Shown: in pieces, positions 1-64,000 of the stretch | Numbering within the stretch: position 1 is the first letter of the stretch | Layout: every line of letters begins with the position of its first letter | DNA from: Galaxea fascicularis | Lineage: Eukaryota; Cnidaria; Anthozoa; Scleractinia; Euphylliidae | DNA: 64,000 bases | Assembly (NCBI GenBank): GCA_948470475.1 | Contig: OX419346.1 | Location: 4,255,231 to 4,319,230 of the forward strand | Reading direction: 5' to 3' | The notes under the pieces: generated by a model | The model's input: the letters and a program-made list of their open reading frames with translations, nothing else | The model's database searches: none | What the model was told of the DNA's origin: nothing | Position numbers and translations under genes: made by a program

Positions 1-251
1 AGAACACAAGGAAACCCTCGTAAGCAGTTAGCGGTAGAGGGAACTATCGCGGGCTCAATGTTATGCTTACTGTGAGCATGCTCAAATCGAGATAAAGCAA
101 TTGTGCCGCCGATAAAACGCTGTAGTATGGACGCAGAACATTTTATCCGTTCTCATGACCTAAAGTTGCGTTAGTGTGGACGAAGCCTTATTCCGCTAAA
201 ATACCGCACACAAAAAAAAGCAACACCGCAATACCGCAATCCCCAAACTAA

Positions 252-621
252 TAGGGAGTTTTAGCAACTAGGACGGCAACGGCAACGAGAACGCCACAAA
301 ACAATAGGTTTAATGACCAAAAACAATCGCTCTGCACGTGCGTTTTACAGTTTTGTACATTTCTTTGCCGTCCTCTGCACAACAACAACGTGAAATGACC
401 AAGTTTTATGTTTTCTCGAGAACGTGAGCGCATGACGGCAAAGTTTTCTTTCTTTTTCCTTGCTTTAACGCCGTTCATAGAAATTTAGTTCCCAGACAGT
501 TCGTCAGCATTTTGCAAGTTAAACAAATTTCAATAATTTCGAAAGCGTCACAGAAGCGAGAAGTTATATTTTGAAATGACGTTTTCGTTGCCGTCGCCGT
601 CGTCGTTGCTAAAACTCCCTA
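252..621. repeat. Inverted-repeat (MITE-like) element, family A copy 1
   Basis: The left end reads TAGGGAGTTTTAGCAAC and the right end is its near reverse complement (TTGCTAAAACTCCCTA). GCC/ACG-rich 'ggcaacggcaacg' stretches lie just inside both ends. The interior carries no coding sequence I can recognise; the small minus-strand reading frame inside it is not conserved. A related copy lies at 29408-29695 and shares the interior 'ctgcacgtgcgttttac' and 'acatttctttgc' blocks, which shows this is a dispersed family. The mobilising transposase is unknown. Confidence 0.7.
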
Positions 622-842
622 ATGTCTCCCTCGCGCCCTCTTGTGTCATATGGTGTTCCTGGAAGTAGACAAAGCGATTTGAGTTTATTGCAAAACTGGC
701 CGGTACAAGTACCTATGGCTCCCTCCGCTATCTCTCACCCTTCATTGCTCGCAAATTCGAGGAAGTCTTACTTTCTATCTTTTACTTGATAGTTAGCCAT
801 ACTCATTATTGCTTCATACGTCACTTCATTGCTTTGTTTGTA

Positions 843-1321
843 GATGAAGCCACCGAGACTGAAGGAGAAACACCACTCTATGATCACGTGCAAAAATTAA
901 CGTATTTAGACCAGGTCGTGTGCGTGGTGTTGCGTCTCTGTGCTCCCGCCTTCAACCTTCTCCGTGGTTGCGAAGAAGAGGTTGTCTATAAAGGCATCCG
1001 TTTTCCCAACGGGGTGGATGCTAACATCCCAAACTACGTCCTACATCGGGACCCGGAAGTTTGGGAAGTCCCCTTGCAATTGAGTTCAACCCTGAGAATT
1101 TATCCCCTGAGGCGAAGGAGAAGCGGGGCCCGTATTCTTTTATTCCGTTTGGAGCAGGTCCGCGTCAGTGCATCGGAATGTGACTCGCTCTATTGGAAAT
1201 TAAGCTGGTCTTGGCGAAATTTATGCAGCGATTCAAGTTTGAACGAGCCCCAGAAACGGTAGCCACATTGGAACAGCGTGCAGTCTTACTCATGGTACCC
1301 AAAGATACCATCCGTATGTAA
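843..1321 (+). pseudogene. Decayed last exon of a CYP3-clan cytochrome P450
   Basis: The translated sequence follows the last exon of the intact P450 at 15552-16114: 'LYDHVQK', 'YLDQV', 'VLRLC', 'YVLHRDPEVW'. Around 1075-1082 a net five-base insertion relative to the intact gene shifts the frame. The haem-binding signature FGAGPRQCIG is still readable at 1148-1177 in the new frame, and the next codon (1181-1183) is TGA where the paralogue has an arginine codon. After that stop the homology continues to a terminal TAA at 1319-1321. The first part of the exon (about 90 bases) is missing, although a fair splice-acceptor-like 'ctttgtttgtag' precedes the homology. The P450 core would be lost, so this is a dead tandem relative of the downstream gene, probably a truncated duplicate. 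No upstream exons are visible. Confidence 0.88.
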
Positions 1322-1419
1322 AAATAATAGCGCGTTAAACCATTTAGCAATGTCTCAAAGTTTTTTACTTTTTCATGTATAGTCAAGTTACGAAATTCAC
1401 GCGAGAGACCTATTCTACG

Positions 1420-1640
1420 TCATATAGAGTGTTTTCACATGACGTCTCGGGGGCCATATTGGTGTCCCAACACAAAGAAACGGCGGCCATGTTGGTGTCC
1501 CAATCTAAACCTCTGGGAATTGCATTCTATTTTTATGCAAAGTCTGATTCACGTACACGGTGTGATTATCGCCAAAGTCTTGACGTATAGGTGGTTTGGT
1601 GGTTTTCACGTTACATCATCGCCGCCATGCTGGTGGACGG
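1420..1640. repeat. Degenerate copy of the 'gagtgttttcac' foldback family
   Basis: It begins 'tatagagtgttttcac' and contains two 'ggccat(a/g)ttggtgtccca' blocks and 'gcattctatttttatg'. These match the outer and inner parts of the complete foldback element at 53409-53726. A further 'gttttcacgttac...gccgccatg' block lies at its right. The boundaries are approximate and no intact palindrome remains. Confidence 0.55.
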
Positions 1641-2260
1641 CAAACAATAGATCTCTCATTGGCTCGTCATGTTCGTCCACCAGCATTTGTCCATTCGCCA
1701 TTGTTATCTCTGTCTCTAGAGGTCTCTACAGCGTCTACACAACAGACGCACGCGGCCTAAAACTTGTAATCGATTTTTGGATCCACAGTCAAAGCAAAAG
1801 TTGTAAGTAAGTTGCGCGCCACAATCAAGTTGCAGGCAAAAAGTGAAAAGAATAAATTGTATAATAGATTAACATTGGTGATGGTTGAGGGGCTGTCAAT
1901 TTTCAGTATTCCGCTCTCGCGGTCCAAATGAACTTACAAGACTAGAAACAAAACAGGCAGACATAGTAACATATGCATGGGGGGGGGAGGGGGGGGGGGA
2001 GTGGTACCACAATTCAGATCAACCTGTTTGAAGTCCTGCGGCTTTTGGTGGTTTTGGCGGAAAGTTGAGGAATAAAGAGAAGGTGTGTTCCGGCTAACGT
2101 GCAACGTTTTGCGACCGAGAGGCCAGTTCTTTATTTTAGGATTGGAATTCGCGACAAGAGGAACTAACATTAATTGTTGTGGTGTTTTCATCGGGGTTTT
2201 ATAGATTCAAACTCCTTTGAGTTGTTATTTTTAACTCTAAAGAGTTATTTCTGAAGGTCT
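1641..2260. other. Intergenic, no gene seen
   Basis: No splice-consistent coding sequence is recognised. The only notable feature is a poly-G tract with interspersed A at about 1979-2000, probably a simple repeat. Short open frames here have no family signature. Confidence 0.5.
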
Positions 2261-2406
2261 GGCCCCGGTTGTTCAAACGTTGGATAGCGCTATCCACCGG
2301 ATAAATCACTATCCAACGGATAATTATTGGAAAAGCTAATTGCACTATCCACTGGATAGATATTAATGCGGTGGATAGCGCTATCCAGCCTTTGAACAAT
2401 CAGGGC
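2261..2406. repeat. 146-bp palindromic MITE with GGATAGCGCTATCC ends
   Basis: Inverted arms of about 38 bp face each other. The left arm starts ggccccggttgttcaaac and contains the perfect palindrome GGATAGCGCTATCC; the right arm is its reverse complement with a few mismatches and ends tttgaacaatcagggcc. The centre repeats 'actatccaacggat' type motifs. It is too short to code, which is typical of a non-autonomous DNA element. Confidence 0.8.
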
Positions 2407-3268
2407 CTGTACCTTTACTTATTTATTAGTTTACATAATTTTGTATTACCAATAAGAAAACTCAAGGTGCAAATAATTTGTACTGCTTTGATCTTCGCAG
2501 TCTAACAATCGGCCCATTCGCACTAATACCTTGGATCTGTTTATAGAGCAAACCGCGATATCGGGGTAAACAGGTTATTCCTGGAGCCGAGTATACTTCT
2601 TGCTTCTACTATCACGTAGCAGATTGTAATCAGTGCCAAGATAGCACCTGGTTTTTCTTTAAAAAACAGAACTAAAAAACTACTTAACGAGACCTCGACG
2701 CTTTAATAAAACGTTTTGGTCCGTATTGTTATTTAAATCTTCAAGCTTTGAGCTTTAATGAATCTTGAATCGATTAAATTTGCATGAAGAGCCATTTTAG
2801 AACTCGGGTGTGTGTATTCTGTTTATTAGACCAGAAGTACAAATCCGGCATTTAAGAACCACTCTGGAACTGCTCGACCAAGAAAGAAAAAAGGAAATCA
2901 TTTATTTCACTGATGTTTGTATTGATACACGATCTCCAGAGTCTCTCCAGGATTTGAACGGTTTCGTGACCGGTTTTGGAGGTCTCCGAAGTAACGCAAT
3001 CCACTGAAACAGACACCTGGCCTCACAGTTGAAAGTCATTAGCGAGAGGTAGATTTTGTGTGAGCGAATTCCCCATAACATTTTCTGCTTAAAAACTAAA
3101 ATTTAAGTTAACTTCAAGATTGTTTTCACTAGAGGAAAACGTAATGACTCGTAAAGAGCTGAAGAATGGAAACCGGAACAGGTCCAATCTTGCATGACAT
3201 TACCTGATCTGCATCTCACTTGAGTTGCATATCAATATTCACAGTTGTCGATAGAAAAGCACGCAAAT
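2407..3268 (+). other. Upstream region of the P450 gene
   Basis: About 860 bases without a recognised gene precede the P450 start codon at 3269. It presumably includes the promoter and 5' UTR, but I see no convincing TATA or initiator to place. A plus-strand open frame at 2810-3007 shows no family features. Confidence 0.4.
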
Positions 3269-6200
3269 ATGGTGGACCCTCTAGAATTTCTACAGGGCAT
3301 ATGCTGGTCGAGTTGGCTAGCGGCGATCCTTGGTTTGCTAGCGTTAATCCGTTGGCAAGGTCTCCATCGATACAACTTGTTCCTCGGTAACTCACCTCTC
3401 CCTGGTCCCAAACCATGGCCTTGGATCGGCAACCTTCCGGACGTCTTCAAATATGGCGGAATACACAAAATGCTGCTGAACTACTTCTACAAGTATGGAA
3501 ACGTCCACAAGATGTGCCTTGGTAGAGCACCGGCCATTGTGGTCAGTGATCCTGAGATTGTGAGGCAAATTATGGTGAAGGAGTTTTGGAAGTTTCGCAA
3601 TCGACCCGCTGCTCTTAATCCCAAACCTCCCTTAGGCTCAAATCTATTCATCGCGCGTGATGAGAACTGGAGGCGTATTCGCAACACCATTTCGCCAACA
3701 TTCACCGCAGCCAAGCTAAAACAGATCGTTCCTATAATAGAGATTGCCTCGGAGAAGCTGATATCAAAAATGCAAAGGTTTTCTGAGACAGGTAAATATA
3801 ATTCGTGCGTGACGTCTGCGATTATTGTAGCACCTACACAATGGTTGGGGTTGATTTCATAACGTTTGCTGACCACATAACAAGTAGATGAGTTTAACGT
3901 GCGACTGGACACCAACCTCTCCCTCCCCCTCGAAAAGATAGAGTTTAGGTTTTGCCTGTCGTGACATTCATGCAGTGGCCCATCAGGCGGTGTTGGACAC
4001 GACTCTCAAAGCATGCCGGGAGAAATTTCCGACAGCTCTCATTTTCGCCTGATCGCCGGACGGTAAACAACTCCGTCGAGGGAGAAGATAGTCAAGATAT
4101 GAGGACTGCTTCCCATGCTCAAAGAAATCTCCGAAGATGTACACATTAAATCGTTCGCGGGGAAAGTAGCAGCTATAAATGCTTACTGCTGGATGCATAA
4201 TGGGAGTATTTACTGCATGAAACAACTCGGGCAAACCCCACTTAATTGATCGTATTTACTGCATGGAACAATTCGCACTTATTTCGATCGGCACTTTCTT
4301 CTTATTTGGAGTCTTATTGCTGACCAACAAGATACGCGCTATCGTGGTGTTTGATGGATTTTCGTCGAACACAAAAAGAGGAATCCACAAGGAAAAGGTG
4401 AGAATAATTCGAAAACAAAGCAATGTTGTGTTACTGTTTTTGAATCGAAAACTCGTGCAAAGCTTGAGTAATCGAGTCTCAGTCACTGTATTTTCTAATC
4501 AAAAGGAATCGTGACGAGTCTGCCAGTCAAGGGTTGGCCCTTTGGAGACAAGGAGAGAAAGACAAGGCAAGGATTTTTTTTTTAAAAGCAGTGGATGTAA
4601 CAAATGAAATGGCCCTGAAGGTGTTTGAGGTATGCATAAGTTTTAAAATTCTTTTAGTTGTATTGGAGTAACTCTCTAAAGAACTGACAGACTCAATGTT
4701 GCCTTTTTTGAGTAAGTTTGATGTCTTACACATGCATTAATTATTTGAAAGGTTCTTGTCATTACTTCTATAATTTAACTGTAAGCTAAGTTTATACATA
4801 TTGAAGCATAATTCATTGCATTGCCTTGAATTTGAGTAAATGCATGCCAGAAAAATGTATTTTGATGTAATGTATTTGCATTGGTATTTTTCCATTGTCG
4901 CTGAGGTTATTATTTTTTTATTTAGTCTTACAGGGAGAAGAAAATTCAGTGTGTAGTTCCTGAACTTGGAAGGCTTCACTGATTTTGTGATATCAGAGGA
5001 TTCTGACTTCTTGACACACTTAAATTCCAGGTGAACAAAATTTCAAAACTAAAAACTCAGTTTATCTATTAAATGTACAGGGGGTGTAAATGTATAAACC
5101 AGCTTGGGTGCCAGAAATGTTTTTTTTTTTCTCGGAGACTGCACATGGAAGTAAATAAGGTTAATTTTTTTTATTGCAGGTTTATGGGCATAAATATAAC
5201 TAGTAAATCTCAAGTAACTCTTGTTGAAAATTATTCATTGGACCGAAGTGTTGTTGTCAACAAAGTGGTGATCAAGTAATGATTTTAATATTACTGTAGC
5301 TACATTTTATGTTCATTACTTTGCCAGAAGCTGACACAACAGCACCTCCCATTGTACCTCATATTGACTGTACCAATGCAATTGTTCAACTGAAGGTCAT
5401 CAGTGTGGAACAAGGAACATTGCTATGGACTGTTCCATGTTTTCCATTTTTTGACTATTGAGCGGAGGAAGACAAAATCAGCCAGACAGAATGGAGTTCT
5501 ACAAAAGGCTATTATGATTTTCAGAGCATGCAATGAAATCTGGACTTCTCAAGTTAAAGACACGGTGACCGGAACTGAGCGCTAGCTTAAAAGACTGATT
5601 AAGGATTCATTAGTCAACAAATCGAGACAGCATATTGATGTCGGTTACGTATGTAATGTAAGAAGCGATTGACAAGATTAGCAGGTTTTGATTACAAACT
5701 TCACTAAGAAAATGTGCCTTTCGATTAGTACAAATCAGTTGTGATCTAAACGCCGTGAGCGGAACTTATTAAACTACAGAAGTAAACTCAAACTAAAGTG
5801 TGACTTTTTCTGGATACTATCTCCTGCGGCCGGAGAGTTCAGGAAACGTGGCGACCACGACGGGAGTGATCGAGTGAGTGAGTATAATTTAGTCCTCCAT
5901 TTGAAATTTCAAGGGCAACTTAACTACGAAGAAGATGGCTAGCGAAGCCCTCGAATCTACACTACAAACGAAACTAACGCAACTTGCAATCACTCAAGAC
6001 AAAACTGGAGATGTCCTGAAAACTGAAAAGAGAAGTACAATAGCAAGACACTTAGAAACCTTGAAGAACACGCTAACAGATGTGGAACACGCGCGGAGAG
6101 CGGTCGAAGCCCAAAAGATTGCAGCAAAGGAAACCACTGAAGAAATCAAAGAATGGAATGCTGGTGTGGAAGCTAAAGTCGTACAAGCAGATGAAAACCT

Positions 6201-9200
6201 TGAAATCCTCGAGGAATGGTTGCGCGATCAGAAACTGAGGCAGGAAACTCATGAGCAAGAAGAGCGAATGCAATTCGAGATCAAGCTATACGAAACCAAA
6301 CTAAAGCTTCAAGAAGAACTAGAACAGAAGAAGAATGAGGTCAGCGACACACCCAATACGCAAGCTAAGTTGCCAAAATTAGTCATTACTAAATTCAATG
6401 GAAGTTTTGCAGACTGGCCAAGGTTCTGGGGCCAATACTCTGAAACCATAGACAAGAGCAGCGTACCACCAGTGACCAAATTCAGCTACCTGAGAGAGCT
6501 ACTAGACCACAAAGTTAAGAAAGCAGTAGAAGGCTTGCCACACACCGCAGAAGGTTATAATCGTGCCGTATCCATCCTCAAGGACAGATTTGGCAAGGAG
6601 AGTGAGATAGTCAATGCCTACGTGAAAGAATTACTCGATCTGCCTTACATCCCTACACCAAACGCCAGGAAGATTCATGAGTTCTACGACAAGCTCTCAT
6701 ATTGCGTGCAATCGCTGGAAAGCCTAAAACAACTCCACACAGTTAATGGAATGGCATCGATGACTCTGGAAAAGCTACCGGCAATAAGAGGAGACCTCGT
6801 CAGGAATGACCCAGATTGGGAAACCTGGGGTTTCTTAAAACTAACCGAAGCACTAAAGCTGTGGACGCGTCGAAATCCAACCGAGGGCAGCAAAGAAAGA
6901 CCAAACCGAGTTTTCCAAACACAACAGAAGGAAGGCAAACGTTCGTGCGTGTATTGTCACGCCAGCGACCACAAGCCATCGGAATGTACCGCAGTGACGT
7001 CAATAGAAAAGCGTAAAGGAATTCTAACGACAAAGAAGTTGTGTTTCAATTGCACAGGTCCTTATCACAGATCTGCAGAATGCAAAAGCACCGCCACATG
7101 TCAACACTGCAAGAGGAGACACCACACGTCGATTTGCGATAAGACAAAGGAATTAAAACCTGAAGGAGTGATGACAGCCCACCCACACTCAGGCGAAGGC
7201 GTTATTTATCCGGTCGTTCTTATCGAAATTGATGGCATTAAGACGCACGCGTTACTGGACACAGGCGCCGGAAGTTCTTACGCGTCGGCGAAATTGATCA
7301 AAGCCCTAAACAAAAGGCCGAAAGAAACGAAAACAAAAAGAATCGACATGATGCTTGGTTCAACCACAACAAAGGTCGAGATTTATTCAGCTACCCTCAA
7401 CGCAGTTGACAGCGACTTCAAAATGAACATTGAGTTATCGAAAGTTCAGAAACCTCAACTGATGACAATCGACAATCCCAATTACGCTGCGCTGGTCGAG
7501 AAATACAGCCATCTTAAAGGTGTCAAAATCAATGACCCCGATGATAGACCTCAATTTCCGATTCACGTGGTACTAGGGGCCAGCGAATACGCTTCCATAA
7601 AAACGACAACAGCACAAAGAGTAGGAAAACCAGGACAGCCCGTGGCGGAACGGACGCTACTTGGTTGGACAGTCATGTCACCTGGAAGTGAGGACGTCGG
7701 CCACCCAATTCTGTTGACGCAATCGACCTCTGCAGATTACGAACAATTGTGCGCTCTGGACGTACTTGGCCTCGCAGACACCCCAGAGAACGATCAACTC
7801 ACGGTATTTGAAGAATTTAAAGAACAATTGGAGCGCAGTCCCGAAGGATGGTACCAAACTAAGCTGCCCTGGAAAGAGAACCATCCTCCGTTACCTACAA
7901 ACGAAACTGGAAGCAAGAGACGATTGGAGCACCTTATCCGTAAGTTACAACGCAACTGCCAGTATGGAGAATACGATGACATCATCCAGGAGCAACTGCA
8001 GCAAGGAGTGATCGAGATCGCGCCCGAGAAACCTAGTACAAAGGAGTTCTACATCCCGCACAAAGGAGTTAACAGGAAGGAAGCCGAGAGCACTAAACTT
8101 CGAATAGTATACGACGCATCAGCCAGAGAAAGCAACAGTCAGCCATCACTAAACGATTGCCTTCATCCAGGCCCCCCGCTACAAAATCTGCTCTGGAGCA
8201 TTTTGGTGCGTTCAAGGTTCTACCCCCTGATCCTAACTGGAGACCTCCAGAAGGCATTCTTACAGATCCGAATCAAGCAGGAAGAAAGGGACGCGTTGCG
8301 GTTTCATTGGAGACACCCTAGCAGTTGCCAGACCGTAGTCTACCGGTTCACGAGAGCATTATTTGGTCTTACGTGCTCACCATTTCTCCTTGGAGGAGTA
8401 ATACAGCAGCATCTCGAGAAGTGGGAACATCGATACCCAGAACTGGTCAAAGAGATACGCGACGGCCTTTACGTTGACGATTTGATGGCAGGGGGAGCAA
8501 CCATCGAGGAAACGAAAGGGAAGAAAGCTGCCACTATTGAAGTTTTCCAAGACGCCACCTTCACAGTTCATAAATGGCACTCTAATTCCTCAGAGCTTGA
8601 AGCAGAAAACGATTCTGACGCAGGAGAGTTGACACACGCAAAACAACAGCTTGGAGGCACCAAGCCATCCGGATGTAAACTGCTTGGTCTACCCTGGGAC
8701 CGAGAACAAGACGTCCTCCGCGTCGTTTTAAACGTTGAAGAGGGAAGCAGCACTACCAAGAGGAGCATTCTGTCACAGCTCGCCAAGGTATACGATCCAT
8801 TAGGCCTAGCCTCACCAAACACGCTGAATGGGAAGCTACTATATCGTGACATCTGTGATACCAAGGTACCCTGGGATGCTCAACTACCAGAACCACTGCT
8901 AAAACGCTGGACGGGATGGAGCAACACCTTAACTGACGACCTGACGGTTCCACGCGCACTTGCACCATATCACCAGCCGATCTCTGAAATCACGTTACAT
9001 GCTTTCGGTGACGCAAGCATCCACGGAGTCAGCGCCGCCGTTTACGCGGTCGTCCAACAAACTCAAGGCCTTACACAAGGCCTCGTCTGCGCAAAGTCTC
9101 GCATCGCGAAACGTAACTTGACTATTCCTCGGCTGGAACTGATAGCTGGGCACATGGCAGTGAATCTCGTGACCAATGTGCAAAAGGCCCTTCGCACAGA

Positions 9201-12200
9201 TCCAGTCGGAATCCACTGCTGGCTAGATTCGACAGTTGCACTCTACTGGATTAAAGGCAAAGGGGAGTATAGGCAGTTCGTGGCTAACAGAGTTCATAAG
9301 ATTCAGCAGTTCAGTGAAGTCTCATGGCATCACGTTCCGACCTCAGAAAATCCAGCTGATCTGGGGAGTCGAGGGCTAAATGTCGTAAACAGTCAACTGT
9401 GGAAAAAGGGCCCTACCTGGTTAAGCGACCCACCTAAATGGCCACAAGACGTGCTGTTAAGTCCTTCACCTGAGAGCCTGGCAGAAGCTAAGACCACACG
9501 AGAAATACTGACGACAGCCATGACCGAAAATGATGCCCTTAACCATCTGTTTGACAAGTACCCACTCAAAACCGTGTTAAGAATTGGAGCATGGATTTAT
9601 CGCTTTATCTACAACTGCCAAAATAACCCTGGAAGAAAACAGCAAGGACCAATCAGCACGCAGGAAGTCGAGCAGCAGGAACTGTGGTGGATCAAGCAAG
9701 CCCAAAAGGCGGCTCAGCACAGCTCACAGTTTCAAGCAGATCAACTCCAACTGAATCTTCAATTGAATGCCCAACAAGTGCTGGAATGCAGAGGGCGTAT
9801 CCTTGGGGAATACCCGATTTACCTACCAGATAATCACCCCTTCACCCAGAAACTAGTCTTCCAAGCTCACCTCGCCACTCTCCACGGAGGCGTGGGCCTC
9901 ACGATGGCGAAGGTACGAGAAAAGTACTGGGTGCCTCGACTGCGACGCCTAGCAAAAAAGATGAGGGGAACCTGCAACGGGTGCAAGAGATTACGAGCAA
10001 AGCCCTACCCAGCACCACCACCGGGAAACTTGCCCAGCACGAGGACGCAAGGTTCTACTCCATTTCAGGTCGTAGGAGTCGACTTTGCTGGACCAATTCG
10101 TTACAAGTCTACCCCCAAAACGGAGAGTAAAGCCTATCTAGTACTATATGCATGCAGTCTTACCAGAGCAGTCCACCTGGATTTGCTGAAGTCCTTGGAA
10201 GTTCGAGAGTTCATCCCAAGCCTTAAAAGGTTCATTGCTCGCAGAGGAAGGTCGGAAATCATCTACTCAGACAATGGCGCAACCTTCAAAGCCGCAGCGA
10301 AATGGCTTCAAAAGGTACGAAAAGATGAGCAGTTTCACAAGTTCTTGGCAGACTCCTCTATCAAATGGCATTTCAATTTAAGTCGGGCCCCATGGTGGGG
10401 AGGGCAGTTTGAGCGCCTCATAGGCCTATTTAAGAGTGCCTTCAACAAGTCAATCGGTAACGCAACGCTACGATGGGCAGAGCTTGAGGAAGTGGTGTTA
10501 GACGTTGAAGTTGCCCTCAACAATCGACCTTTGGGTTACCTAGAAGATGATGTCGAGCTACCTGTCCTCACCCCACACTCAATGTTGCATATGAACCCGA
10601 GCTATTTGCCAGAGCTGGAAGCGTATCATGTACCTGACAAAGATTTACGGAAACGGGCCAAATATCTTATCAAGTGTAAAGAAGTCATGTGGAATCGTTG
10701 GACTCGTGAGTATCTGAGGAGCCTGCGAGAACAACATCGTCAAGCTGGAGGAGAGCAGACATGCCATCCTAATACCGGTGATGTCGTCATCGTGAAAGAT
10801 GACAACAAAAACAGGCACTTGTGGAAGCTTGGTATCGTGTCCAAACTGATCAAAGGCAAAGACGGAATCGTGAGAGGGGCCCAACTAAAAACGACCAACG
10901 GTAGCATTGAACGCCCAGTTCAGCTCCTGTATCACTTGGAACTGACATGTGATCGCCAAGCTAACACTGTGCTCGATCCAACAGCCCCTGAGTTCAGACC
11001 ATTGAGTTCTAGACCACGCAGAGATGCCGCAGTCGCGGCCGCGGTTAGGATGCAGGACATTGCAGCACAAGAGTGAACATTATTCCTTATTGTATAGCGT
11101 TTAATCGGAACTCATGAACTAGTTTGAGTGTTTCATCTAAATTCCTTGACAGCAATTTATATGGGGGAGGGTGACCGGAACTGAGCGCTAGCTTAAAAGA
11201 CTGATTAAGGATTCATTAGTCAACAAATCGAGATAGCATATTGATGTCGGTTACGTATGTAATGTAAGAAGCGATTGACAAGATTAGCAGGTTTTGATTA
11301 CAAACTTCACTAAGAAAATGTGCCTTTCGATTAGTACAAATCAGTTGTGATCTAAACGCCGTGAGCGGAACTTATTAAACTACAGAAGTAAACTCAAACT
11401 AAAGTGTGACTTTTTCTGGATACTATCTCCTGCGGCCGGAGAGTTCAGGAAAACGGTTATGTAACCTTGACCACATCATGCTTTCTTGAGATGAAAATAA
11501 AAAATAAATGACCATAGAAGTGTTGACTCTGTTTACATTTCCTCATGTGAGGTTGACTGCTTAAGTGAACAAAGTACAGGAGACAGTGATGATGAGGGAG
11601 ACCCTGAGTCAGACAGGAGAGACTCAGGAGGCCTTAGTGCTACATACCCTCCCATTTAAGGTTATGGGGGTTGCCCACATATTAAACAAGACAATATGTT
11701 TAAATTATGCAAATGCAATTAGTGTTTTTATTGACTATGGACTTGGATTCAAACAAGTTGGCTACATTGGCCAAGAACTAACTAAATTCAATTCATCCAT
11801 CCTCTTATCCAGCAAGGCAGGCTACAGTACGCCTCTGTTCATGACATGAAATTTTTAACAGCATGGGCCAAATCAGGGTATTTTATGACATTGCAACTTG
11901 CATTTGAAGGGGAATAACCATCCCAAGTTTTAAGAGCTAGTAAAACCATTCAGTAGTCTGTCAAAATATTGTTACATTTGATTTTTCTTGGTCAAAGCAT
12001 CCCTGTATGGATGATCTGCATACAGTGTATATGTGCATTTCTTTGGCGGTTAGTTGGGAGTGCCTCCACTTGAGGGCCAAAAGGCCGCTTTGAGGACATG
12101 CCGAAGAACTGGATCACATAAACACTAAAAACAAATAGCAGGAAAGCATTACAACATAATACAACAATAATACATACTCTTATAGTAATAAAACTTCTAC

Positions 12201-15200
12201 AGGAATCACACCATCAACTCCCGCGAAATGCCGTGAAATTGAGGAGAATATGTGACAAATTACGAAAAAGCCCAAACTTCAAGGCAGATTTTCATCGTTA
12301 AAATGGCGGGGCCCGCCTGGGCCCGCCGCACGTTTCTTAAAGATCAACTATCGAACTAAAGTTCTGTGCAAAAATAATCCCCGATACTGACCCTTGATTG
12401 TCGAAAATCGAACAAATGATTGTCCATGTCAAACGCGTGTGCGTGACAACCGTTTTCAATTCAACAAGATTTCCATCGACTAGTTTTAATACAAAAAATG
12501 CTTACCTGAATTTAAAACTTGAACAATAACTGGCCCATATATTAAACTTGAAGCTCCCAGAAAATATTCCTTTCTTTCTTTACATCAATGTGGAAATCGG
12601 TCGAAGACGATGAACCATTCTTGACATTCCGAGACGAAAGTGTCCGCCATTGCTTCTGCAAAGGCGACGTTATGATTGGCCGATTAATGTCACGTGAACC
12701 GTGTCCAACACCGCCTGGTGGCCCATGGTTGGGTTTGTGTGTGGGTACCGTGAAGACACACGTCTCAAAACCTGACCACGATCTAGAGCGACAATTTCAG
12801 ACCACGATATATAGATTGACGTACTCTGTTGAAGATTTATCCTCTAAAGTCTCTCTTTTTTCCCAAACAAGCTTGGCTTGGCTGGAGTTGCTGACAAAAC
12901 GTGACGAGCACCCTTAAATCCAAGATCCTAGCAACACGAACTAACACGTATCCTTAATCTTTAATTGGATAAATTGCTAATAGCAAGGGTGATCTGGCAA
13001 TGGCAAAGCATGATTGTTGTAGAATTTTATGTAGTCAAGTAATTGGTTTTGTCATTTTGAAATATCTTCAGGTAGCACGAATCACTATGTAGCCGGAGCT
13101 AAAGGGAATATCGACTCATGTTTTTCGTGCACTTAATCGCAAACACGTCCACACAAGCATCGCTTTTGATTCCCGACATTTTTTTGACAAATTAGACAGA
13201 AGTAGCCAATTATTCACATAATTGTCTCGACAGCAGCTAGGCTTATATCGGATGATCGTTCTGTTCTGTTGGTTCTGTGATCATTCTGCGTTTCTGTGAT
13301 GGCATTAGATAAATGTTTTTCTTATGACCAGTCATTGATGAGACTTCCTGTCCCTAACAAAAGTATGCAGATCTCACCGGCTAATCGGTTTACTGGTTAG
13401 AATTAGGCTGCCGATATCTGTGTTTAACAAAGGAAGGATCAGAAGATGTAGGAAATGATTAATTAGTAATTTTCAGAAGAACAGCAGCCAGTCAACGAAA
13501 ATTGCGCTGATACTATAATACAAGTTCTGCGCAGTGATTTCTTGTGACTGTTTAATTTCCTAAACTAGCATTTTAGCAAGTGTTTATCTCCGGCCTAACG
13601 CAGACTCCCTGTTGCTATATCACGGTTGCAACTTCAAGAGCATTCAGTTGACCCTCCAGCAATCCTTTTATCACCACGTTTACTCCATCCCTTAAAAGCA
13701 AAAGCCTTAGAAAAGACAGAAAAATCTGCGTAGTATCGTCAGCCTGTGAACGTAAAGGCCAACGAAACTGATTTGAAAATACTTGATTTGTCAGTACGGC
13801 CATCAATTTTTACAGTCACGATATGCCTCTCCAGTTGTTAGGAAATTACCTCTCAGAACTTCGGAACTCTTTTAGTAATATTGGCAATGTTTTCGTGTAT
13901 TTGAGGGCAACCCCAGATGTCGGGTTTTCGAAGCGTATTTTATCGTGGCTATGAGGATGCAAGCGACCTGAGTTCGTCTCATGCTCACCTTTTAAAACTG
14001 TCATTAATCGGTCATCAGCCCAACACTATAGGACCGGAAGTGTTCTATTCTGTAGAAAAACGGGCACCGTCTGTCAGGTTCGGTCAGGTGCTATCTCTGA
14101 TTCTGCGCGCTGGCTCCAGGTCACCTCAACCGGGTAAATTGCGTTCAGTTTGCGCAATGAATTATGTGGTGCTGTAAGTATGGGCAGCAACTGTCAAGAA
14201 TAATATAATATAATAATAATATAGCACGAAGACCAGAATCTTCGAGGATTTTCGATTCAAATAAATATTTATGTTTCAATCCTCGTAGGTGAAAGCGCCG
14301 ATGTCAGTCAAATGTTCAGCTTGTTTGCGCTGGATGTCATAATGAAAGCTGCGTTTGGTCTGGAGACCGACATCCAACTGAACCCTGATCCGGTATTCGT
14401 CGAGAAAGCAAAAAGGGTTTTCCAAACACCCTTCTGGATTCGATTCTTTTCCATGTTCCCCTTATGGAATTACTTTAGGAGGTATAGTGCACTTAAATGT
14501 CAAATGTTACCGTTTGGCAAATTTAATCCTTTACATTCCCATGAATAGCCACTGTCATCACTTAACATATCACTAGTCAAGCGTACAGACATGAGAATAC
14601 AGGAAATGATCCCCAGTGATCAGTCGAGTTGACGTTTATACAAATTCTCCCTACTTGTAACAAACGAAATATGTGAGAATTGTAAAGAGAATTAGAAATG
14701 TTGATACTGGGGATTAGCGATTTAACTCAACCTCTGAACACAATTCTTCGCATCGTAGATACATCAACGTCCTCCAGGAAGCGGACTACTTTTTGGCCTT
14801 AGCGAAAGAAATGGTGGAGCAAAGAAACCAGCAGGGTTTCAAGGGCCAAACGGACCTTGTGCAACTGATGCTAAACGCACACGAAGAACATGTGGACGGA
14901 GTTAGTAAGCTTAGTGATGACGAGATTATGGCCCAATGTGTTCTATTTCTAGTGGCAGGTTTCGAAACTACAGGTAAATGAAACTATGGGTAATTGGCCT
15001 AGCGGCGAAAGAAAGCTTCCCCACACTGGGGTCTTGGGTATGCCTATTTTCTACGAAACAATGAATGGTCTATCCCTTCGATCTTTACCTAGCTAAGCAA
15101 GCAGTTTGTAGGAGGAAATTAATTGTCGTACACTTTTTTTTTTTTCATGAAAACGTTTAAGTTTGGAGCTAATGCTCGACGTCCTTAGTTTGTTTCCGCG

Positions 15201-16114
15201 ATTTGAGCCTGAAAACGTTCCTAATGTGTTCTTAAGTTACATGGTATACACACGATGTCGCCGGCGCCAACCAACTGCTGGTAAATTAGCTTTAAAAAAG
15301 CATTAAACATAGAGGTTCACAACGCGACATAAAGTCACCAGATTTTGCCGTGAAAAAGCAGGAAAAGTTCATGTTTACATAATATACTACTCATTTAATC
15401 ATATTATAATTTTGGCTAATCTCAGCCTCAACGTTCTTATAAAAAAGGTTCTTATGAAAAAAGTGTATTAACAGGTACTGGCCAAAACGAGGTTTTACAT
15501 GGGTGATTTCAAACTGACTTGCTTCTAATATTGTTTTTACTCGCGGTCCAGGCAATACTTTGACGAGCATTGCATATTATCTGGCTACATACCCTGATGT
15601 TCAAGATCGTCTCCTCCAGGAAATTGACGAGTTGGTCGAGACGCGCGATAATAAGGCACTATATGACGTGGTACAAAAAGTCGGGTACATCGATCAAGTC
15701 ACCTGGGAGGTCCTGCGTCTCTGTGGACCTGCATTCAACATTATCCGAGAGTGCGCAGAAGACACCATTTACAAAGGTATTCGCTTTCCTAAGGGTATCA
15801 GCATTAACATCCCAACGTACGTTTTGCATCGGGACCCGCAAGTATGGGAGAATCCACTGGAATTCAACCCTAAAAATTTCTCCCCTGAAGCGAAACAGAA
15901 GCGGGATCCGTTCTCATTTCAACCGTTTGGATCAGGCCCACGGCAGTGCATTGGAATGCGGCTAGCTATGTTGGAAATCAAACTAGGACTAATGAAAGTG
16001 TTGCGGCGATTCAAGTTTGAACGCGCCCCTGAAACCGTCGTAACATTGGAGCATAAGGCAATGCTCCTGATGTCACCCAAGGATACCATCTACGTCAAGA
16101 TAAGAGCCCGTTAA
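3269..16114 (+). CDS. CYP3-clan cytochrome P450 (CYP3A/thromboxane synthase-like), 4 exons, 497 aa
   Basis: Microsomal haem-thiolate monooxygenase; the substrate cannot be read from sequence. Exons: 3269-3791, 14289-14481, 14759-14973, 15552-16114. All junctions are GT..AG with matching phases (1, 2, 1) and total 1494 nt, the normal length for the family. The protein has an N-terminal membrane anchor (about residues 10-33), a proline-rich hinge LPGPKPWPWIGNL, I-helix AGFETT ending at residue 309 (exon 3/4 junction), ExxR as EVLR (E363-R366), and the haem loop FGSGPRQCIG with Cys443. The ATG at 3269 has A at -3 and G at +4; an upstream in-frame TTG is not needed. Overall order and motifs follow CYP3A/CYP5A. 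Intron 1 is 10.5 kb because it contains an EXO1-like relic and a full BEL retrotransposon in the same orientation. A MITE lies directly at the stop codon. A broken paralogous exon lies 2 kb upstream, so this was a small P450 cluster. Confidence 0.93.
4103..5030 (+). pseudogene. EXO1-like (XPG-family nuclease) gene relic with introns
   Basis: In order along the plus strand there are fragments resembling the N-terminal nuclease of exonuclease 1. At 4103-4225: 'GLLPMLKEISEDVHIKSF' then 'INAYCWMHNGSIYC' (EXO1 has a GLL...TYCWLHKGAIAC pattern). At 4263-4398: 'LLLTNKIRAIVVFDGF' followed by a GT donor. At about 4530-4630: 'LWRQGEKDKAR' and 'KAVDVTNEMALKVFE' followed by GTATGC. At about 4975-5030: 'DFVISEDSDFL', the acidic active-site block. 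An in-frame TGA, frame changes between fragments, a partial local duplication ('gtatttactgcatg' twice) and loss of the APYEADAQ block make it non-functional. Intron-like gaps remain, so it is a segmental copy, not a processed one. It lies inside P450 intron 1. Domain identity is from recalled family motifs and was not searched. Confidence 0.65.
5031..5561. other. P450 intron 1, unclassified sequence left of the BEL element
   Basis: Contains T-runs, a possible acceptor (ttattgcag at about 5180) and short coding-like stretches around 5320-5450, but no family I can name. It may be the 3' continuation of the EXO1-like relic, or part of the same host segment that resumes at 11457 on the other side of the retrotransposon. 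Confidence 0.4.
5566..5846 (+). repeat. 5' LTR of the BEL element
   Basis: It begins TGACCGGAACTGAGCG and ends TTCAGGAAA. It matches 11172-11452 over 281 bases with one difference. Part of the terminal AAA could belong to flanking sequence; the ends were chosen to give the ACGG target duplication. Confidence 0.95.
5849..5864 (+). other. Putative tRNA primer-binding site
   Basis: TGGCGACCACGACGGG starts two bases after the 5' LTR. TGG at the start is the complement of a tRNA 3' CCA end, as expected for a minus-strand primer site. The type resembles the arginine-tRNA primers used by many invertebrate LTR elements, but the tRNA was not checked. Confidence 0.6.
5935..11076 (+). CDS. BEL/Pao gag-pol polyprotein, 1713 aa, intact
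   Basis: One frame from ATG at 5935 to TGA at 11076. Residues 1-150 are charged and coiled-coil-like (gag). About 145-300 matches the gag region annotated as DUF1759 ('FNGSFADWPRFW'). Zinc knuckles start near residue 338 (CVYCHASDHKPSEC) and 365. The aspartic protease core LLDTGAG has its Asp at 442. Reverse transcriptase carries YVDD from residue 846, followed by an RNase H-like region (HAFGDASIHG). The integrase has an HH-CC zinc region (His about 1312-1317, Cys1347 and Cys1350) and a D1383, D1446, E1493 catalytic triad, followed by a DUF5641-like C-terminus. No envelope-like frame follows. No stop or frameshift is present, unlike the LINE fragments at the right of the window. Confidence 0.97.
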   Translation: MASEALESTLQTKLTQLAITQDKTGDVLKTEKRSTIARHLETLKNTLTDVEHARRAVEAQKIAAKETTEEIKEWNAGVEAKVVQADENLEILEEWLRDQKLRQETHEQEERMQFEIKLYETKLKLQEELEQKKNEVSDTPNTQAKLPKLVITKFNGSFADWPRFWGQYSETIDKSSVPPVTKFSYLRELLDHKVKKAVEGLPHTAEGYNRAVSILKDRFGKESEIVNAYVKELLDLPYIPTPNARKIHEFYDKLSYCVQSLESLKQLHTVNGMASMTLEKLPAIRGDLVRNDPDWETWGFLKLTEALKLWTRRNPTEGSKERPNRVFQTQQKEGKRSCVYCHASDHKPSECTAVTSIEKRKGILTTKKLCFNCTGPYHRSAECKSTATCQHCKRRHHTSICDKTKELKPEGVMTAHPHSGEGVIYPVVLIEIDGIKTHALLDTGAGSSYASAKLIKALNKRPKETKTKRIDMMLGSTTTKVEIYSATLNAVDSDFKMNIELSKVQKPQLMTIDNPNYAALVEKYSHLKGVKINDPDDRPQFPIHVVLGASEYASIKTTTAQRVGKPGQPVAERTLLGWTVMSPGSEDVGHPILLTQSTSADYEQLCALDVLGLADTPENDQLTVFEEFKEQLERSPEGWYQTKLPWKENHPPLPTNETGSKRRLEHLIRKLQRNCQYGEYDDIIQEQLQQGVIEIAPEKPSTKEFYIPHKGVNRKEAESTKLRIVYDASARESNSQPSLNDCLHPGPPLQNLLWSILVRSRFYPLILTGDLQKAFLQIRIKQEERDALRFHWRHPSSCQTVVYRFTRALFGLTCSPFLLGGVIQQHLEKWEHRYPELVKEIRDGLYVDDLMAGGATIEETKGKKAATIEVFQDATFTVHKWHSNSSELEAENDSDAGELTHAKQQLGGTKPSGCKLLGLPWDREQDVLRVVLNVEEGSSTTKRSILSQLAKVYDPLGLASPNTLNGKLLYRDICDTKVPWDAQLPEPLLKRWTGWSNTLTDDLTVPRALAPYHQPISEITLHAFGDASIHGVSAAVYAVVQQTQGLTQGLVCAKSRIAKRNLTIPRLELIAGHMAVNLVTNVQKALRTDPVGIHCWLDSTVALYWIKGKGEYRQFVANRVHKIQQFSEVSWHHVPTSENPADLGSRGLNVVNSQLWKKGPTWLSDPPKWPQDVLLSPSPESLAEAKTTREILTTAMTENDALNHLFDKYPLKTVLRIGAWIYRFIYNCQNNPGRKQQGPISTQEVEQQELWWIKQAQKAAQHSSQFQADQLQLNLQLNAQQVLECRGRILGEYPIYLPDNHPFTQKLVFQAHLATLHGGVGLTMAKVREKYWVPRLRRLAKKMRGTCNGCKRLRAKPYPAPPPGNLPSTRTQGSTPFQVVGVDFAGPIRYKSTPKTESKAYLVLYACSLTRAVHLDLLKSLEVREFIPSLKRFIARRGRSEIIYSDNGATFKAAAKWLQKVRKDEQFHKFLADSSIKWHFNLSRAPWWGGQFERLIGLFKSAFNKSIGNATLRWAELEEVVLDVEVALNNRPLGYLEDDVELPVLTPHSMLHMNPSYLPELEAYHVPDKDLRKRAKYLIKCKEVMWNRWTREYLRSLREQHRQAGGEQTCHPNTGDVVIVKDDNKNRHLWKLGIVSKLIKGKDGIVRGAQLKTTNGSIERPVQLLYHLELTCDRQANTVLDPTAPEFRPLSSRPRRDAAVAAAVRMQDIAAQE
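11163..11171 (+). other. Polypurine tract of the BEL element
   Basis: GGGGGAGGG abuts the 3' LTR. This is the expected plus-strand priming site for an LTR retroelement. Confidence 0.75.
11172..11452 (+). repeat. 3' LTR of the BEL element
   Basis: 281-bp direct copy of 5566-5846 with a single C-to-T difference. It is followed by the target duplication ACGG at 11453-11456. Confidence 0.95.
11457..12300. other. P450 intron 1: relic with a possible HIRAN-like fragment
   Basis: A plus-strand frame at 11640-11850 contains 'PFKVMGVAH', 'NAISVFIDYG' and 'VGYIGQELTKF'. These resemble the HIRAN DNA-end-binding fold (…NAI.V…VGYI..EL…), but the middle is deleted and there is no start or domain partner. 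On the minus strand near 12095 a short ATG-initiated stretch (MSSKRPFGPQVEALP) looks like a gene start after a splice acceptor, but it cannot be extended. Both are probably transposon-borne or dead gene pieces interrupted by the BEL insertion. Identification is tentative. Confidence 0.3.
12301..14288. other. Remainder of P450 intron 1
   Basis: It opens with a GC-rich palindromic 'ggcggggcccgcctgggcccgcc' type stretch near 12304, then ordinary AT-rich intron. Frames at 12588-12917 and 13917-14177 show no domain signal. It ends in the acceptor tcctcgtag at 14281-14288. Confidence 0.45.
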
Positions 16115-16116
16115 AT

Positions 16117-16327
16117 GAGGGTCCCCTATACCACTTTGCAAAATGCATTCACGTAAAAATATTGAGACTGTTCACGCGTCACGGATAATTCCCAAAATTC
16201 GTTCACGTTCACGATAAATCAAATATCGGCAATCACGAATCACGAATAAACAAATAAACCTAAATCACGTTTCACGAGAAAAAAATAGTCCCAATCACGT
16301 TTCACGAAAAAAGTATAGGGGACCCTC
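16117..16327. mobile_element. 211-bp MITE inserted at the P450 stop codon
   Basis: Perfect terminal inverted repeats GAGGGTCCCCTATAC / GTATAGGGGACCCTC are flanked by the direct repeat TTAAAT (16111-16116 and 16328-16333). The first TTAAAT includes the P450 stop codon TAA (16112-16114), so the target duplication carries the stop. The interior is rich in repeated TCACG / 'atcacgtttcacgaa' motifs. There is no coding capacity. Confidence 0.85.
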
Positions 16328-16333
16328 TTAAAT

Positions 16334-17442
16334 GAAGCTGGAATCTTTCCGTGAAAAGCTTTATCTCTGTTTTAGCACTTTCTTGGTCTTTTCTTAAAGC
16401 TTTTTTAAAGCTTAAAAGACGTTCCATGTGTTTTTAAGTCGATCCCTGCAAACAAACACCCGTAGTCACTGCGCGGATAGAACTTCATTGTGCATTGATC
16501 GGTGTTTGCGGAATCAACCATACTTGGTAGCGCAAATGCTTTGGCAAAGCAAATATCTTGTCTACTAAGTTCCAAGCAATATATAGCGGAAGTAAGAATT
16601 TCACAAAGTACATGGTACAAAAATGGAATCTTGAATTTTATTCTTTATTTGATTTTACTTTATGTTATTTACAAATTCTTTAGCTCCAAAGTTGTGAGCA
16701 GACTTGCTATAATGACTCAGTTATGTTTTCACTTTTATGTTTGAAAATCTCGTGGTCTTTAGTCATGTGATGACTATTTTTTTCTTTTGGTTTATTTACA
16801 AACATACATACACTTGTAAAGCGCTTGGTTAGTCATGGTTGTGTAATTATATGGCAAATAATTGTTAGGAAATCGAAGGATGACAAGACTATGAAGCAAC
16901 CTATAAAAGGTCTAGTTATTTGCTATATACACACGACACCCGCTTAATACTCTCTTGTATTTTGTTTAAGCCGTACCATTTTGTTTTTGAGGTGGGATTA
17001 AATTGGGGAGGGATAAGCAATTTTTGGACGCTTGTTTTGAATAGCAAATTTTTCCACGGGTTTCCAAGTTTTTCTTGACAACTTTCTTAATCACCAGGAA
17101 AACTCTTCATATAAGATTGATTTTTGTGTCAGTTTTCGACCCTGAAATCTAAAATGCATGGTCCACTCGGATCAAGGTCGACACTCACCACAAATCAAGG
17201 GTTTCTTTGAGCAAGCAAATTGTAAAAGAAACTACAACGGTCCGCATAAGGATAATTATCCTAAGGCTCATCGTCTTAATTAGTTGCTATGAAAAAGAAA
17301 ACATTTGCCCAGTCATCATATTTAAAACGAAATCCAATATCACAGTTCAGAGAATACGGGAAGTAAGAGGAATAGGCTATACATTCTATATAACGCCTGT
17401 GTAAGATTCACTGAATAAAACAGGATTTCAACGTCCCTTTTC
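16334..17442. other. Intergenic between P450 and the first LACTBL1-like gene
   Basis: About 1.1 kb, AT-rich. It should contain the P450 3' UTR and the 3' UTR of the minus-strand gene that ends at 17443. A short 'cttaaagcttttttaaagcttaaaag' palindromic stretch lies near 16393. No further gene is seen. Confidence 0.5.
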
Positions 17443-19125
17443 TTAGAAAATACGAGTTGCGTTCATAAGGCTACTGGGAACTTTAAATCCCGGTGACAGA
17501 CCATTTTCGTCAAAAGGAAGGAAGTAAAAGTCCGCAAAATGTCCCAATTGGCCGTAATAGCAAGTATCTGTAGGATATACAAAACTGGCTTGGAATAACA
17601 ATTCATAGCCAATATAACGAACCTCGAAGTTTTGTTTGGGAGATGACACCACCAGGAAATTATCGTTTCTTACGATTTGCACCACTGATGTGATGATTTT
17701 AGAACTTATGAGATCTGTTTCAGCTAAGGTGTAGTTTCCAATATAAGGCCCCGGCTCGACTGGGAATGGGGCGGAACGTTGTAAGTCAAAGAGAGTGTCA
17801 TTTAAAGCAGGGAGAAGTATTTTAAAGATGTCGCGTTCTAGTGAGGGTGGGGTTCCTTTCGGAATAAAGGTATTTGAACTTATGAGTAGATTCATGCCAA
17901 CTTGCAGCTCAGGGACCACCGAAAATGCTGCCGTGTACGAATCGATGTTGCCCCCTTTATTTCGAACCAGATAATTTTCTTGGAACGTCATTTCCCACGG
18001 AGCTCCCCATAACGTTACCCCGTCAGAAGCAATATTCATAGGGTACATCATTTCCCAGAGAGAAGCCGGTTCAAAGAGGCTTTGTCTCGATGGCTGGGTA
18101 AACATCATTCCAAGCTTGGCCATGTCTTCGAGCGTTGAGTACATTTGGCCAGTTGGGGCGATCCAGTTGATATTCATGAAGGGAAGCCTTGTGCCATTTG
18201 CATAATGCGGAAAAGCCATGTTCTTACGCACATCTTCGGTGATGACAAACCCAGTGTCAGTCATGTTTAAGGGTCCCAAGATACGCTCGCTTACCCAGCT
18301 CTCAAAGGTCTGATTTTTCAAGAGTCTCTCAGTCAGCAGCCTGCCAAGTAAAGCGTATCCAAGGTTACTGTAAGAAGGCATAGTTCCTGGGGGTAGCACC
18401 AGGCTGCGATTCTTCAGTTTCTCTAATTGGTCTTCGGAAGTGACATTGGCACAAATGAAGAAGCAAGGTGCTTCGCGTGGTAACCCCGACATCTGACTCG
18501 CAATTTGTCTCATAGTGATATTCTTCATCGTGAAGGGATTTTTAATGTAAAAATCCGGAGCGTATTTACTTAAAGGGTCATCGAGCGAATCAATCAAGCC
18601 ATCTTCGTAAAATTTATACAGCATCAAGACTACGAAGACCTTAGAGATGCTTCCAATTCGGTAAACCGTCTGGTCACTGGGCTTGTTTTCCCCTTTGTAA
18701 ACTTTACGTCCATAATGCGAACTCCAGAGCGTCCGATTCTGATAGAATATGTTGACTGATATCGCAGGAAGCTGTGCTGTTGTGTTGACAGCAGAGTTGA
18801 CAAGGTCTCCAATCCTTGATAGCGCCTTGGAAAGCCCTTGAGGAATGGAGTTCGGCATGGGAAGAAGACTTGGTTGCCGAGGACATGGAAGCTGATATTT
18901 CGGCAACTCAGTTTTGCTCTCTCTAGTGTTGATGTCTACTCCACCGTTCTCGTCGTTTCGCTTGACATCGCACTGTTTATCGTCCTTTAAGACCTGCCAA
19001 ATGAGCAAAGCTGTCACGATAATTGCGACTATGCACGCTATAGAAGCGACAGCTTGCCATATTCTCACTGTTCGTGAATTTTGGAACGTTATCGACTCAA
19101 TCACGAGATTTTCAACACTCGCCAT
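17443..19125 (-). CDS. Membrane-anchored beta-lactamase-fold serine hydrolase (LACTBL1-like), 560 aa
   Basis: A single uninterrupted frame. A short cytoplasmic N-terminus is followed by one hydrophobic segment (about residues 22-46) that acts as a signal anchor, a Cys-rich/proline linker, then a class C beta-lactamase/penicillin-binding fold. The catalytic SxxK is S159-I-S-K162 (GSISK), the YxN motif is Y252-S-N254 (PSYSNLGYALLG), and a KGG near the region 'NKGGNIDSY' takes the place of the KTG/HTG third motif. All active-site elements are therefore present, suggesting an active peptidase or esterase with the catalytic domain outside the cytosol. Many N-x-S/T sites fit a glycoprotein. The family is the animal LACTBL1-like group; its substrate is unknown. 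It is intronless, minus strand, and head-to-head with a clear paralogue at 24131-25810. Length and domain order match that paralogue closely. Confidence 0.9.
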   Translation of the reverse strand: MASVENLVIESITFQNSRTVRIWQAVASIACIVAIIVTALLIWQVLKDDKQCDVKRNDENGGVDINTRESKTELPKYQLPCPRQPSLLPMPNSIPQGLSKALSRIGDLVNSAVNTTAQLPAISVNIFYQNRTLWSSHYGRKVYKGENKPSDQTVYRIGSISKVFVVLMLYKFYEDGLIDSLDDPLSKYAPDFYIKNPFTMKNITMRQIASQMSGLPREAPCFFICANVTSEDQLEKLKNRSLVLPPGTMPSYSNLGYALLGRLLTERLLKNQTFESWVSERILGPLNMTDTGFVITEDVRKNMAFPHYANGTRLPFMNINWIAPTGQMYSTLEDMAKLGMMFTQPSRQSLFEPASLWEMMYPMNIASDGVTLWGAPWEMTFQENYLVRNKGGNIDSYTAAFSVVPELQVGMNLLISSNTFIPKGTPPSLERDIFKILLPALNDTLFDLQRSAPFPVEPGPYIGNYTLAETDLISSKIITSVVQIVRNDNFLVVSSPKQNFEVRYIGYELLFQASFVYPTDTCYYGQLGHFADFYFLPFDENGLSPGFKVPSSLMNATRIF

Positions 19126-21594
19126 TGCTTAGGAAATCGAAAACCGCTGTCGGTCAAAGTGGCGTCGCTTTTTCTTTTGCTCTGCCCTATAAACGCTTTG
19201 CGAAATCGCCGTGCGCACGTCATCAAGGTAACCCAAGCATTAGATAACTATCAGTGCTCATAAGCGTGCGACAATTACCGATGCCAGACCTATGCGATTT
19301 ATCACCTGTGTCACGTCCATGAAATAAATAAAATATAATAATGTCAAGAACAGGCGCATGACAATGGAATACCAAATGAACTCGTAACTCTATTACATAT
19401 CGATTTAATGCCGTTGCTCATTTTCATGACGAAAGTACCGCATATCGGACACACATACAAGCATACACACGATCATGCCAAGCCATTTCTTGTCAGTTTA
19501 ACGTTCTCGTTCTAATGAGCTCCTTCATGGTTATAGTCAATCAACACTATGATTTATTATTCCTTTTTCACATAGCAATCGACGTGCTTAATTTGTTTAT
19601 TTTTTTGAAGGAGCATTGCGAAAATTTGAATAAATATTCGAACCGATTTCAGCTGCTCTTAATTACTGTGCCAGTTATTAATGACGCAAGCTAAAATAGA
19701 CAAATTTAGCTATTTGAAAACGATGCTTAATGGAGATTATTATTAAACGCAAGCTCATTTCACAGTGGGCGTTAAAAAAAAAAAGACGCTTAAAATGAAA
19801 ACAGCTTCGCAAGAAAAACTCGGCTCACTGTCACAGTTTAAATGGCGACATTTGCTGATTTTGTAGCCAGAATAGAACCTACCCTTGGTTGAACTCCCTT
19901 TGGAGGGTGAAATGATTTGCATCGATTTTAATTATATCGTTTTAAGGCAGAGCAAAAGAGAGAGACCACCAGAAAAAAAAGGTCCAATTTATACATCCCT
20001 TAATCAATATTATATTCAATATCATAATATTCCCTTTATTATTTTGGTGGCAGAAAATATTACGCAACGCCATTCCCACTTAACATTCTCCCAGGTGGGT
20101 CTTTCTAGTTGGTGCGTTGCAAAACAGATTCTTTGTAGTGAATTATATGAGTGGAATGACTACGAAATTTAAGTTCAATATTTGTTGTCTTCGTCTTGAT
20201 GTTTTGTCGTCCGTAATTGGGGCCAGACATCCTTTTAACTCCCTCGGTTATTTCCCGTAACGTTTTCCCTTGTAATTGGTCTCATAGATCACTCCGATAA
20301 AGTCTACTCTCAGCATGCCAGCATTATACAGAGCCCAATTTATTGTTTGGAAAAAGTGAAAAATACGTTGCCCCGACTTCTCCGCCCTTTGTCAAAATCC
20401 ACTCATTTGGATTCATCCAATCTCAGAGCATTTCGTTATCCATGAAACGTGCTAATTATCTCTGAAAACTGGCAAAAATTTTAAAAATTTCGATATTTTA
20501 AGAGGATCACTAATAATTAATGATTCATGCTCTTTTAAATTTACTTCGGACAAGGTAAAGTAAGTCATAACTTCTGGAAAGCAACTAAATACTTTAATTC
20601 TTAACCTGCTGTAGCAAAGATACTTGAATTTTAATCCATTTTGCTAGGAGCGTTGCTAATTAAAATTTGGGAAACATAAGCAGTTCAACGAAATGGAGCA
20701 AAAGAAAATCTAAAATGCCGCTGTTTATTGTCTTACCTGTTTTAGCCAATCCGGGAGTTTATATTTAGAGATTTCCGCTAAGAGGAGATATGCTACATTA
20801 ATTACAATAAATTCAAGCTTGGTGATATGATAGCATATTCTACCAGTTTGGGGGATTAATCCATTATCATGCATTTATATCCAAACCTTAATGGACATTG
20901 TCAAAATCTGGCACGATTTGCAAATTTTTTTTTTTAATTCGTGCTGCAAAATTAAGTCCAATATTAATAAAAAGCTGAGTCATCGATCAAAGCGCCCACG
21001 CAAGAATGCGTCACGGTATCCTTGAGATGGACATGCAATTTTGGGCCGTAGATTTATCATTGCGCTCAAAGGGATACTCGTCGCGAGGGTTTTTACGCTC
21101 AGGGATCGAAATGATAAATATTCTCAAGCACCTGTGTGGCTCGGCATTTTTGTTGACTTCAAATTTCCTGATATATTTCTTGCCGTCTTGAATTTATTTC
21201 ACCTTTGTCTTCCATTTTCCCTCTTCTCGCGATTACCAGCAAAATGCCTCCAAATTCCCGCGGAAGAAGGGGGGGGGGGTGGGGTGGGCGGGTCTTTATT
21301 CCCCCAAGGAAGGGGCGTGGGAGGTGGCGACAGAACGAACTTCCATTTGCCGCTTGAAACGCTTACCTTTAACGTTGCAGTAAACTTGAAGAACATTATT
21401 TTTGGGTAACCTTTATTCCAAAGAGCTTTTTACCTTTTTTCAAGTAAAACAAAAATACCTGACTCAGTCTCTTTAAGGAATGATCAAAATTGAACGAACC
21501 CTTCACATAAAGAATATTTAAAGGAAACCTTTCAATCCACCAAAACGTTTACATATTTCAAGCATCGCATTCACTGGCAGTTTATTTATTCGAA
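19126..21594. other. Intergenic between the two divergent LACTBL1-like genes, left part
   Basis: No gene is recognised. The first few hundred bases upstream of 19125 should hold the promoter of the minus-strand gene. A G-rich run at about 21269-21325 is a simple repeat. Open frames such as 19885-20172 and 21041-21409 have no family features. Confidence 0.45.
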
Positions 21595-21660
21595 TGGGCC
21601 ATTTCCGAATAATTACCTCTGGCCTCTTTTTCAAAGCGGGTTTTAGTGCTCATCGTTTTA
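21595..21660. repeat. Single diverged arm of the 53.4-kb foldback family
   Basis: 'gggccatttccga', 'cctct...ttcaaagcggg' and 'agtgct' follow in the same order and spacing as the inner arm of the element at 53409-53726. Only one arm is present, so this is a decayed or truncated copy. Confidence 0.5.
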
Positions 21661-21672
21661 TATGCAAATGAT

Positions 21673-21940
21673 AGGCAGCCCAATCGTGGTGTGTGTCATC
21701 AAAAGTTGATATAGAAAAATTGACCGTTAAAAACCTTGAATTCCAACGAACCGAGTAGCGGTGGAAATATTAATACTCTAGCCATTAAAATGAACAGTGA
21801 CCTGGGATTTAAAAAAAAAAAGCGATGATGTTGCATTTAGACGTCCGAATATTAATATCTCCAGCGCTACTCGGTTCGGCGTTGGAATTCTAGGTTTTTA
21901 ACAGTTAACTTTTGATGACACGACCACGATTGGGCTGCCT
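21673..21940. repeat. 268-bp foldback element with arms of about 100 bp
   Basis: The left arm starts GGCAGCCCAATCGTGGT and runs through 'catcaaaagtt', 'gttaaaaacct', 'gaattccaacg' and 'ccgagtagcg'. The right arm carries the same blocks as reverse complement and ends ACCACGATTGGGCTGCC. Two small indels separate the arms. The loop is AT-rich with no coding sequence. A stable hairpin is expected. Confidence 0.8.
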
Positions 21941-23515
21941 GTGGTGTAGGGCGATCAAAAATACTGAAAATTTTAGCATGAACACGGATTCCCGTTGCAA
22001 AATAGAGGAGCGGTATACACAAGTCTCACAGTATAGGATCTAACCAGCTACGTGTGTATATAACGAAAACATGCAAGGCTGGCTACATGTGGGGCCCAGA
22101 TACATTTTCAAAACAACCAATATTGCGCAAGGCACTGATTTTCTTCAGCAGTGTCTTACAGATTACCAAGATTACGTCCTAGCATCTTTGTTTCAAAACG
22201 TGAGTATAAAACCGAAGTTGTCTTCTTGAAATGCATATTAGTCTTGAAACGAGAGTTCATTCGAGCTCCTAATCTTGTTTGTTTTTTTCTTTTTTAATGT
22301 ACGTTGAGATAGCCAAAAGCAGATAACGGACATTACGGCGCAATCGAGAATTAAAAGGTTGAGGTTAAGAATCCAACTATTTATATTGAATGCGTATCGA
22401 CCATAAGGTCTTATGTGTTACTAACATAATATAGCATGGGCATGGCATGGCCGAACGGCCGAATAACAAATTGCTTTGCTGGTTGCATACACAATCTGAA
22501 GCCTGCTGGTTTTTCGGTTTAAAACGTTTTCTAAGACTGAGTACCGTCCAGTGAGAAACGTGATCAAAAAGCAAGAAGCTACACAAATAGGATTTACAGG
22601 CAGACAGTTGCTAGTTGACGATAGAGATATGAAGTGGCTTTAATATTTAAATTACATCAGATAGCAATAAAGTTAAATAGCACTAGAGCAACTTTCGCAA
22701 TGATTAAAATCTCAGATCAAATGTACACCACACTGGATTATCATAGCAGTGCCCTTGCTTTTCAGCAGATGCTGAAAGTAATCTCTGACCAAATTTAGCA
22801 AAACATTTCCCCACGCGAAAATCTTTCCTCGCAAATTCATGATGGTATTTTTAAGACGTGCGCTTATTTTTGGCACCCGCGCGTATTGACAAAGATCGCG
22901 AACTCTGTTTTCACGCTTTTTGTCATCATCTGTCTGCTTCTCAGTATTTGGTTAGTTTTCTCTTATCACCCCCACGGGTAACTGGTATTTGCTTAAGCTC
23001 CCTAAGAAACGCAAAGAGAACAAACCCTGTTGTCAATGTGTCGATTCTTTCGAGTTTTGCCGAATACCGTAAAAACATCGGCTCTTCTCGGTATTTGTAT
23101 GGCCTATACGGTGACGTACGGCTAGGTAGAGTACAGTTTTTGAACCCTCTGCCCGTTAAGCGAGAACGCCCGTCCTGAGCAGGGTCTTTTAAACAGAAGA
23201 CATTTCCTTATATGTATTTAAGGTCGTTATTGTTCCAAACATTGTCAGGGTTTCAAAACACTCATACACCCAAACATGGATCAAGTACCCCCCGGGCTTC
23301 CGTATCGCACGGGTGTTTCGTTGTTATGAATATCTGAGCACCACTGCCAATTTCTTCCAATCAACCTTCACAAACTCATTAATTATTCATCAAGTTAAAA
23401 CAAAGGAAATCCCAACCGTGAAGGGGGTTTGGATACCCGGTCTTAATTAGCATAGATTTTGACGATTTTACTTCTCCGTTAATTCCTTAGTTTTTGTTTC
23501 AATTGAGAAGATAGA
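21941..23515. other. Intergenic, no gene seen
   Basis: Ordinary AT-rich sequence. Short open frames (for example 22858-23178 on plus) lack start context, splice partners or recognisable motifs. Confidence 0.45.
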
Positions 23516-23652
23516 TCAAACACTCGACACAGTGTTCCATCGGCCATCCAAACACCTCGAATCCCGTCAAAAATACTCCGCTGCGCGTCGTATTTTCAAC
23601 TTTCTTCTCGGTGTTTGGATATCCCGATGAAACACTGTCTCTCGTGTTTGAT
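23516..23652. repeat. 137-bp foldback element
   Basis: The left arm 'tcaaacactcgacacagtg…catcggccatccaaacacc' faces the right arm 'ggtgtttggatatcccgatgaaacactg…cgtgtttga' in inverted orientation. Each arm is about 60 bases and the arms differ at about one base in six. 'aatactccgctgcgcgtcgtatttt' sits at the apex. It is non-coding and MITE-like. Confidence 0.75.
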
Positions 23653-24130
23653 GCATTACTTCGAACTCCCCCTACAGTACTTTTCTCCAAGATTTCTTTA
23701 CGGCACATCACATATCATGTCGCTGTAACAAAAGGCATTGTAACTTTTCTTATCAACGATATTATTGTAAACTCTGGTATTAGCCTCCAGCTAAAGACTG
23801 TAACTAAAACCGGAAGAACTTCAAGAGTGCAATGTTCTCAGTATCAATCATTTTATCGCAATCCACGCCAAATGAACACCTATTGTAGCCGACATATGTT
23901 CGTACTTGTCAACTGGTGGTGTTTTCATTTATTGATTTTCTCGAGTCCTGATTAAAACGATAGCACGTACTTTACGAGCCTGCCATGCAGTTAATATTCT
24001 TCTGTCACACCATACTGCTATTCCCCTGACGAACTGTCATGTAACGGTTACCCAGTAGCTAATTTAGTGATGAGTGAAGACGGGGTATAATGCTATCTCG
24101 ATTTCCTCCATCACGACAGAAAGCGGTAAC

Positions 24131-25810
24131 ATGGACAACAATGAGAATCTGGCGAAAGTGAGCAAGCTTGAGGTAACCAGAAAGAAGGCATGTTTATGGA
24201 AGCTAATTGCAATCGCTGCTTCTTTTGGGGTTGTAGTATTGGCAGCCCTGTTAATATGGCAAATAGCCACTCGCCCTGCCTCTAGCCAGAAGGCGTCATG
24301 CAAGACTTCTGGAACTGATAACACCTCGTCTTCTTCGACTCCACCTTGTCCACGGATGCCAACCATTCATCCTTTACCTAATCCTTTGCCGGTGGAATTA
24401 GAAAAGGTTTTTAAGGAAATAGAGACCATGTTGACAACAATTGTGGACAAGGAAACGTCGTTGCCTGGAATTTCAGCGAATGTCTTTTACCGGGATACCA
24501 TCCTCTGGAAAGGACATTTCGGCAGCAAATTGTTCAAAGTGAAATACAACTCGACACCTGATGACAATACAGTGTATCGTATTGGAAGTATCACAAAGAT
24601 CTTCCCTGTGCTCTTAATTTACAAGCTGTACGAGAAAGGTGTCATACAATCAATTGATGACCCTTTGAGTAAATACGTCCCTGACTTCAACATAAGAAAT
24701 CCTTTCAGCAACGAGGACATCACGCTGAGAGAAATCGCGAGTCAGATGTCGGGCCTTCCACGAGAAGCACCTTGTATTTACCTCTGTGAAGGAACCAATT
24801 CCACGGAGCAGCTGGCGCTTCTGAAGAGCAGAAGCCTGGTATTCGCCCCTTGGAAAATGCCATCTTACAGTAACCTGGGATACGTTCTGCTGGGTCGCTT
24901 GATTACAGAGTACGTACTCAACACGACATTTGAGGAGTGGGTTCAAGATGAGATGCTTAAGCCTCTTAGGATGAGCAAAACTGGATTCGAAATCACACCT
25001 CAAGTCGAAAGGAATATGGCACTTCCGTACCACAACAACGGGCAAAGGTTACCTTTATCGAGGATCGGCTGGGCAGTTCCTGCTGGGGGAATGTACTCCT
25101 CTCTAAGCGACTTAACCAAATTGGGAATGATGTTCACCAGGCCGACGAGCCAAAGCGTCTTCAAACCGTCCACACTTCGTGAGATTGCCCTGCCTGCGGA
25201 TATCGCTCCTGATGGGACAACCCTTTGGGGATCACCATTCGAAATGTATCTCTCTAATGGATTTCTCGTGCGAGGTAAAGCGGGAAACATCGACAGGTAT
25301 GATGCTTACTTTTCCTTTGCACCACAACTTGAACTTGGTATCAACATTTTGATAAGCGGATTTAACTTTGTAAAATCTAAAGGAATGTCATCGTACTTAA
25401 TCGGCAAAAAGGCCTACAATCTGATATTACCAGTACTTAACCGTACGTTATTTTCCATAGACAAGAAGGCGACCTTTCCAATTACTCCAAAGACATTCAT
25501 TGGATGGTACCTTGTGGAGCAAACAAACATACCGACCCTGACCAAAACCTACAATGCCTCTATAACAGAATCAAATGGCGTGCTAATCTTTAAAGGTTTT
25601 TCAGAAACGGCATTCCCTTTTGCGGTAAGGTACATCGGAGATGCGCTGGTTTTCCGGGCGGAGTTTTTGAATCCTAAGCTTTCCTGTCTCTCGGTAAGAA
25701 TTGGGATATTTGCCGACCTCCATTTTGATCCTACAGAACGCGATGGATTGTCTCATGGATTTAACATACCGCAATGGGCGATGGTTGGACGACGGATAAA
25801 GAAGACCTGA
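24131..25810 (+). CDS. Membrane-anchored beta-lactamase-fold serine hydrolase (LACTBL1-like), paralogue 2, 559 aa
   Basis: Start chosen at ATG 24131; the frame is open upstream to a GTG at 24074 but there is no earlier ATG. One signal-anchor segment (about residues 22-46, ending LLIWQIA, matching LLIWQVL in paralogue 1), then a Ser/Thr/Pro and Cys linker, then the hydrolase domain. SxxK is S153-I-T-K156 (GSITK), YxN is Y246-S-N248 (PSYSNLGYVLLG), and the third motif is KAG in 'GKAGNIDRYDA'. The blocks 'DDPLSKY.PDF', 'IASQMSGLPREAPC' and 'MPSYSNLGY' are shared with paralogue 1. The frame is intronless, a shared trait that suggests duplication after intron loss, or an intronless ancestor. The 5-kb head-to-head spacing makes a shared minimal promoter unlikely. 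Expected to be an extracellular or luminal serine hydrolase of unknown substrate. Confidence 0.9.
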   Translation: MDNNENLAKVSKLEVTRKKACLWKLIAIAASFGVVVLAALLIWQIATRPASSQKASCKTSGTDNTSSSSTPPCPRMPTIHPLPNPLPVELEKVFKEIETMLTTIVDKETSLPGISANVFYRDTILWKGHFGSKLFKVKYNSTPDDNTVYRIGSITKIFPVLLIYKLYEKGVIQSIDDPLSKYVPDFNIRNPFSNEDITLREIASQMSGLPREAPCIYLCEGTNSTEQLALLKSRSLVFAPWKMPSYSNLGYVLLGRLITEYVLNTTFEEWVQDEMLKPLRMSKTGFEITPQVERNMALPYHNNGQRLPLSRIGWAVPAGGMYSSLSDLTKLGMMFTRPTSQSVFKPSTLREIALPADIAPDGTTLWGSPFEMYLSNGFLVRGKAGNIDRYDAYFSFAPQLELGINILISGFNFVKSKGMSSYLIGKKAYNLILPVLNRTLFSIDKKATFPITPKTFIGWYLVEQTNIPTLTKTYNASITESNGVLIFKGFSETAFPFAVRYIGDALVFRAEFLNPKLSCLSVRIGIFADLHFDPTERDGLSHGFNIPQWAMVGRRIKKT

Positions 25811-27460
25811 TGTGATCTTGTGGTCATCAATTGCATAAAGTTGAACACGTAGTCCTTGATATCTGAATTCTGTTCAACTTTTGTTCTGGTTCGGCGGTTC
25901 CGACTTACCGAACGTTTCGAATTTCCTTAACTTTTAGGTGATTTCTCGGGACGTTTCTAACAGTTCTGCTTTGTAGAGATAAAAAAAAAACAGCTGTTAT
26001 GCAACAAGTTGCAAGCAGACGAAAACGTTGAACACTACAGCTCTCGTAGAAATGTTAACCATTCCTTCTAAGGTGCAAAACGAGATTTAGCACGTACTTA
26101 AAATATCGAGTGCTCTATTACTTAATTAATTTTTAAATAGTAAATGCCTGATGGTTGTGTAACGTTGCGATGTGTTGAAGAAATGAGTTGACGTGAATCC
26201 AATTTGGCTGTTTAGCGTTTTGTTTAATTTCCGTTTACTTTACCACTATTCAAAAACAGATCCCGCAAAGTTATTTTCCGAATGAATAGAGAGAACCAAT
26301 GATATCAGAGGCTCCGCTTGGACTGATGCCTTGGTAACGTATTTTACAATTATTCGTAGGTCGAATTGATAACATTAGGTGCTTGCAATATTCCGCAAGA
26401 CTGAGGAGGATAATAGTTTTGTTATTCAACAAATTGATGGCAAAGCACAATTTACTGAGTTTGTTGTGGAAAAGCTGGAAATACCGCCATTTTCACCACG
26501 ACACACAAATTTACGTATATCGCAGGATTCTAGTTGAGTACGCACGGCGAGCGCCATGATCATAATTGGACATTGCCACAACGCGTTAAATAATAATAAT
26601 AATAATAATAATAAATAATCAAAAATGCAGATGTCCCGATGGTCTGTCAAATTTACTGGCGTCCACTTCACAAAGTTGTGGACAGCAGAAAGGCCGGAAG
26701 AAGAAGGAAACAAAAATATCCCAAATTCCGAATTTTTTTTCGGAACCATGGATCGATATGTTATATAATAAGACAGGGATTGTAGGAAATAATAAGACAA
26801 AATACTTTTTGGCCCAAGAAAGCTACTCACATGTAATATGGTAAATGAAGCTTGCTTGTTGTGGCAAGAGAAATTCTTTATCGATGTAAGAATTTGAAAT
26901 AAACTCTTCTGAAACGTCTTAAAAATGTAGTATCATCGTCAACAGTATTATCAGGTTGTTTTTCCATACAATGCCATAACTCTGTGCATAGGCGACCGAT
27001 CAGTTTTCAATAGTGTCTCTTTCTGTCTGTCATCCAGTCTGTTTCTTTGTGTGTGTGTGTGTTTTTTTTTTAAATTATTTAACCCTGTCACAAACTACGT
27101 CTCTTTGTCTCGTTTATTTTGCTTTAGCAGTTACTAAGAAGCACACAAAATAAGAAAATTATTAAACCGCCATCCCCTATTTGGCGGCCAAAAGTCTAAG
27201 TTCCGATGACGGTTTTTCTGGTGTTTTTTATCTCTGTTAAGTGGCCAGCTCCACTTTCCTTTTCCCCGAGCGCGGCCGCTTAATAGGTTTAACTGGATAC
27301 GTTCCGCCCTATCTACTTCATTAATCACCTCCATTTCGTACGCGAGAATCTAGGAACATGGGAGGGTAAACTCGATACAAGATTGTCAGATTGTCAGCTG
27401 TGATTTACGAAGCAAAAATGGTTTGCTCCTCCAATGTAACCGGCCCCTATAGATCGTACG
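25811..27460. other. Intergenic between LACTBL1-like gene 2 and AATF
   Basis: The two genes converge here, so this region holds both 3' UTRs. A (TAA)n microsatellite lies at 26587-26615 and a GT-run at about 27050. 'tttatt' at about 27113 on plus would be an AATAAA signal for the minus-strand AATF, but other candidates exist. No gene is seen. Confidence 0.5.
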
Positions 27461-28882
27461 TTATCTGAAAACACTGATATCAACAGCTTGATCTTGTTGT
27501 TTCGCTCCAAACAGCGAGGAAAACAGCTCGTTTCTGTCGAACAAGAAGGAAGAGAAAAAAATAACCGATGGCAGTAAGAGAGAGGGGGAATTTAATTTCT
27601 GCCTTTTTCTGGTTACAAAATGCAGTCAATGTTACGGAGATAGACTGATATAACTTTTCATTGGACAAAATTCGCTATCCGTTTTTCAATCTACTTTGCT
27701 GAAACAAGTGTTGGCTTTAGACCAACAAAAGGTCACAAAAGTGAATTTTCAGGGAAGGAATGAGCCGCACTAAGCCTTTCAACGGAACACTCAAGGATCT
27801 CGCATGGATGAAACTTGAAAACTCGTTAATTGTTAACGTTTTTAAAATGGCATCCATTTTCCCCATGCGCAACCCAACCAAAATAATTTCAGAGTGGTTT
27901 CCAAGCACTAAAGCAGTAGATTGAAAGAAAATGAGACTATTATTTTGGATTTCAAGATATTGTTATCTTCCCTTTCAATGGTTTCTGGAGGTTTTGCTCA
28001 GCAAATTAAGTTGTGAAGACTGCGTGGGTCACCCGACACAAAGACTCCGAGGGAACGTTGAAGAACTCCTCAACTGTTCTGACACGCCCTAAAGTAGATG
28101 TAATGGGTCTATTTTTTCGTTTTGTTTCGGAAAAGAAATACTGGCAATACACGGTGAAGCAGCTTGGTCAGACTTCTCAGGTCATTCCCTCAAGAGTATT
28201 CCGTTTGCGTTTTTGTTTAAATTGAAAACATTCTTTCACTCATTTCCTCATTCCTAAAACGGAATCAGAATAAGCGGAATAGTCCGAGAGGACCTATGAT
28301 GTATCAACATCCTAGATGCAGGACTCACTGAGAAGCGTGACTACGGATCTGCGATGTAAAACAGATGTTCTAAACATTGATACTCTCTGAACAGTAAAGT
28401 GAAGATATAGTGACACTACCAACCTTGAGGAGTCTGTCATGTTTCCTTTCTCTATTGGCGCCATGAAGCTGACTAGCTTTCCATGCACGCTATATCTACA
28501 GAAAAAAGCGATCGTTAATATTGTTGAGAAAAAGGGCAAACGAATGCAGCAGAAGAGAGAGACCTGCTTCGCTTGGAACGTAGTTACATGTAGCTTTAAC
28601 GGTATTTATAATCTGCTCACCGAATTTTTCGGCCTTTGCTGGCTTTGGTATCGACCTTCTTTTTCACTTTCCTTCGGAGTTTTTGAAGCTCGAGCCATTG
28701 CCTAAAAATAAAGGGAGTTGAACATATATCATCTGCTGGTGTATGTGTTATTCTGGGAAGATGCAAGCAGTGAAAACCGGAATTTTCTTGGAGAGAACTC
28801 GCAAGAAAGAGGAGAGAAATCGAAATAACAGAAGATATTTCACATTGAATGCATTTGTTCAGAGCTCATTTATAAAAACGAT

Positions 28883-28937
<55 letters not shown>

Positions 28938-31900
28938 GTAGTAGTAGTCGTGGTAGGGGTAGTGGTGGTGGTGGCGATGGCGATGGCGGTCTCGTGAGCG
29001 GGAGCGGCAGCATTCATTCATTCGTAGTAGTAGTTAAAAACACAAAACTCAAAATAATGCCTTTCCAAAACGATCCTGTTTCTACAATTCTTTCCCTGAA
29101 ACAAAGTGTGACAACCCCATGGTGTTACCTTCCCATCTCTACTGGGTTGCCTGTGCTTCCACTTGTTTTCTGCTCAATGAACTCCCGTAAAAGCTGTCAA
29201 GACCAACAACAGATGCAGTGTCCAGTTTTAGTTTAAGTCTATCGTCAAAATTTACATGCGATGAGAAGGAGGGGCAAAAAGAAGGCGACGTGGAAAAAAA
29301 AAACGATGTGATGGACAGCTCCAGTGAAGCTATGGTTCCAAACAAATTGGCCAGGATTGTAGAACCTACAGTGTTAGTATAAGCCTTCCCCTTCTTCCCC
29401 TTTGCAATAGGGAGCTGTAGCGACGACGGCGGGAACGACAATGAGAACGCCATGAAACGGTGGGTATCATAAAAAAAACTGCTGCGCTGCACGTGCGTTT
29501 TACATTTTGGTACATTTCTTTGCTGTGTTCTGCAAAACAACAACGTGCAATGACCAAACTTAGGTTTTCTGGAGAACGTCTGCGCATGAACGTTTCTTTC
29601 GTTGCTCTTCGTTTCGTAGTAACTTTGAACCAGGATAGTTCGTCAGCTAACTCTACGTTAAACAAACTGGAAAATCCCGAACACGAGAAAAATTAATATC
29701 CGGGTACGAGATGGAAACCTTTTTTCTTTTCAAATTACCTGATGATAAAAGTCATCGTCATCAAATATCTCTGGGTCATAGTCTTTCAAATGCAAATCTG
29801 ATTGTTCCTAGAAAACAAGTGTTAAGAAAATTAATGATTAAAATTATGCTTCATAGAAACATGACCATCAGTTTCTTGCCAAAGCTTGAAGATCGAAAGG
29901 GCAAAGTTTTTCCGGAAATCAATAATTATGGTAATAAATAATAATGATTTCGTTTTTTTAGCGCTGAGCCAATAATTGCCCTTGGCGCTTTACAAAACTA
30001 ATACGTTACAACAATGTGAATCTTAACTTTTTTAATCCTAATATCAGCATGTTTAATTATCCTCCACACTGGACTCCATACATTTTTTATGGTAACGACA
30101 AGGAGAACTTGTTGAACAATCAAGACTTTTATTATATCTCTCAGTTAGTACGCGCGCTGTGATTGGTCAATTTTGCGGGCCGTACTCTGTTGTACGGCCC
30201 GCTAAATTTGAAAGTTTCCTTTTCCGCGCGCTTGATTAACCTCAGAGGTATAACAAATATCTTACTAACCTCGTTTTCTCAGTCCGTACTGTAAGTTACG
30301 GATCCTTCTTTTTTCCTGTTGATTTATGGCCCGCGAGCTTCGCGCTTGGGCCATAAGTGAACGGGAAAAAACTCGGTCCGTAACTTAAAGTACGAACCTC
30401 GAACTCGATTAGTAAGAGGTATGTATTACTTGTTGATCACTTCCTTTTTTCTCACAACCTTTGTTTGATTCAGAAGTGTTGCTATAAGGAGAATTCAAAT
30501 ATTGGTCACTCTTAGGGGTCAAGGGTTAATAATAGCAGTCGTAAAACAGAGGATACAAGACTATAAACTGAACCTAGATGTTCAGTAACTACGTAATTTT
30601 AATAAACAAACACAGGCAGGGAAAATGCGTCAAACGCGGGGAAATGCCATCAAGCAAATGACGATTGGTTTTGGACTTGTAACCTTCGTCGACTGAGAAA
30701 GTGGTGCGTTTTTATAACCAATCACAGAGCATTACAAAGCAAAACCAAAGAAAACACGAATGAGTTTCGACACTCGAATGAAAACCGCTCAAACAATCAA
30801 AGATACATGTAATATACTATACAAACCTCACTGGGTTGCGAGTGTTGTTCATCACCTTCCTCGGACTTGCCCAATACTCTGTAGGAGGTTCGTTTTAGCT
30901 GGGTCCGTTTAATGAGACGGCCTTTGTCAGATAAAATCTTCGATTTGATGAAAAGGAAAAGAAAGGGTTATTTTTTCAACTGAAGATTGCGACGAGCTCC
31001 TCTTCATGGCAATTTATTGTTTGAATCAAGGAGAAAAACGTAGTAATATTCGATTCGTCCAAAAGTTATTAAAATTTGAAAGAAATTTCTATAAATTTAT
31101 GATACAGCCGTTACTACTTTACTTAATACTTTGCAGCTAGCTGCCCATCTGCCATACTGAGTACAGATGATCACTGTACACTGGCCAGTAAGTTAAAAGA
31201 CAAACAAACAAACTAAACCAAAAAACACATGCACTTTTACGCAAAACGTGGCGAAATGTGGTCTGATCTACTTTCACACTTATCAGGATTGGGTGGCGGC
31301 TAACTGATAGGCTGGTCACCTGTCCCCGAAGCCTCAACTGCTCTCGAAGATACGCAACACATTTACGTTCCTCTCCATTTTTGGAAAATGCGTGTGTTAG
31401 AAAAAAACAGTTAAAGCTCTTTTACTCACATGATTTATCTGTGCTATGGTTGATCTGTCAAAGGAACTGAAAGACTGCGACGAAAACAAGAAATTACGTT
31501 AAAATATAATAATTGAATGCCCGGCAATGCTAACTGGAAAGTGTAAAGATTTCAAACAAATGTTACAGTCCGCATTCAACATAACTCTTTAAAATCGCAA
31601 ATGACTCTTTAAGGCCCTGGCAATCAAGGACACATTGTTGCGGACACAAATGTTTCTCCGTTTGCCCGCGCGCGCAAAATTTGTTGTGGACACCAATTTT
31701 GTGTCCGGGACACAAAAAATGTTTCTGCCAAACTGTCACACACGGTAGCACTTGGACCCAGAAAGACGCCAAATGATTGTTGCAACTGCGTTATAAAATA
31801 GAAGAGACATTAATTTTCATCCACATGTACCTTGCTGTTAAACTTTCCCGACGCTAAACGTGTTTTTTCACTCCACTTTGATATCGTTGCGTCTCTGTAA

Positions 31901-34900
31901 CTTGTAAAGGCTGCGTGTCGCTTAGAGATGTATTCAGCAAATTCTTGGGTGGCCTGTGGTGCAGGACAAAAGTCAAATTTTTAGTTGAAAGGTGCGACCG
32001 TACAATTGTACATCTAGGTAACGTTCCGCCCTTTACAGAAACGCAAAATAACATACACCTGGATGTCACTTTATTAAATTTGTGTCCAATATAGGTTACC
32101 CCGTAAAAAATGATAGAAACGATTAATAACGTTTTAGAAGAAATGGACCACGTCAACGAGGAATAAATAAAGCTTTTCTCTCTCGCTGTATAAAATTATG
32201 AGAATCTAGGGCATTAAAATTAAGAGGCGGCTTTCAACTTTACAGGAGCCTTTCTACTGAATAAGTAAAATAATACTGACCAAATTTGCGTGTCACATTT
32301 TCTACAATGTAAAAGATGAGCTACATCAAATTATCATCAGAATTCTCCCAACTTCACAGTTTTACTGTATTTACACAATGTTCAGTGTGCACTGTTTCAT
32401 TGCCTGTATCCTTCAACAGCATGTCATTCGTGAAATTATTCAAAACAGAAAACCCTACTGATGTTTAGGGGATCTACCATACCCCACAGTGACCTCACTT
32501 ATAAATGTACAGTAAGTTCCTCCCCTGCCACCCCTCCCCCCACCACTTAACTACCACCCCCTGGGGGTATCTACTCACCAAGTCATGTTTCCTCTTGGCG
32601 GGGAGTTTCAGGGTGGTGTTAGTTTGTTCCCTACTGGTGTGGTCCTTGTCACTGGCCTCATCTGCCTCATCCACCACCGCCACCTCCTCCTCTTCCTCCA
32701 CCTCATCACCACCCTCATCAACACCATCACTTTTCTCATCTTCTGTATCGCTGGGAATTTCTTCATCATTGTCACTGCCCTGAGCTGTAGTTTTGCTCTC
32801 TGTTTCTGGGTGTAAAATATTTGCTGTGTCTGGATTCTGTTCCAGCAGTTTTTCTTGCATCCAAAGCAAGTTTCCAAGAAGCTTGGCAACTGATTTCTTT
32901 CCTGCAAATTTTAAGCAAGGGAGAAGGTGGACTGTAACCCACAGAAAAACTGATTATGAAAATTAAGAAAACTATATATTTTTCAAAAGAAATGAAATTT
33001 CCAAGGACCATAATGTTTGAATACTTAATTTATCACGAAATAAATCCAGAGCTCAAGGCAGTTAATGTCAAACAGCTGTACACGTAATAACAACAATAGT
33101 GGTAACAGTAACAACAACCTTGACAGCAACAGTTACAGTAACAATACAGTTTCCATGTAGCAGTGATGGTCACGGCGATGGTGATGATAATGGTGGTGAT
33201 GTTGACAGTTACCACAGCCATAGCTGTAGCCAAAGTCACAGCACAAATCATCATCAGTATCACCACCATTACCATCACCATTGACAGAACTATCACTGTT
33301 ACATGTCTTTTTCACTGCTGCAACAATGCCTCTCCCCGTCTTCCCCCCCCCCCCCCCCACCCCGCCACCACTATTTATTTTACTTGAATCATTATAACAA
33401 CTGCAGGGGCCAACAGCATTTGGACAGCTGGTTAGGCCTTTACCTTTTATCCTGTGAGCAAGCTCTCCCAAGGAGTGGGGACAGGGGAGGGTTAGGAGAA
33501 GGACTCCTTTCTTCCCTTCCCCACCCCTGTTAGACAACTTGCTCTCAGCCCAGCTAACTGTAGCACCAGCCTAACTCAAATTACCTTGCCTGTAGACCTC
33601 CTTTAAATTATTGTCCCCAGAGGAACTGAACTCTGCCAACTGATCCTCTTGAGGAAGTCTGTTAGCAATCATGAGAGCCTTCTGTAACCTTATGCGCATC
33701 TCAAGAAACCTATCCCACAAATCTGTAAAATTTGAGATCATGGAAATAATGTTAACAAATAATCGGTATTTTATACTGTCATACACATACTGGGAAAACA
33801 AATCCAATAATATTCTCCCCACAGACATCAATGTTACCACAGTTTTTCTTGATATTGTGTGACACTAAGTAACGGCACAATGGACCATGGCCAAACGACT
33901 AAGTTTAGGTCCCAGAGAAACATTTGAGCGAACCAAAAAAAAAAAAAAGTTTTTTCCCTTAGGGTACTTTTGTGCTCTGCAGGAAAGAGCAGAGATTTAC
34001 ATGTAGTCTTTGTAGCTGTTTAAGGTTTTACAGGGGTTTAGATCTCACAGATAAGCGAACATTTCAAGATTTTTCATTGCCGCATTATCCCACTACCTGG
34101 ATTTACATGACTTGTACATCATTATTTTCTTTAATTAAACCTAAGGTTTAAAGTTAAGTCCAGCAGAACAGGAAATGTGTAAACAAAGTCTGTTGAACTG
34201 AATAAGCAGGGACAATAATTATTGCTTTGTTGTTTGTCCTGTGGGCTTGCAGAACTTGTTGCTGATATTTTAGAACTCCTGCACTCATAGTTGAATCTAT
34301 GCCCATATGACCTTCCAAATACTACAGATGTAGCGACACATACACTGTACATGATACTCTATCACTGGAGGAGGCTCCTGGGCTCAGCTTGGCCATTAAA
34401 CTAAATGTAACTTCAAGCATTGTTTTCAAAATACATGTAATTGACAAAAACATGAGTGACGATTAATCTTGACCTTTAAATCCAAATTTCTCTAAATCTA
34501 GTCTACTCTGTACTCTGTCTACCCTGGGTTACAGACTGGTTATTATGCTTAAAATTAAAACATTACTGTATATGTAGTCCTGCATGTACTGTAACATTTG
34601 TGACATCAAATTAAGTCTGAACTGTCTCCAAAAGAGAAACAACAATATAAGATTATTATGCTCTCACATGTGTTGAATACCCTTCAGTTATCGCCTTACA
34701 TACAATACACATAACTTGATGTTTATTTGGTAGAAAAACATTAGTTCTCCCATCTAAGTCACCAAGAAATAAAATTATGGACATTTAGTGATTTAGTGGG
34801 GAGATTATACAGTTTGGTATTAGGGCCTCCATACCCTGTAGAAAACATGTTATAATCAGTTTGTTAAAGCAGCTGACTTACTTAGCTGATTCTTGACTGC

Positions 34901-36270
34901 TCTGCCTTTTTCAATGTCCTCAGTCAAGGTTGCAGCTGAAAAACTTTGAACGACATTTTCAGTTGCATTCTCTCCTTCCTCCATTTCATCATCATGATCA
35001 TCCTCATCGTTAATGTCATCAGCACCATCAACAACAATTTCACTACTATCGGCATTATCTTCATTGTCAAAATTATCATAGTCATTTTCATCATCACTGT
35101 CAAAATCATCAGACACATCATCATCGTCGCCATCAGCATTTACTCCATCTTCATCTTTAAGCTCTTTTTCATATTCTGACGCTTGCTTTCCATTGTGTAA
35201 GTCACCTACAATTTATCAACAGTGGACATAAACACCAACCAGTCTGCAAAGTACAGTAGTGCACGCAACAGTATTTTTCTAAATGCTTATTGCACACAAC
35301 AGAATCATAGCATTACATGCAGTAGCTATAAGGCTGAGAGGCCTTTGAAGAAAATCAATCATGCATGTCAAAGTTCCGGACTCCCAGTCGTATTGCATGT
35401 GCTTGTGCTCAAAATGGTACTGCATGCACAAGATCTCGTTTAGTTCTGATATACTCTACAGACTGGAACACCAAAAGTGACCCATTTCATTTATTACAGT
35501 TTGTAAATATTTTGGATAAGCAATCCCTTGCTTAACAATGATACCAAAACATCTTTAGGTTGCAAAACATCTTACTTTTATTAAGCCAGGTCTATTTTAA
35601 AGGTCACATTCCACAGGTCAGAGGAACAGGTGACTGTTTTATCGATTGGTAACTAAGGCAAACAGTTTCACACCGATCTAAAACAAATTTTGGATAGTGA
35701 TTAGGGCTAGGAGACTCTTTTGGGCTTGTTTATCTATCTGTAGCGCGGTGACATGTACTTTGACCTGTGGAATGTGACTTGTAAAATAGACCCGCCGCTT
35801 TTATTACAACAGTAGAATTTAGCTTACAGTGTAAAGCAAGGGCTTGAGATTGATGCTAATTCTTTTGCACGTGTCCTGTACTTACAGAGTTCCAGTAGCC
35901 TAAGAAGTTGACTGTCGTACACTGTACAGTATAATTCAACTACATGCACGAGTCCTCCCATACCTTCAGAATCACTTTCTACGTCACTTTCCGCCTCACT
36001 ATCAAAGCTATCAATGTAACCTCTCGAAGCTTCGAGATCAGCACGTGAAATCTTTCTCCCCGCGTACTTTTTGTCCTCGTCTTGCAAAAGTGGAACTGTT
36101 TTCTTGCGTAAATTACTAACATTTGATTCAATTTGGTTCTTGATGTCGCCAAGATCGCTTTCTTTACTAATAACCTGTGCTCTCGTGAGGTCAAATTCGT
36201 CTTCATCTAAATCAAAACGACTCGGTTCGGGGTTTGTAAGAGAACGAAGTTGCTCAGCTAGAGACGCCAT
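27461..36270 (-). CDS. AATF: AATF/Che-1 (Bfr2 homologue), 12 exons, 576 aa
   Basis: Nuclear/nucleolar factor for small-subunit ribosome biogenesis and transcriptional control. Exons in transcript order: 36270-35964, 35205-34882, 33722-33585, 32901-32579, 31953-31831, 31474-31430, 30937-30827, 29807-29739, 29193-29129, 28701-28621, 28495-28424, 27533-27461. All introns are GT..AG, phases match, and the total is 1731 nt. Start MASLAEQLRSLTNPEPSRFD; an upstream in-frame ATG (36390) is possible but unlike the family. Residues 100-200 are very acidic (exon 2). 'EKGRAVKNQL' and 'LWDRFLEMRIRLQKAL' (from about 205) begin the AATF-Che1 domain. Exon 4 has a second acidic stretch, then PAKRKHDL. 'SYRDATISKWSEKTRLASGK', 'RTQLKRTSYRVLGK' and 'IFDDDDFYHQ' follow. 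The C-terminal TRAUB domain includes QWLELQKLRRKVKKKVD, KASKGRKIR and KLVSFMAP, and ends near NELFSSLFG. Length is close to vertebrate AATF (560). Exon 6 is only 45 nt. Introns carry several repeats. Confidence 0.95.
28885..28937. repeat. (TAA)n microsatellite
   Basis: About 17 tandem TAA units running into GTA and GGT-rich repeats, in an AATF intron. It could be the tail of an old LINE, but no LINE body is seen next to it. Confidence 0.9.
29408..29695. repeat. MITE-like element, family A copy 2 (truncated)
   Basis: It starts TAGGGAGCTGTAGCGACGACGG and shares the interior of 252-621: 'acgccatgaaac', 'ctgcacgtgcgttttac', 'tacatttctttgc', 'caacaacgtg', 'atgaccaa', 'gttcgtcagc…gttaaacaaa'. The right inverted end is not found. 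It lies in the AATF intron between exons 8 and 9. Confidence 0.65.
30134..30420. repeat. Element of nested palindromes in an AATF intron
   Basis: Outer ends 'ctcagttagtacg' and 'gattagtaagagg' are loosely inverted. Inside are hairpins GCGGGCCGTAC…GTACGGCCCGC (30175-30202) and TATGGCCCGCG…GGGCCATA (30325-30355), and the pair 'gtccgtactgtaagttacgg' (about 30281) / 'ggtccgtaacttaaagtac' (about 30375). The hairpins-within-a-hairpin layout is non-coding and looks like a foldback DNA element. Lies between AATF exons 7 and 8. Confidence 0.65.
33060..33360. repeat. Low-complexity trinucleotide and poly-C tract in an AATF intron
   Basis: Imperfect CAA/CAG/GTG/ATC-type triplet repeats (33085-33290) are followed by a C-run at about 33345-33358. 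Open frames across it on both strands are translation artefacts of the repeats. It lies in the intron between AATF exons 3 and 4. Confidence 0.7.
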
Positions 36271-36620
36271 GTTGGATTTGTTCAAGAGCTTGGTATCCTC
36301 TCCAATGCGTGCTGAAACAACAAATTTTCTAACAGGGGAAGGCTGAGTACTATTTTTTTCGTCTGCAAGGATATTCCAAGGCATTTTCATAAAATACTCC
36401 GAATTAAACCTTGGGAAAATGAACCCAACCTGATGAATAAAATTTTACTCTCTCTTTTGGACCAAAACGAAGAGAAAAACCCAACATATTATAGCGTTTT
36501 ATAAGTCATCTCCCCCGACCCTAATGCAAAAATGAGGCACAAAAACGAAAAATCACCAGGGAGGCCTTCTAAACTTGCCTCATGACGTAATTTGTTGTGG
36601 TTTCCTTCGATCACCGAATA
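36271..36620. promoter_or_regulatory. 350-bp divergent promoter region shared by AATF and EIF4E3
   Basis: The two start codons (36270 minus, 36621 plus) are 350 bases apart and face away from each other, so both promoters and 5' UTRs must fall here unless there are upstream non-coding exons. A TGACGTAA element (CRE/ATF-like) is at 36583-36590. No TATA box is convincing, as usual for housekeeping pairs. Shared use is inferred from spacing. Confidence 0.6.
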
Positions 36621-37531
36621 ATGGCGGTGGAACCAGGTGGTTCACCGGTTATTTCTAGTGCTTTCTTGCACAATTATCCATCGAAATCTGAACTTGATCG
36701 TCCAGGATCAAACGAAAATTCTCCGCACCTCTCACGAAAGTCCTTAAATGAACTGGAAAGCTCAGAGAAAAGTGGAATTCCTTTGAACACTGCGTGGACT
36801 TTGTGGCATGACAAGTGAGTGGCGAACAATATTTTGAATTTTTTTTGTTTTCGGTTCGTTCTTTTTCAAGTGCGATTTTCTTATTTTATAGGTACGTTCG
36901 TGGAGCCACGGCCGCGGAATATGCTGCAAATCTTCGCAAAGTCTACACAGTCCATACTATCCAGGTATTTCGAATTACGTACACCTTGTTCCTTGTTTTT
37001 CTTCGAACAGGTAATTTGAGCTGTCAAATTTTCGCAGTATCGTAAGAAAAAATATGAAAGTTTTCGTGGTAAAGGTTGGTGAGAAAATGTGTAACGCTCG
37101 TAACAGTACGCTTGTTTTCAACAAGGTTGATTTTTGGCTTGAAAGCCTTGTAGTTCAAATCAAAAAAGCAATGGTTATATGCAATATCCATCATTGTAGG
37201 AAGACAGACTTGTTTTTGACAGCTCAAATGAATAAATTATTTGGGATGTAAACAATGCGAACGGTAACAGCGCGATTGAACTTTGGGGATCACTGTTTGT
37301 TTCAGATTTAATAATAATACTTGATTTGTTGCTCTCGAAAATCAAAATTGCTGTTTTTAATTGTGGACGTTAACACTCACTTCTTGTATTTCAATATTGG
37401 TTTGATCGAATCACCCATAATGATTGTCTGAAAATCTAAGGCATTTGTTTGCCATTGTGTAACCTGATATTAACACACACCCTTTCCCCTCCTCCAGTGA
37501 CTTAAATCTTTCACTCCCGATAGTGCCAAAT

Positions 37532-37572
<41 letters not shown>

Positions 37573-37676
37573 TTTACTCGTCAATGGAGAACCCCTTGGG
37601 AGTGAAAGGGTTAACAACATCTTCACCCGAAAACTATGTCCCCATTAACCCTTTCACTCCCGATAGTGCCAAATGC

Positions 37677-37719
<43 letters not shown>

Positions 37720-40700
37720 CTCAATGGAGAACCCCTTGGGAGTGAAAGGGTTAAGAGGTTGTTTTTTCTAAGGGATCAGGCTAGCCCATTTTCCCAACAG
37801 TTACGTCTGTGTTTGTTGCAGGTAAAAATTAAATTCAGGTAAAAATTTTTGACCCAGGTTGATTCTCAAATCCCTTTGTCTCCTAAGCCTTAATTACCGG
37901 TATTGATGAAATAAGGGTTTAGGAGACAAAGAAAATTGATTTTCAACCTACCTGAAATTTTTAACTGCAACATATATAATTATAATTAATTTTAACAAAG
38001 AATTTCCACAAGTGTTGTTCTTATTCATACACTGTATGTGTAACTTTGACAACGGTTTTCAATAACAAAAACTGAACAATAAATAATAATTGTCATTTGA
38101 ATCACAGCTAAAATGTTCCCATAATTGTTTTTCCCCAGCATATGTCAAGTGTCTAGAAGTGCGGTTTCCATAAATTATCTTCATTAATTAAATTATTTAA
38201 GATTGCAGCACACTATTAGTTCTTGACATGATTCCCTTTTTAATTACTTATTAGAGTTTCTGGAGTGTATTTAACAACATACCTCTTACTTCGCACCTGG
38301 ATATGAGGACTAGTTATCACTTCATGCGAGGAGAGAGAAAGCCTTTATGGTAGGCCAAGCTGAGTTTTCTTATAATTTCTTATAATATTGATACTTGTGA
38401 AATTTAACACTGATCCCATAAAGACACATTTACATGACTGTGTAATGAACCATCTCCCAGTTAGATAACCAAGTTGGTAGAGTAACAGTTCACTTAAAGT
38501 AGGAGATTGTGGGTTCAACTCCCACTGAGACCAGACTGTAAACCAAGGTCTTTAACTGTTATGATTAAAGTGCTTGAGGGAAAACTTGCCCTATATTGTA
38601 CACTCTCCTTTTTCTCCTACAGTCACTGGTTTATAATAATATATGTAGTTTTGTATTTATTTTATGGTCGTAAGACTTCAATTATTTTGATGAATTACAT
38701 GTAGCAATGACTTTTTCCAATAACTCAAGAAACAGAAACAAAAGGATCTCAGAATGTATTTGGTGTGATTTCTGTTTATTTGTTTGTGCATGTTCAGCAA
38801 GTTTTGCACTGATGTTTCAAATTCAGGCTTTGAAAAAAAAAACAGACCTGGGTTTCTGGCATGATAACTAGTCTGTTGACTGAAGGAGAGCAAATTTCAG
38901 AGAACTTGACATTTTAGTCTAGATTGGCCTAGCTTACACCCTTAAGCAATGTCTGCTTTAGCTTTGAAAAGATGATCAATGCACCCTTGGGTAGCGTGAC
39001 ATAAGCTATCAGATTCATTATCAGTCATTGCATATTGGCCTTGTCTTCTTCAACTCAAATGTGGTCTCTGTGCAATCACACATCTCAGGTGGAGGCCAGG
39101 CTAGGAGGCTGACCAATACATAATATCCCAAAATCAGTTAGAGCCTCTGTTGGACATTGAAGCCTCCCGTTAAAGAGCAAAATAAAGTTGTGAATATCAA
39201 TTTAATTTTTGTGTAACAGGGAAGATAAGGAAAATGTAAATGGTGGATACTGGAAAATGAGATGCTCGAAGTCAAACACAGTGAGTTAAAAATTTCAACT
39301 AATATAACTTGATTTTCATGGTCCTTAATTTTGTGAAAACGGGAGAGGAATATTTCACAAGACTTAGATTTCACTATTTGGCAGAAAAGTCATTTTAAGG
39401 GGGTTAATTTTCACGAACAGTAAGGATCCACATAATCTCATTTTAGTTTTTTCATGGCAGTATTTTAAAGTACAGTCATTGACAAAATCGAACAGTAGCA
39501 ATATTAAAGAGAACATTAAAAAAGCACCTAACAAACATCATTTTTGACCAAGAACCTTTTACAAACCCCTACTGCATTTCATATACAGTCCCAACCAAAA
39601 GTTATGTTTAATATGAGTAGACCTAAGAAGTATTTAGCATTCATTTCTGGATAGTGCCTTTTTCAAACGGTCATCAGGAGGGTGATCAGGCTTTCCTTTT
39701 CTAGCCTAGTTTAAATTGTTCTTGCTTTCTTCCATTATTTCACTCAGTGGCGCTCTCCCTTGCTGCTTGGCATGTAGTTGTGAAGGCTTGCCATCCAGGT
39801 TATGCACGTAAAAACACATGTTTAAGTTAATAATTGGTTTGTTACCAACTATTTAGGCATTAATTATTTCACTTCAAAAACTTAAATTTCATATTTTTGT
39901 TTAATCATGAAAGTTGTGAAAATTAAGGTGGGCAAAAATTAGTACCAATAAGGTAGAATGCCCTCTTCAAACTCCTTGACCCTTTGATTCATACATGTAA
40001 ATTTATTCTTTGGAATTTTAACAGGATAAAGTATGGAAAGAGTTGCTTTTGGCAGCCATCGGTGAGCAATTTGTGGACAGTGTGAGAGAAGGTGAGATCC
40101 ACAATCATTATTATAATAATCATTCATTTTAACTTTAAAAAAATTAATGTGTACTTTTAGATGACATTTGCTCAGTCTGTTGATTAGACAGTAATATTGC
40201 AGTTGTCCCTTACAGTATATCTTGTAATCAAGTAACAGAAAGATAAGATAAAAGGAATGTTTTCACGTAATTATGTAAACTTATCACTGGCATGCTTTCT
40301 ATAATTTTGTATCAGCATTTAATTTGTCATTTCTTTAATTTCATTGACTTTTTGTTTTGCAGATGATGAAGTGTGTGGTATCAGTGTTAGTGTGCGTGAG
40401 AGAGATGACATCATTCAAATCTGGAATTCAAATGCTAAAGCTGTTGAGGAAGCAACGGTAAAATGAAATTATTTTAATAATAGGAAAGATTTCCACACAG
40501 CCCCATATTATACATGAATCACTGTCATACTAACCCTGTTCCAAAAGTGAATAGAGTTAGTCACGAAGTGTATGTGTATAATTTATGTATGGGGCTGTGC
40601 GGAAAAATCTTCTCAAAAAATGTGATAAGAATTTTACTTTCAATTGGTTTATTAAGTGCCACATCATCCTACTGTACTTTCATGCTCACCGCAGGTATTG

Positions 40701-41389
40701 GACAAAGTGACAGACCTTCTAAGAGATGTAGATTTGTTTGATGAATTCTACAAATGTAAGTTGCAACAAGCTATTTTCACAAATTTGTAGAGGACAAAGA
40801 AGAAGAATTTATTACCTTTTTGGCAAATAATCAAAAGTGCATTACAATTCTTACACTTTCCATTTTTACCAACCAGTCTAAAATCCTTACCGCTTATTCG
40901 TGAACAATGCAAGGATTGAAAATTGACTGTATACTTACATGAATATTGTATTAAACTCTCAACAGAAAGCCTTGAAAAATGAATAATTCTTAACTAGGTG
41001 CTTAAAAGGGACAATGTCCCTGACTTGCCTTGACTGAACAAAGGGAGGCTGTTCCACAAGACTGGGGCTGGTACCATAAACAAAATATCATCCATAGTCT
41101 TTTCGTTTTGAACCACGGACTTTCTACTATTATTATTATTAGAGTGGTGTACCCACTAAAATTTTGGACCACTTGAAGCAGAATGTTCCCTCCCATTCCA
41201 CCTCCCTCCTTACCCCATAGTGTTTTACTGAGCTTCACAGTAAATGTATGGGGATCAGCATTTTGTTCCTGCCATCCTCAAAGGGTCAATTATCATTTGA
41301 ATTTTTCAGCGCACCAAGCCCATGATGCATTTGAGGGAGTACGACCAAGGCCTACCAAGCCTCCAGGCTTTCCATTTTTCAAGGACTGA
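36621..41389 (+). CDS. EIF4E3: Eukaryotic translation initiation factor 4E type 3, 8 exons, 241 aa
   Basis: Cytoplasmic mRNA 5'-cap-binding protein of the class III eIF4E family. Exons: 36621-36814, 36892-36964, 38255-38349, 39220-39280, 40025-40091, 40363-40457, 40695-40755, 41310-41389; all introns GT..AG with consistent phases, 726 nt. The N-terminal 50 residues are variable; the eIF4E fold starts at '[14 protein letters not shown]'. W59 and W62 are kept. The cap-stacking position equivalent to Trp56 of eIF4E is Y75 ([11 protein letters not shown]), and the second cap Trp (Trp102) is W121 in '[15 protein letters not shown]'. Trp-to-Cys/Tyr at the first position is the class III hallmark. 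'[11 protein letters not shown]', '[17 protein letters not shown]' and C-terminal 'HDAFEGVRP' match eIF4E3. It is divergently arranged with AATF. Introns 2 and 3 contain MITEs and a tRNA-derived SINE. Confidence 0.95.
37504..37754. repeat. Two tandem copies of a ~110-bp TTAA MITE
   Basis: Copies at 37504-37614 and 37645-37754, nearly identical inside. Copy 2 is complete: TTAACCCTTTCACTCCC at the left, GGGAGTGAAAGGGTTAA at the right. Copy 1 has a degraded left end. The TTAA boundaries plus CCCTTT inverted ends suggest piggyBac-type mobilisation. Lies in EIF4E3 intron 2. Confidence 0.85.
37815..37971. repeat. 157-bp foldback element
   Basis: Ends GTTGCAGGTAAAAATT and AAATTTTTAACTGCAAC are inverted. 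Matching inner blocks are 'ttgattctcaaa…tttgtctcctaa' and 'ttaggagacaaag…ttgattttcaa'. Non-coding, EIF4E3 intron 2. Confidence 0.7.
38462..38640 (+). repeat. tRNA-derived SINE-like sequence
   Basis: Contains an A-box-like TAGATAACCAAGTTGGTAGAG and a B-box-like GTGGGTTCAACTCCC, separated by about 30 bases: an internal RNA polymerase III promoter. The acceptor stem does not pair as in a functional tRNA, so it is not called a tRNA gene. Lies in EIF4E3 intron 3. Confidence 0.55.
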
Positions 41390-44044
41390 CTTTTTCTATC
41401 CAATTTGTAGAGAGGTGGCTTGAGATGTTGTTCCAGGGATGACCCGTGGCAGACTGCCATATATGATAATATCCAGTAACCAATAACTAGACGTTGAAGT
41501 TGTTTTCTTGGTTAGTCAAACTAAAATGTTTATGGACTAACATTGATCTAGATGTCACATCTTCATTGATCTAGATGTCACCATAGTGTACATGTACAGG
41601 TTTAGTGTTGTCTTGCATTGTCCTCTGGAACTGCGATAACCCTGAAGTTAACATAAAGCTTTTGAAAAATCCAGTAATAACAACATGTACTAGGAGGATA
41701 ACCTTAATTGTAGGGTATCCTGTGGCACCAGGTGACCTCAGGGTATTCTTTTATGCTACAGGGATAGCATTGGTTCCAGGGTATGCTGCGGTACGTGGTG
41801 CCCTACCTGCAGTGCGTAGGGTGGTACAGTATCTGCTTAGCCTGTAGCATGGTCTAGCATGATACTGGGATAGCTGTTGTTGTTATGCACGTAGAGTGTC
41901 CTTAAAGGTACATTACAGTTTGAGGACACATTGGGTGTCCTGTGGTTTTGGAAGAAGTTGTGTAACAAAGTACAAACAATATTTGGGTCTTGTTCAGAAT
42001 GGCCTTGTAAAATATAGAACAGTGAATAGTGAATAGATCTGTTTTTAATGCAATGTGGTAAATACATTAACGTGTACATATTCAGGAGATGGGTTTGATA
42101 AAATAGGGCAGTTGTAATAACCATAGTTTAAGTAGTACAATAACCCATATTAGTCACAATCTTTAAGTGAGTGATACTCATCAAAACATTTGAAGCCTTT
42201 CCATACCTACCAAAGGGGCATACAATACTTGTGTCTTGCATTTTATGCCAAAAATTTACACAGTGTTTAAAACATGCCAAGTTTTTTTGTATGCAGTGAG
42301 GGTTTTGCATGCCAAATTTGGATTAGTGTCTACCTTTTGCTGACACCTAACTTTCTATCGGTATTCCACTGTAGACATGAAATAACTAAAATATTGTGTA
42401 CTCAAGCAGTGCAGGCCATTTTAGTGGAGAAATTCTTAATAAAAATAATTATCAGTTTTTACACGTTAACCTTTATGCAAAACAAAAACTACAACAGGTT
42501 AGCATTCACCATACAGTTTCTGCTGAGCATTTCATTTTGTGGCCAAAAAAAAAAAACACCAGTAAATCAGAGTTGTAACGAGGTACGGGTACATGGGATC
42601 TGGGATCATAAGCCATTGGATCAGGTTCAGCAAATTTTAGTGGGATCGGGGATCAGATCTTACCACGTTTAGGGATCGAGGATCTGAATTTTGGGTTTAA
42701 AAATTGGATCATTGACAAAAGATATACCTCGATATGACCTCTAGCCTGTCAGCATACGCAGTAGAGCATGACATTGATTTTCATCCTTTTACAGAGACTC
42801 TCATGCAGTAATAGCACTTTGCACAATAAACAGCTGACAAGGTGCTTATGTAGAGAGTTTTTGTTTTGTTACAAATGATGAAAGGTAGGAACTGTATTTA
42901 TGAGTACTGAGGGGAATAATAATTATTATTTATAAACCAGCTGTAGGAATTAGGGGGGGTTAAGTCAGAGATGGAAAGGGGACTAGGGAAGCCCCTAGGG
43001 GGAAGGTAGGGTACTCCCAGGGGTACTCCTTGGAATTCTTGGTTGTGGTGTGCTGCCCAGTTCTCCAAATCCTGACTCTATTTCAGACCAAAAGATGCCA
43101 TTTTTCACAGCCACTTTCAGATCTGGCCTAGCAGTTACAAATTTTTCCACTGGCTTTTTGGTATGTAGTTAAGTTTGGCATTAGAGCCGAAGGCAACAAT
43201 TGGTAAAATTCAGCTCGAGTGATATCTTTTGAATACTTTTCTTTCTCTATTATTCATTTGGAGTTGAAAAGACAAGCACGGTCGTCGTTCCCTTGAAAAC
43301 CATACCCGATCTATTGAAGAGTACCCCCTCCCCGAGGTACGTGACTGCTGCAGTTTACGTTCGAATAATTGCAGTAGATTTTCCTCGTCATGATAAGTAT
43401 TTTATTTGTTTTTATATCGCCAGCACGCACTTATTACTTGTACTTTTAATTATAAAGACCAACGAAAAATGTATTTTAATTTTGTAAATACCTATTTGGC
43501 TTTTACCGCTTGTGTTATGTTACGAAAGTGTTGGAAACTCTTAAATGAGGAGATGAAACGAGACACGTGACCGAAAGTCAATTTTAACGTAAGCTAGTTG
43601 CATGATGATCGATACTTCCGAGCAGTATCGTTTGTTTTCCACAGTTGTGTTCGCCAAAGTCTGTCTGTCAGGACGCGGGCTGAGTAGGACGCCGCCCGCA
43701 TTGGTCGAACATTACATGTTTCTTTTACTTTCCCAACAACAGTGCTCCCTAGTTATAAAGCTTTTAATGGTGTTCATCGTCTTGTAGCAATGTGCATTCA
43801 GTACATTTTTTAAATAACAATATAGACTTATTTTTATTGTTACTACATTACTGTGTATCAGGATCAAAAATAGGATAAAGAAAAAATAAATCAGCACTTT
43901 TAATTACCTTATTCGTCTTATTCCTTCCGTCTGAGTGTACATCACAGGACGAGAGGGAAGGGAATTGGGGTAGATCGTTCGCCCGGGCGGAATTGGTGCA
44001 CCCTTTATAAACAAAATACATGTGTCTCCCCAGAGGGTGCGGTT
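41390..44044. other. 3' flank of EIF4E3 and intergenic sequence
   Basis: The first part should be EIF4E3 3' UTR. It contains an 18-bp direct repeat (cattgatctagatgtcac at 41541 and 41564), GGTAxCC/GGTATGC-rich low complexity at 41710-41850, and GGGATC-rich low complexity at 42590-42700. No further gene is supported. Confidence 0.45.
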
Positions 44045-44286
44045 TTACAGTGCGACTTCTTCAACCAAGGCCACCCAGGAAAATTTCCTGTAAACTAGCC
44101 AATGAAAATCTCACATCGGAACAATGGATTTTGACAGAGTTAATTATGTATGACAAATTTACCCACTATCGAAGCACAACAAAATTCAAATTGCGGTTAT
44201 TCTGTTGTTTCATCACTCGAACATTGTTGGCCAATTTGTAAAAAAAAAAATCTTGGGTGACCTTGGTCGGAGTAGTTGCACTGTAA
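44045..44286. repeat. Foldback MITE, family B copy 1
   Basis: Ends TTACAGTGCGACTTC and GTAGTTGCACTGTAA are inverted. The next blocks, 'caaccaaggccaccca' facing 'gggtgaccttggtcgg' and 'ctagccaat' facing 'ttggccaat', are also inverted. The same block order occurs in 54432-54650, defining a family. Confidence 0.75.
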
Positions 44287-44984
44287 GGCTGTTTTGATCT
44301 GGAAACTCGTATAGATTTCAACACATGCGGGTACCCAGGCTTTTGGGTCTTTTTGTTTTTTAATATACACGTAAAACCGTGACTCACACAATGTCGGGGT
44401 TTCAAGGGTAATGGCGCCCAGAAAGCTTTCACGGACTGCTCTCCCGTTTAGCTCGATAAGTTGAGTTTCAGTAGAAAAAAAAAAATCGAAAGCCGTGTAG
44501 TTCTGTCCAACTCCAGACCTGATGGTTTTCTTACAAATGTTAGATTTCCTTATGTTGCGTTTTATAAGTTTGATGCTCAATGAACTACGTTTGCTGTAAC
44601 TTAATATCACATCTTTGAATTAAAGCATTAATAATTCCAAACAACTTGTACACGCAGTCTTACAGTTTAATTTGTCACAAGTGCGTTCTTCATTTACTTC
44701 TTAGTCTACTAGTCTAAGTGCTTTCTGTACACTGCGTGACTGAAGTACGTCACAGATTTGCGCCCAGACTGGTAAAGGGCATGAAATCGAAAAAAACCGA
44801 GCGCACTAAATGTATAAACATTGACATTAAAATCAAGAAGAGCTGAATACTGTTCAAGGCACGTTTTATTATCCTGGTGAATTTCTCTAGATAGCTTTCA
44901 AATATACACTGATAGTAATGGCATTCAGTGTAAGTTGTATAACGCGGGTTAGTAACTCATAATAAAGAGACAAGCTGCGATGTT

Positions 44985-46320
44985 TTGAGAAACGTTGCCA
45001 TTAATTGAAACAGTACCCAACATGCTCAACTGAAGTATAAAGTTCTCTAACAGTTGCTATTAATAAGTAAACATGACATGGAAATACCGTGCTGAAACCA
45101 AACACCAAAACGTTAGGGCATCGGTTGATAACTTGACAAGCTTTCATTCAGAATCAGTTTCCTTGAAAATTAACTCAATTTGCCTACTTAGTTTTTGAGT
45201 CATATTTTACTGAGAGAAGTCTTTGCGAAGTAGTTACCTGAAGTGTCCTCATCCTTTTTCCCCAGCACAAAACTACAGCCGGAGAACAAATAAGTTTTAT
45301 CCGCGCGATGCCCATATATCCTAAACGGAGTAATGATTCAGCAGGCATGAAACGCGAAACAAAAGCACACTGCTTGGAGCATATATACTGTACTACTATT
45401 TACAAGGTAGAATCCGTTATTTTTAAATATTTAACAGCTTAAATGCCAACTTACACAATCATGCAAACTTAAAGTTCATGACAAGTGTCTCCTACTTCAA
45501 AAAATGCTGGCGAACAAGCTAGCCCATGCACTAATAAAGTTTATGAAATCTGAAAACTCTTCACGGCACTTTTCATGAATTACCCCATACCTTTGAAATA
45601 TCACTGATGTCCAGAAATACAGGATAGTGGAACCCTCATAGCTACTTCATATTACACCGGCGCAATTAATTATAAAATATACAGTGAAGATTGGAATTCA
45701 GTTTAAAGCGAGAGAGGATGAAGGTCATCCTCTCTTGGTTTTAAGTGACTAAGTTGACTAACGATTATAATATAACTCATCACAACAAACTACCAAACGA
45801 TGTTTCGAGAAACGCTACTAAAACAGTACCCAACGTGCTTCGGTAACTAAAGTTTAATTATGTCATTTTCTTTAACAGGAAATGCAAAAACTGCCGAAAC
45901 GGCGCGACGACAAAACTTTGAATAGTGACAAGTGTTTAATTAGGATCCTTTCTTAACTCGCTTAAGATTTCCAACGAGGGTTGGCCACAAAGTTTTCTGC
46001 TCAGATAAATCTTTGCAAAGTAGTCATTTCAATTGGCGATATATTCTTTCCCCGGCACAAATCACAGAGAAAAAAAAAATGGTTTCGTCCGGGAATGCCT
46101 GTTCATTGGTAAAGGGAAATGGCTTCAGCTAATTGAACAACAACTAAAAAAAATAACACTGCTTGGAGCACTAGTAGGCATGCGGCTCATAGGTAGTGTA
46201 CGTTTTTGTCATCTGTGCGTTATCAGAGTACAAACGCACTTCGGAATGGAATATATTCATAACATATATAGAATGGGACAAAAATTAAAAAGCTTAAATT
46301 GCCCAACAGAGCAACACAGA
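44985..46320. repeat. Diverged local duplication (units at ~44985-45480 and ~45796-46320)
   Basis: Shared ordered blocks about 810 bases apart: 'gatgttt(t/c)gagaaacg', 'aacagtacccaac(a/g)tgct', 'ctttgc(g/a)aagtagt', 'ttccccgg/agcacaaa', 'cactgcttggagca', 'aagcttaaa'. Similarity is patchy with indels, so the duplication is old. No coding sequence is recognised in either unit. Confidence 0.5.
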
Positions 46321-46329
46321 ATACGTTAA

Positions 46330-47200
46330 TATCGCTACACCTGAAGTGTAGAGTACAACTGTGTAGAACTGGTAAAGTTACCAAACAAAGTAGTTAGAAT
46401 CATTAACAATGTCCCACTTTGTGATCATATTACTCTTCTTTATGTAATCTTTTGTCTGATTAAGCTTCCTAACATAGTTAAAATTTATATGAACGCTTTT
46501 ATGATCATATTATAGATACAAAGCTGTCATATATTACGCTAACCCATGTATCTGAGCAACACAGTTACTCCAGTCGAATTGCATTACTTCAGCATCTGAC
46601 TCCTAGTCCTTTTTCTGAATAAGTATTGGGAAATTATTTGGCTAAAACTTATTGGATGTTATTTTTGGAATGGTATTCCTATTTCTATTCTTCAGAAACC
46701 TAAAAAGACAACTATTTAAAAATCAGAGCTCTCTTCCAGTATTATTTTGCTCAGTATTAATTACTGCCACGCGCCCAGGTAAAGATTTCCTTTCCCTCTG
46801 TTTCTCATATTTTCTATTTATAGCAAGTTTTCCTTTTTTTATTCTAACAAATTATCCAATGTTACTTAAAAGTGCACGTAAATAAAAAATAATTATTTAT
46901 AATCGTACCCTTCTCCACTCCTTCCCTCTTCTTAAGCATCGTATATATTTTATTTATTATTATAGATTATGTGGAGTAAATAAATAAAAAAACCCTTGAA
47001 GTGAGACATCTTCTTGCACCCCGAATAAGTATTGTTTTCAAAAGTGACATCTTCAGTGCTACGTAAGCCTCTTATCAGTCTGTTTCTATGGCTACAAAGC
47101 GAAAAACAATAAAACTTTATCATTATTTCAGTGTTCCCTTCAATTCCTGTGGAAAGGTGTACCATTCAGGCTCAACCGGGTACTTAAGTTTCAGCGTATT
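46330..47200. other. Intergenic, downstream of the PAN-EGF-EAR gene
   Basis: AT-rich, no gene seen. The part near 47200 should carry the 3' UTR and poly(A) site of the minus-strand gene; several 'tttatt' motifs at 46950-46990 could serve. Confidence 0.45.
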
Positions 47201-50200
47201 TTATACCCATTTGTACACTGTACTGTTCCCCTCGTAATTTGCAACAACAATGTAAGTTTGACCTTTGTATTCAAATGACTTCAGATCGGTTGCACGGTGA
47301 GTAGCAATCTCTAGATATTTGATGATCTGTGATCCAGAAAACCGATACAAGACTGTCTTTTGGACAAAATTGGCCACACCAAGGTAGGTTTGACCGCACA
47401 TTACAAATGCGTCCCAGGACCGTGCTCCACGAGTGGGAATGGACTGAAACAGCGTGAACATGGTGCCATTCCATTTGTAAATGAAGGAGTCATAGAGATG
47501 GCTGTTGGCAAAGGCCAGGAATGTATCACCACTGATGCTGAAAGATTTTACATCAAGTGCTCCATAGGTCTGGAGAGACTGGGTTTTCACAAAGCTGTTC
47601 GCTGACCACTTGTATACAGATGATGGCACAGCATGTCCATGCTTGGTGCTCTGAAAGTTTGCAATGGCAATGAAAGTTTCATTGTTTATTACAAACATCG
47701 CAACACCAGAAGCGTGATCGGATGATGCGATATCCTGAAACTTTTCAAAACGTTCATCCTTCCATTTGTAGATGGAGCTTAAGTTGTTGTTACTTGTGAC
47801 GGCGAGAAATCTTTCTGGCAATATTGCGAAGAAGTGTAGTCTGGTTGGTGATCCGAATGAAACGTATTGAAAATTGACAAACTGTGTTCCATTCCACTGA
47901 TAAATAGCAACTTTAGGATCACTGCGGAAAGTAACGCCCAGGTAATGTTTATCATCTATAATAAAATAGTCAAAGTCATCTGTAGGTTTGATGAGTATGG
48001 TCTGGTGAAGGGCAAATTTTCCGTTTAAATTGTTCAGTTTGTAGATGTAACATCCGCTGTCGCTCACGTAGTTTGTGAAAGCAAGAAAAACACTTTCGTC
48101 AATGATGAACTGTTCAACTGCCGCAGGATTATTTGTTGGCAGATCTTGATATTCTTCGAAGCGGCGCAAAGTACTGTTACAGTCTAGACAGGAAAAAATA
48201 GTTGGTATAAAGCATAACTCACACGAAAAGACATTAAGGTCGCTAATATAAAGATAATTATGGTGGATGGGAGTTCCTTTTTTCTCTCCTCCATCTTCTT
48301 TTTCGTTTTTAATTTGTTTGGCGTTTGTTTCAGACCCATAAATTCACTATGCCTTTGACTTGTCTTAGTCCTAGTGAAAAGGCTGAAATTTTCAATGACT
48401 TTGTTTTGACAACATCAACTAGGAATGTTGTCTAATGGTGAAATCAGGCTCTCTGATAGCCCGTTGCCTATAAAGCTGGCTCTAGTTGAAATTTTGTGAA
48501 TGTAGCTTTTTGGTTAATTGGTGCAATTAAGGACTCATCAAGAGTCAATACAACCAAGTCTATATAATGCTTGATTAGTATACAGTAAGACAACTAAATA
48601 CCATGAAAATAGTATTTCCTTTTTAGGGACTGTCATTGGATTAAGATATATTGGACATGATTGAAGCTTAGCTTGTTGGGCGGTAGGGCCTTTTCTTATA
48701 CATATCGTGGTAGATGTGTTTCTTTGTCATGTTAAGCAACCTTTCCGCGAAAGGACACCAGTCCATTAAAGATCGAATGAATAAAAGATAATCTACTAAA
48801 GAACTACTCGCCATGCAGAAAAAAAAAAAAAAAAAAAACGCAACTAATATTGTAAAACTGTACTTAAGAGCGCGTCGTTATGTGTTTCGTTCGTTTTCTT
48901 TTCACTTGTTAATTTTTTTGTTAGTTTTCTGCGTGCGGTTGTTTAATACAGTAATAGCCCACGTATAAGAACCCGGGTTTTAAGAATCGGTTAGGCTAAA
49001 ATTGTCATTTTAAGCCCCCTCCACATAAGAACCTATAAGGCTAAAATTTTAAGCTAGGTGCTTTTCAGTGGGGTTGCTGTAAAATTGTATAGGTAAAAAC
49101 CGCTGAATTAAGATCATCATCTGTTTAAACGTAACTTGAGATAATTGTTTTTTTGCTTTCAATCTTAAGTGCCATGTTGTATTCCTATTGATCAAACCTC
49201 AAGCGCTAGAGCCATACAGTTTTAATTTATTTTTTTTCATTTCTCTTCATTGCTTGAACTTGTAGTGAATTTGGTATGAACATGAGTTTCTTTGTCATGT
49301 TTTGTTAAAGACACATGATACTGTACCTGCAATGAACTGCCTATAGGCATTGCTCTATGGTAAGTACTATTAAATTATATAAGAACCCATTTTGGCTAAA
49401 TTGAAAAATTCAGATTCTTATACGTGGGCTATTGCTGTAGTTCATAAAACCTTTGTGTATTCAATGACCTGGTCTTCGAGTAAAAGGTGACCTTGGTTTG
49501 ATGCAGAGGTCACTGCCTTTCATGTGTTTAGCTGTTGTTTGTTCGCTAACTGGTCCACATTTACAATAGAAAAAACACGGAGATTTGTATCAGAACAAGG
49601 TCACCTGCGGTCCCGTTTCTACTCAAAGGCCATTACAGAAGCTCTGTATCGGCTTTTTAATCCGTGGTCGAAGCGTTGGGGGTGGGGGTGGAACTAATTT
49701 TTTTCTCAAACACCATGCCGTTGTTTACAGTGCAACACCAGTAGGGCCCCATCTTAATTTATCCCATACTAAAACGTTTTAACTTGTTCCACTCTGGGAA
49801 CCGTCTTCAGTCAGATCCTTTTTCAGCTACCGAAAACGCCCTTGTAGTGTGCACACACACAAAAAAAAAACAAACAACAACAACAACAACAGTAAAAAAC
49901 TATGCATTTTTGATTTTATCTATGATTGTACAGCTATACACCTTTCAGCACCGACAAAACTAATACAACAGCAAGCTATACCAGCATTCTTGCTGCAATT
50001 GTGCCAACCACTGCTACATTCGTCAACATCTGAGAATTAAAGAGCACAAAAAAGCGGGTTGGAAGGGGATGGGATCAGGTTGTATTGCTATGTTACTCCT
50101 GTTTTGCACCTGCACAAAGCAGAGAGAAAGTTCGTAAAACTGCAATTTATACCTGAACATATGGGACCGTCGCCGGTAAAACCGGGATTGCACATGCAAC

Positions 50201-53200
50201 TGAAACTTCCAACTGTGTTAATGCATGATGCACTCTTGCTGCAGTTGTGCAGACCACTGCTACATTCATCCACATCTGGGTAGAGATTAAAGAATACAAA
50301 CACGGTTGGAAAATGATGGGATCAGGTTGTACAGCTACGTTAAACCTCTATGGGGCAAGGGCAAACTACTTGTTGCGACCTCAGCGACTTCTTAAAAGTA
50401 CCGTTTTTTCGCGCCGACCACACAGCTAGAACACCAGGGCGACGTCATCGCTCAGAATGCCGCGACACATCTGAGTACTTTTTACGCGCGCCGGCGCCAA
50501 AATTCGAAATTGGTTAGAGAAAGGTGCGCGTGATAACAAAGAATACGGCCAACAAGCGGCCACCAGCGTGTACGTTTTTCCCCTGGCCAAGTACCAACAT
50601 TTGGAATTTGTGGAGGAGGGATCGATTAATAATTCTGAGCAAAAAATTGTTTTTTAAGGTCTCTATTATCAAATTTGCTCTGAAAACAGATTATTTTGGA
50701 AGCGTTTTGGTATGGAATCTGTTCTTAAAGCGGAATATTCCGACGAACTGATCGGTTAAGTTAACGCCCAGCATATGGAAAAGTTAGTACCGGGTGTCAG
50801 GAAAGCTCCTGCAAATTTTCGCTCGTTTACGACACTTACAAGTACTGACGAAATGCGGTTTTCTGAACGCACTGCTCGACTCCCTTTAAATTTGCGTTTC
50901 GGAGGCTGTTCGGGAGAATGGTTGACTGATTTTGAAACTCCCGCGAGTAATAATAATATGCAAAACTCCACCTCCCAAAACAATAGCGCGCAAAACAGCG
51001 TATTACAAGCTCCTCTAATTATTGGCAACGTTTACTCAAAAAATCTTTATTTCAACACGTCGTTTTACAGCCAGAGTCACTTTCAGACCCTTCTCAAATA
51101 GAAGAGCAAGTCTTTGCTCTACCCTGGGCACCGACTTCAGTCAATAACTTCCTTTTTAAGCTGCCGAAAACGCCCTAATTTAAGCCACTGAAAGACAAAC
51201 CAGGCAAAAATTATCATGCCGATTAGGATGAAGTGATGGGTTCGGATTGTACAGCTATATACCTTTCAGCTCCACCTCCATACACCCGCGACAAAACCAA
51301 TAATGCTCCCTCGACTGCGGTGCAGTGAAACTGTTGATTAGGTGCCCATAGCCACAGATGGTCAGATTGATCTTGTACGGAATAGTATTTCAACTGATTG
51401 TGCTTTGACTCAACTTTCAAGAAGGAGATTTATTACCAAAGGGGATACATAATTTTATGCGACCTGCCCCTTGATTAATGTCCTGGATGGTGGCACATCC
51501 GGCACTTGAATAGATTTAGAATTAAGCATATGAGCATCGGGTTGCAGGCCTCTTTCCTAGAAGCTTCGGCGCAGGGCAAGCTTTTTCCCACCTTCTTTAC
51601 CCCTCCCATTTTTGTAGCATTTGTAGTGTTACATTTGTGCAGGCGTAGTGTCACGTAAGGGGGTTTGCCCTCATCTTTGCTGGAAAAAAAGAACTCATTT
51701 CCTGTTTTATTGTAATTTGAGATGATCTTGCAATAGACGGTCACTTAACTGAATACACTACTTGCACAAATCCCATAACACCGTTCATCTTGGGGGGTTA
51801 TTTGCATTAAAACAATGGGTATCCTGTTTACTGAAGCATGATACAGTCCCAAGAGTACATAGCTTGTATTGTTTTTATGTAAAGAACCCCCCAAAACAGA
51901 TTGCATTATGGGATTGTGCAAGTTGGGAATGGCCAAATTATGGCAAAGATTTGCGTCAGTTTAGTTCTCTTCCCAGAAAACAGAGCTTAGCCTTAGTAAT
52001 GCACATTGTGAAAGTAATAAAAAAAAAAACGCGAGGAGTGCATTCTTGAGTTATATAAGCATGCATGAATTTTTACGAACGTAAGTGATAAGGTACTTCT
52101 TATACTTCTCGATTGTTTTTTATGAGTTATAATCACACGCAGCGTACGTCACAAGCATATGCGCGTGCCAATCTTAGCACATATTCTGAAAGAAGTAATT
52201 GTACGTTAAACAGTAAATAAAAAAATAAGATTTAATCCATATTTAACGTTAGCATATACTAAAACAGTGGATAGCGTTGAACGCGCGCGCTGATTGGCTA
52301 CTCAAACTCCGGATATCCTGTGCTATTCACCTCCGAGCAATTCGCGCGGAATTTGCGCCTGAAAATGTTGTAATCTTTGCGGGAATAAATGAGTTAAAAT
52401 CATCTTTTTCTGCTATATTATCTCACTGTTTTAGTATATACTAAAACAACTATTCACCTCAGTGTTGGTGGCTAGTGGTGGATATTTTTTTCGCGGCTTG
52501 GTAAATATCCACCATTAGCCATCTCCACTTCGGTGAATAGTTGTTAATTATATGAACAGAAAAACAAAATTGGGAATTTCAAATCGCCAGGATATTTATT
52601 AAGAAACATAAAAAGCTTCTTCGTCGTACATTGTTCAGTCAATAATATAAGCACGTGCCAATTTGTAAGATCATTCGAAAAGTGCGAGAATCACGGGCCG
52701 TAGCCACTTTCGTGTTGTTCCAAATTCCGGCGTGCTTATGAAAATGAACTTGGCGCGTTTTTCGACCACTTGAACAGTTAATGTGCTCGCTTTACCGGTG
52801 ATTTATTAATGTACTCAATTCGACCTATCATAGTGCGTCTCGAACATTTTATGTTAGAGTTCTAAGACCAGTTCGCTTATGAAAAAGTAATCTTAATCTT
52901 CCTGCTAATTTTAGCCTAACAACAGACAAATAGAAATGACGAAGCCCCATGTATGCTTTGCCAGGCAATTAACTTAGAAAAGTGCGTCTTACCGTTTTCG
53001 CAGTTTTCGCCTGTAAAGCCGGATATGCAAACACAAAGGTATTTCTTGTCAGTATATCCGTATAGGCATTTGGCGTTGTTCTGGCAAGGTTTGAGAATGG
53101 AGCAAACGTTCTGACCAAAAAAGAAAATTAAGAATGAAAAAGCCAGTAAATACGTCACCTCTATCAGTTCTTGGAATATTATGTTGGAGGTTTATTACAC

Positions 53201-53688
53201 TAGATCTCCAACAAAGTAACTTTATTCCTTGTAAATTGCTTGTAACTCGCCTCTGATGGAAATGAATGCTTATTGAATTGCCTAACAAGGCGCCATCTCA
53301 GATATGTAATTCCACTCAGTCCAAACTTTTCTCAGTGAAGGTGCATAGTAGAGGACTAGAATGTAGGTGTATGGGTCTCTAAAGGCGGCTGTTATAGTCA
53401 AGCCAATGTATGGAGTGTTTTCACTCAAGTGACTATCAGCCATGTTGGTTTACTGAAACAAAAGAAACTATTTGTGTGAAAATAGAATGCAATGGGCCAT
53501 TTCCGAGTTCATGTCTGCCTCCTCTTCAAAGCGAGTCTAAGTGCAAAGTTTTTGTTATGAAAATTAGTTTTTCATATGTAAAGTAGAACTAATTACCATC
53601 ACAAAAACTTCGCACTTAGACTCGCTTTGAAGAGGAGGCAGACATGAACTCGGAAATGGCCTATTCCCAGAGGTTTCGTTTGGGACAC

Positions 53689-53720
<32 letters not shown>

Positions 53721-56700
53721 CTCTATAGATTTTTAAATTGTATTAAACTAGCCTTTCCAGTCTCTCAGATAGTAGAGGCAGGCGAACGAGACTGAGCGAG
53801 CGCAAAAAAAAATGCTGGTACTATCTGAACGCCTGGAACAGGCTAGTATTAAACAAAATCCTCAACGGTCAAAGTTGACAAGACAAGACTTCACTTCCTT
53901 GACACAAGTTGTAGGAAGCAAAGCAAAAGCATTTTGAATGACTTAAAAGCTAAAATTAGGGGCATATTTAACTGTTCATGACTGAGCTTGCCTATTTTCA
54001 GCGCCAAATAAAGATAGCCGCAATCCTTTTGTATGTACCACTTTTGTACTCTGCTATCGATTGATCTGCTCGAAGGTAATGAAGATAAGTAAGTTTAGAA
54101 GGTATCAAATGCAGAAAACCTGCTTTTTCCTACCTCTGTGACTCCATATGTCCAGCCTGGCCTTGCTATAAGATCCTCTGGATGTTGGATGTCATCTGAA
54201 TTACTTAGCTCGCATATTACTTTGTGATCAATTGTTGGTCCAATGTTGACGGAGACACATTCGCTCGTCATGAGGCAGTGATGTTCGCATTCTCTGAAAC
54301 TAGTTCCAATGGTAAGACTTGAAACTACATGATTCTTTAGATAATGGCCAGCCTTTGGTGGAATAAATTTGATGGTGCGACAGCGTCCTAAAAAAAAACA
54401 AAATTCTGAGTAAACTTTATTCAAACCGTACTTACAGTGCGACGCGCCTTACCGTGGCCACCCAACATTTTAATTTTACAAGTTAGCCAATCAGGGTACG
54501 TAGATTTGATTGACAGACACGCCTCCATTTGGTTGTTGCGTGTTGAAACTTTCTACGGAGGCGCGTCTGGCAATCAAATTCGCGTACCTTGATTGGCTAA
54601 CTTGTAAAAATGTTTGTTGGGTGGCCGCGGTAAGGCGCGTCGCACTGTAACTGAGTAGTTCAAATTAGACAGAGTCAAGATAGGTTAAGACTAAGTGGAT
54701 AATCTCTAGAAGCTTGGTATCGCTTCTGCAAGCCTAAGCGACCTTAAGAATGGAGAGAGGCAAGAGCCGCTGAGGAAGAACAATTTAGCGTGGTTTATGG
54801 TACCCCGCAAGTTTGACCGAATAATGATGTTGAGCGATGGCGTTTAAAATACAATGAAAATAGGTGAAAGCTAGAAGGATATCTCCAAAATAATCATCAA
54901 CAGGACTATGGCGGAGTGTAACACTTTCTTATAGTCCTCCTTAATCCGGCCGCTTGGAGTAATCTAAGGTTTGCTTTTATTTTTTCAAACGAAGTAACAG
55001 CTTCCGTCAAGTTATAAACACTTGGTACAAACACACGCGTGGCTCGACCAAAAGACACTTCAATCTATTACAAAGGTGCATTCAATCACATGCGACACAG
55101 ACTGCTTGTTTAGCCGCAAATTGCAGCCATGCAGTTTGCAATCTTATTAGAATAGTTAAAATAGTAGGATCAACACAAGTGCCCCCAGAACAGAATAAGT
55201 TATAGACCATCACACTGGGGACTACATCCCCTACTCTTTCCGATCAGTGTATGGGTTCTTTAACGTCCCACACCAACACTGTGAGACAGGACCTCCAGTT
55301 TATTGATGTCAGTACAAAGGCAGTAATTTAAAGACCCTAAGTGTTGGTCCGGTCGAGGTGTGAACCCCCGACCTCCCGCACAGCAGTCCGGTGCCCTACC
55401 AACTGAGCTAACCGGTCGGCGGTACTGAATTTATAAACTTCACGAGGGGAGCATGATCTAAAACAGCTTATGATTGGTTTTTCGAAACACAATGAATTGG
55501 AGACGATTAGCAGACGTTCGTTGAGGAGGAAAGATTGCGTGACGAGCCAAAGAGAGGAAGAAATGCTTTCAAGTGTACAAACAAACTTAAGTTTATCGGC
55601 TGAATAAGGTGAGACGGGGAAATAAGTAGGACTTATCAAAGTAATAGAAAATAGTGAAGAGGAATAAAACAAATAACAGCTGGAAATTGGTGGTGACCAA
55701 ACTTATCTAAAATAAGAAAAAAGTAATAGTTTTATATATAATTGTTTTAAGATAAGCGAACTGCGGTAGATCGCAAACACTATAAAGTTACTGTAATTTT
55801 GTATGCATGCTTCTTTAAATACGATGTAAGCCAGGAAACGCTCTTAAATATAATGCCAGTTGGCAATTCAGCACGAGAGTAAGGTCCAATTCTGGAACAC
55901 TTTCTTTGGCTTAATGTTTGGTTACACACCAAATTTGAGTAGAACAGGCTTGGTTAGTTAAGGCTAACTAGATTTGCCAGGTATACAAGCGGAGTGTTTT
56001 GTTGCTTGGGCTGTTTTCTCTCATAAACCGATGGTGAGTTTCGGGCCACCACCTGCCGAGTTCCTTCAGAAAGATAACCCTTGAAACAGGTGAACCAGAC
56101 GTTTAAATCGCCTCGAAGAACTCAAAGCACCTAAAAAACTCAAAGCACCTAAAAAAAAAAAAACTTGATGAAATCGTAATGGGAAACTAGCCCCTGTTGC
56201 TAGCCAAGTTCCTCTTAACACCGATCATCCTCTAAGAGTTTACCTAAATGTCCCTTTAAAAGTTCCTGAAACAACGAAAAACTGTTAGAAAAGAAATATC
56301 GCATTGTTTTCGTATATACAGAAAATGCCGGTTAAGGTATCATGGTAGGTGGATTGACAGTGTTTGGAAATCGCGCCCTTACGCTGACGCTTTGAAAGAA
56401 AACCTCATCAACCTATACATTTTCTGAAAGCTTAATAGTTATACAGTACAATCATATCGTTGAAATTTTCTAAAAAGTCAGTATTGCAGTGGTATTAAAA
56501 GAAATGTCCAGAAACACTGCTTTGCTTAAATTGGTTCGTTTCCGCGCGTGAATTATCGGATCGGTGCGATTAATATCGGAAATGTTTTCTCACACATCAC
56601 CCTCAAAAACCGTGTCTGCGATTTTCCAGATGCGATTTGGTTTTTTTTTACAACCTCCTAAAGTTTGATACTGTCCACGCGGACGTTCCTTTGTACAAAA

Positions 56701-58124
56701 GAGGCCGTAACTCGGAAACGGAAGCGAAATTAAACAAAGCCCGACACGGTTTTTCGAACAAAGTATCCTTGAACATGCCTGCCGATTTTCAGCTAATTCC
56801 GTCGGAAGATGCGCGTAAACGAACTAAAAATGTTCACCCTTATATGCAGTTTTATGTTATCGAGAAAAAGACGAAAAACGTTTTATGAGATTTCTGTGAT
56901 TAGGTGTTAAAAATCCCAGCATGTAAGAAGATTTAATGACGCATTGACAGATGTCGGCACGGGTCAGTTTACAACAACAATGGCTTATGACAACTTGAAT
57001 TAAACAGACGTCTTCAATTCTGGCACGAAAACCAGTTCGTTCTCTAGCGATCTTTTCGTGCGACTAGCACTTGTTGCAGGTTAGTCTACGGCTTTATTGG
57101 CGGGTCTAGTGCCCTCCAATAACCATTCGTCTTGACTGTAGTACGACCCACGGTCGCTCAGAGCCAAAGATCTGTCTTGTTCCACACAAGATTCCTTGAT
57201 TCCAGATTTTCGCTTCTTCGGCTTCTTCGAAGACGCAAACGTACAAGACGTTTTCTTGCGTTTTCGTCCGGACATTAAGAACTTCAAAAGCTAAGCTTGT
57301 CAAGAACAAAAGCCAACGAGCGATAAAAACAACCGGATCAAGAACAGTTCGCGTGCACATCTCTTTCGTTCAAATGAACCATCACACCGCATTCGCGTTA
57401 CAGGTGACAACCGAAGGTAAATTTTAATTAGAGATGACAGGGAATTGTCAACGCACCGTCAGCGGTTAATGAGATTCAAAAATAGTTTTTCTCATTATCT
57501 TAAAAAGTAAAAAAGCTTTTTTTCCCATTCTTTTTGCAAAATATTTATCTCAGTCTTCTCAATTTGAACAGCAAAAAAAATTTTTTTCTATTTTTCGTCA
57601 AAATCCACCTACCATGATACCTTAAGAAGGCCAAATCCGACGCAAAATTTTTGACAGAACTATGATAAGAAAAAAACTGAAGTTTTCTATTATGAGCGAG
57701 CAAAATGTTTTCCCGGAAAACGTAGTTTAGTCTTGTTTTGGGAGCAACATAAGGCCAGATAACGATTAAATTCTACTAAATCTTTAGACTCTTCTGGTTT
57801 AGAAAAAAAACGATAAGAAAAGACATAGAAAATAGCACTTTCCACAAGAAATATCACTTTAACCCTTCTTCAATGTTTTCATTATGTACGCAGCTTGGAA
57901 AAGGTATATCACTGTAAACTGTTGCAGTTGACACAGACGTATTCAAAAAGCGACTAAGTTAGATCTATTGGCGACTTTTGTTTATGACGTTTATCTACTG
58001 GTAATAAAACATGTGTCAGTTGTATTTTCCCACCTTCCTGGGCATCTGCTTTGCGTTCCAGCCACGCACACGAAAGAACACAAAAGATAAGAAAGTAGGA
58101 GACGGGGAAGGAATAGCCCGCCAT
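47201..58124 (-). CDS. Secreted PAN-EGF-EGF-EAR repeat protein, 5 exons, 522 aa
   Basis: Exons in transcript order: 58124-58034, 54387-54134, 53110-52993, 50275-50153, 48183-47201. Junctions are GT..AG with matching phases (1, 0, 1, 1) and total 1569 nt. Residues 1-28 are a signal peptide (hydrophobic core [13 protein letters not shown], cleavage near ADA). About 31-115 is a PAN/apple-like Cys domain ([19 protein letters not shown]). About 116-154 is an EGF module ([11 protein letters not shown]…[12 protein letters not shown]). About 155-195 is a calcium-binding EGF ([12 protein letters not shown]…[12 protein letters not shown]). Residues 197-522 are seven EAR/EPTP repeats, each of the type 'F..FQ.I…F.I.G..FLA.AN…..YKW', enough for a seven-bladed propeller as in LGI and TSPEAR proteins. 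It is probably an extracellular adhesion or ligand-binding protein. Extra exons cannot be excluded; a broken EGF copy lies in intron 4. Confidence 0.85.
48947..49440. repeat. ~490-bp element with TIRs TACAGTAATAGCCCACGTA
   Basis: The left end TACAGTAATAGCCCACGTATAAGAA is matched by the inverted right end (TTCTTATACGTGGGCTATTGCTGTA) with one mismatch. Internal 'ataagaacc…ggctaaaat' blocks repeat three times. Non-coding. Lies in intron 4 of the PAN-EGF-EAR gene. Confidence 0.8.
49787..51330. repeat. Partial segmental duplications around the cbEGF exon
   Basis: Three related segments. 49787-50090 contains 'cttcagtca…ccgaaaacgccct', then 'gattgtacagctata(c/t)acctttcagc', then an EGF-exon start. 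50230-50345 contains the real EGF exon start and its upstream 'gatgggatcaggttgtacagcta'. 51116-51330 repeats 'cttcagtca…ccgaaaacgccct' and 'gattgtacagctatatacctttcagc' without the EGF motif. The arrangement points to repeated local duplication of the exon and its flanks, with decay. Confidence 0.6.
49955..50029 (-). pseudogene. Broken duplicate of the calcium-binding EGF exon
   Basis: Read on the minus strand from the acceptor 'attctcag' it encodes [17 protein letters not shown], nearly the same as the start of the functional exon at 50153-50275 ([17 protein letters not shown]). The rest of the EGF module, with its last four cysteines, is missing. Inclusion would break the domain, so it is treated as a dead exon. 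Confidence 0.65.
51761..51922. repeat. 162-bp foldback element
   Basis: Ends CTTGCACAAATCCCATAA and TTATGGGATTGTGCAAG are inverted. Further in, 'cttggggggttatttgcatt' faces 'atgtaaagaaccccccaaaa'. Arms are about 60 bases, non-coding. Lies in intron 3 of the PAN-EGF-EAR gene. Confidence 0.8.
52255..52546. repeat. Compound palindromic element with TATACTAAAACA ends
   Basis: Two inverted units share a junction. Unit 1 (52255-52440) is bounded by TATACTAAAACAGTG and CACTGTTTTAGTATA. Unit 2 (52437-52546) runs from CTAAAACAACTATTCACC to GGTGAATAGTTGTT with inner arms 'gctagtggtggatattt' / 'aaatatccaccattagcc'. Non-coding. Confidence 0.75.
53409..53726. repeat. 318-bp double foldback element
   Basis: Outer ends 'tatggagtgttttcac' and 'gtgaaaacactctata' are inverted, as are 'gccatgttgg' and 'ccaacatggc'. 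Inside, near-perfect arms of about 75 bases (53493-53568 and 53590-53664) begin 'ggccatttccgagttcatg' and include 'cttcaaagcgagtctaagtg'. Related pieces occur at 1420-1640 and 21595-21660. Non-coding; intron 2 of the PAN-EGF-EAR gene. Confidence 0.85.
54432..54650. repeat. Foldback MITE, family B copy 2 (near-perfect)
   Basis: 219-bp palindrome with ends TTACAGTGCGACGCGCCTTA and TAAGGCGCGTCGCACTGTAA. Both arms continue through 'gtggccaccc', 'ttttacaagttagccaatca' and 'gtacg…tttgattg' for about 85 bases with few mismatches. Lies 45 bases upstream of the PAN exon acceptor of the minus-strand gene. Confidence 0.88.
55190..55425 (-). repeat. tRNA-derived SINE, minus strand
   Basis: On the minus strand the head reads GGTTAGCTCAGTTGGTAGGG (A box) and GGTCGGGGGTTCACACCTCG (B box region), a clear tRNA-derived pol III promoter. 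A body follows with 'aggtcctgtctcacagtg' and 'gtgggacgttaaagaaccc' on the minus strand, a body type that recurs in invertebrate SINEs. Parts resemble the deeply conserved SINE cores, but I do not assign a family. It is in intron 1 of the PAN-EGF-EAR gene. Confidence 0.75.
56332..57625. mobile_element. 1.29-kb TTAA-flanked element with perfect 20+ bp TIRs
   Basis: Left TTAA + GGTATCATGGTAGGTGGATT and right inverted copy + TTAA (57622-57625). TTAA target duplication is the hallmark of piggyBac-type insertion. It contains a plus-strand frame (56637-56888, 83 aa) and a Lys/Arg-rich minus-strand frame (about 57081-57287, containing GRKRKKTSC and KKPKKRKSG), neither of which I recognise as a transposase. 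It is probably a non-autonomous or internally deleted element. Lies in intron 1 of the PAN-EGF-EAR gene. Confidence 0.8.
57700..57796. repeat. Dispersed repeat, copy 1
   Basis: 'aaatgttttc…aaaacgtagttta(g/a)tc(t/c)tgttttgggagcaa' then 'ggccagataacgattaaatt' and 'ttagactctt' recur in the last 110 bases of the window (63891-64000). Nature unknown. Confidence 0.5.
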
Positions 58125-59486
58125 ACTTGAGGTGTGACCGACTTTAGATCCCGAAATCGCCACTGAACGGAAAACAACCCAAGACAGATATATGTCATCA
58201 GTGATAATGAACAAAAGTCCAATCCAACTTTTTTCATGACGTAGCAAAAGCTGTCGTCCAACGAAACGAGCTGGCTAATGACCACAGACTTGTCCTATTG
58301 GTTCGAATTGCAAAGAACGTGTGGTCAAATTGTACTATTGCGACGCAGGCATCTGGATTTGGTAAAGCTAATAATAAATGTTTCAGTGACAGCAACAGTT
58401 AAGTACCGAAGTACCAAACAACAGTTACTTACTGGGTTTGAGCCAAAAAATAATGAGACAAGTAAAGCTCAAGCGTGCAAATGAACTTTCTGGTGTGTAT
58501 GTCCTACTGACACAAGTTAGGATACTTTAAATTAAAATCGATATCTTAAAAGTAGAATAACAACATAAATGAAAGAAGGAATCGGGGATAGGTGAAATTA
58601 AGAGGTATGGTCTTAAATGTTTCAAGGGACGAAGTATAAAGCATCTAATGTTTTTTAAACTTCGAAAACTTTGCGTCGGATCGGGATTCAGGTTGGGATT
58701 AAGGTTCTGTTCTCATTTGGTTCTGGAAATTTATATTGAGCAATTCGAGAAGATGAGGCCGTGCTAGATTACTCACATTTTTATTTGGAAGGCACTTAGC
58801 ACACACCTGATAATTGTTTAAGACGTTTTGACAACTTTTTTTATGTAACGTAGCGTCCGTCTAACCAGTTAAAATCAGTTAAAACTTAAGGTGACAAAAA
58901 GTCAAGCACCTATTTTCATTATACGGCGCAATTTATTACCAAGAACACTGGCTAAAAATAAAATGGACTTCCAAAAAAGAATTTGTGCTGAACTCATGAG
59001 TACGCGAGTAACCAAACACTGACCACTTGTTCTTTGAGTAGGCTTGCTTTTACTGAACAAGTGTACATTGACCAATCATCTAACGGAGTTTTAGACGGGT
59101 CATCAATGCTAAACGTATTGAGTACGAAAATGTACTTGTTGAGTCCAAAAGATACTTAGTAAGTTAAGATATACACTCAATGAGTCTGTAACAGCGAATC
59201 AAAAGCTTTGAGCGAGATGTTTCAAATGAGTCCTATTGTCATAACGTGCGTGGCACTGTTTCGGAAGGTTGGCGCCAACCAGCGCAAAATAATACATAAA
59301 TGGCGGTAAAATAAAAGCAGCTTACAATTCAGTACAAACGTCCTCGATTGTACCGATATCGACTTCAAACTCGGTATCTAGCTGACTTTTTAGCGGGTAT
59401 TCTAGGAACGCGTTCCAAACTAGTTTGTGGCATTGCATTTTGGAGAAATTCGGTGCTAGATAAGCACATTAAACGGAGGGCATAGT
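58125..59486. other. Upstream region of the PAN-EGF-EAR gene; no gene seen
   Basis: Promoter and 5' UTR of the minus-strand gene must begin just above 58124. No TATA or initiator can be placed with confidence. The remainder is AT-rich with no recognisable coding sequence. Confidence 0.45.
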
Positions 59487-60592
59487 GTTATTATTATTAT
59501 TTTTTCTTAGCTTTACTCTAAAGAAATAAAAAATAAACTGAAAATATACAGATACTGAGAATACAAGATAATAATACACCAATAACAACTTGAACTGGGC
59601 AGGGACACCGCAACAGCTGGAGCCAATTACTGCGGACCCACTAAAAAAAATAAAAAAATATACAAAAAGCAGTTAAAATCACATACAGCAGCTAATCTCT
59701 TGGTCTAAAATCCTGGCTGTGTTACATTTTAAACAATACTTTTAAAGCTCCTTGGAGAGTCCGGATCATAATTTATTGCTAGAGCCCGCGAGTAATAGCC
59801 GTAAAGAACAGATTTAAAGTTCCCAAAGGTAACATTATCCAGGTCAAATCTAGTAATAAGCAGGTTCCAAATTCTAGTGGTTCTGATAAAAAAAAAGGTT
59901 TCTGAAAGGTAGAAGTCCTGCATCTATTAGGAACGAACGATTGAGAGCTCGTTACAGATATACGGGTCCTTCGCGCGCACTCGCGCACGAAGGGAACAAC
60001 GGAAGGATCTAAGTGTATCATATTATGCGTAGCCTTGTAAAAGTATATTAGATCTAGTAACTCGTGCCAGTAACACACACGAAGTAGATTTACATGTATT
60101 AGTCTTTCTTTGTAAGGGATATTTGTTAAAACAGGCAAGCAAAGAATGAATTTGGTGGAACGTGTTTGAATACTTTGGCGTTTAGAAATTAATTAAATGC
60201 CTTGGGGCGCCCATACCTGAGTTGCGTAGCCAGGATGAGTACGCACTAGGCCGAGGTATAATGTGCGCCTTACGGGAATAACCTAACAACTCGTTTGCGC
60301 GTGCAGCTTGGTAAGAGACTTGGGCGTGCCAAGTCAAGTCACGTTCCAAGGAGACGCCGAGATCACGCACTTCCTCACGGGACTTGATGGTGTTGCCGTT
60401 AACTTCGTAGCTCGTACAAATGGGCTTGTGCTTCCTTGTAATGGTCTGAAGCTTGCATTTCTTATCATTGAAGGGAAGGCCAGAGGCAACAGACCATGAG
60501 GACAGATTATCCAGATCTTGTTGGAGAGCGGCGCCATCTTCCTCAGAGATCACTGTCTTGTACATTTTGGTGTCATCTGCAAACATTGCCAC
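59487..60592 (-). mobile_element. 5'-truncated, frameshifted LINE: RT C-terminal part and 3' end
   Basis: On the minus strand a non-LTR reverse transcriptase fragment starts with the catalytic FADDTKMY motif (about 60585) and continues with 'LDNLSSWS', 'VRDLGVSLERDLTW'. Near 60260 the frame shifts, a stop interrupts the next segment (about 60187), and the conserved C-terminal part ('NIPYKERLIHVNLL', 'CYWHELLDLIYFYKA') continues in another frame, with a further shift near 59880. A (TAA)n-type tail at about 59487-59505 marks the 3' end. At least three disablements; not functional. CR1/Jockey-like by style, clade not determined. Confidence 0.82.
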
Positions 60593-62037
60593 TTGTACTA
60601 TTGTGTTAAGTGTTATGTGCCAACATTTTTTGTTATTGGTAAGTGTTAAAACTTGTAAGCAAAAATTTCAAAATAAAATAACATATTCAAGCCTCTTGTC
60701 CCGAACCGGTCAGCAGGCGTACCTTCCACTTATGACTAAGTGCGTGGTGTCTTAGGTGGCCGGCAGCTGGCGTGCACTTACAGTTCAGTAAGCATTACAC
60801 GCAAGCTAGAGTCACGTAACGGCCGACCAAGGAAACACATGAGAGCCAAAATAAAACAGTAATTTTTAAAACATTGTGTCTGTGGCCACAAATGTATTAT
60901 GGGATGTCCAAGAAGTGTATTAAAATAATATGGGGAGGGGTACAAAATAAACCGACCGGGGATGTTTGTCTTAAAATCTTGCCGAAGAACCTCCCTCCCC
61001 CTCCCTCCCCCCCCCCCCTAAAAAAAATAAGGATTTGAATATGGATATAAAGAAACATTTCAAGAGAAGAACACGAAACTATGTGAGGCACAATTTTTGG
61101 AATCGGCGAAAATATTGAATTTTGTCCATTTTTTAAATTAATAAAATTTTGTCCGACAGATTTTATTTTGGAAAAAAATTGTACATTTCCATTTTGGCTT
61201 AATTTGACAGATACCAAAACTTGATAATAGGTTGTACGACTAGTTTTTGAGAAGCGATGAAAATGGGGTTTTCAGATTTTATGCGACCGCCATTGAGAGA
61301 AGCATTGCGCATGCGTTTATCAGAGAAAACCCAACTTACTGCTATAATCGCGCGCGCACTCTCTCCAACTCCACAGCCTCGTGTGTTGAGTTATAATATG
61401 GCTGTTTACTGCACCGGCTACACCTAAACCCTGTGGAAGGTATAGTGACATTGTAGTGAATGCAATTTCGTTTATTTTCACACTGTCATGTTATTCAGCA
61501 TTTTTGTACGACATTATGTTTTTCATTTCTTGTCGCGGTATCTCATTCGTCAGATCGCCTTCTGCTGCTTGAGTGACTTCAAGTGCGCGCAAGCCGAACA
61601 TAACCTCGCTTTTAATACACCAAAGATTTTTGCTCGCACGCGATTTGTCGAAACGTATCATGTGACTGAATATTCCCCTGCTAAAACTGGGGAATATCTG
61701 GTGATATTTTCCAAATGCGCGTGCGAAAAATACTTGAAGGATAATTGTCTTCTGATAAAAAGAGCAGTGCAACCTGATCACCTGGAACCCTCGGCAGACC
61801 ACTGCAAGCAAATGGCGCCTTTGGCGGAAATAATAAAGGTTTTAGTTAGCTTTTGCAGTAAGGATGGGCCGATACCGTTTCTTATTAAATCGCTACGATA
61901 CCGAGTCCGATACTGTCTTTCTGACGTCATTGAGTTAACCGGTAAGTCACGTGGTCTGCTTAACCAAATGCAAGGTGATCTCGTATTGGAAATGTTGATT
62001 TTTGTTTAGTACTGTATAGTCTCATCAACAACACGGT
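60593..62037. other. Intergenic, no gene supported
   Basis: Contains C/T-rich low complexity at 60985-61018. The plus-strand frame 61488-62009 (173 aa) shows no signal peptide, domain or splice partners I recognise and is not called a gene. Confidence 0.45.
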
Positions 62038-62140
62038 CAGTATAAAATATGGACTGCGGACTACGGACTGGGTATAAAACACGGACTGAGGTATAAAATA
62101 CGGACTAAGACTGCGGACTGGGTATAAAACACGGACAGGT
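62038..62140. repeat. Tandem 'tataaaacacggactg' repeat
   Basis: About four copies of a GGTATAAAA(C/T)ACGGACT-type unit, some with an extra 'gcggact' block, directly abut the truncated end of the LINE endonuclease fragment. Confidence 0.75.
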
Positions 62141-63384
62141 AAAGCGAATTCTTCACTCTTATTGATTTCCTTATCCCGCGAGTAATCCAGGCCGGCTTTG
62201 AGAGTTGCTTGACTCTTCGTCGTGACGGAGTTTTCAAGGGGGCATGTTCATCCACGACTTTATTCACCTTGTTGTAAAATGTAGAGAAAGAACTATTTAT
62301 ATTGCCTTGTTCCGTGGTGATAACGGTATCCCAGTTAATTTCAGCGAGCTCAGCAAGAAAATCATGTTCTGAGAACTGAGAATAATCTCTTTTTGATATT
62401 TTGCTTTTTCCTGCTGTCACCTTGACACCATGAACAATACAGAATTGGGAATAGTGGTCGCTAATGTCACATACGATGTTCCCACTTTTAATTTTGCTAG
62501 CAAGCTTGTTAACGAAAATATTGTCAATTAGAGTTGCGGAGTTATTATATACTCGAGTTGGTTTGTCAACTGTTGGAATTAATGAATAGCTTTGTAATGA
62601 GAGAAGAAATTTATGTGCATAATTACATGTTTCAACAGCAAGGAGGTTTATATTGAAGTCACCCATGATAAAAATGGGTTTATTTAAAGCGCTGAACTTT
62701 TCTATTGTTTCATCAAAATAGTCCAAAAATTGATGTGGAGAGTTATGTTGTCTATACACCACGCCACAGATAATGTTTGGCTGCCGAGAGAGATGAAATT
62801 CGATCCATAAAGCTTGGAACGCCTCGTTGGAAGTTTTGTCAATAATCGTGTAATTCAAGCTGTCCTTGATATACATGCCAACACGTCCTCCAGAAGCTAT
62901 AGGTGTCGGAACATACTCAAATTTATAGCCAGATATAGACGTGTCAAAGTTTACAGAATCAACTGTACTTATTTTAGTTTCAGAAACTCCAATTACAGAA
63001 AAAACTATAATTTAGTTCGTCTAACAAATGCACCTGCAGGTTTTCAAGGTTTCGCCTTAGGCTTCTTACATTATTATGAAGCAGAGAGAAATTGCTTTCG
63101 CTGCGAGGTAGCTTATTTTTTAAGATATTGAAGCTATGTGGCGAATAATAGTGGCTCTTTATGTTTTCATAAAACAGCTCAGAATTGGGGTTTAAGCCGT
63201 TTTGTATGTTTAAAGAGAACAGATCTAAATCATATAGACTTGAAAGTTTATCTAGATACTTCTTGGTAGGCAAACTACTGTTTATGATGTTATTAAACTG
63301 GCCGTGATATGAAACATTGTCACTCACACTGGCGTAAGGCAGTTCGCGAAATAACGATTTCGAAGTCATTGCTATAGTGATCAC
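62141..63384 (-). mobile_element. 3'-truncated LINE: APE endonuclease part
   Basis: Minus-strand frames with AP-endonuclease motifs of non-LTR retrotransposons: 'NNVRSLRRNLENLQ' (about 63050), then 'VSETKIS', 'SGGRVGMYIKD' (about 62880), the catalytic GDFNINLL (about 62650), 'TLIDNIFVN' (about 62530), SDHY (about 62460). One frame change at the T-run near 63008-63013 separates the first segment from the rest. The reverse transcriptase part is absent: homology stops at the tandem repeat near 62140. Not the missing half of the RT fragment at 59.5-60.6 kb as far as can be seen. A minus-strand frame upstream (63423-63671) might be older LINE sequence but is unrecognised. Confidence 0.85.
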
Positions 63385-63775
63385 AATTTACAAATCTAAA
63401 TTAGGAATGAAAGGAGTTTAACTTATCTTCCTCTGTGAGTTTCGTTGAGTTCACTGACATCCCTAATCCGAATGGCTCTTGAGTCATCACTCTTGCGAAG
63501 ATAAATGGCACCATTCTCTACGGTTGAGGATGCTTTTTTTTTTGGCATTTCACAGAACCAGTTAATTTGAAAGAGATTTGTGCTGTAAACATTTGACGAA
63601 GCCTGTGTGATCGCACGAAATCGGTCAGATAATGTGCTGAAAGCCAGTAAAAGGTCCGTGATAATCGTCACGAATATAGCACCTTCAAAGTGTCAGCAAT
63701 GCTGTTTTAGTTAGCAGCTCTAATAACTGTAGTTTGCCTAGTAGTACTTTACTACCTGTAATTCGTGTATTCCTT

Positions 63776-63850
63776 GTAGTACCTGTAGATATTGTAATTC
63801 TGTAGTACCTGTAGATACTGTAATTCTGTAGTACCTGTAGTTATTCTAGT
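63776..63850. repeat. 26-bp tandem repeat
   Basis: 'gtagtacctgtagata' + '(t/c)tgtaattct' units start at 63776, 63802 and 63828, exact period 26, about three copies. Related 'gtagta/acctgta' pieces extend left to about 63730. Confidence 0.85.
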
Positions 63851-63890
63851 ACATGTATTTCGTGTAGTTTGTTTCATGAGGTAGCGAGAG

Positions 63891-64000
63891 ACAAATGTTT
63901 TCACAATTCTTAGCTGCACCGAAAAACGTAGTTTAATCCTGTTTTAGGAGCAAATAAGCCGGGCCCGATAAATTAAATTCGTAATTTTTTGGACTCTGCT
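63891..64000. repeat. Dispersed repeat, copy 2 (runs off the window)
   Basis: Matches 57700-57796 in ordered blocks ('acgtagttta', 'ctgttttaggagcaa', 'gataaattaaatt', 'ggactct'). The right end is beyond the window. Confidence 0.5.

What the first reader, a model, noticed from the sequence alone, without database searches (positions are those of the whole stretch)
5562..11456. Nearly pristine BEL/Pao retrotransposon in the first intron of an intact P450
The sequence shows LTRs with 1 difference in 281 bases, a 4-bp target duplication, a primer-binding site, a purine tract and a 1713-aa open gag-pol with all catalytic motifs. It lies in the sense orientation in a gene whose exons are intact. 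That makes it a candidate active element and a likely insertion polymorphism able to alter P450 transcripts.
Basis: partly seen in the sequence, partly recalled or inferred. Interest (0 to 1): 0.75.

Follow-up and report, generated by a model that had tools for sequence, protein, structure and literature searches.

The report
Young retrotransposon nested in coral P450
A complete, recently inserted jumping gene of a known type (BEL/Pao) sits inside another, short jumping gene within the first intron of an intact P450 enzyme gene of a coral-like animal; it is a clean example of ordinary genome turnover, and nothing yet shows that it affects the enzyme gene.

Summary
Window 5566-11452 is a complete BEL/Pao element: 4-bp target duplication (ACGG), 281-bp LTRs with one difference, a 19-nt primer-binding site matching the genome's own tRNA-Arg(UCG), a purine tract and a 1713-aa open gag-pol. 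The host gene is a CYP3-like P450 with four intact coding exons, aligning gap-free to a Porites P450; the host is a hexacoral, probably stony.

None of 25 sister copies examined carries the insertion, which confirms the boundaries. The host copy's 0.32% private divergence caps the insertion's age. The one LTR difference is derived in the 5' LTR: its own 3' LTR and five LTRs elsewhere share the other base. Gene conversion is therefore not needed.

The family is small in the readable genome: three copies with internal sequence, three solo LTRs and one fragment (lower bounds). Polymorphism, mobility and any effect on P450 transcripts remain untested. By its position, an LTR promoter could not make full-length P450. 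Verdict: new member of a known kind.

The parts
3269..3791 (+). P450 coding exon 1 (residues 1-174 and part of 175)
   Evidence: ATG, GT donor; Pfam p450; gap-free alignment with Porites lutea P0001
3975..3983 (.). 9-bp target duplication GTGGCCCAT, left, of the TIR element
3984..5565 (.). left part of the 2,843-bp non-coding TIR element (TIR CAGGCGGTGTTGGACACG); includes the left ACGG
   Evidence: 56 forward and 55 reverse exact TIR ends in the genome, 0 for the reversed control
5562..5565 (.). BEL/Pao target duplication ACGG, left copy
5566..5846 (+). 5' LTR, 281 bp, TGACC...GGAAA; private C at 5628; ATTAAA at 5768
   Evidence: termini confirmed by three solo LTRs with 4-bp duplications
5849..5867 (+). 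primer-binding site, 19 nt, tRNA-Arg(UCG)
5935..11076 (+). single open gag-pol frame, 1713 aa
   Evidence: domains; no other ORF of 80 aa or more between 5935 and 11076 exceeds 98 aa
6946..7137 (+). triple Cys-His box of gag (third with HH doublet)
8470..8481 (+). RT active site YVDD
9868..10413 (+). integrase H2C2 finger and D1383-62-D1446-46-E1493
   Evidence: Pfam rve not hit
11163..11171 (+). polypurine tract GGGGGAGGG
11172..11452 (+). 3' LTR, 281 bp
11453..11456 (.). BEL/Pao target duplication ACGG, right copy
11453..12717 (.). right part of the TIR element, ending CGTGTCCAACACCGCCTG
12718..12726 (.). 9-bp target duplication GTGGCCCAT, right
14289..14481 (+). P450 coding exon 2
14759..14973 (+). 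P450 coding exon 3
15552..16114 (+). P450 coding exon 4 with haem-binding FGSGPRQCIG and stop

Best explanation
A full-length BEL/Pao LTR retrotransposon of a small anthozoan family integrated recently, with a 4-bp target duplication, into a copy of a 2.84-kb non-autonomous TIR transposon that already lay in intron 1 of a CYP3-like P450. Shown: complete structure, host tRNA-Arg(UCG) primer site, nesting, sister copies without the insertion, solo LTRs elsewhere, recency, intact P450 exons. Inferred: it was made by the usual tRNA-primed reverse transcription and integrase-mediated insertion; it is (or very recently was) competent; the P450 pre-mRNA normally splices the whole 10.5-kb intron out, so the insertion is nearly neutral for P450. 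The family also decays in the ordinary way, by LTR-LTR recombination to solo LTRs.
For: Anatomy. Primer. Nesting and 25 of 25 examined sister copies without the insertion. Family in the own genome: LTR search 8 matches = its 2 LTRs, 5 other LTRs at 95-99% and one 41-bp fragment; gag search: only itself above 78%; 3' search: itself, 99% and 96% copies, the other 14 of 17 at 80% or less. Three solo LTRs with perfect 4-bp duplications GTGT, ATAG, GGTA. Recency: 1/281 LTR difference, derived in the 5' LTR; host copy private 9/2782. Selection on the lineage: versus the 99.6% C10 copy, 9 synonymous and 7 nonsynonymous changed codons, 0 stops; P 0.006-0.026 by kappa for that many synonymous. P450: 497/497 residues aligned without gap to Porites lutea, 68% identity.
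Against: No test of mobility or expression was possible. Pfam rve missed and protease models below cut-off. The LTR date is loose by itself (95% interval 0.005-0.99% per lineage). Parts of some other copies read N in the held genome, so the family may be larger than counted. The LTR ends in AAA, not the usual CA, which could matter for integrase recognition, although at least four insertions used it.
Confidence: 0.9

Rival explanations
1. The insertion is a regulatory allele: LTR promoter, enhancer, splice or poly(A) signals change the P450's expression and the insertion segregates in the population.
For: Sense orientation; young; an ATTAAA hexamer in each LTR at 5768 and 11374 could end transcripts after exon 1; an LTR fragment upstream of Drosophila Cyp6g1 is causally associated with resistance (PMC2891717, start of abstract in the listing).
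Against: No expression or population data. It lies downstream of exon 1, so an LTR-started transcript cannot encode the N-terminal membrane anchor; the Cyp6g1 case is upstream of the gene. The exons and splice sites are intact. The hexamer is short and occurs by chance often.
Confidence: 0.1
2. An older insertion whose LTRs were made alike by gene conversion.
For: LTR pairs can be homogenised in principle; 1/281 alone gives a wide interval.
Against: The one difference is private to the 5' LTR; the own 3' LTR and 5 of 5 other LTRs have T. The ORF is open over 5.1 kb: at 1% neutral divergence the chance of no stop is 0.10, and 0.002 with an assumed 0.1 indels per substitution. The surrounding host copy has only 0.32% private change.
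Confidence: 0.03
3. Assembly or collapse artefact joining a repeat to an element.
For: Both flanks are repetitive, the kind of place where assemblies err.
Against: A perfect 4-bp duplication inside a site contiguous in sister copies, plus the TIR element's own matching 9-bp duplication at its two outer ends 8.7 kb apart.
Confidence: 0.02
4. Recent horizontal arrival from another animal.
For: Few copies; a 96% identical 812-aa relative without an organism name occurs in public assemblies.
Against: Older relatives are resident in the same genome: a 96% internal copy and LTRs differing by 2-4%. Named relatives among the listed hits are all anthozoan.
Confidence: 0.03

Closest known systems
BEL/Pao LTR retrotransposons (ICTV Belpaoviridae, genus Semotivirus; PMC8742986, whole held text read)
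   Same: LTR length, total length, tRNA-Arg primer site, purine tract, Gag-PR-RT-RH-IN order, one continuous frame
   Different: Host is a cnidarian, whereas the ICTV table lists vertebrates, insects and nematodes (others report Cnidaria, PMC3118150 passages); LTR ends AAA
Sinbad of Schistosoma mansoni (PMC554778, passages read)
   Same: Triple Cys-His box, LLDxG protease, YVDD, DAS, D-62-D spacing
   Different: DD46E here against DD49E; 281-bp against 386-bp LTR; TG...AAA against TGT...TCA; HH doublet in the third Cys-His motif; intact here, broken in the published Sinbad copy
Unnamed anthozoan BEL/Pao proteins, e.g. in Dendronephthya, Oculina, Stylophora, Montipora
   Same: Same Pfam set; 65-73% identity for the closest unnamed full-length ones, 56-68% for the named ones
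   Different: Different families; nearest hit is an unnamed 812-aa protein at 96% over 82% of a 1000-aa piece
Mutator-like (MULE) non-autonomous transposons, for the surrounding repeat
   Same: Terminal inverted repeats and 9-bp target duplications (9 bp as a MULE mark is recalled, not from a call)
   Different: No transposase found in this copy or in the ORFs scanned from longer copies

Membership tests
BEL/Pao (Belpaoviridae) | LTRs 0.2-1.2 kb, element 4.2-10 kb (PMC8742986) | tested here: met
   281-bp LTRs, 5,887 bp
BEL/Pao (Belpaoviridae) | about 18-nt primer site to tRNA-Arg or tRNA-Gly (PMC8742986) | tested here: met
   19 nt to tRNA-Arg(UCG), 2 genomic genes
BEL/Pao (Belpaoviridae) | polypurine tract of about 10 nt before the 3' LTR | tested here: met
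   GGGGGAGGG, 9 nt
BEL/Pao (Belpaoviridae) | triple Cys-His box in Gag (PMC554778 passages) | tested here: met
   aa 338-401
BEL/Pao (Belpaoviridae) | Pao peptidase/RT region (Pfam Peptidase_A17), YVDD, DAS | tested here: met
   PF05380 at 9e-18 and 2e-19 in two pieces; YVDD 846, DAS 1026
BEL/Pao (Belpaoviridae) | aspartic protease LLDxG ... LIG | tested here: inconclusive
   LLDTG present, second motif LLGW at 575; Pfam protease models below cut-off
BEL/Pao (Belpaoviridae) | integrase with expanded D-D-E spacing (Sinbad D62D49E) | tested here: met
   D62D46E with H2C2 finger; Pfam rve not hit
BEL/Pao (Belpaoviridae) | RT phylogeny within a named BEL/Pao clade | not tested
   no named clade references at hand; clade left open
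Mutator-like TIR element (surrounding repeat) | 9-bp target duplication | tested here: met
   8 of 9 copies examined have perfect 9-bp repeats; the ninth lacks an intact 3' TIR
Mutator-like TIR element (surrounding repeat) | MULE transposase in an autonomous partner sharing the TIR | tested here: inconclusive
   0 Pfam hits above cut-off in 8 ORFs of the window copy and 5 ORFs of two longer copies; other copies not examined, one partly unreadable
CYP3-clan P450 (host gene) | haem-binding FxxGxRxCxG, ExxR, AGxET, intact frame | tested here: met
   FGSGPRQCIG, EVLR, AGFETT in the 497-aa model (motif names recalled); Pfam p450 in the two exons scanned; CYP3A-like relatives

The most novel reading that the evidence does not exclude
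The element belongs to a small, still mobile family, the insertion segregates among living colonies, and it changes how much full-length P450 is made, for example by ending transcripts at the LTR poly(A) signal or by an LTR enhancer.
Probability: 0.08. Interest if true: 0.6.

Novelty: new member of a known kind. Interest (0 to 1): 0.28.

Why it matters
It is a well-bounded, dateable insertion: stratigraphy (retrotransposon inside a young TIR transposon), sister copies without it, solo LTRs and a polarised LTR difference all agree. That makes it a good marker for asking whether BEL/Pao elements still move in corals and whether such insertions affect detoxification-type P450s. It also carries a practical warning: genotyping from the immediate flanks would read dozens of paralogous empty sites and could falsely report a polymorphism.

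Tried and rejected
Gene conversion, old age, assembly error and horizontal arrival were weighed and set aside (see rivals). A bacterial promoter/terminator scan of the LTR is not meaningful for an animal and is not used. Solved-structure search of the RT piece gave only weak MMLV-type RT matches, E 0.002 at best. A search for an autonomous partner of the TIR element in three longer copies found no transposase. Literature: searches returned 0 papers; one search returned 61 and one, and none of the listed titles concerned this insertion or coral BEL elements in a P450; these searches are narrow. No coral mutation rate usable for dating was found in the listing, so no absolute age is claimed.

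Own slips: 16 first P450 model missed exon 4 and misplaced the start by 3 bases, corrected; one search fetched the wrong side of the C10 copy, corrected; one search printed a 3-nt primer match because of a one-base error at the tRNA end, corrected.
Full report
Where it is. The window is G000:C12:4255231-4319230, in a 416.6-Mb assembly of 170 contigs. The P450's best named relatives are Porites lutea and Acropora millepora proteins (68% over the full length), then Nematostella (54%), so the host is a hexacoral, probably scleractinian; no species name is available.

The host gene. Four coding exons (3269-3791, 14289-14481, 14759-14973, 15552-16114), all with GT-AG borders, encode 497 aa without a stop. 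The model aligns to Porites lutea P0001 over 497 of 497 residues without a gap, including across the exon 1-2 junction that spans the insertion. Intron 1 is 10,497 bp; 8,734 bp of it is the nested block, and about 1,754 bp would remain without the block and one copy of its 9-bp duplication. A broken last exon of a neighbouring P450 lies upstream at about 741-1312 in two frames.

The element. LTRs 5566-5846 and 11172-11452, ACGG duplication, tRNA-Arg(UCG) primer site of 19 nt, purine tract, and one 1713-aa frame. Pfam on pieces gives DUF1759, RVT_1, Peptidase_A17, Integrase_H2C2 and DUF5641 above cut-off, and aspartic protease below it; rve was not found. The motif set (triple Cys-His, LLDTG, YVDD, DAS, D62D46E) fits the Pao/BEL description in PMC554778 (passages), and the plan fits the ICTV profile PMC8742986 (whole held text), which names tRNA-Arg or tRNA-Gly as primers. 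The closest full-length relatives in the protein collection are 71-72% identical over a 1000-aa piece; one 812-aa relative is 96% identical over 815 aligned columns. In both lists only the best 120 are shown and candidates were capped, so closer ones may exist.

The 866 bp upstream of the insertion match the genome in 54 places; besides the window itself 24 rows match (near) full length at 93-99%, and only 40 of 77 candidates were scored, so this is a lower bound. The matches continue past the insertion: window 3984-5565 plus 11457-12717 form a 2,843-bp non-coding element with an 18-bp exact TIR and a 9-bp duplication GTGGCCCAT. The exact TIR occurs 56 times forward and 55 times reverse in the genome, 0 times for the reversed control. 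Eight of nine copies examined have a perfect 9-bp duplication; the ninth lacks an intact 3' TIR. No Pfam transposase was found in it or in ORFs of two longer copies (a third longer copy had no readable ORF to scan), so its class is open; 9-bp duplications point to Mutator-like elements (recalled).

Sister sites. Of 25 sister sites examined (24 near-full-length copies and one shorter one), none carries any 15-mer of the LTR and all align across the insertion point: 13 with ACGG, 6 ACAG, 3 ATGG, 3 otherwise, one of the latter with a small insertion. The remaining rows were not examined. These are paralogous, not allelic, empty sites: they prove where the element went in, not that an empty allele exists.

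The family. The LTR search gave 8 matches: the window's two, C10 (99%), C12 (98%), C2 (97%), C1 (97%, partial), C2 (95%) and a 41-bp fragment on C5. Three are solo LTRs with perfect 4-bp duplications GTGT, ATAG and GGTA, confirming the unusual ends TGACC...GGAAA; a related family on C8 has identical LTRs with TG...CA ends and apparently a TTTG duplication. Internal sequence: C10 (16 differences in 3,878 bp) and C1 (96% in 972 bp, with its LTR about 1.9 kb away). The gag piece matches only the window above 78%. Parts of some copies read N, so all counts are lower bounds.

How old. LTR pair: 1/281, or 0.18% per lineage, 95% interval 0.005-0.99%. The changed base is private to the 5' LTR. The host TIR copy has 9 private substitutions in 2,782 sites compared with five close copies, 0.32% (interval 0.15-0.61%); as the retrotransposon came later, this is a ceiling, subject to the choice of the five copies. 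In the 3' 972 bp, polarised by the C1 copy, the window has 3 private changes and C10 has 3. With an assumed 1e-9 to 1e-8 substitutions per site per year (no call), 0.18% is 0.2-1.8 million years. Window against C10: 9 synonymous, 7 nonsynonymous changed codons, no stop; under neutrality 24-30% would be synonymous, P 0.006-0.026, so most of the difference was gathered while the lineage was under selection for function, that is, while replicating.

How it works, and what it does to P450. Shown: structure, position, recency. Inferred: usual tRNA-primed reverse transcription and integration. For the P450, LTR-started transcripts would contain exons 2-4 only, without the membrane anchor; a poly(A) signal (ATTAAA at 5768 and 11374) might shorten some transcripts; the simplest case is that the intron is spliced out. 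The Drosophila Cyp6g1-Accord case (PMC2891717, start of abstract in the listing) is upstream of its gene and is an analogy only.

Verdict. The finding is real, precise and well bounded, and ordinary in kind.

Noticed in passing
window 3984-5565 and 11453-12717: A dispersed 2.84-kb non-coding TIR element with 9-bp target duplications; 56+55 exact TIR ends genome-wide, and four of the fetched copies differ from each other by only 0.1-0.2%, so this family moved very recently; no transposase identified.
   Followed up: partly
window 741-1312: Last-exon fragment of a second, neighbouring P450, shifted between two frames: a likely P450 pseudogene in a tandem array.
   Followed up: partly
L004, L005, L011 (solo LTRs) and window LTRs: LTR ends are TG...AAA instead of the usual TG...CA, supported by four insertions with perfect 4-bp duplications.
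   Followed up: partly
L038 and L039 (C8 near 16.90-16.91 Mb): Another BEL/Pao family with 100% identical LTRs over 255 aligned bases, TG...CA ends: a second very recent insertion in this genome.
   Followed up: no
window 17443-19125 (-) and 24074-25810 (+): Two single-frame beta-lactamase-domain proteins of 560 and 578 aa, about 70% alike in DNA over 328 bp, in opposite orientation.
   Followed up: no
window 47201-48169 (-) and 62061-62876 (-): An ORF with six EPTP domain stretches, and an endonuclease domain of the LINE type.
   Followed up: no
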